Below, piece after piece: positions 1-27,088 of a stretch of 27,088 nucleotides of DNA. Location: positions 1-27,088 of the IMG/VR virus record IMGVR_UViG_3300031669_000201. One strand, written 5' to 3'. Origin of the DNA: a virus. The translations under genes were made by a program, and so were the position numbers. Under the pieces are notes generated by a model that saw only the letters and a program-made list of their open reading frames with translations, ran no database searches and was not told the origin of the DNA. Within the stretch, counting starts at the first letter, position 1. Each line of letters starts with the position of its first letter.

Positions 1-1172
1 GTGGGTCTTTTGGGTCAGGCGATGGTTCAATGACGTGGAATTTAACACCTTCAGTCGATGTGCCTTCAACAGGTAGCGTTTATTATGTGACTTACTCCTA
101 CGATGCTCCTGCAAGTCAATATGACCCGACAGTTATGGTTGATAAAAAATACATAACTGCCAAGTATGGCGCCGAAAATACTGCCAATGGAATGCTTTCG
201 ATTGGTGGTTCAATTGCTTTGGAAAATAATTCCCCTGGAGTATTACTAGTCCAAGCAACTGGTAGTAGCTATAATGTTGCTGCTTATCAGGCTGCAATTG
301 ACAAACTTCAAAAGAAATCTAACATAGAACAGTTAGTTATTCTATTCCCAAGCGGCTCAGTAACAAGAGCCCAGCAAGAAACACTTCTTACTTATGCTTA
401 TACTCACGTTAAACTTATGAATCAAAACGGCCGAGAGAGAGGGCTTATGTTAGGAACTCCTTCTACAGGTTCTGCTACTGATGGATTTGATGCAATTGGG
501 GATTCTTCAACAGCAGCTTCTTATGTGTACAGAGCATCAGTTTACAAAGATAAAAATGTAGCCTACGTTGTACCCTCTACAATAACAAGATTAGATGCAT
601 CAGGTAACGAAATGGTCCTTGATGGTAACTATGGCGCTCTTGGTGTTGCTGCCGTACAGGCTGCTCAGTCTAAACGATCTACACCTATTCATGGTTTCCA
701 AGTCGTAGGGTTAACATTGCCGGACGAAAAATGGCACGACACAGAAATGGACCAGTTAGGTTCAGGTGGTTGTTTAGTGCTAATGTCGGAAGGTGGTGCG
801 GTAACAATTCGTGATGCAATAACCACTGACATGACTTCCGCTGACACTCAAGAAGTTTCAGTTGTAGCTCAGGAAAGGTTAGTAAAAAGAACTTTAAGAG
901 ATGGTTTGAAAAATAAATTTACAGGTAAAGGAATCGTAATAACTCCTTCGACAAATTACGACGTTCAATCATACGCTCAGACTCTTTTAACAGGTTTGGT
1001 TAGTAATGGGGAGTTGTACGGTTATGGAGTTGCTTTCAACCCAGTAACGGGAGAAACACCAATTGTTGCTGCAATTGATTCAACAGAGCCACGAAAGGTA
1101 AATCTAACATGTTCGGTTAAATACCTCTATCCGTTGAAGTTTATGGACGTTACAGTGTCTGTTTTCATTTAA
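1..1172 (+). CDS. Tail sheath protein, C-terminal part (5'-truncated by window edge)
   Basis: Contractile tail sheath subunit, which polymerises around the tail tube and contracts on infection. The reading frame is open to the left edge (codons from base 3), so the first in-frame ATG at 30 is internal and the true start lies outside the window. About 390 residues are visible. The C-terminal part has the usual sheath pattern: an alpha/beta region with LVILFPSG and a late KYLYPLKFMDVTVSVFI-type strand, matching the C-terminal domain that interlocks neighbouring subunits, preceded by a QERLVKRTLRDGLKNKFTGK helix typical of sheath proteins. It is followed by a probable tube gene, the T4 gp18-gp19 order, with one small gene between. 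The family call comes from recalled sheath features, not a search. Confidence 0.82.
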   Translation, partial: GSFGSGDGSMTWNLTPSVDVPSTGSVYYVTYSYDAPASQYDPTVMVDKKYITAKYGAENTANGMLSIGGSIALENNSPGVLLVQATGSSYNVAAYQAAIDKLQKKSNIEQLVILFPSGSVTRAQQETLLTYAYTHVKLMNQNGRERGLMLGTPSTGSATDGFDAIGDSSTAASYVYRASVYKDKNVAYVVPSTITRLDASGNEMVLDGNYGALGVAAVQAAQSKRSTPIHGFQVVGLTLPDEKWHDTEMDQLGSGGCLVLMSEGGAVTIRDAITTDMTSADTQEVSVVAQERLVKRTLRDGLKNKFTGKGIVITPSTNYDVQSYAQTLLTGLVSNGELYGYGVAFNPVTGETPIVAAIDSTEPRKVNLTCSVKYLYPLKFMDVTVSVFI

Positions 1173-1187
1173 TAAGGGTAATAATTC

Positions 1188-1526
1188 ATGGCAAAGTCAC
1201 GAATAACGGCAGATAAGGCCTGGAGAGATACATTACGTCAGATTTCTACACAAGTTGATGATGAGGATGGGCTATCGTTTGACTCATCAAATTTTGAAAA
1301 TAATGACATTGACGAGGTGGGCGACGGTCCGGTAACTTTACGTGAAGCTTTATTGGCTCATCAAGTATTGGGTAAGTCGTTCAATTCACCTGTTAACGAT
1401 TACGTTATCTCTTTTTCAAAAGATGGGGATGTAGAAATATTAAAAAATGACAAAAAAATATTAACAATATCTGGAGATGCTATCGAGAGTGGTAGCAATT
1501 TAGATGATGAAAATAATTATAAGTAA
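1188..1526 (+). CDS. Small acidic hypothetical protein between sheath and tube
   Basis: A 112-residue protein that I do not recognise. It is rich in Asp, Asn and Ser, has a basic N-terminus (MAKSRITADKAWRDTLRQ), a central acidic stretch (residues about 22-45) and a C-terminal half that may form a small beta hairpin (YVISFSKDGDVEIL). It starts 15 bases after the sheath stop, with AAGGG upstream of the ATG, so it is probably co-translated with the sheath. It lies between sheath and probable tube, where T4 has nothing. Its AWRDTL segment weakly recalls the WRETFSW tag of the gene at 8544, but there is no second Trp and I do not count it in that family. It could be a minor tail component or a chaperone. 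Confidence 0.6.
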   Translation: MAKSRITADKAWRDTLRQISTQVDDEDGLSFDSSNFENNDIDEVGDGPVTLREALLAHQVLGKSFNSPVNDYVISFSKDGDVEILKNDKKILTISGDAIESGSNLDDENNYK

Positions 1527-1554
1527 TTAAAGTTTCAGTCAGGAGAAAAATAAA

Positions 1555-1989
1555 ATGACAAGAATACCGAAAACAAAGTCTGTTGTGTCTTACGCATACT
1601 CTGTTTATGCCAATGGAGTTGCTGTTGGTAACTTACAAGGGTTTAACCCCTCTCAGAATCGTGCGTTAGATAGAGTTCGTCAATTGATGGATGAAGAGTC
1701 AGACATTGTTGAAATTGTACCTGGAAGAGGTGAAATAACTTTATCTGTCGACAGGCTTGAGCTCTACGACAAACCTATGATGACAGCATTGGGGTATGAT
1801 TCTGATATTTCCAAAATTGTTGACCCTATTCAAGTCCGAGAGACAATTACTGACCCCTCAACAAACAAAAAACGAGTAATAACATACGTTGATTGCTGGA
1901 TTCAAAATCAAAGCAAATCAATTAGAGAAGGTACAGCAACAGTCACTGAGACTGCTACTCTTTGGCCGACAAAGATTGTTATTGCATAA
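1555..1989 (+). CDS. Probable tail tube protein
   Basis: A 144-residue protein, about the size of myoviral tube subunits (T4 gp19 is somewhat longer). The tube subunit stacks as rings inside the sheath and surrounds the tape measure and DNA. The sequence suggests a compact beta fold: an opening strand (YAYSVYANGVAVG), a loop with QGFNPSQNR, a strand pair EIVPGRGEITLSVDRLELYD, and a final strand before WPTKIVIA. The EIVPGRGEITLSVDRLELY segment is similar to what I remember of tube and structural proteins in large myoviruses. A good AGGAGA site precedes the ATG. It sits downstream of the sheath and upstream of a chaperone-position gene, the expected order. Another small virion protein remains possible. 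Confidence 0.62.
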   Translation: MTRIPKTKSVVSYAYSVYANGVAVGNLQGFNPSQNRALDRVRQLMDEESDIVEIVPGRGEITLSVDRLELYDKPMMTALGYDSDISKIVDPIQVRETITDPSTNKKRVITYVDCWIQNQSKSIREGTATVTETATLWPTKIVIA

Positions 1990-2010
1990 GCAGGAGAATG
2001 GATAATTCTT

Positions 2011-2814
2011 ATGGACATTGAATCACCTTCCACGCTACTCCAAATATTTGAAGATTTAGGCTCTTTGAGTGAGACTGGTCTTATAGAAATAAAGCCATTC
2101 AAACGGTGGCCAGGATTTAAGTGGCAAGAGCAGGTTTTTACTATGAGACTTTGCAACGCTGGCGAAACACTTGACATATTATCTAGTACGGGTAAGTTTG
2201 CAGATGCTGCTAAAAGTCAGGCAATTAAGCAAGAAATTATGATCAGGTCTATTTTTAGTGTTGACGGGCGAGCTTTAATTACAGCAGAAGAGTTGCAAGA
2301 CTACAATGAAAAAAATGGTTCCAAGTTATCAGAGTTAGAGTATTTGCGAACGTGGGTTAAAAGCATTGAGCAAGTGATTCTTGACCGTATCGATGTTGTG
2401 TATTCCGATTTACAGATGAAGCAAATAAGAATTCTTCAAGGGATGTGTTTATGCGAAATGTGTGGAAATACTTACATGAAAAAAGAGCTTCCTAATAATT
2501 CACATTACTTAAAGTATTCACTTGGCGAGATCGTTTGCGGGAATTGCATGCCTCAGGTAGTAACTGGCGAGTATGATTTTCTTGAGGAGCATTTGAATCC
2601 CAAGCCTGCATCGAAAAGTAACAGTCGAACAGAAGATACAGTAGAATCTTCAGAGGAAACAAAGAGCTCTAATGCTGACACTGAATTAGATTATATCTGC
2701 GTATGCGGAAGTAAGTTTGAAGACTATGAAGCGTTTATTGAACATAAGAGTGACTGCCCTGCAGTTGTAGATAGCTTGCAGTCAGAAGATTTTATTAACC
2801 CGGTGAGACCTTGA
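2011..2814 (+). CDS. Putative tail assembly chaperone with zinc-binding motifs
   Basis: A 267-residue protein in the position normally held by the tail assembly chaperone, between tube and tape measure. Residues 1-143 are mostly helical, with FKRWPGFKWQEQ near residues 30-42. Two putative zinc sites follow: C148-x2-C151 with C176-x2-C179 (C146 is also available), and C230-x-C232 with H245-x3-C249, which looks like a small C2HC finger. A Ser/Glu-rich linker (about 200-225) separates them. AGGAG lies 14 bases before the ATG, a long spacing. A closer ATG at 1998 in another frame stops after seven codons. Many phages make a second chaperone form by frameshifting, but I see no overlap with the next gene that would allow it. 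The chaperone role is inferred from position. Confidence 0.45.
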   Translation: MDIESPSTLLQIFEDLGSLSETGLIEIKPFKRWPGFKWQEQVFTMRLCNAGETLDILSSTGKFADAAKSQAIKQEIMIRSIFSVDGRALITAEELQDYNEKNGSKLSELEYLRTWVKSIEQVILDRIDVVYSDLQMKQIRILQGMCLCEMCGNTYMKKELPNNSHYLKYSLGEIVCGNCMPQVVTGEYDFLEEHLNPKPASKSNSRTEDTVESSEETKSSNADTELDYICVCGSKFEDYEAFIEHKSDCPAVVDSLQSEDFINPVRP

Positions 2815-2855
2815 ATAAAGTAGTTTTAAGTTTATGGTAACATTTAGTTTGTCAT

Positions 2856-3521
2856 ATGAAGTCAAGAACTTATATAGAATACAAAAACAGACCTGCCAAG
2901 GAGTTCACACACGAAGATTTGACTAAATCAATTTTCTTCAATCAACCTCCCATTCTAATTACTTATCCTTTTAGTTCATTATTAACATCGAGCCTCTCTG
3001 GTTTGCAAGTTACCTTTAGATTAAAAATTCTGTTTGAAGAAATTAACTTACTTAATCTGTTGGGCAAAGTTACTCAAAAGATTGGTAATTGGGAAATTGA
3101 AAAAGAAGAGAACATAGGTAAGGTACCTTTTTGGATGCTTGGGTTTTTAACTGATAGTTTTAATGAAAATTTGATGACCTGGAGAAATTATTTAATTGAC
3201 AACTTAAAAGAATTTTCTGAAAGTAGTTACTCACAAATGCTTTGGTATTCAATAACTGGCGGTGGTGTGGATACAGTTTTTAAGGAATTACCTCTGTCTT
3301 ATGAAAGACAGCTTTGGATGTCAATAAATGCGGTTGATGAAAAAAATAAGCAAGCTGAATTTATGCTTAAAATAAAAGATAGTTTATTGCCTTGGATTAA
3401 CCCTAATCTTTATAATGCTGTTGAGAAAAAGACAAAAGAAACTCGCGTTAATACAGCATATGAAGAGGTTAAGAAGAAGTTTTTGTCAGGGGATTATAAA
3501 AATTTAGACTCAATAAAATGA
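2856..3521 (+). CDS. Hypothetical protein in chaperone region
   Basis: A 221-residue protein that I do not recognise. It is mostly helical by inspection, with a hydrophobic early segment (PPILITYPFSSLLTSSLSGLQVTFRLKILFEEINLLNLLG, discontinuous core about residues 31-70), a Trp-rich middle (FWMLGFL, LMTWRNYL, MLWYSI) and a Lys-rich C-terminus (YEEVKKKFLSGDYKN). There is no clear signal peptide or transmembrane helix. The gene begins 41 bases after the preceding stop with a poor ribosome-binding site. The frame is open only from 2841, so the ATG at 2856 is the only reasonable start. Its place after the zinc-motif gene is consistent with a second chaperone component or a minor tail protein, but this rests on position only. 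Confidence 0.55.
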   Translation: MKSRTYIEYKNRPAKEFTHEDLTKSIFFNQPPILITYPFSSLLTSSLSGLQVTFRLKILFEEINLLNLLGKVTQKIGNWEIEKEENIGKVPFWMLGFLTDSFNENLMTWRNYLIDNLKEFSESSYSQMLWYSITGGGVDTVFKELPLSYERQLWMSINAVDEKNKQAEFMLKIKDSLLPWINPNLYNAVEKKTKETRVNTAYEEVKKKFLSGDYKNLDSIK

Positions 3522-3546
3522 AAATCATAATTAAAGAGGAATATTG

Positions 3547-4395
3547 ATGGTTAACAATATTGTTGTTATTTCTGATACTCACTGTGGGTGCAGATTGGGT
3601 TTATGTCCGCCAAAGGTGACATTGGATGAAAACGGTGTCTATGAACATTCACCTTTGCAGGAAAAAGTTTGGGGTATGTGGAAGTATTTTCATGATGAAT
3701 GGATTCCAGAAGTTACGCAAGATGAGGATTACATATTAGTTCACAATGGTGATGCAATTGATGGAGAGCATCACAAATCTGTTACACAAATAAGTCACAA
3801 TATCGACGACCAAATAAACATTGCACGTGAATGTTTAGAGCCTGTTATTGCTAAACCGCATTGTAAAGGGTATTACCACGTACGAGGGACTGAAGCTCAT
3901 GTAGGCCAGTCAGCTCAAAACGAAGAATCTTTGGCAAGGCAATTGGGAGCTATTCCGGCAATTGTTAACGACAGAAAGACATATGCAAGATGGGATATGT
4001 GGATGGATTTTGGCCAAAATAACAGAAGTTTAATTCATTTTACGCACCATGTAGGAACTTCTAATTCAGCAGCATATGAGTCTACTGCAGTTTACAAAGA
4101 GCTCGTAGAGGCCTATAATGAAGCTGGAAGATTTGGGGACGAACCGCCTGATGCTGTTATAAGAAGTCACAGACATAGACAATTTGAGATTAAAATTGCT
4201 ACTACAAAAGGGCATGCTTATAGTATTGTAACACCAGGTTGGCAATTAAAAACGCCTTTCGTTTATAGGTTAGGGCTTGGCAGAAGTTCCACACCGCAAA
4301 TTGGCGGATATTTATTACGAGTAGGTCAGGAAGACACACTATACACAAGGTTTAAGGTATGGAAAATAGAGAGGACCAAAACGATAAGAGTGTAA
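3547..4395 (+). CDS. Calcineurin-like metallophosphoesterase
   Basis: A two-metal phosphoesterase or nuclease of the calcineurin-like superfamily. With the ATG at 3547 (282 residues), the motifs are D10-T-H12 near the N-terminus, N67-G-D69, R113-G-T-E-A-H118 in the position of the usual GNHD/E, H167-H168, and S207-H-R-H-R211 in place of GHTH. These supply most of the Asp, Asn and His ligands, although the third motif departs from GNH. A TTG three bases upstream is in frame, but AGAGGA at 3535-3540 is better spaced for the ATG. Substrate is unknown; DNA ends, RNA, cyclic nucleotides and protein phosphates are all handled by this superfamily. Its place inside a tail-gene run is unusual. The end overlaps the next gene by 37 bases. 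Confidence 0.8.
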   Translation: MVNNIVVISDTHCGCRLGLCPPKVTLDENGVYEHSPLQEKVWGMWKYFHDEWIPEVTQDEDYILVHNGDAIDGEHHKSVTQISHNIDDQINIARECLEPVIAKPHCKGYYHVRGTEAHVGQSAQNEESLARQLGAIPAIVNDRKTYARWDMWMDFGQNNRSLIHFTHHVGTSNSAAYESTAVYKELVEAYNEAGRFGDEPPDAVIRSHRHRQFEIKIATTKGHAYSIVTPGWQLKTPFVYRLGLGRSSTPQIGGYLLRVGQEDTLYTRFKVWKIERTKTIRV

Positions 4396-4634
4396 AGGCT
4401 ATTTCTTTTGACGAGTTAATGGAAGAAGTAAGTAAGTATAAGCGGCCTACACCTTCTTACAAGATAGTTTTACACCCTGAGCAGGAAAGATTTTTAATTG
4501 CTTGTCGTAAGAATAAAAAGACCGCTATAATGTATGCGGATATTCTGACTTTGTGGTCTAAAAGGTGGAAAAAAATTAGTGAGACTACGTTGAAGCAGTT
4601 TTTAAAGTCATTGAGAGAGCAAGGGAAGATATAA
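4359..4634 (+). CDS. Small basic HTH-like hypothetical protein
   Basis: A 91-residue Lys-rich protein. The C-terminal half (about residues 52-91: an ILTLWSKRWKKIS helix, a turn, then TTLKQFLKSLREQGKI) looks like a helix-turn-helix or short winged helix. The N-terminal 30 residues are charged and probably flexible. It overlaps the end of the phosphoesterase gene by 37 bases in another frame, with AAGG about nine bases before the ATG. It lies just upstream of the tagged gene at 4647, which also carries a winged-helix-like segment. I see no N-W-R-K tag here. It may bind nucleic acid or be a small regulatory or assembly protein. The gene looks real because it continues well past the overlap and fills the space between neighbours. 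Confidence 0.6.
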   Translation: MENREDQNDKSVKAISFDELMEEVSKYKRPTPSYKIVLHPEQERFLIACRKNKKTAIMYADILTLWSKRWKKISETTLKQFLKSLREQGKI

Positions 4635-4646
4635 TAAGAGAACTAA

Positions 4647-5462
4647 ATGGATAGTTACGTAAATAAAGAAACTTGGCGAAAAATATTTAGCTGGCAAGTA
4701 ATGCCTCCTGCAGAGCTTTTTAGCGAGGTGGGAATAAAAAATAAGTTTCCAACTCCGGAGAAAGAATTAGCTTTACCCAGTGAGCAGCAGCTTAATGAGT
4801 TAAGAGAGATGGGCTTTTACAGTCTCAAATCTATGAAAAGAGACTGGAAATATTTACTGTTAAAAAAACTAGATGAGCATCCAGACCAGGCACTTAGTTT
4901 AGCCGAGATGGGTGGGGTTGGTAAAGTTCGCTGGTCGTTAGAATATGGGTTGGTGAATCTTGTGGATGGTATGTTAACAATATCGCAAAAGGGCCGTGAT
5001 GTTTATGATACTATTAACAACCGGTTTATACCCCTAAAGGAACAAGAAGCGTATACTCTTAAATTTTTTCAAAACGTATATGACGCTATTCTTGCCGAGG
5101 TACGAACTGCAGATGTAACCGATGTTTTTACGTTTTTTCCGAGAGTGCGCAGAGTGGGGGATTGTTATGTATTTGGAGGTTTATCAACATCTTTTTTGCA
5201 GTACGTAGCACGCGTTGAAAGATATGCTAAAGCAAACTTTGGCAAAACGATTGCAAAAACTCTTGATTTAGGGTTTCGGCCCACTTCGGCTGGGCTTGCT
5301 GCAGAACTTGCAGCAGATTATTTTCGTAGCAACGAGTCAAAAGTTATTGATCAGTTTAAACTTTCATATCCACGCGTTTCTATAACTCCTAGCATGCAGT
5401 TTGGGTTTGATCGATACGATGACCCTTCGTATCTTTACTATTATGGGAGAAATTTAAGATGA
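4647..5462 (+). CDS. NWRK-tagged protein with winged-helix-like domain
   Basis: First member of the tagged family (271 residues). The tag is preceded by a short extension: the ATG is followed by seven extra residues, then E-T-W10-R-K-I-F-S-W16-Q. A Pro-rich linker leads to a winged-helix-like region at about residues 63-125, where YLLLKKLDEHP, a LAEMGGVGKVRWSLEYGL helix pair and LTISQKGRDVY read as helix-helix-wing, with the K-G-R end common in winged-helix proteins. Residues 130-271 are of unknown fold, with two helices and FGGLSTSFLQYVARVERYA. The gene starts 12 bases after its predecessor, with AAGAGA upstream, and its end overlaps the next tagged gene by ATGA. It may bind DNA or mediate protein contacts; function is unknown. 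Confidence 0.75.
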   Translation: MDSYVNKETWRKIFSWQVMPPAELFSEVGIKNKFPTPEKELALPSEQQLNELREMGFYSLKSMKRDWKYLLLKKLDEHPDQALSLAEMGGVGKVRWSLEYGLVNLVDGMLTISQKGRDVYDTINNRFIPLKEQEAYTLKFFQNVYDAILAEVRTADVTDVFTFFPRVRRVGDCYVFGGLSTSFLQYVARVERYAKANFGKTIAKTLDLGFRPTSAGLAAELAADYFRSNESKVIDQFKLSYPRVSITPSMQFGFDRYDDPSYLYYYGRNLR

Positions 5463-6067
5463 CTAATTGGCGACAAATATTAAGTTGGTCGACGCCTGAG
5501 TTGCAAATTATTGATGAAAAAGAGCCGTTGGTTAAAAGTATTCAACCAGGCACTATGGCTATACGAGTATACTTTCATCAGTATACTGCTAATACGGTAG
5601 ATATTGATTTAGTAAGAATAGTGGGAGCAAAGGTGGGTCACACTGTTCTTTGGTATACATACACTTTGTATGGGCAGTGGAGTGTTGTTACGGGGATGAA
5701 AAGATTAAATAGGTTAATGAAATCACAGAATATTTATTTAGTTATTACAAATGACTTGAATACACTTGAAGAGAAAATGAGAGAATCAACTCTGAAACAA
5801 TTATCATGGAAGTTACCCAGTGAGCGACCAGAACTGGGTTCAACTGTTGAAGTTATTGCAGATGCAAAAACATTAAAAACGTTTAATATACACGATAATA
5901 TTACAGGTGAAAGAGGCACAGTTACGGAAATAAATTCTATGTATCCTTACGTATCTCCGTATGAGAGATTTTTAGGTTACATAGGAGTTGTCTTGAATGA
6001 TAAATCAAAACCATTTGTGTATGAATTTCCTTATAATAGGTGGAAGTATTTCCTGGTTAAGTTATAA
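5459..6067 (+). CDS. NWRK-tagged protein, two modules (second is SH3/KOW-like)
   Basis: Second tagged gene, 202 residues, starting in an ATGA overlap with the gene before it and preceded by GGGAGA at 5445-5450. The tag is M-T-N-W-R-Q-I-L-S-W at the N-terminus. Residues about 25-105 form a module of strands and helices that I do not recognise. At residues 112-118 the tag core recurs internally as L-K-Q-L-S-W-K, followed by a module closely matching the whole proteins at 8544 and 16168: G-S-T-V-E-V-I-A-D near the start, G-x-V-T-E-I in the middle, and F-P-Y-N-R-W-K-Y-F-L at the end. The gene therefore looks like a fusion of a tagged module with another once independent tagged protein. It lies directly before the tape measure gene. 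Confidence 0.8.
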   Translation: MTNWRQILSWSTPELQIIDEKEPLVKSIQPGTMAIRVYFHQYTANTVDIDLVRIVGAKVGHTVLWYTYTLYGQWSVVTGMKRLNRLMKSQNIYLVITNDLNTLEEKMRESTLKQLSWKLPSERPELGSTVEVIADAKTLKTFNIHDNITGERGTVTEINSMYPYVSPYERFLGYIGVVLNDKSKPFVYEFPYNRWKYFLVKL

Positions 6068-6109
6068 TAGAGTAGAGGTAGTAGCTAATTAAAAATAAGA
6101 AGTTAAGTT

Positions 6110-8542
6110 ATGGCAGATTTTCCAAATAATCCTATTGACGGGGTCGCAGGACAAGGAGTTCCCAACCCTATACATGGCGGTGAGAATATGGCCGCTGAAG
6201 CGGGGGGTGCAGCTGAAGGTTTAGTTGTGTTGCAGGGTATGATTCAAGATGCGTGGAAGTTATTGCAGACTATTGCAAACAATCCTCTTACGTCTGCTGT
6301 TGCAGTTAGACAAATTGGGCATATTTATGAAGATTCTGTTATTAAAAAACTTGAAAAGCATATTTCTTTGCTTAAAGAGCAGAACAAATTAACTGCTGAA
6401 CAGGAAAGAGTCATTAGACGAATGGCAACTGCTTCAGTAGACCGGATGGGAAAAGTATTTGCTTTAACAGGAGCTACGTCAGGAGCATTTTTTAAGATAG
6501 CTCAGTTACAGGAGCAACTAGAAATTACAGGCGCAAGGTCTTTATCATACGGAGCGGCAAATACATTTTCAGGTACAGCGCCCGGTGGTTCGGTAAATGC
6601 TCCTTGGTATTGGCCTCTTAAATCCGGTATTGGGCAGGACCCTTACAAAACTCAAGCCCTTGCTATGGAGAAAATTCAAAATACTCTTATGTGGAAGTAC
6701 GGGCCTGAAGTGGGTAGAATGGGTGAGGAGATGTATAAGTCTTTTTATCCCACTCTGAGGACTTCAAAGGCGTATGGAAATCCACAAAGTATGGCTAAGT
6801 TAATAGAGGCTATGGCGCCATTGTTCTACTCTCAAGGAATAAATCCTGGCGTACTCCCTGAACTGGTTGAGGGTTACAGAGCATTTGGCGGCACACCAGA
6901 GACAATGACAGGGTTTATAAACACTTTTTCAAAACAATACCAGCAAGGTCCTTTAATGAATCTTGGCGGTAATGCTGCTGAAACTCTTCAGGCTATTATG
7001 CAAGGAGAAGGACAGCTACGTCAAGGCGGAATGGCAAGAGTAGGTGGAGCTCCTCTATTATCGAGTTTAAAACTTGCTACTGGTTTAAGTACATTGACAG
7101 GTACAGAAGGGTCTCCGTTGCTTACTTTACCAAATGTTCGTGAGCTAACAAATCTAGTTGCACAGTTTGCTAATCCGTCAGGCACATTATCGAAAATGAT
7201 GGCTGTTACCGGCGGGTATGGAGGAGCTGTGAAGGGTGGTGAGTTTCTTTCTGGGCTTGCAAGAAATAACCCTATGGAGTTACTTAAAGATATAGTACAG
7301 TACTCTCAAAAGAGAGGGCAGACTAATCCGAACCTTATAACTCAGTCTTTGTCACAAGCCTTTACGGGTATGTCCCCACAACAAGTAAAAGAGCTTTCAG
7401 CTGCTCTGGCGAGTTTGGACACAAGAAAGTTATCAGAGATAAATTCTTTGCTTGATAAACAAATACCATCTTGGGATAAATTGCGTGATTCTGCTATTAG
7501 GACATTAAATGATATACCTAAGCCAATTCAAGAGGCTACAAAAAATATGCCTACATTGTTCACATACTTGGAGGCGTTTGCTCACAGTATTGGAATTCTA
7601 TCTGAACAAACCCTTGGAAAAGAATTCGGATATGCTGGAGGTGGGGCAGCTTTGTTAGGCGGTGGGTTGGGTGCTTATCTGATGGGTAAATTTGCTAGAA
7701 CTAATCCCCTGGCTGCGGTACTGGGGTATGGAACATTGAAAGGTTTAATGTCAGGTCAAAGCCCTACGGGCGGTGTGAGTCCAGGCGGAGGAAGTTCAGG
7801 CATGGGTGGCGGTATGATGGACTCTTTATTCTTAGCAATGATGTTGAAGCAGAATAAGTTTACACCGCCTATTTCGCCGTCGTCTATTTCAGGAAAATCA
7901 ATACTACTAGACCAGTATGAACAACCTCTTGTAGGCACTGGGCTTGCGTCAGGGAGATTTGCAGGTATGGGGTCGAAAGCATTAGCTATTGGAAAGACAG
8001 CAGGTAAATTACTTATGGTACTTGATGCTTACTCTACCATAAATAATGCTATTCAAGGAAAGAACATATCTTCTAATCTTATGAATACTGCAGCTGATGC
8101 CGCAATGATATTCGGCGGAGTTCCTGGTATAGTAGGCGGTCTTGCTCTTCATGCTTTAACTGCTTACACAGATGCAACTAGATATACTGGGCCTATTTAT
8201 CCTTCCACTCCGTATAACAATGCTGTGAGTGTCTCTGCATTTAAAACTGCACCTACAGAGGCTGACCTTAAAGCTAATAATATTGATGCGCTTATGTCTG
8301 GTCCAGGCGTATCGTTTATGGGTGCAATATCCCCAGGCAGTAAATTAAGACTGGCTGATTTTGGGCATTCGAAAACGTCAGAGATTGGTCAAAGTGGTGG
8401 AGACACAAGTGAGGGTCCTACATCAAATGTATTCATTCATGTTGTGGATGATAAAAATAATGTGCTTTCAGAGAAAATTATAAAACAAGGACAGCAAGCG
8501 AATCTTTACATTTCACTTGCAGGTGTGAGGTCGGTAGGTTAA
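6110..8542 (+). CDS. Tail tape measure protein
   Basis: At 810 residues this is the longest product in the window. The tape measure sets tail length and occupies the tube lumen until ejection. The sequence shows the usual mix: an N-terminal Gly/Ala/Asn-rich stretch, helical regions with coiled-coil character (LEKHISLLKEQNKLTAEQE, about residues 83-101), long Gln/Ala/Gly-rich stretches, and hydrophobic Gly-rich segments at about residues 506-550 (AGGGAALLGGGLGAYLMG) and about 650-690 (AADAAMIFGGVPGIVGGLAL) that could insert in the host membrane. It lacks an obvious lysozyme or peptidase domain. Position between the chaperone region and the baseplate genes fits. By the rough rule of about 0.15 nm per residue the tail would be near 120 nm; this is an estimate. 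The ribosome-binding site is weak. Confidence 0.85.
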   Translation: MADFPNNPIDGVAGQGVPNPIHGGENMAAEAGGAAEGLVVLQGMIQDAWKLLQTIANNPLTSAVAVRQIGHIYEDSVIKKLEKHISLLKEQNKLTAEQERVIRRMATASVDRMGKVFALTGATSGAFFKIAQLQEQLEITGARSLSYGAANTFSGTAPGGSVNAPWYWPLKSGIGQDPYKTQALAMEKIQNTLMWKYGPEVGRMGEEMYKSFYPTLRTSKAYGNPQSMAKLIEAMAPLFYSQGINPGVLPELVEGYRAFGGTPETMTGFINTFSKQYQQGPLMNLGGNAAETLQAIMQGEGQLRQGGMARVGGAPLLSSLKLATGLSTLTGTEGSPLLTLPNVRELTNLVAQFANPSGTLSKMMAVTGGYGGAVKGGEFLSGLARNNPMELLKDIVQYSQKRGQTNPNLITQSLSQAFTGMSPQQVKELSAALASLDTRKLSEINSLLDKQIPSWDKLRDSAIRTLNDIPKPIQEATKNMPTLFTYLEAFAHSIGILSEQTLGKEFGYAGGGAALLGGGLGAYLMGKFARTNPLAAVLGYGTLKGLMSGQSPTGGVSPGGGSSGMGGGMMDSLFLAMMLKQNKFTPPISPSSISGKSILLDQYEQPLVGTGLASGRFAGMGSKALAIGKTAGKLLMVLDAYSTINNAIQGKNISSNLMNTAADAAMIFGGVPGIVGGLALHALTAYTDATRYTGPIYPSTPYNNAVSVSAFKTAPTEADLKANNIDALMSGPGVSFMGAISPGSKLRLADFGHSKTSEIGQSGGDTSEGPTSNVFIHVVDDKNNVLSEKIIKQGQQANLYISLAGVRSVG

Positions 8543-8543
8543 A

Positions 8544-8849
8544 GTGAATAACTGGAGAGAGACATTTAGTTGGAAAGTACCTGAAATTAACGTAGGTGAC
8601 ACTGTAAGGGTAATTGCAACAAAAGAGATGTTAGTAGGAATTAACGTACAGAGTGCTGCAGTTTTAAATCATATCACCCGCGTAAACGGGATTGTACATT
8701 CTATTGATCCTAACATACCTTGGGAGTCAATTCATGCTACTGGTAGTGTACGAGTTGATTTTCAAGAGAAGCCCGGTGCTCCTTTCTTTGATAGAGTATG
8801 GTGGTTCCCGCTATCGGTATGGCAAGATTATTTAGAAATTATTGGTTAA
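8544..8849 (+). CDS. NWRK-tagged small SH3/KOW-like protein (subtype A)
   Basis: A 101-residue protein that begins with GTG one base after the tape measure stop, with TAGG shortly upstream. GTG is chosen because it places the tag (M-N-N-W-R-E-T-F-S-W) at the N-terminus exactly as in the other members. The rest is a small all-beta domain: V-G-D-T-V-R-V-I-A-T, then G-I-V-H-S-I-D, G-S-V-R-V-D-F and a final F-P-L-S-V-W-Q-D-Y-L-E-I-I. This layout is shared with the second half of the 5459 product and with the 16168 product (subtype A). SH3/KOW-like barrels bind nucleic acids or protein partners. The next gene starts six bases later. No function is assigned. Confidence 0.8.
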   Translation: MNNWRETFSWKVPEINVGDTVRVIATKEMLVGINVQSAAVLNHITRVNGIVHSIDPNIPWESIHATGSVRVDFQEKPGAPFFDRVWWFPLSVWQDYLEIIG

Positions 8850-8855
8850 AATAAA

Positions 8856-9677
8856 ATGGCAAAGCAAGTAAAAGTTCGATTATATACATATAAAAATAAT
8901 GAAACTGTAATTGTTAATACTCAGGCTCCTCAGGCGTCACAAACTCTTACAAATTCTCAATATCTACTAACTGTAACTGATAAAAACATTGTTTCAAAGC
9001 CTGATGGTAGATATGTTACAATAAATGGTTTTGATATTGTATCACCTGGAACCTATAAAGTTCAGTACGATACTAATTCAAATGCTTTTATTGTTGCTTC
9101 AAAGATAATTGTAGGAGTTTCAACAATATTCAATCCTATTGCTCAAGGTGTAGCAGAGAACGTTTATATTTTGAAATCATCAACTGCAAGTAGCAGTAAT
9201 AGTTCTGATACAGCTGTAGAAATATTTGAATTTTACTTAAATCCTCAGCACATAGTGCCAAATTATAAGAAACTTAATACAGAAATAAGGACAAGAGGAG
9301 GCTGGGAGGTGCAGCATTGGGGCAATGCATTGACTGACCTTCAGGTGCAGGGCATAAGCGGTGGATTGCATAAAGTTGTTGAAAACGGAGTATCAAGACT
9401 ACTGACTAAAGATGAATCAGTAACAGATTCAACTGCATGGCAAAAATTAGACAAGTTAAAAGCTATTTATGACAATGACCAGAGTGTTGCTAATCAGGAA
9501 GTGAAAACACTTTTAGGGATGAATTATTATAATCGATTTTTTATTGGGTATTTTAGCGACTTTACCGGACCTGAAGCCGATGCGTTACAACCTTACATGA
9601 TAAAATTTAGTTTTAATTTTAAAGTGACAGACGAAAAGCATATTACATCACTTACCGGAGGAAGTATTGTATTATGA
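8856..9677 (+). CDS. Baseplate/tail hub-proximal structural protein
   Basis: A 273-residue protein directly between the tape measure region and the baseplate hub. It has a beta-rich first half and, from about residue 123, a block EFYLNPQHIVPNYKKL followed by TEIRTRGGWEVQHWG and LTDLQVQGISGG. I recall this N-P-x(n)-R-T-R-G-G-[WF]-x(3)-H-W-G pattern from proteins next to the tape measure in other myoviruses, where they cap or initiate the tube at the baseplate (gp48/gp54 or XkdP-like role). The C-terminal region (LLGMNYYNRFFIGYFSDF, KFSFNFKVTDE) is again beta-rich. It ends in an ATGA overlap with a tagged gene. A LysM domain, present in some proteins of this position, is not evident. Confidence 0.6.
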   Translation: MAKQVKVRLYTYKNNETVIVNTQAPQASQTLTNSQYLLTVTDKNIVSKPDGRYVTINGFDIVSPGTYKVQYDTNSNAFIVASKIIVGVSTIFNPIAQGVAENVYILKSSTASSSNSSDTAVEIFEFYLNPQHIVPNYKKLNTEIRTRGGWEVQHWGNALTDLQVQGISGGLHKVVENGVSRLLTKDESVTDSTAWQKLDKLKAIYDNDQSVANQEVKTLLGMNYYNRFFIGYFSDFTGPEADALQPYMIKFSFNFKVTDEKHITSLTGGSIVL

Positions 9678-11350
9678 CACTTGGTTGGAGGAAGCAGTTG
9701 ACGAATAACTCTTTACAAACTCTTGTAAAAAATGCATGGCGGGAAGTAACGCCTGAAAGGTCTACATTTCAAGCAAATGACGAAATTGTGTTTGTCAAAT
9801 GTAATTCTTTTTTAATTGCAACTGACAGGTATTGGGCGGTATACGCAGGCAAGGTTGATGATACCGGAAAAGGCATGCTAATGTCAAAAACATTAACTAT
9901 TGTTAAATCGTTTACGCGAGCAAAACAAATTGCAGAAGAGTACGCAAGGGAATATGGGTACAAATATTTTGTATCAGCTGATGAGCAATTTTTATGGCAG
10001 CATGTGTTAAAAAACAAAAAAGTTAATGTAAATCAACAGAAAAGACTGGCGTGGGCTAATGTGCTTCCAACGAAAACTGAGTTTGAATTAAAAAATGGTG
10101 ACAACATAGTGTATTTGGAGGACACCTCATTTAACTTGTATGGACGTTTTGTTAGAGCGAAATGGTGCGTAGTTGCTGCAGTAGTTGAATGTTCTGAAGA
10201 GGCAATCATAGACTGGGTAGCTACACACCGGGAAAGGTTACAAACATTTAAGAGTTACGCCCATGCAAAAGAGTATGCAGAAAAATGCGTTAAGGAACAT
10301 CCAGATAATTGTTTCTATTTTGAATCAAACCAAGAACGTAGATACTTAGAAGAGAGGAGTCAGGCCCCAAACCAAACTGCCAGTCTTTCAAGCACACAAA
10401 AACTATCTTGGAAATTGCAAGAGTTAGAGATTTCTAATTTTAATTCTGGGGACCATATTGTATATATTGTTCCATGGTACAACCCAGAAGTACTTAACAC
10501 CCGCAGGTGGTCCGCCTACTCGGCGACTGTTGTAGAAGAGTCTAATCACAGGGGCGGTGAAGTTCAAAATATAAAACAACTAGGGGTATTTGAAGACAGG
10601 GAGAAAGCAAGAGAGTTTGCAGAGGAATATGCTAAAGAAAATGGGTATAAGTATTTTGAGTCTACTTCTGAAAAACGAGATAAAATAATTTTAGGTGGTA
10701 AAATGAGTAACATGGTAACAGCAAGCAATACAATTCCGCTTTCGCCTCAAATGATACAGGAAGGTAAATTAGAGATTGGAGATAATATATCTACAAACAT
10801 TACGCTTAAGACTCTATACAACGGAGTTAATCAAGATGTTTTTGTTGCAGGTAAATTATATGAAGTGCAGTCGATAAATAATTCTGATCCTTCTAATCCT
10901 GTTGTATTTGTTGAGTCAGAATTAGGTAAGTGGGGCATTCATTTTGATAAGAAAAAAGATGGTGGAGCGTACTATTTTTATAAAGAGGAACTATCACCTG
11001 AAGAAAAAGAGCTGAACTTGCTAGATGAACAGACTATAATGCTCGATGACAAGCCGCAGTATTTAATTGATGGCATATTAAAGTATTTTAGTACACATAA
11101 GGATAAAGTTACTGAAGGTATCCCCAGAACGGTTTTAATTCGGAGCGTACTGTCCTTTATGCCTTACATCCCCCCGGATAGAAAAAAGGAAGTAAACAAT
11201 GCAGTTGCTAACGCGGTAGAGGTGTTACGTGGGCATGGATATCTGGAAGTCACAGGAGATAATTTAGACCAGTTAAAGCTGACAGAAAAAGGTTTTGCGT
11301 TACTTAAGGCCAGAGAACCTGGAGTGTTTAAGGACTTAGAAAATGAATAA
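9674..11350 (+). CDS. NWRK-family protein with three tandem modules, SH3-like domain and winged-helix C-terminus
   Basis: The largest family member, 558 residues. It begins M-T-L-G-W5-R-K-Q-L, a variant tag, with a second Trp displaced to N-A-W22. Three related modules follow, at about residues 20-118, 121-232 and 243-340. Each has a W boundary (N-A-W22, L-A-W127, L-S-W246), then [AN][NS]-G-D-x-I-V-Y (N-D-E-I-V-F in the first), and ends in an A-K-E-[FY]-A-E-x-Y helix and a Y-K-Y-F-x-S or F-Y-F-E-S strand. Residues about 344-440 form a different beta-rich segment (GKLEIGDNIS; KLYEVQSI; KWGIHFD). Residues about 455-550 look like a winged helix ending L-T-E-K-G-F-A-L-L. GGAGG lies upstream. A possible internal start is listed separately. 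Function is unknown; fusion of several former genes is likely. Confidence 0.78.
   Translation: MTLGWRKQLTNNSLQTLVKNAWREVTPERSTFQANDEIVFVKCNSFLIATDRYWAVYAGKVDDTGKGMLMSKTLTIVKSFTRAKQIAEEYAREYGYKYFVSADEQFLWQHVLKNKKVNVNQQKRLAWANVLPTKTEFELKNGDNIVYLEDTSFNLYGRFVRAKWCVVAAVVECSEEAIIDWVATHRERLQTFKSYAHAKEYAEKCVKEHPDNCFYFESNQERRYLEERSQAPNQTASLSSTQKLSWKLQELEISNFNSGDHIVYIVPWYNPEVLNTRRWSAYSATVVEESNHRGGEVQNIKQLGVFEDREKAREFAEEYAKENGYKYFESTSEKRDKIILGGKMSNMVTASNTIPLSPQMIQEGKLEIGDNISTNITLKTLYNGVNQDVFVAGKLYEVQSINNSDPSNPVVFVESELGKWGIHFDKKKDGGAYYFYKEELSPEEKELNLLDEQTIMLDDKPQYLIDGILKYFSTHKDKVTEGIPRTVLIRSVLSFMPYIPPDRKKEVNNAVANAVEVLRGHGYLEVTGDNLDQLKLTEKGFALLKAREPGVFKDLENE
10693..10705 (+). promoter_or_regulatory. Possible internal ribosome-binding site and start inside the 9674 gene
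   Basis: AGGTGG at 10693-10698 lies four bases before an in-frame ATG at 10703 (residue 344 of the 558-residue product). The ATG falls between the third tandem module and the SH3-like plus winged-helix part, exactly where a separate gene would begin. Translation from here would give a 215-residue protein. The spacing is a little short, and an in-frame site of this quality can arise by chance, so use is unproven. Confidence 0.35.
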
Positions 11351-11633
11351 TTGGAGAAAAATATTTAGCTGGAAAATTATCGATGAGAAAAAAGCTCCTG
11401 AAGTGGGGGAGATTATCGAGGCTACTGCAGACATAGGCTATATTTTTGGTACAGTAAGAGCCGGTACGCTTGGTAAAATTATTAAGATTAAAACAGATTT
11501 AATTTCACAGCACCCTTACGCACCACCTACTACTGTGACAGACTACTACGTACATTGGGATGGTTATGCTGATCCTCCCGATGGCGGTGGATGGCTTATA
11601 TGGCAGCGTAAATATTTTAAGGTAATACGGTAA
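11343..11633 (+). CDS. NWRK-tagged small SH3/KOW-like protein (subtype B)
   Basis: A 96-residue protein overlapping the preceding stop by eight bases, with AAGGA about eight bases before the ATG. It starts M-N-N-W-R-K-I-F-S-W-K, the most typical form of the tag. The remaining 80 residues form a small beta barrel: V-G-E-I-I-E-A-T, then R-A-G-T-L-G-K-I-I-K-I, Y-Y-V-H-W-D-G-Y, and G-G-W-L-I-W-Q-R-K-Y-F-K-V. The A-G-T-L-G-K-[IV]-I-K-[IV] and V-x-W-x-G signatures recur in the 18961 product (subtype B) and resemble KOW/SH3-like domains, where a Gly turn is followed by alternating hydrophobics. One base separates it from the baseplate hub gene, so the two should be translated together. No function is assigned. 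Confidence 0.82.
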   Translation: MNNWRKIFSWKIIDEKKAPEVGEIIEATADIGYIFGTVRAGTLGKIIKIKTDLISQHPYAPPTTVTDYYVHWDGYADPPDGGGWLIWQRKYFKVIR

Positions 11634-11634
11634 G

Positions 11635-13857
11635 ATGGCAAAAGCATTACAACAGAAAGTAAATCATTATTGGCCTCAGGCATTGGTTATTTTTGTAAAG
11701 AAATTTCAGGCCAATAAATCTGTGACTGATGAAACAGATTTAATTGGTGTGGCAAGTAACGTGGGTAATGTAAAGGAGATAAAAAGTCTTAACATTTCGA
11801 GAACAATAAAAAACTCTCCTGGTACTTTTACTCTATCAATTGTTGACACAGCAAATAGGTTTTCTATACCGGATAATGCTGACGTGGAAATAAAGGCTCT
11901 TAATAAAGGAAGTAAGAGGTCAACCTTAAAGATAACCAACACAGTACAGCAAAAAGTTCAAACTGTTGATCCTGCAAAAGCTTCTAATAATCCATCGGAT
12001 TACAAAAATACTTCGAACACAACTACTTACGGTACTGAAACTTCCGACGTAGCTAACGCATACGGGTTTACTAGTTTTGATAATTGGTGTGATGAGATGA
12101 ATGTAGCGGTAGAGAGTCTTGCAGGTAATGATATTGGTGAGCGTTACGTTACCCAGCTTATTAGAAGTCGACAAACAAACAAAATAGCTGAAAGATGGGC
12201 AATTGATAAAGAAGGCAACACTATTATTGTGTCTGCATCTGAGGCAGAGGAAACGGCTTTAATTACAGAGTTGACTGCTAATATAACTGCAGTTTCTGTT
12301 ATGGAATTTTCAATTGCAAAAAAATCGTTACTAACTGTGCCGTCGACTTCTAAAAACAGAGTAGGAGCACAAAAAAACTATAAAGTAATTGGAGTAAAGA
12401 ATAGAGTTTTTGATACAACGTATAAAGATACAGACGAACAGGGTAATGTTTCAGGGGTATTTAATAGAGGTAAATGTGCAATTTCTCCAATGGATAGAGT
12501 AATAATATTTTTGCCTGAAAGATATAGTACGGGTAAAAATAAAAAGCTTGTGAGAGCTTTTACTGGTGTCGTAAGTACCGCTCAACAGGGTTATTCAGAA
12601 AACCAAAATATGATTGAAATAAAAGGTGAAGACGTTACTAAATATTTACAAGTATCAGTTGTGAATGTTAATCCTGCTTTACCTCTTGATGCAGTCACTG
12701 TTATAGACCAAAATCCGCAAGACTACATAACAATATTTTCAAATATTTTTAAAGGTATGTCGATACCGAATATCATTAAAATACTGTTACTAGGAAATAA
12801 TCCTTCTGATAATACTGCCGGTAGAATTACTGGTGTGGGTGTGTACAGAATTGCAGGCACCCCTGACCAGACGGATATCACGTTTAATGCAAATACGGGT
12901 GTTTTTGAAAGAACCGATAAACGAAGCAAAGGGGATGGTAAGCATACAATAACGGTTGATTTCAGGCAGGTTTTAGGTGAGTTATTTTCTCAGAACACAG
13001 TTCATGTATTGAATCCTTTTTCAAGTGCAGCAAAATTAAAAGGGTATTCGGCGTATAGATTACAGTTACAAGCATCTTGGTCTTTTCAGCAGGCAGATTT
13101 TAAGACGCGGAGAGATTTAATATTTCAAGCAGCAGAAGAAATTGGATTTGTTTTTTACGCAGATAGAAACGGGGAGCTGTGGTTTCGTCAGCCTTACTTT
13201 GATAATTCTCATATCATATGTGCTAAAAATCCGAATGTGTATATTGTTAAAAATGAGGAAATAGTAAGTTTTGGGTTTATCGAAGACGATTCGCATATTT
13301 ATTCATCTGTGTACGTAACAACTGAACCTGATTTTGGTGCTGAGTCTTTAACATCTTTAGGGTTTTATACTGCTTCTTACAGAGATGATAATACGGTTTT
13401 AAAATATGGTCAGCGAATATTTGTCGGGTCAAATCCTGTTATACGCACAGGGTCAAAACAAAGTATTCAGTTGTACGCAAAATCTTTATTACAGAGGTTG
13501 TTAGCAGGAAAATACCAAGGCGAAATAACCGTACCTGGAAGAGTGGAGTTAGACCCGGGCTACCCGATTTTTATCCCAATTCGAAACATGATTTATTCTG
13601 CTGAAACAGTAGGCCATTCTCTCAATTATGCAGGAGAATATTTAACAACAATAAGCTTATGTTACGGTAGAAAACCTTGGGAACATTTATCGGAATTATT
13701 TACTTTTGCACAAGAGGACGAGGTATACGAGACGGACGGTCAGCTCTATTCCGATACTATTGAATTAAATACAGGAACAGTTCTTCCCTCTACAAGCCAA
13801 TCTAATACTAGTCAGCAAACATCGAATTTACCGATTACTGACAACCCTAACAAATAA
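11635..13857 (+). CDS. Baseplate hub protein (gp27/gpD-like)
   Basis: A 740-residue central hub protein, which would trimerise at the end of the tube and hold the spike. Supporting segments are an N-terminal beta domain with ISRTIKNSPGTFTLSIVD (about residues 56-73), RAFTGVVSTAQQGYSE followed by IEIKGEDVTKYL (about residues 301-338), then DLIFQAAEEIGFVFYADRNGE and LWFRQPYF (about residues 492-521), a pattern common in gpD and gp27-type hubs. The C-terminal part has GRVELDPGYPIFIPIRN, typical of the second hub barrel domain, and a Ser/Thr/Asn-rich tail. It is longer than T4 gp27 (about 390 residues), with an inserted region near residues 100-240. The downstream spike gene is separated from it by a tagged gene. 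There is no sign of an enzymatic domain. Confidence 0.75.
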   Translation: MAKALQQKVNHYWPQALVIFVKKFQANKSVTDETDLIGVASNVGNVKEIKSLNISRTIKNSPGTFTLSIVDTANRFSIPDNADVEIKALNKGSKRSTLKITNTVQQKVQTVDPAKASNNPSDYKNTSNTTTYGTETSDVANAYGFTSFDNWCDEMNVAVESLAGNDIGERYVTQLIRSRQTNKIAERWAIDKEGNTIIVSASEAEETALITELTANITAVSVMEFSIAKKSLLTVPSTSKNRVGAQKNYKVIGVKNRVFDTTYKDTDEQGNVSGVFNRGKCAISPMDRVIIFLPERYSTGKNKKLVRAFTGVVSTAQQGYSENQNMIEIKGEDVTKYLQVSVVNVNPALPLDAVTVIDQNPQDYITIFSNIFKGMSIPNIIKILLLGNNPSDNTAGRITGVGVYRIAGTPDQTDITFNANTGVFERTDKRSKGDGKHTITVDFRQVLGELFSQNTVHVLNPFSSAAKLKGYSAYRLQLQASWSFQQADFKTRRDLIFQAAEEIGFVFYADRNGELWFRQPYFDNSHIICAKNPNVYIVKNEEIVSFGFIEDDSHIYSSVYVTTEPDFGAESLTSLGFYTASYRDDNTVLKYGQRIFVGSNPVIRTGSKQSIQLYAKSLLQRLLAGKYQGEITVPGRVELDPGYPIFIPIRNMIYSAETVGHSLNYAGEYLTTISLCYGRKPWEHLSELFTFAQEDEVYETDGQLYSDTIELNTGTVLPSTSQSNTSQQTSNLPITDNPNK

Positions 13858-13860
13858 GAT

Positions 13861-13905
13861 TTGTGTAATTGGTCAAGAACTGTAATAATTAAAGAGAGAA
13901 TATAA
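13861..13905 (+). other. Possible remnant of a tag-coding start (14 codons)
   Basis: Twelve bases at 13861-13872 match the start of the gene at 13919 except for TTG instead of ATG, and would read [L/M]-C-N-W before diverging into S-R-T-V-I-I and a stop at 13903. It lies one codon after the hub stop and in the same frame as the hub gene. No ribosome-binding site is visible. It may be the decayed 5' end of a duplicated tagged gene, or chance; it is too short to be certain. Confidence 0.3.
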
Positions 13906-13918
13906 AAAATTAAGTAAA

Positions 13919-14728
13919 ATGTGTAATTGGCGTAAAATATTAAGCTGGCAAATTCAAAACGATTTTGAAGCGTTTGAAAAAATACTACAACGTAACAAAT
14001 GCAGTTATGTTATTGAAGATGATATGTTAATAGTTAATAATGACGGGTATGTTGATTTACGACATCTTACCTCTCTACCAGATAATGTTCAATTTAATAA
14101 TAGAGGTGATGTTTATTTATCTTCTCTTACCTCTCTACCAGATAATATTCAATTTAATAATGACGGGTATGTTGATTTATCTTCTCTTACCTCTCTACCA
14201 GATAATATTCAATTTAATAATAGAGATGATGTTTATTTATCTTCTCTTACTTCTCTACCAGATAATATTCAATTTAATAATAGAGGTGATGTTTATTTAT
14301 CTTCTCTTACCTCTCTACCAGATAATAAATACGAAATGTTTCATAACGGTGGAGTTGTTGACTACAACGGTGATAGACAAGAATTTAATCCTCAGAGAAG
14401 AGAGACAAGTTTAAGGTTTAGCTGGCAAATGTCGTCTATTGAAAATCCAGAAGAACTGATTGGTACGTTGGTTAAGTTGGAAACATATCCATATGATTTT
14501 GCTGTTGTTGTGATGCTTGATTTTTTAAACCGGTACAGTGTTCGGGTTTGGGGGCGTTGGGCCGGCAGCGCAAAAGAAGCCTTAGAAGTTTATCAAAACG
14601 AAGTGAAGACATACGTAAACGAAAAGACACATACGATGCGAGATAGAAATTTTAAGAATCGTCAATTCGTGGAAGTGCCAATTGAAAATATATATAAAAC
14701 TTTTGAAGTTATACAGAGAGTTTTTTAA
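13919..14728 (+). CDS. NWRK-tagged protein with leucine-rich-like 20-residue repeats
   Basis: A 269-residue protein starting M-C-N-W-R-K-I-L-S-W-Q. Residues 12-39 are a short helix-strand segment. Residues 40-139 contain five near-identical 20-residue units, each with D-V-Y-L-S-S-L-T-S-L-P-D-N and F-N-N (some with Y-V-D-L), a leucine-rich-like pattern expected to form a curved solenoid for protein binding. A second tag core (S-L-R-F-S-W169-Q) opens a C-terminal module with G-T-L-V-K-L and Y-S-V-R-V-W-G, recalling the SH3-like members. The ribosome-binding site is weak, and 61 bases separate it from the hub stop, the longest gap before any tagged gene. Its stop overlaps the start of the spike gene by one base (TAATG). 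Confidence 0.78.
   Translation: MCNWRKILSWQIQNDFEAFEKILQRNKCSYVIEDDMLIVNNDGYVDLRHLTSLPDNVQFNNRGDVYLSSLTSLPDNIQFNNDGYVDLSSLTSLPDNIQFNNRDDVYLSSLTSLPDNIQFNNRGDVYLSSLTSLPDNKYEMFHNGGVVDYNGDRQEFNPQRRETSLRFSWQMSSIENPEELIGTLVKLETYPYDFAVVVMLDFLNRYSVRVWGRWAGSAKEALEVYQNEVKTYVNEKTHTMRDRNFKNRQFVEVPIENIYKTFEVIQRVF
14036..14335 (+). repeat. Five tandem 60-bp coding repeats
   Basis: Five in-frame 60-base units in the 13919 gene. Units 1 and 3 carry a GACGGGTATGTTGAT version, while units 2, 4 and 5 carry AGAGGTGATGTTTAT or a one-base variant, so a 120-base higher-order pattern is visible. The CTTACCTCTCTACCAGATAA core is nearly identical in all units, including third codon positions, which points to recent expansion or ongoing conversion. 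The last unit diverges after the core. Confidence 0.95.
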
Positions 14729-15873
14729 TGTTTAGATTTAGAGAATTATATCCTAAAGATTTAAATTCGCATGCTATTCAAAAGGATTTGAATAAGACAA
14801 TTCGACTGGCAAGAATTACAAGTGTTAATCCGCAGGAAGGAATAGTTACTATACAGTGGTTTGATAGACCGGGGATGAGAACTGATGTTGTGCTTACGCA
14901 ACCTTCAGCTAATTCGTATTTTATTCCGAAGAAAGGCACAATTGTACTAGTTGGTTTTGATAGCAGAGACCAGGCTAGAATCTTACAGTATATACCTATT
15001 GGTCAATCTACAAGAGTAAAGAAATTAAAAACTCTTCCCAAATTGCAAGAAGATGATTCATTTATTGAGTCGGGAGGCTCATACGTATATGTGAGAGCTA
15101 ATGGTGATATAATAATTACAACAGCAACTGAAAGCTACTTGTTATTGGAAAATTCTACAGGTACGTTAAAGTCGGAAACGACAAATTGGAAGGCACTAAC
15201 TCAGGCTGGGTACGAGTATTTAGGACTTATTAAACGATTCCAAGTTAATACAGATGGCACAAGTTCCTTAAATTTAATTCAAGATACGCTTGGTAAGTAT
15301 TTAACAGAATATAACTTAAAGATTTTAGAGACAGCTGACGACGAGACAGGTGTTCAAGGTTTAGAAAGTCCAATTGTCAGTATAAGTTTTGGAACAGTTG
15401 TTGATAGTCAAGGCATTGTTGTAGCAAAAAATGATGCTCTTGCACCATCACCGGAAAAACAGCTTGCCGCAAGAATTGACTTAAAATCTGGAATACGTAT
15501 TGATATTGATAAGGAAGGAAGAGTATCTGTATCGAATGCAAAAATAAATATAAATGAGGCAGAAGTTGATACTTCAGACCCAGATATTAGTCTTAAACTT
15601 GAAACTGCAAGTCAGAAAGGAAAAAGAGGTCAACATGTAGCAAGAGAGCATGATAAAATATCTATTCCGATTTCAAGTTCTTTTACAGATGAAAATCATA
15701 CAGGGTTAACAGAACTTGCATCTACAAATGTGCAGGTTCTACAAATCTTAGCTGCAGCTATTATGTCACCAACAGGCCCTTGTACTCTTAATCCTGCATT
15801 GATACCTGCCAATACAAAACTGCAAGGTGAGATTACGGAAGGTGCAGATAATATGTATGTAGGAGATAAATAG
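14728..15873 (+). CDS. Baseplate spike protein (gp5/gpV-like)
   Basis: A 381-residue protein. The N-terminal region, about residues 22-95 (IRLARITSVNPQEGIVTIQW, split by FDRPGMRTDVVL and ending in GTIVLVGFDSRDQARILQYIP), has the OB-fold pattern of gp5/gpV spike proteins, including the G-T-x-V-L-V-G-F strand. Then come beta-rich stretches (SYVYVRANGDIIITTATESYLLLE; RIDLKSGIRIDIDKEGRVSV) that would suit the intertwined needle. No lysozyme domain is inserted, unlike T4 gp5. The C-terminal 60 residues are less regular. It follows the hub gene, separated by one tagged gene, and is followed one base later by a small protein with an HxH motif, possibly the tip. This is the spike that pierces the outer cell layer. 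Confidence 0.72.
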   Translation: MFRFRELYPKDLNSHAIQKDLNKTIRLARITSVNPQEGIVTIQWFDRPGMRTDVVLTQPSANSYFIPKKGTIVLVGFDSRDQARILQYIPIGQSTRVKKLKTLPKLQEDDSFIESGGSYVYVRANGDIIITTATESYLLLENSTGTLKSETTNWKALTQAGYEYLGLIKRFQVNTDGTSSLNLIQDTLGKYLTEYNLKILETADDETGVQGLESPIVSISFGTVVDSQGIVVAKNDALAPSPEKQLAARIDLKSGIRIDIDKEGRVSVSNAKININEAEVDTSDPDISLKLETASQKGKRGQHVAREHDKISIPISSSFTDENHTGLTELASTNVQVLQILAAAIMSPTGPCTLNPALIPANTKLQGEITEGADNMYVGDK

Positions 15874-15874
15874 C

Positions 15875-16171
15875 ATGAAAATGAATAAAACGAGACTAGG
15901 TACAGCGTTGGCAAATGCTGTGTTATCTGTACCAGCTGTTGAATCTACGTACGGGGTTGATAAGACGTTCGGTGATTTAATGACCGCCGACCAGAAAGAA
16001 AATTTATCTAATTCAATGAATAATTTAGCGAGTGCTATAATTGATGAAATTACCACTTATGCCGAAACTACTGTTCTAATGGCCTCCCATACTCATACTG
16101 GCGTAATGACTGGTGGTGGAATTTCAGGACCCCCTGTATCAGGTCAAACGGAGAAGGGAACTGTAGCATGA
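15875..16171 (+). CDS. Small baseplate/spike-tip-like protein with HxH motif
   Basis: A 98-residue protein. Residues 71-90 read S-H72-T-H74-T-G-V-M-T-G-G-G-I-S-G-P-P, which I recall at the C-terminus of many gpV-type spikes, where the two His residues of three chains bind an iron ion at the needle tip. Here it is on a separate small gene directly after the spike gene, suggesting that spike and tip are split, or that this is an accessory spike protein. The N-terminal half is helical (GTALANAVLSV; LSNSMNNLASAIIDEIT). AGGAGA precedes the ATG at good spacing. An alternative ATG lies two codons downstream. The end overlaps the next tagged gene by ATGA. Confidence 0.6.
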   Translation: MKMNKTRLGTALANAVLSVPAVESTYGVDKTFGDLMTADQKENLSNSMNNLASAIIDEITTYAETTVLMASHTHTGVMTGGGISGPPVSGQTEKGTVA

Positions 16172-16446
16172 CAAACTGGAGAAAAATATTTAGCTGGGAA
16201 ATTCAACGAGAAACTATTCATGAAGGTAACACAGTTAGTGTTATAGCTGATGAATCTTTACTTAGAACAATTAGCGGAACTAAAGCAGCCGGCTTAGTTG
16301 GGATTGTTACACAAATTTTCCCCTACGGGTGGTCTAATTACGAATATTCAGGAGTTGTTAATGTGCTTTTTGAGATAGCGAATAAAGGTCAGGTGTTTGG
16401 GTTTCCCTTTAACAAATGGTACGATTTTTTGGAGATTATAGAGTAA
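16168..16446 (+). CDS. NWRK-tagged small SH3/KOW-like protein (subtype A)
   Basis: A 92-residue protein beginning in an ATGA overlap with its predecessor, with AAGGGA eight bases upstream. It starts M-T-N-W-R-K-I-F-S-W-E. The barrel region reads G-N-T-V-S-V-I-A-D, L-R-T-I-S-G, G-I-V-T-Q-I, V-V-N-V-L-F-E, and ends F-P-F-N-K-W-Y-D-F-L-E-I-I. It is the closest relative of the second half of the 5459 product and also matches the 8544 product. Its tag-coding DNA is nearly the same as that of 11343, differing at the AAT/AAC codon, yet the bodies belong to different subtypes, so tag and cargo appear to have mixed. The next gene begins two bases after its stop. Function is unknown. Confidence 0.82.
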   Translation: MTNWRKIFSWEIQRETIHEGNTVSVIADESLLRTISGTKAAGLVGIVTQIFPYGWSNYEYSGVVNVLFEIANKGQVFGFPFNKWYDFLEIIE

Positions 16447-16448
16447 CT

Positions 16449-17042
16449 ATGCCAAATAGTTTTGAAATAGCGCAAAATTTAATAGCAGAAAATGGTTGGG
16501 ATGTTACTCCAGCCTACGTTCAGGTGTTTATTGTGTTGTCACAACCTGTGAGAAGAGCTATATATGATTTAATTGAGTCTCAGGAGGCCGCTTTGAAAAT
16601 TCAAAGAAGCTCTCTACAGGTACTATCAAAAAAAGGCGATGTTTTAGGTGAAAGAATTGCAATTATACAGACAGCTGTTGACTCAGCATTATTACCTGTA
16701 AGAAAGGCTCTGCAGATTGTACCTATGGATACTTTAGTCAATGATTTTCCAGCTCTTGAAGATACTGCTAAATCAATTTCTGATTTTCTTAGCAATATAG
16801 TTCAAGCCACACCCTTGAAAATACCTGCACTAACAGCGCAGATTATGGGGTTTGGGGGATTTGATTTTTTTGAAGGTGTGAGAGATTTTAAAGATTTACA
16901 AAACAAGTTAGACGATTTGGAATTTAGAGCTGCTAGGGCAGCTTCGCTTTCAAATTATGCGTCAACAGGATTGGCTTATATAGATAATTTGTTGAGTCAA
17001 ATTACATTATATAAAGATATACTTAATTTTCTCGGAACATAA
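16449..17042 (+). CDS. Helical baseplate-region hypothetical protein
   Basis: A 197-residue protein when started at the ATG at 16449, two bases after the preceding stop. An in-frame ATG at 16416 would overlap the tagged gene by 31 bases and add eleven residues; I prefer the later start, although neither ribosome-binding site is strong. The protein is almost all helical, with heptad-like segments (IYDLIESQEAALKIQRSSLQVLSKK, discontinuous at Gly, and FKDLQNKLDDLEFRAARAASL) suggesting coiled coil. A Gly/Phe-rich hinge (MGFGGFDFFEG) lies near residue 140. I do not recognise the family. It stands between spike and gp25-like genes and may be a minor baseplate component. The sequence shows no signal peptide. 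Confidence 0.6.
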   Translation: MPNSFEIAQNLIAENGWDVTPAYVQVFIVLSQPVRRAIYDLIESQEAALKIQRSSLQVLSKKGDVLGERIAIIQTAVDSALLPVRKALQIVPMDTLVNDFPALEDTAKSISDFLSNIVQATPLKIPALTAQIMGFGGFDFFEGVRDFKDLQNKLDDLEFRAARAASLSNYASTGLAYIDNLLSQITLYKDILNFLGT

Positions 17043-17044
17043 AA

Positions 17045-17530
17045 ATGGATATTCTTAATACAGTAAATTGTGACCATGTTGTTGGCAGTCCTGCAGTCTC
17101 CTATAAATTAGAAGATTGTCCGAGATGTCATGGACAAGGCACTTACGGAAGTTTTGGTTTGTCTAAAAGCGGAAGTTTGGAGTTTGTAAGTGGAATTGAC
17201 CAACTGGTACAGCAAATAAAAAAAATACTAACAGAAAAAAGAAGACAATCAGGTTATGGTTTTGACTACTCTGTACTAAAGGGTGTAATTGATTCGTCAA
17301 AATTGCTTGCAGTAAAAAATGAAGTGATTAGATGTTTAACTTATTATAAAAATTTACAACAGACAAATAAACAAAATGGTTTTTATTATAACCCCGATGA
17401 GGAAATATACAGTGTCGATGCACCTACAATAATACAGGACTCAACGGACTTACGAAAGGTTGCGGTTTCTGTTAATGTGTATGCTGTATCAGGTACCAGT
17501 GCAACTGTAACAGTGCCGATTATTAAATAG
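17045..17530 (+). CDS. Baseplate wedge protein, gp25-like, with N-terminal zinc motif
   Basis: A 161-residue protein. Residues 9-28 hold C9-D-H11 and C25-P-R-C28-H-G-Q-G, a likely zinc site resembling one DnaJ-type knuckle. The body, about residues 50-161, has GIDQLVQQIKKILTEKRRQ, then G-Y-G-F-D-Y and an I-D-S-S-K helix, and a final beta region (VAVSVNVYAVSGTSATVTVPI), which fits the gp25/gpW wedge family. I recall gp25-like proteins from large phages with the same leading C-P-R-C-x-G-x-G segment. gp25 forms part of the wedge core with gp6 and gp53 in T4. It stands directly upstream of the J-like gene, the normal gp25-gp6/J order. GGAA lies upstream of the ATG. Confidence 0.65.
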   Translation: MDILNTVNCDHVVGSPAVSYKLEDCPRCHGQGTYGSFGLSKSGSLEFVSGIDQLVQQIKKILTEKRRQSGYGFDYSVLKGVIDSSKLLAVKNEVIRCLTYYKNLQQTNKQNGFYYNPDEEIYSVDAPTIIQDSTDLRKVAVSVNVYAVSGTSATVTVPIIK

Positions 17531-17542
17531 AAGGTTAAGAAA

Positions 17543-18946
17543 ATGTCAAAGACAGTAACAGAGATAAAAAAGAATATTGCGGGGTATATCAACGTTGATT
17601 ATCCTAGCCTTGATACCAGCGAAGGTTCACCAGCTGATGATATTATAATTAACCCACCATCTCAAGAGATTTCAAAGTTTTACGATGCTTTGGATACGGT
17701 GTCGGAAGACCAGTCAAAAGACACTGCTACTTCCCAAGGCATAGACGTTTTACTGAATAACGTAGGGCTAACTCGTAAAAGTGCATTAACTTCAAAAGGA
17801 ACAATTACATTTTTTGTTTCAGCTAAGCCTACCATTGATATTTCTATTCCGTTAGGTACGTTAGTAGGTACTTTGCCTTCAAATAATACAGTAGGTATTC
17901 AGTTTTTGACCACACAAAATGTAACAATGTACGTAACAATAATTTCGCAATATTACAATCCTTCAACGAATAAGTACGAAGTTTCAGTACCTATTGAGTC
18001 TGTAGACGTCGGTAGTTCTAATAACGTAGGTCCTTCTACAATCGTAAGTATTATAAATTCCGTCTCCGGAATTGACGGGTGTTACAATCTTAAAAGCACC
18101 ACAGGCGGAATTGATACAGAGTCTGATGCTAGTGCTATTACGAGGCTTGAAGCAAAATGGTTTGGCGGAACGTTGGGTACTCTCGGTGGGATTTACACAA
18201 CAATTAACAATAACTCAAACGTGCTTGACGCTCTTGTAGTAGGAAATGGGGAAGCGGGAAGAGACGAATTTGGTGCTATTGATATTTTTGTGAAGGGTCA
18301 GATTCAAACGCAAAGGACGGATATTGTAACTCCGATTCCAAATGCTGTTATTCCTGATATAATATTTGCTAAACAGCCAGTTGTCAATGATGGAATACTT
18401 TCCGTAATGTCGAGTGCAAGCGGGTCAATCCCAAGTGCAAACTACGGCCTTTTGCAAGACACGGGACCTTATGGTGGCTCACTCGATTCTGTTGATTCTT
18501 TAGTGTGGATGAGCCCGCAAAATAGTAATGACCATGGTACGGTGTTTGTTACATACGTGTACAACAGTTTGATACTTAATTTGCAGGACATTTTTATTCA
18601 AGAGTCACAAAATATTCCTGAAGTATCAATACTTGTCAAACAAGCAACAGACATTCCAATTGATGTCACATGTACATTACAGATTTTATCAGGGCATGAT
18701 ATTACGACAGTTCAAAACAATGTTTCAAATGCGTTAGCAGACTTTTTTGCCGCATTAACAATCGGTCAAGAAATTCAGCAAAGTGATGTTATCGGGGTTA
18801 TTATTGGAGTAGATGGGGTTGATGACGTAAAGGTTCCATTGGATAAATTTCAAAGCAGTGATAATCTAATTGCTCAGAATAGTTCAAATAACTTAACTAT
18901 CCCTAATACGTCTTATGGATCCCTTGGTGCTCTTATCGTTCAGTAA
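17543..18946 (+). CDS. Baseplate wedge protein, J/gp6-like
   Basis: A 467-residue protein with the layout of the baseplate J family. The N-terminal region has helical D-T-S-E-G-S-P-A-D-D and ISKFYDALDTVSEDQSKDTA, followed by G-I-D-V-L-L-N-N-V-G-L-T-R (about residues 66-78), typical of this family, then a beta region including GTITFFVSAK and IPLGTLVGT. Next is a G-G-I-D-T-E-S-D-A-x(3)-R segment (about residues 188-199), also a J hallmark. The C-terminal part has IPIDVTCTLQILSG followed by an A-L-A-D-F-F-A-A helix and DVIGVIIGVDGVDDVKV, again matching J proteins. It forms the wedge ring that holds the baseplate closed before contraction. AAGG is upstream of the ATG. Confidence 0.82.
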   Translation: MSKTVTEIKKNIAGYINVDYPSLDTSEGSPADDIIINPPSQEISKFYDALDTVSEDQSKDTATSQGIDVLLNNVGLTRKSALTSKGTITFFVSAKPTIDISIPLGTLVGTLPSNNTVGIQFLTTQNVTMYVTIISQYYNPSTNKYEVSVPIESVDVGSSNNVGPSTIVSIINSVSGIDGCYNLKSTTGGIDTESDASAITRLEAKWFGGTLGTLGGIYTTINNNSNVLDALVVGNGEAGRDEFGAIDIFVKGQIQTQRTDIVTPIPNAVIPDIIFAKQPVVNDGILSVMSSASGSIPSANYGLLQDTGPYGGSLDSVDSLVWMSPQNSNDHGTVFVTYVYNSLILNLQDIFIQESQNIPEVSILVKQATDIPIDVTCTLQILSGHDITTVQNNVSNALADFFAALTIGQEIQQSDVIGVIIGVDGVDDVKVPLDKFQSSDNLIAQNSSNNLTIPNTSYGSLGALIVQ

Positions 18947-18960
18947 TATGGAATAAGGAA

Positions 18961-19230
18961 ATGAAGGCTAACTGGAGAAAGGTGTTTTCGTGGGCTGAGC
19001 AAGAAGCGGGGCCATACGTGGGAGGTACAGTCAAATTACTCGTGCCAAAGCGGTGGATAAGTATGTCTGTACCAGCTGGCACGCTAGGGAAGGTAATAAA
19101 AGTTTATGACAACTCATATGAGGTGGCATGGAAGGGGTTTCCTACACTACAGCAAATGTTCCCAAGGGATGGTTACGTAAAAGATGCTGGGTGGAGAGTG
19201 TCTAAACAAGATGTTCAATTTTTAGGCTAA
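18961..19230 (+). CDS. NWRK-tagged small SH3/KOW-like protein (subtype B)
   Basis: An 89-residue protein, the shortest member. It begins M-K-A-N-W-R-K-V-F-S-W-A, with one extra residue before N-W and different codons for Ser and Phe than other copies. The barrel region reads V-G-G-T-V-K-L-L-V-P, V-P-A-G-T-L-G-K-V-I-K-V, Y-E-V-A-W-K-G-F, and ends in G-W-R-V-S-K-Q-D-V-Q-F-L, matching the 11343 product. AAGGA ends one base before the ATG, so the functional site may be GGA at 18950-18952 instead. An ATG at 18948 in another frame stops after two codons. It is 14 bases after the J-like gene and three bases before the next baseplate gene. Function is unknown. Confidence 0.8.
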   Translation: MKANWRKVFSWAEQEAGPYVGGTVKLLVPKRWISMSVPAGTLGKVIKVYDNSYEVAWKGFPTLQQMFPRDGYVKDAGWRVSKQDVQFLG

Positions 19231-19233
19231 ATA

Positions 19234-21315
19234 ATGGCAATTTACATATCCTGGAAAAATACAATAGTTAACACTCCAGAAAGATTTATATCTAACATGT
19301 TTGGATATCTATCTTCAAGGTGGTATCCAACTAATGTGATTAAGTCAGAGCCGTATACACTTTTTAATGCTTACGCTCAAGAGCTATCTTCATCTTCTGT
19401 AGAGTTAACAAATGTATACAGAGATTTAGATTTGTTACAAGTACGTACAACGGCTATTCAGCAAAGAACTCAGTCAAAAATGTACGATAATTTTGGTAGT
19501 AACATCGGTATTGGGAAGTTATTTGAACAAAACCACGATGGGTTTAGTACTAGTTCTTTACTTCAAAGTTACAGAATGACTATACGCACCTTATTGGATG
19601 GGTTTAATTATGCAAATTCAATAGAAGGATACAATAAAGTTGGGCAAGCTTTCACGGGCGTTTCTCCACTAATATTTGACCATCAAAGGCAGTACCTTGG
19701 CTGGAGACTTGGTATGGAAACAGGTTCGGTTGCAGAGACTGGAGATGGTTTTATAATAAGCAATGTTGATTTTTACTGGCAAGGGAGGTTAATACCTACA
19801 GGGTCAACTAGTTTAGACTTAGGAGACTCTTTCGGAATAACTTATTCTGCTCTTGGCCTTAATACCTATCTTGGCTCAAAGGATTACAAGCATAGAGATA
19901 TTGAGATACATGCTTATGCGTCTGAGTCGGTTGGGCAGTCTTTTAAGAACAACGTTCAAAGTGCTTTTAATAAGGTTATAAAGGCTAATCAAAAAGCAAT
20001 TGTTTCTTATGAGAGTGGGTATTCGTATTTTAGACCAGCTTTTTCAACGCAGTCATTATCAAGCGAGTTGTACCGAAATTCTGAATTTTTAACAAATATT
20101 TTGCCTACAAGACAGTACGGAGTGCCGTATGATACTGAAGTTGTACAGTTACCTGCAGCATACAAAGAGTATGATTGGTACTATGACTGGGCTTACACAG
20201 TAAAAAATGATTCTTCTATAAAGTTTTTTTATAGGAGTTATCCATCAAGTTTAATTCCAGAGGAAGTATACTATCAAGAACGAAGCTTTCAATTAGTAGA
20301 TATCTTACCATACGCAACAGGAAGTGTATATGCTCAGTATTTACTACAAGATAAAAACACGATGTGGGATGTTAGCGGAAATCAAATAAATTTATCTTAT
20401 GATACTACGTTTACCACAGGAGCAGTTCCTGCTACATTTTACAGAGGAAGAAACTCAGAATTATTGGGGGTAAAAGTCACAGACCTTCCAGGGCTGTACT
20501 ATAAAGGTCTTGTCGAGTCTTTTTTAACCTACGGGGATAATTTTTATGGAGAAATGTGGTTGTCAGGGATTAACTCAGAAGCAGTAGGTACTGGTAGCGT
20601 AATTTTTAAACATGACAATACCTTTATTGACTACGCACAATTATCAACTGGATATGCATTTGGCATTGATTTTGGATTGCAGCGTGCGTTTATAAATATA
20701 AAACCAGAAATTGCATCCTCAGCATCTGAGTCGGTTTCAGTTTCAATTGCTTCTTATCTTGCACAGTCAAGTAAGTTGCCTCACTATTTTGCTTTTGGTT
20801 TTACCCCTAATAGTCTTTCAATCTACGGGGATGGAAATCTCTTAGCAACGTCTTCTGTAAATTTGACGTTTCCAGTTGCAGGCAGTTATACTGGAATTGA
20901 CAGTTTTGTAGTTAATCAAATTGGTGTTGGTTGCGATGAACTTGGAATTGGTGCTGGGTATTTGTCTCCTGATTTAGCAAAACAAAATTTTGATTTAACA
21001 AAACCAAGATTACGGTCACTGGCTATACCATCTTCGAGTGTGGAGGAGTTTCATCAAAGCAGAGCAATGATTTACGGCTCAGGGTCGACAGAAGTAGAGT
21101 TATCACAATTTTCAATACGTCCCTATAAAACGCCGATGTGGGTTATCTCAAATAAACGTACTGCTGATATACTTAGATATCCGCTGTTTAGAATTAACCC
21201 CAGTTTGCAGTACTTAAGTGATGACTACGAATCAGGTCAAGGTCTTATCTATGTTGTATCAAATAGCATGTTTGTACAGCACAATGGCTCACTAATAGTA
21301 TTGAATCATATGTAG
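19234..21315 (+). CDS. Large baseplate/tail protein, gpI-like N-terminus
   Basis: A 693-residue protein directly after the J-like wedge and one tagged gene, and before the fibre, the place normally taken by gpI-type proteins. Residues about 45-150 are helical (EPYTLFNAYAQELSSSSVEL; YRDLDLLQVRTTA; LLQSYRMTIRTLLDGFNYA) and recall the tail-protein-I arrangement, which links wedge and fibre. The rest, from about residue 175, is beta-rich with many Ser, Tyr and Gly residues. Segments such as ILPYATGSVYAQYLL and YYKGLVESFLTYGDNFYGEMWLSG and later strands suggest a concanavalin-like sandwich, although I cannot confirm it. No catalytic motif is visible. It probably serves as baseplate protein and fibre-attachment or receptor-contact protein. 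It starts three bases after the preceding stop. Confidence 0.6.
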   Translation: MAIYISWKNTIVNTPERFISNMFGYLSSRWYPTNVIKSEPYTLFNAYAQELSSSSVELTNVYRDLDLLQVRTTAIQQRTQSKMYDNFGSNIGIGKLFEQNHDGFSTSSLLQSYRMTIRTLLDGFNYANSIEGYNKVGQAFTGVSPLIFDHQRQYLGWRLGMETGSVAETGDGFIISNVDFYWQGRLIPTGSTSLDLGDSFGITYSALGLNTYLGSKDYKHRDIEIHAYASESVGQSFKNNVQSAFNKVIKANQKAIVSYESGYSYFRPAFSTQSLSSELYRNSEFLTNILPTRQYGVPYDTEVVQLPAAYKEYDWYYDWAYTVKNDSSIKFFYRSYPSSLIPEEVYYQERSFQLVDILPYATGSVYAQYLLQDKNTMWDVSGNQINLSYDTTFTTGAVPATFYRGRNSELLGVKVTDLPGLYYKGLVESFLTYGDNFYGEMWLSGINSEAVGTGSVIFKHDNTFIDYAQLSTGYAFGIDFGLQRAFINIKPEIASSASESVSVSIASYLAQSSKLPHYFAFGFTPNSLSIYGDGNLLATSSVNLTFPVAGSYTGIDSFVVNQIGVGCDELGIGAGYLSPDLAKQNFDLTKPRLRSLAIPSSSVEEFHQSRAMIYGSGSTEVELSQFSIRPYKTPMWVISNKRTADILRYPLFRINPSLQYLSDDYESGQGLIYVVSNSMFVQHNGSLIVLNHM

Positions 21316-21366
21316 GAAAAGGTCATATATCTATAAGTAATAAATTTTAGTAGAAGGAAGGGTGCA

Positions 21367-23355
21367 ATGGAAAGGTCATTTTATTTTTTACATCAACTTG
21401 TTGACAATGGGGACTTAAATAATACAGAGACGACTAAAGGGAATCAGATTATTTATAGATTTCAGTCTCTGCTTGGCGACTCAGGGGGATTCGGTAAAAA
21501 CTACTCGTTCTTCACTGGGTCTATTCCAGGTGGCGGTGTATTTGGAAGCCCTTCTGACTATAGCAGCCCTACGCAGAATTTATTTGTAAGTCAAGTATCA
21601 AGTCAACAGGTGCAAGTCGCTGCTGGAAAAGCTCTTGACGTCAGTGGCGAACTTATTAAGCTTGACACACCTAAAACCTGTATTGTTGGTAATTCTGATA
21701 CAAATTATGCATGGGCTATATCCGCCAGTCAATTAAATTATGTAAAGATAAGGTATTCGGAAGCGTCAGGGTCTTTAAGGTCAGACCTTGAAGGCGTAAA
21801 TAGCTATTATACAAGGTACACAGGGAGTTACTTTATCGAAATTAACGGTGTTGCTCCCGGTGGCAGTGACATACTGCTTGCTACTTTTGTCGGCGATGTA
21901 AGTGGGTGGATTACAGCTGGTACGTTTCAGGATAGAAGAATGTACGTAAGACCTATCACACCAGCAGACGGAGTTTATTTAGACCCGACTGTAAAACCTG
22001 TCGCTGCACACACAACAGTAGAGGACCACGTAAGGTCTGTCGGCTCCGGGATTCCAACAACAAACAACCCTCACGGAATTGCTAGTTCAGACCTAACAGG
22101 CTTTACTGTTGACGAGCACGTTCGGTTACAACATAGAAATGGAATTATTTTAAATAGCTCTGATACTGCTGCGCAAAGTAGTTGGCAAGCTAGTTTGGCG
22201 GGTATACCTGGAATAAACGCTTATCTTCTTTTTGCTGATACCTATAATGCTACTGCTTCAATTGCAGGCTCAATCTATACTGGTTCTATTCCTACACTAT
22301 ACGCTTCAACTGCGCCTGCTGATGGTTATTATTATGCAGGTATGAATTCTGCTGGAGCAGTATCCTTTGTAACCGGCTCAGTTGATGTTAACGTGCGAGA
22401 TATTGATTTCTTACCTCTTGCATACGTACAGATTGTGGGGGGTCGAACTGCATTTAATGCTTTGACTGATGTTAGACCATTTAATAGTATATCGTTGGAA
22501 GAAATACAGGTAGATGATACAGAAGGAGTACTTAGTCCTGCTACCACAATGCAGAGATACTGGAACTTAAACTATACGCTTGAAAGATTACGATACCAAA
22601 TCGGTATGGCTATCACTGGCACTCCTAGTGAATGGAATTACGCTGTACCGCCGCTGACAGCTGGACCTACAAGTTATGCAGATAGTTATCATACTCATGC
22701 TGGGACCCCAGGAACGTCGTTTGGGATTGGCACAGGCTCGATTGGATTTGATAACACGTCTTTAATTATGACGTTTTACAGTAATATTGGGCTTGGCACT
22801 AAAGCGGCTGTTCGGTTAGGAGCGTTATTTTCAGACGGCTCTGTGTATGCTGCAGGCAGTATTGAAGCAACAGGTAGTATACTTGCAAAAGGAGGGCTTG
22901 GCACTTCAGCAGGTTCTTACGCAAGTATAGAAGGTAGTATTCTTACAGGAGCTCAAGTATCTGCATTGACAACTACGTTATTAGGAGGTTCAGCAAGTGT
23001 TGCAGATTCGTATCATACGCACTTAAATTATAGTGCTTTGTTTTCACATATATCAGCTATTACGGGAACGTTAAGTAACAATACATACGTTGCTGGAAAT
23101 TATAACAACACAGCGACTCCATGGCAAATTACTTTGAAGGCCCAAGCAGCAGCGGGTTATGCAATGGACTTAGCTGTATCATTAAGTCCAGACGGAGGTA
23201 CAACAGGCTATGAAATTTTAGCTTACAATGCTCAGTTACAATCTGGGTATGCTTTATTGCAGAGTGCTACGTTTATCGTACCTGTTGGTTGGACATGGAA
23301 GTATACAATAACTGGTTCTAATATTACTCTATTAACAGCTTATAAGTTTTATTAA
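21367..23355 (+). CDS. Tail fibre / receptor-binding protein
   Basis: A 662-residue Ser/Thr/Gly/Ala-rich protein after the baseplate genes. The N-terminal domain (about residues 1-200: NNTETTKGNQIIYRFQSLLG, VQVAAGKALDVSGELIKLD, TFQDRRMYVRPITP) resembles baseplate-attachment regions, where LDVSGE and LATFVGDVSGWITAGTFQDR recall fibre heads. Later come repeated beta segments and two copies of A-D-S-Y-H-T-H, with His at residues 442/444 and 550/552, spaced 108 residues apart. HxH pairs in trimeric fibres can bind iron ions. The C-terminal domain, about residues 560-662, is beta-rich (TPWQITLKAQAAAGYAMDLA; VPVGWTWKYTITGSNITLL) and a candidate receptor-binding tip. A strong GGAAGGG site precedes the ATG. 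No intramolecular chaperone is seen. Confidence 0.75.
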   Translation: MERSFYFLHQLVDNGDLNNTETTKGNQIIYRFQSLLGDSGGFGKNYSFFTGSIPGGGVFGSPSDYSSPTQNLFVSQVSSQQVQVAAGKALDVSGELIKLDTPKTCIVGNSDTNYAWAISASQLNYVKIRYSEASGSLRSDLEGVNSYYTRYTGSYFIEINGVAPGGSDILLATFVGDVSGWITAGTFQDRRMYVRPITPADGVYLDPTVKPVAAHTTVEDHVRSVGSGIPTTNNPHGIASSDLTGFTVDEHVRLQHRNGIILNSSDTAAQSSWQASLAGIPGINAYLLFADTYNATASIAGSIYTGSIPTLYASTAPADGYYYAGMNSAGAVSFVTGSVDVNVRDIDFLPLAYVQIVGGRTAFNALTDVRPFNSISLEEIQVDDTEGVLSPATTMQRYWNLNYTLERLRYQIGMAITGTPSEWNYAVPPLTAGPTSYADSYHTHAGTPGTSFGIGTGSIGFDNTSLIMTFYSNIGLGTKAAVRLGALFSDGSVYAAGSIEATGSILAKGGLGTSAGSYASIEGSILTGAQVSALTTTLLGGSASVADSYHTHLNYSALFSHISAITGTLSNNTYVAGNYNNTATPWQITLKAQAAAGYAMDLAVSLSPDGGTTGYEILAYNAQLQSGYALLQSATFIVPVGWTWKYTITGSNITLLTAYKFY

Positions 23356-23370
23356 AAAATTATATTTGAG

Positions 23371-23416
23371 TCTTTTACTCTCATTCTTCTATCTCTTTCT
23401 CTCTGACTCTTCTCTT
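23371..23416 (+). other. Polypyrimidine tract
   Basis: Forty-six bases of C and T with only five purines, directly after the fibre stop. The complementary strand is purine-rich with GAGA-type runs. It could be a transcription-end signal of unusual type, a binding site for a phage protein, or simple compositional drift. Confidence 0.7.
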
Positions 23417-23431
23417 AAAAGATACTAGTAA

Positions 23432-23447
23432 AGTTTTTAAAAAAACT
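23432..23447 (+). terminator. AT-rich hairpin, weak terminator candidate
   Basis: AGTTTTT at 23432-23438 pairs with AAAAACT at 23441-23447 across two bases, so the real loop would be larger. The stem has only one GC pair and is followed by CTTTG rather than a strong T run. Position after the fibre gene fits a terminator, but the structure is weak. Confidence 0.25.
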
Positions 23448-23461
23448 CTTTGTATCATATA
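23448..23461 (+). promoter_or_regulatory. Candidate promoter element, TTTGTATCATAT
   Basis: CTTTGTATCATATA upstream of the glycosyltransferase operon. TATCAT resembles a -10 box, with TG directly before it, but no convincing -35 was found. A closely similar TTTTGTATGATACA lies at 26861-26874, before the next unit, which supports a shared regulatory role. Phage-specific promoters need not match the host consensus. Confidence 0.3.
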
Positions 23462-23525
23462 AAACAAGTCTTTTGTTTAGTTTCCAACTACAACGATCTG
23501 GAATGAGATTACGAGGTATGACTTT

Positions 23526-23590
23526 TATGTATACAAAGAATGGGTGGTGAGGGGATTGAAAAGTGAAATTATCTATGTATATTAAGAATG
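23526..23590 (+). repeat. Imperfect 17-bp direct repeat
   Basis: TATGTATACAAAGAATG at 23526-23542 and TATGTATATTAAGAATG at 23574-23590 match at 15 of 17 bases and are offset by 48 bases. Each is followed by a G-rich run. They may be paired protein-binding sites or duplicated promoters ahead of the glycosyltransferase genes. Confidence 0.6.
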
Positions 23591-23615
23591 TGGGAAAAGA
23601 AATATAAGGTAATTT

Positions 23616-24845
23616 ATGACTTCACAGAAACCAATTATTTTAGCCTTTACCGATGACATAAGGGCTAATACAGGCGTCGGGATACAGGCCAGGAAGTTCT
23701 TAACAGCTTTGGCAAAAAAATATGCAGTTCATCAAATCGGAGTTTCAAGTAACGTAGCCAACCTATCTCCGGTTGAATATCAGGGCGTAATAATTCATCC
23801 AATAAGAGAGTATAAAGATAAAGACCAATTTATGAAGGTTTTTGCTACTCTTAATCCGGATATAGTTATATTATTTACAGACCCGAGGTTTTTTGAGCAG
23901 GTATTTTTAATAGACAACGAAATACGAACAACAGCAAAACTTTGTTTATATCATTTATGGGATAATGAACCTTTCCCTGAATATAACAATGCCTGGTATG
24001 CAGCATGTGATTATTTAATTATGATTTCAAAGTTTTCCTATGAGTTATTTAAGAAAGCAGGAAAAGAAGTTACTTGGATACCTCACGGATTCGATAGCGC
24101 CGAGTTCTACCCGTTACCCCAAAAAGATAAAGATGCAAATAGAAAAATATTTTTATCTGAAGTGGGCATGAAAGACACAAATCAGTTTATCATATTTTGG
24201 AATAACCGGAATTTGCATCGTAAGAGAGCAGCAGATGTAATTTATGCCTTTAATGAGTTTAATAAAGTTAACCCGGATAGTATTCTGTTAATGAACACAG
24301 ATATACTCGATTTAGACGGCACAGATCTGAAGAAAATCGTTCGTAAATTCGCACCTAATGCACCTATCGTTATAAATATTGATACACTCTCAACAGAGAA
24401 GATGAATTTACTCTATAATTTAGCTGATGTGTCACTTAACATATCGTACGCAGAGGGGTTTGGGTTATCAGTGGGCGAATCTTGGATGGCAGGAACACCT
24501 GTTATCTGTACGAAAACCGGCGGCATGGTTGAACAAATGCCTCAAATGGCGATTGATAAAAATTTCGTGCTTGAACCTAGTGTTCGGAATATACACGGCC
24601 TCGTAAATGCACCCTACGTGTTTTGGGACTATGTTTCTGTAGACCAAGTAGTTGATGCTTTAACGAGTATGTATGTATTGAAAAAATATAATCCACAGGA
24701 GTACGAGCGTCTATCAGTTGAGGGTATGAATCATGTGCGGAACAATTATGATGTGAAAAATACTCAAAACCTCTGGCTGGATTTCATTGCCGATATTCTG
24801 GAAAAACCGTCAAGATTTAAAGAAAAAGAAATAATCACAATTTAA
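23616..24845 (+). CDS. GT4-type (GT-B fold) glycosyltransferase
   Basis: A 409-residue retaining-type glycosyltransferase of the GT-B fold, expected to transfer a sugar from a nucleotide-sugar donor. The N-terminal domain has an acceptor-side start (ILAFTDDIRANTGVGIQARKF split at Gly, where the Gly-rich loop lies) and NPDIVILFTD. The linker region has IPHGFDSAEFYP, the usual P-x-G-[VF]-D-x-x-x-F hinge. The C-terminal donor domain has E280-G-F-G-L-S-V-G-E288, the E-x7-E motif of GT4, followed by A-G-T-P-V-I-C-T-K-T-G-G. It is full length with no signal peptide, so probably cytosolic. AAGG precedes the ATG. It is followed eight bases later by a second GT4 gene. The acceptor could be virion protein, DNA or a cell-surface glycan; unknown. 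Confidence 0.88.
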   Translation: MTSQKPIILAFTDDIRANTGVGIQARKFLTALAKKYAVHQIGVSSNVANLSPVEYQGVIIHPIREYKDKDQFMKVFATLNPDIVILFTDPRFFEQVFLIDNEIRTTAKLCLYHLWDNEPFPEYNNAWYAACDYLIMISKFSYELFKKAGKEVTWIPHGFDSAEFYPLPQKDKDANRKIFLSEVGMKDTNQFIIFWNNRNLHRKRAADVIYAFNEFNKVNPDSILLMNTDILDLDGTDLKKIVRKFAPNAPIVINIDTLSTEKMNLLYNLADVSLNISYAEGFGLSVGESWMAGTPVICTKTGGMVEQMPQMAIDKNFVLEPSVRNIHGLVNAPYVFWDYVSVDQVVDALTSMYVLKKYNPQEYERLSVEGMNHVRNNYDVKNTQNLWLDFIADILEKPSRFKEKEIITI

Positions 24846-24853
24846 GCTTTATA

Positions 24854-26053
24854 ATGAAACCAACAATTTTACTTACAGCCCCAGTTTTAACAGTCTCAGG
24901 CTATGGTAGCCACTCAAGAGATATATTAAAAGCTCTCTGGAAATCTGATAAGTTTAATATATCTTTATCACCTACTACCTGGGGGCATACTTCAATGTAT
25001 GATAAATACTCCCCGGAAATGGAAGAGATAATTAAACTTGCCTTTAGAAATAAAATTGCTAGTACCCCCGGGTTGATACATATTCAAGTTGGGGTTCCAC
25101 ATGAGTTCCAATTTTATGGAGAATATAATATTGGCATCACTGCTGGGTTAGAGTCTACCTTGATTCCGCCCTCCTGGGTTGAGCCATGTAATAGATTAAC
25201 TTGTTTGTTTGTACCTTCCAATTTTCAAAAAGATTTGTTTTTGAGAGCGGGGGTGTCTACAGCCATTCAGGTTATGCCTGAAAGTGTTGATACATCAGTG
25301 TTTAACACCCAACCGGATACGGAATTTATTATACCAGAAGATATAGAAGAGAAATATTTATTTCTTGCGACCGGGCAGTGGTTATTAAATCCGCTGGGTG
25401 AAGACAGAAAGCAAATTGCTAAATTGCTTAATTTCTTTTTTACTAGGTTTTCCGGAAGAGAGGACGTGGCGTTAATTCTAAAAACATCTTCCTTGAATAA
25501 CTCATCAGTTGATAGAGAAATGACGAAGGAAAGAATTGTAGACCTACTTCCCTCAGGTATAAAAAGACCTAAGGTTCATTTTGTACATGGTAACTTTACC
25601 GACAAAGAAATGGCGAGCATCTATAAAACAAAAAATCTGAAAGGTTATATTACGTTCACGTCTGGTGAGAGTTGGGGGAGGGGGTTGTTTGAGGCCGCTG
25701 CATGCGGTGTGCCGGTAATTGCTCCAGGGTGGTCTGGTTATATGGATTACCTTACACAAAAACACTCCACAATACTAGATTTCACACTTCAAGACGTGCC
25801 GGTATCAACTTACCATCCGTATTTTTTCGGCCCAGGTCATAGGTGGGCGGTTGTAAATGAGGATGATGCATTTAGGAAACTTGAAGACTTCATGGTAAAC
25901 TATGAAGATAAGAAGGCGCGAGCTCTTGAGTTTGCAAGCATTATAAAAGACAAATTATCTTTCCCAACCCCTGAGAAGCCTCTTATAGACCTTTTGGTGG
26001 CGTTAACAACTAAAAGAGATAATGAGTCGCCGTTAAAACTAATAAAACTATAA
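24854..26053 (+). CDS. GT4-type (GT-B fold) glycosyltransferase
   Basis: A 399-residue second GT-B enzyme, distinct in sequence from the first. Its N-terminal domain starts I-L-L-T-A-P-V-L-T-V-S-G-Y-G-S-H-S-R, the Gly-rich loop typical of GT4, with P-S-N-F-Q-K and an M-P-E-S-V-D-T-S-V-F hinge at about residues 140-150. The donor domain contains E272-S-W-G-R-G-L-F-E280 (E-x7-E) followed by A-C-G-V-P-V-I-A-P-G-W-S-G. Its ribosome-binding site is weak, so it may be translated by coupling to the upstream gene. Together with the first enzyme and the GT2-type gene at 26938 it may build an oligosaccharide in successive steps. No membrane segment is visible. Confidence 0.87.
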   Translation: MKPTILLTAPVLTVSGYGSHSRDILKALWKSDKFNISLSPTTWGHTSMYDKYSPEMEEIIKLAFRNKIASTPGLIHIQVGVPHEFQFYGEYNIGITAGLESTLIPPSWVEPCNRLTCLFVPSNFQKDLFLRAGVSTAIQVMPESVDTSVFNTQPDTEFIIPEDIEEKYLFLATGQWLLNPLGEDRKQIAKLLNFFFTRFSGREDVALILKTSSLNNSSVDREMTKERIVDLLPSGIKRPKVHFVHGNFTDKEMASIYKTKNLKGYITFTSGESWGRGLFEAAACGVPVIAPGWSGYMDYLTQKHSTILDFTLQDVPVSTYHPYFFGPGHRWAVVNEDDAFRKLEDFMVNYEDKKARALEFASIIKDKLSFPTPEKPLIDLLVALTTKRDNESPLKLIKL

Positions 26054-26064
26054 GAGGTGGGTAT

Positions 26065-26844
26065 ATGCAAGTATTACTAACGACGGGCAGCAGAGGGGCG
26101 CAAGTTCGGGAATGGCAAGAGTTTTTAAAATCTCTTGGCTTTAATATCATAGCAGATGGCGCGTTTGGGGAGAACACTTTACAGGCAACAATAAAATTTC
26201 AAAAAGTGCATAATCTTGTAGCGGATGGTATTGTAGGGCCAATCACTTGGAATTTTGCAGAGTCATACTTTCACCCTAGTGCTAACGTTTTGCGGTCTAA
26301 CACGGACGTTCTTGTTTGGATTAAAAAATACTTGCACGATATTTTGTTAAACGTGGAACATTCCTACAAACCAGATGAATTTTGTACCATTACGGCGGAT
26401 TGGTTAGCAGCTATTGCTTGTAGAGAGACGGGCGGCCTAATTGTTAAGTATGTCAATAAAGGAATTTCATTAGAGAATGTTTCGGCTTTGATGCTTGGTG
26501 ACTATACCAATGGCAGATATCACGGGTACGGTTTTTTTCAAATTGATATACGGTCATTTCCTGATTTTATTATTTCTAATGATTGGAAAGACCCTGAGCT
26601 ATGCGCAATTAAAGCCTCACAAGTTTTACATAGTAAAAATGCTTATCTGTTGAAACAACCAAGTTTTATTGCGTTAACCGACGTAGTTGCAAAAGAGAGA
26701 GCGGTTACGGCGGCATACAACTGCGGTGAGGGAAATGTAGCGCACGTTTTACTGCACGGAGATGACATAGACTCACGGACAGCCGGTAAAGATTATAGTA
26801 AACAAGTATTCGAGTTCCGGGAAATTTATAAAGGGTTAAGTTAG
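26065..26844 (+). CDS. Peptidoglycan hydrolase (PG-binding domain + lysozyme/transglycosylase-like domain)
   Basis: A 259-residue two-domain enzyme. Residues about 4-65 are a peptidoglycan-binding-1-type domain (G-x(2)-G-x-x-V-x-x-W-Q at residues 7-19, D-G-x-F-G-x-x-T and F-Q, then A-D-G-I-V-G-P-x-T-W). Residues about 95-259 resemble the SLT/goose-type lysozyme fold: E121 in A-C-R-E-T-G-G as the likely acid, G-Y-G-F-F-Q-I-D at 154-161, and A-Y-N-C-G-E-G-N-V near 217-225. These match the E, G-x-x-Q and A-Y-N-x-G motifs of lytic transglycosylases. It would cleave the glycan backbone for lysis or, as a virion part, for entry. GAGGTGG precedes the ATG. There is no signal peptide, and no holin is seen nearby, so export depends on another gene. 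Confidence 0.82.
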   Translation: MQVLLTTGSRGAQVREWQEFLKSLGFNIIADGAFGENTLQATIKFQKVHNLVADGIVGPITWNFAESYFHPSANVLRSNTDVLVWIKKYLHDILLNVEHSYKPDEFCTITADWLAAIACRETGGLIVKYVNKGISLENVSALMLGDYTNGRYHGYGFFQIDIRSFPDFIISNDWKDPELCAIKASQVLHSKNAYLLKQPSFIALTDVVAKERAVTAAYNCGEGNVAHVLLHGDDIDSRTAGKDYSKQVFEFREIYKGLS

Positions 26845-26860
26845 AAATAAAACTAAAGAG

Positions 26861-26877
26861 TTTTGTATGATACAAAA
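26861..26877 (+). promoter_or_regulatory. 17-bp palindrome, candidate operator or promoter
   Basis: TTTTGTAT-G-ATACAAAA is a perfect 8-bp inverted repeat around one base, in the gap after the hydrolase gene. The left part matches the element at 23448-23461. As DNA it could bind a dimeric regulator. As RNA the loop would be too tight unless the inner pairs open. Confidence 0.4.
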
Positions 26878-26883
26878 AGAAGG

Positions 26884-26900
26884 AGCCTATTTTATAGGCT
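26884..26900 (+). terminator. Hairpin AGCCTAT/ATAGGCT, terminator or leader structure
   Basis: A perfect 7-bp stem with a three-base loop (TTT), 40 bases after the hydrolase stop and 37 before the next start. It is followed by ATTTACTATG rather than a U run, so as a + strand intrinsic terminator it is weak. A preceding AAGGAG partly lies in the stem, and the ATG at 26908 is followed at once by TAA. Confidence 0.4.
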
Positions 26901-26937
26901 ATTTACTATGTAATTGAAAAAATTTAACGAGGTCGCG

Positions 26938-27088
26938 ATGGAACATGTAGGGGTTGTTGTGCCAGTTTTTAATGAAGTTTATTATACGAAACAATTTATT
27001 CATTCCCTTGCATGTCAAAAATTATCTGATGACTTTAAGCTCTCTCTCTGTATTATTGATAATAATTCTACAGATGAAACCTCCCAAC
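26938..27088 (+). CDS. GT2-type glycosyltransferase, N-terminal part (cut by window end)
   Basis: Fifty codons are visible from the ATG at 26938, with GAGGT just upstream, and the frame runs off the window. The first residues, V-G-V-V-V-P-V-F-N-E, are the classic opening strand of family 2 (GT-A fold) glycosyltransferases, and I-I-D-N-N-S-T-D-E-T at residues 39-48 is the nucleotide-binding segment that normally reads V-D-x-x-S-x-D-x-T. Downstream catalytic motifs (DxD and others) are outside the window, so activity cannot be judged. This would be the third glycosyltransferase in the cluster and the only one with a GT-A fold. Confidence 0.8.
   Translation, partial: MEHVGVVVPVFNEVYYTKQFIHSLACQKLSDDFKLSLCIIDNNSTDETSQ

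Follow-up and report, generated by a model that had tools for sequence, protein, structure and literature searches.

What is a short peptide doing at the start of one small protein after another in the tail module of an uncultured, giant-type phage? This question was raised by the window, that is, the whole 27,088-nt stretch of DNA that was analysed, for which an earlier note had described eight genes sharing an N-terminal NWRK-x-x-SW tag. All eight open reading frames were recovered, each on the + strand, and seven of them carried a clear tag. W-R-[KQE]-x-[FL]-S-W was located within the first 16 residues as TWRKIFSW (4671-4694) in the gene at 4647..5462 (271 aa), NWRQILSW (5465-5488) in 5459..6067 (202 aa), NWRETFSW (8550-8573) in 8544..8849 (101 aa, GTG start), NWRKIFSW (11349-11372) in 11343..11633 (96 aa), NWRKILSW (13925-13948) in 13919..14728 (269 aa), NWRKIFSW (16174-16197) in 16168..16446 (92 aa) and NWRKVFSW (18970-18993) in 18961..19230 (89 aa). 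The eighth gene at 9674..11350 (558 aa) was a weak member, with GWRKQL (9683-9700) lacking the S-W. The N-terminal W was residue 4 and the final W was residue 10 in five proteins of the window.

The tag [NT]-W-R-[KQE]-[ITV]-[FL]-S-W was present near the N-terminus in 7 of the 28 proteins of the window. Each of these 28 proteins was shuffled, and the motif W[RK][KQE]x{1,2}[FL][SAGK] was sought in the first 20 residues; the shuffled mean was 0.011 and the maximum was 1, compared with the seven matching proteins. A motif-free test gave the same picture, in which 21 of 378 protein pairs had a common high-scoring 8-mer within residues 2-20, whereas two internal intervals of the same proteins gave 1 and 0 pairs. 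Moreover, where two tags had the same residue at a degenerate codon, different codons were used in 41 of 88 comparisons. The synonymous variation stated in the earlier note was thus borne out, and it indicates that the peptide was kept rather than the DNA.

The surroundings of the tagged genes were a conserved tail module, in which phage G gp178-gp188 were matched in the same order by phmmer. On the + strand, the window encoded the tail sheath (30..1172), an orthologue of gp178 (6e-17); a tail tube-like protein (1555..1989) similar to gp179/gp180 (1e-14); a probable tape measure (6110..8542), assigned from its position after the tube and chaperone slot, as for gp183; a tail gene (8856..9677) similar to gp184 (1e-5); a hub-like tail gene (11635..13857) similar to gp185 (5e-12); a gene (17045..17530) similar to gp187 (1e-4) and to the Tunturi_5 baseplate protein; and a baseplate J/wedge protein (17543..18946), an orthologue of gp188 (9e-39). 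Annotated small genes are absent between gp183 and gp189 of phage G; hence, the tagged genes are additions between conserved tail genes. The huge phage LR745208 had tail genes in common with the window, yet it had no tag. Single-protein scans of IMG/VR with the sheath, baseplate J and hub proteins of the window gave no close relatives.

The bodies behind the tag were compared with each other. The view that they differ was right but overstated, because several of them are paralogues. SH3-like modules were found in 8544, 11343, 16168, 18961 and behind the internal site of 5459; among these, 8544 and 16168 were clear paralogues of each other and of the module in the C-terminal half of 5459, and 11343 and 18961 formed a related pair. 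The 9674 protein consisted of three repeats paralogous to one another. No relatives were found for the body of 4647, and neither this body nor either half of 13919 matched other tagged bodies of the window. Such relationships would fit ordinary paralogy, in which a duplicated SH3-like domain or a mobile cassette, beginning with the tag, spread among the tail genes. However, when the proteins of the window and of the related IMG/VR contig G009 were cut at the motif, the 25 resulting modules fell into many groups, and most had no detectable similarity to one another. The module after LKLSWQTF in a 734-aa protein was DUF6166 (E 1e-24), and a DMP19 domain followed a further site. Furthermore, a stand-alone DUF6166 homologue in the huge phage LR756511 started without the motif, which indicates that the motif is separable from the fold that it precedes.

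The structural prediction agreed with this separation. The AlphaFold model of 16168, the single tagged protein on which this prediction is based, was built from a seven-sequence alignment; it had a mean pLDDT of 82 and showed an SH3-like barrel from residue 22. Secondary structure was absent before residue 22, and residues 1-10 had a mean pLDDT of 48. The tag is thus predicted to lie, disordered, outside the folded domain of this protein. Searching with this model in Foldseek gave weak SH3-like matches only, the best PDB match having an E value of 0.025, to ribosomal protein L21e-like chains. The model of 11343 (five sequences) was of low confidence, with a pLDDT of 37, and an SH3 profile of the window did not match the SH3-like tagged protein of phage G. 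Since unrelated modules follow the tag and it was disordered in the 16168 model, it does not form the opening strand of one shared fold. Ordinary paralogy, already largely refuted by these observations, is considered highly improbable.

Conservation of the tag in related phages, for which a motif search had been proposed, was observed in two IMG/VR contigs, G008 (33.8 kb) and G009 (51 kb), which were the two real matches to a scan with M-x-N-W-R-[KQE]-x-[FL]-S-W. They were near-identical over their shared part and represented a head/packaging region, in which the large terminase was phrog_17415 (3.7e-18). Hence, neither of the two sequence-level refutations named in the earlier note holds, as the tag has counterparts in related phages and is separate from any common fold. 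The tag is found in the tail module here, but it is not tail-specific. Tagged proteins in these contigs started with MSNWRKVLSWQ (117 aa), KKNWREILSWQ (93 aa) and MKNWRQILGWQ (506 aa); a 115-aa tagged protein carried MPTNWRQILKFGW, and the variant NWRQILKFGW was present on a protein of these contigs. A 123-aa protein and the 734-aa protein had only the second half of the tag near the N-terminus, without the N-W-R half. As for rejected candidates, the 8 matches to the exact pattern NWRKI[FL]SW were due to chance, and 7 matches to the broader pattern in the genome collection looked like chance. A further viral match, L082, was judged to be chance because it belongs to an unrelated phage. Alignments of the terminase and of the SH3 modules diverged too far to serve as scanning queries.

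The 506-aa and 734-aa proteins were strings of unrelated domains with K-L-S-W or K-E-S-W between them. NKLSWQ, SKLSWQ and FKLSWQ were located inside the former, and in the latter LKLSWK near the start was followed by SKLSWQ, LKLSWQ, QKESWV and EKESWA. Of the several modules of these two proteins, DUF6166 was the only known family. A 1594-aa protein of G009 had one site, GSLKLSWQ from residue 632, located 39 residues before the DMP19 DNA-mimic domain (residues 677-780, 5.5e-11). The module of 13919 after RFSWQ matched the module of the 734-aa protein after SKLSWQ (2e-7), and the SH3-like modules of the window had a counterpart in the final module of the 506-aa protein (about 1e-5). Hence, modules that are encoded singly behind the tag in the window are joined in G008 and G009 into long proteins, with KLSW between them. 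As the window and the two contigs cover different regions of the genome, they appear related through these modules and the tag. A baseplate J search of G008 and G009 gave no match, and neither a protease gene nor a capsid gene could be recognised in the window, G008 or G009.

The second half of the tag, [KR]-x-[LF]-[SA]-W, was also repeated inside three of the tagged proteins of the window. Four internal copies were found, each at a domain start and all in tagged proteins: KQLSW at 5795-5809 (aa 113-117 of 5459), KRLAW at 10040-10054 (aa 123-127 of 9674) before repeat 2, KLSW at 10400-10411 (aa 243-246) before repeat 3, and RFSW at 14414-14425 (aa 166-169 of 13919). The expected number was 0.69 and the shuffle maximum was also 4, so that the count is modest when taken alone. 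The 13919 gene also contained 60-bp tandem repeats encoding 20-aa LTSLPDNIQFNN.. units. The internal copies had gone unnoticed in the first reading of the stretch.

The two halves of the tag were distributed differently. Of 13 N-terminal sites, 10 had a W six residues before the final W, which denotes the N-W-R half, whereas none of the 12 internal sites had it (Fisher p 1e-4), counted over the sites of the window, G008 and G009 with near-identical proteins of the two contigs entered once. Recurrence of the second half between domains without the N-W-R half suggests a processing site besides an address. The main rival is an uncut short linear docking motif, each copy of which would bind one common partner, such as the scaffold, the tube, the baseplate or a host protein. 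Such a motif would account for both the N-terminal and the internal copies and for the conserved aromatic and hydrophobic residues, and the tag was disordered in the model, as a linear motif should be. It would leave unexplained, however, why the N-W-R half is limited to N-termini and why the internal copies occur so regularly where a domain begins, in several cases after an S-rich linker. This rival is regarded as unlikely.

The best explanation, which we consider on balance probable, is a two-part virion-loading leader that would work like the T4 capsid-targeting sequence (CTS), with one half as the address and the other for processing. M-x-N-W-R would be the address, recognised by the prohead core, the scaffold or another virion assembly partner, and the head-maturation protease of the phage would recognise K-x-[FL]-[SA]-W and free the cargo once it was loaded. 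Fused cargo domains would share one address but would have a processing site before each domain; hence, only the second half would recur inside multidomain proteins. The cargo would consist of small, exchangeable proteins that probably enter the host together with the DNA. We infer from this scheme that the tagged proteins are located in the virion, cleaved there by such a protease and injected. Against this scheme, no prohead protease is known to have a K-x-L-S-W cleavage specificity, and the N-W-R half is missing from the 123-aa and 734-aa proteins. That neither a protease nor a capsid gene was recognised in the window, G008 or G009, and that the hydrophobic moment of the tag was unremarkable, count in the same direction.

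The comparison with T4 is one of working principle, and the tag may be classed as acting like the T4 CTS rather than as the T4 CTS itself. Both are short N-terminal peptides on proteins with unrelated bodies, and the CTS of IPI-III and Alt is, like the tag, a leader of about 10 residues on unrelated cargo. The T4 CTS has an aromatic residue at position 4. Its targeting depends mainly on residues 4 and 7, whereas residues 8 and 10 determine processing (PMC9026906). This layout resembles W4 and W10 of the tag, a suggestive likeness in which the letters differ, and the distribution of the two halves appears to fit separate targeting and processing positions. The differences are that the T4 CTS ends in Glu at the cleavage site and the tag ends in S-W, that packaging and cleavage are proven for T4 and predicted for the tag, and that the processing-like half of the tag, unlike the T4 CTS, also separates domains in multidomain proteins. 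Leaders of this kind are known from T4, and their extension to inter-domain sites is unusual. The T4-like addressing tag suggested in the earlier note was apt, given the lineage-specific leaders on effector-type cargo described below, but it left out the second half that occurs between domains without N-W-R.

Other known systems have parts of this arrangement. The head proteins of SPN3US and phiKZ have N-terminal propeptides that are cut by the prohead protease, as is proposed here for the tag, sometimes with several motif copies; these propeptides differ from the tag in being mostly long (111-254 residues) and in being cut after Glu at the cited site, E-124 (PMC10052503). The 506-aa and 734-aa proteins look similar in concept to the polyvalent proteins (Iyer et al., 2017; PMC5512222), which are virion-delivered and multidomain with swappable effector domains. 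In the portions of that source considered here, no such repeated inter-domain motif came up, and the processing of P1 DdrB was ascribed to an internal metallopeptidase domain (PMC5512222). No description of these leaders was found in the open-access literature searched, which is a part of the whole literature.

Analogous leaders were present in relatives within the phage G group. The leader MNWYKKAQ was found in seven IMG/VR contigs, and NWYKKA was present in 9 of 50 ORFs (0.1 expected). In one contig, nine consecutive ORFs started with NWY[KR][KR]A; their bodies differed, a receiver-like domain and a P-loop kinase being among them. The major capsid protein of this contig shared 55% identity with its phage G counterpart and had further matches in LR745208, Tunturi_5, Rctr197k and cluster C mycobacteriophages, which is the set matched by the sheath and baseplate proteins of the window. 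The terminase of G008 and G009 resembled that of LR745208 and those encoded on the NWYKKA contigs, with E values of 6e-24 and weaker. Moreover, ART-PolyVal proteins with NWYKKA were found in two contigs, and two NWYKKA contigs encoded a head-maturation protease (phrog_18299, 1.9e-19 and 4.4e-15) close to the gene for the major capsid protein.

Phage G itself carried the leader MKRL[IV]KK[AS] (RLxKKA) in 14 of 671 ORFs, compared with 0.5 expected, and a looser pattern was present in 24 of 659 ORFs. The leader was found on 5 of 8 ADP-ribosyltransferase (ART)-like proteins and on 19 of 651 others; the p value of 2e-6 is optimistic, because both the looser leader pattern and the crude pattern for ARTs were drawn up when some of these proteins had already been seen. 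In a published survey, phage G had at least 10 ARTs, and ARTs were argued to be often packaged in myovirus virions (PMC9503650). Relatives in the phage G group carry lineage-specific leaders, often on ART-like and other effector-type cargo, and the ARTs among this cargo are a further likeness to T4. These leaders resemble the tag in being short N-terminal peptides on unrelated genes with strong statistics, and the phages that carry them have capsid and tail genes resembling those of the kin of the window. They differ in their letters, and internal copies were established for the tag only; the different leaders may share an ancestor.

A leader directing the proteins to a site in the infected cell, such as a membrane or a phage compartment, rather than to the virion would be consistent with the N-terminal position, with the hydrophobic and basic residues and with the scattering of the relatives' tagged genes across the genome. 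However, the hydrophobic moment was unremarkable, being within the shuffled range, and gave no support to an amphipathic helix. Such a leader is also difficult to reconcile with the internal copies at domain junctions and with the placement of the tagged genes, which neighbour tail genes in the window and the terminase in relatives; it is judged improbable.

Returning to the virion-loading leader, a broader form of it is plausible, although somewhat short of probable. The huge phages of the phage G group may possess a lineage-diversified addressing and processing code, in which each lineage would use its own short leader to label dozens of unrelated proteins for the virion; in the lineage of the window, the processing half may also divide chains of cargo domains into separate effectors for injection. 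If the code is true, a leader readable from sequence would list the injected proteins of a phage directly, and would show, lineage by lineage and in a testable form, which of the hundreds of unknown genes of huge phages yield packed and injected proteins. It would also hint at how many effectors could be delivered from a single long polypeptide, and it would provide new pairs of leaders and cleavage sites for loading proteins into large capsids. A further leader, MK[IL]xK[IV][AS], was observed among the huge phages of the phage G group.

The tagged gene at 13919–14728 of the window was found to contain 60-bp tandem repeats (14065–14327; 4.4 copies, 92% matches), which were translated into leucine-rich units of the LTSLPDNIQFNN type. 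The high DNA identity among the repeats suggests that the array was expanded recently. A small protein with the GpV Apex motif was encoded at 15875–16171 (5.5e-6), and the product is likely the tip region of the baseplate spike. Within the tail operon, the gene at 3544–4395, which has a TTG start, gave a weak match to calcineurin-like phosphoesterases that failed the cut-off (0.0022). Two glycosyltransferase genes at 23616–26053 (Glycos_transf_1; 1e-9 and 1e-4) were located downstream of the tail fibre genes, and the next gene (26065–26844) had a peptidoglycan-binding domain.

Leaders of other types were carried by huge phages. In phage G, approximately 24 proteins (L023, L024, L029–L048) had N-terminal leaders of the MKRL[IV]KK[AS] type, including five of the eight ADP-ribosyltransferase-like proteins. 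In phage G-group huge phages, NWY[KR][KR]A starts were observed on runs of unrelated genes (G001/L061:5257-8683, G002/L067, G006/L052 and L054, L018, L020); leaders of another type, MK[IL]xK[IVLAT][AS], also occurred in this set. The protein starts of the 735-kb phage LR756501 (L088) matched the T4-like pattern [YF]-x-x-[FYL]-x(1,2)-E in 9 of 49 cases versus 2.8 by shuffling, so the largest phages may have a leader of the T4 type.

In G009, the 51-kb contig with the same tag as the window, long genes (L079:13144-16848, L080:763-4617 and neighbours) encoded products of 1234–1335 aa, the N-termini of which resembled secretion signal peptides. One of these genes also contained phage tail repeat and YadA-like motifs. 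Such features are unusual among phage structural proteins.
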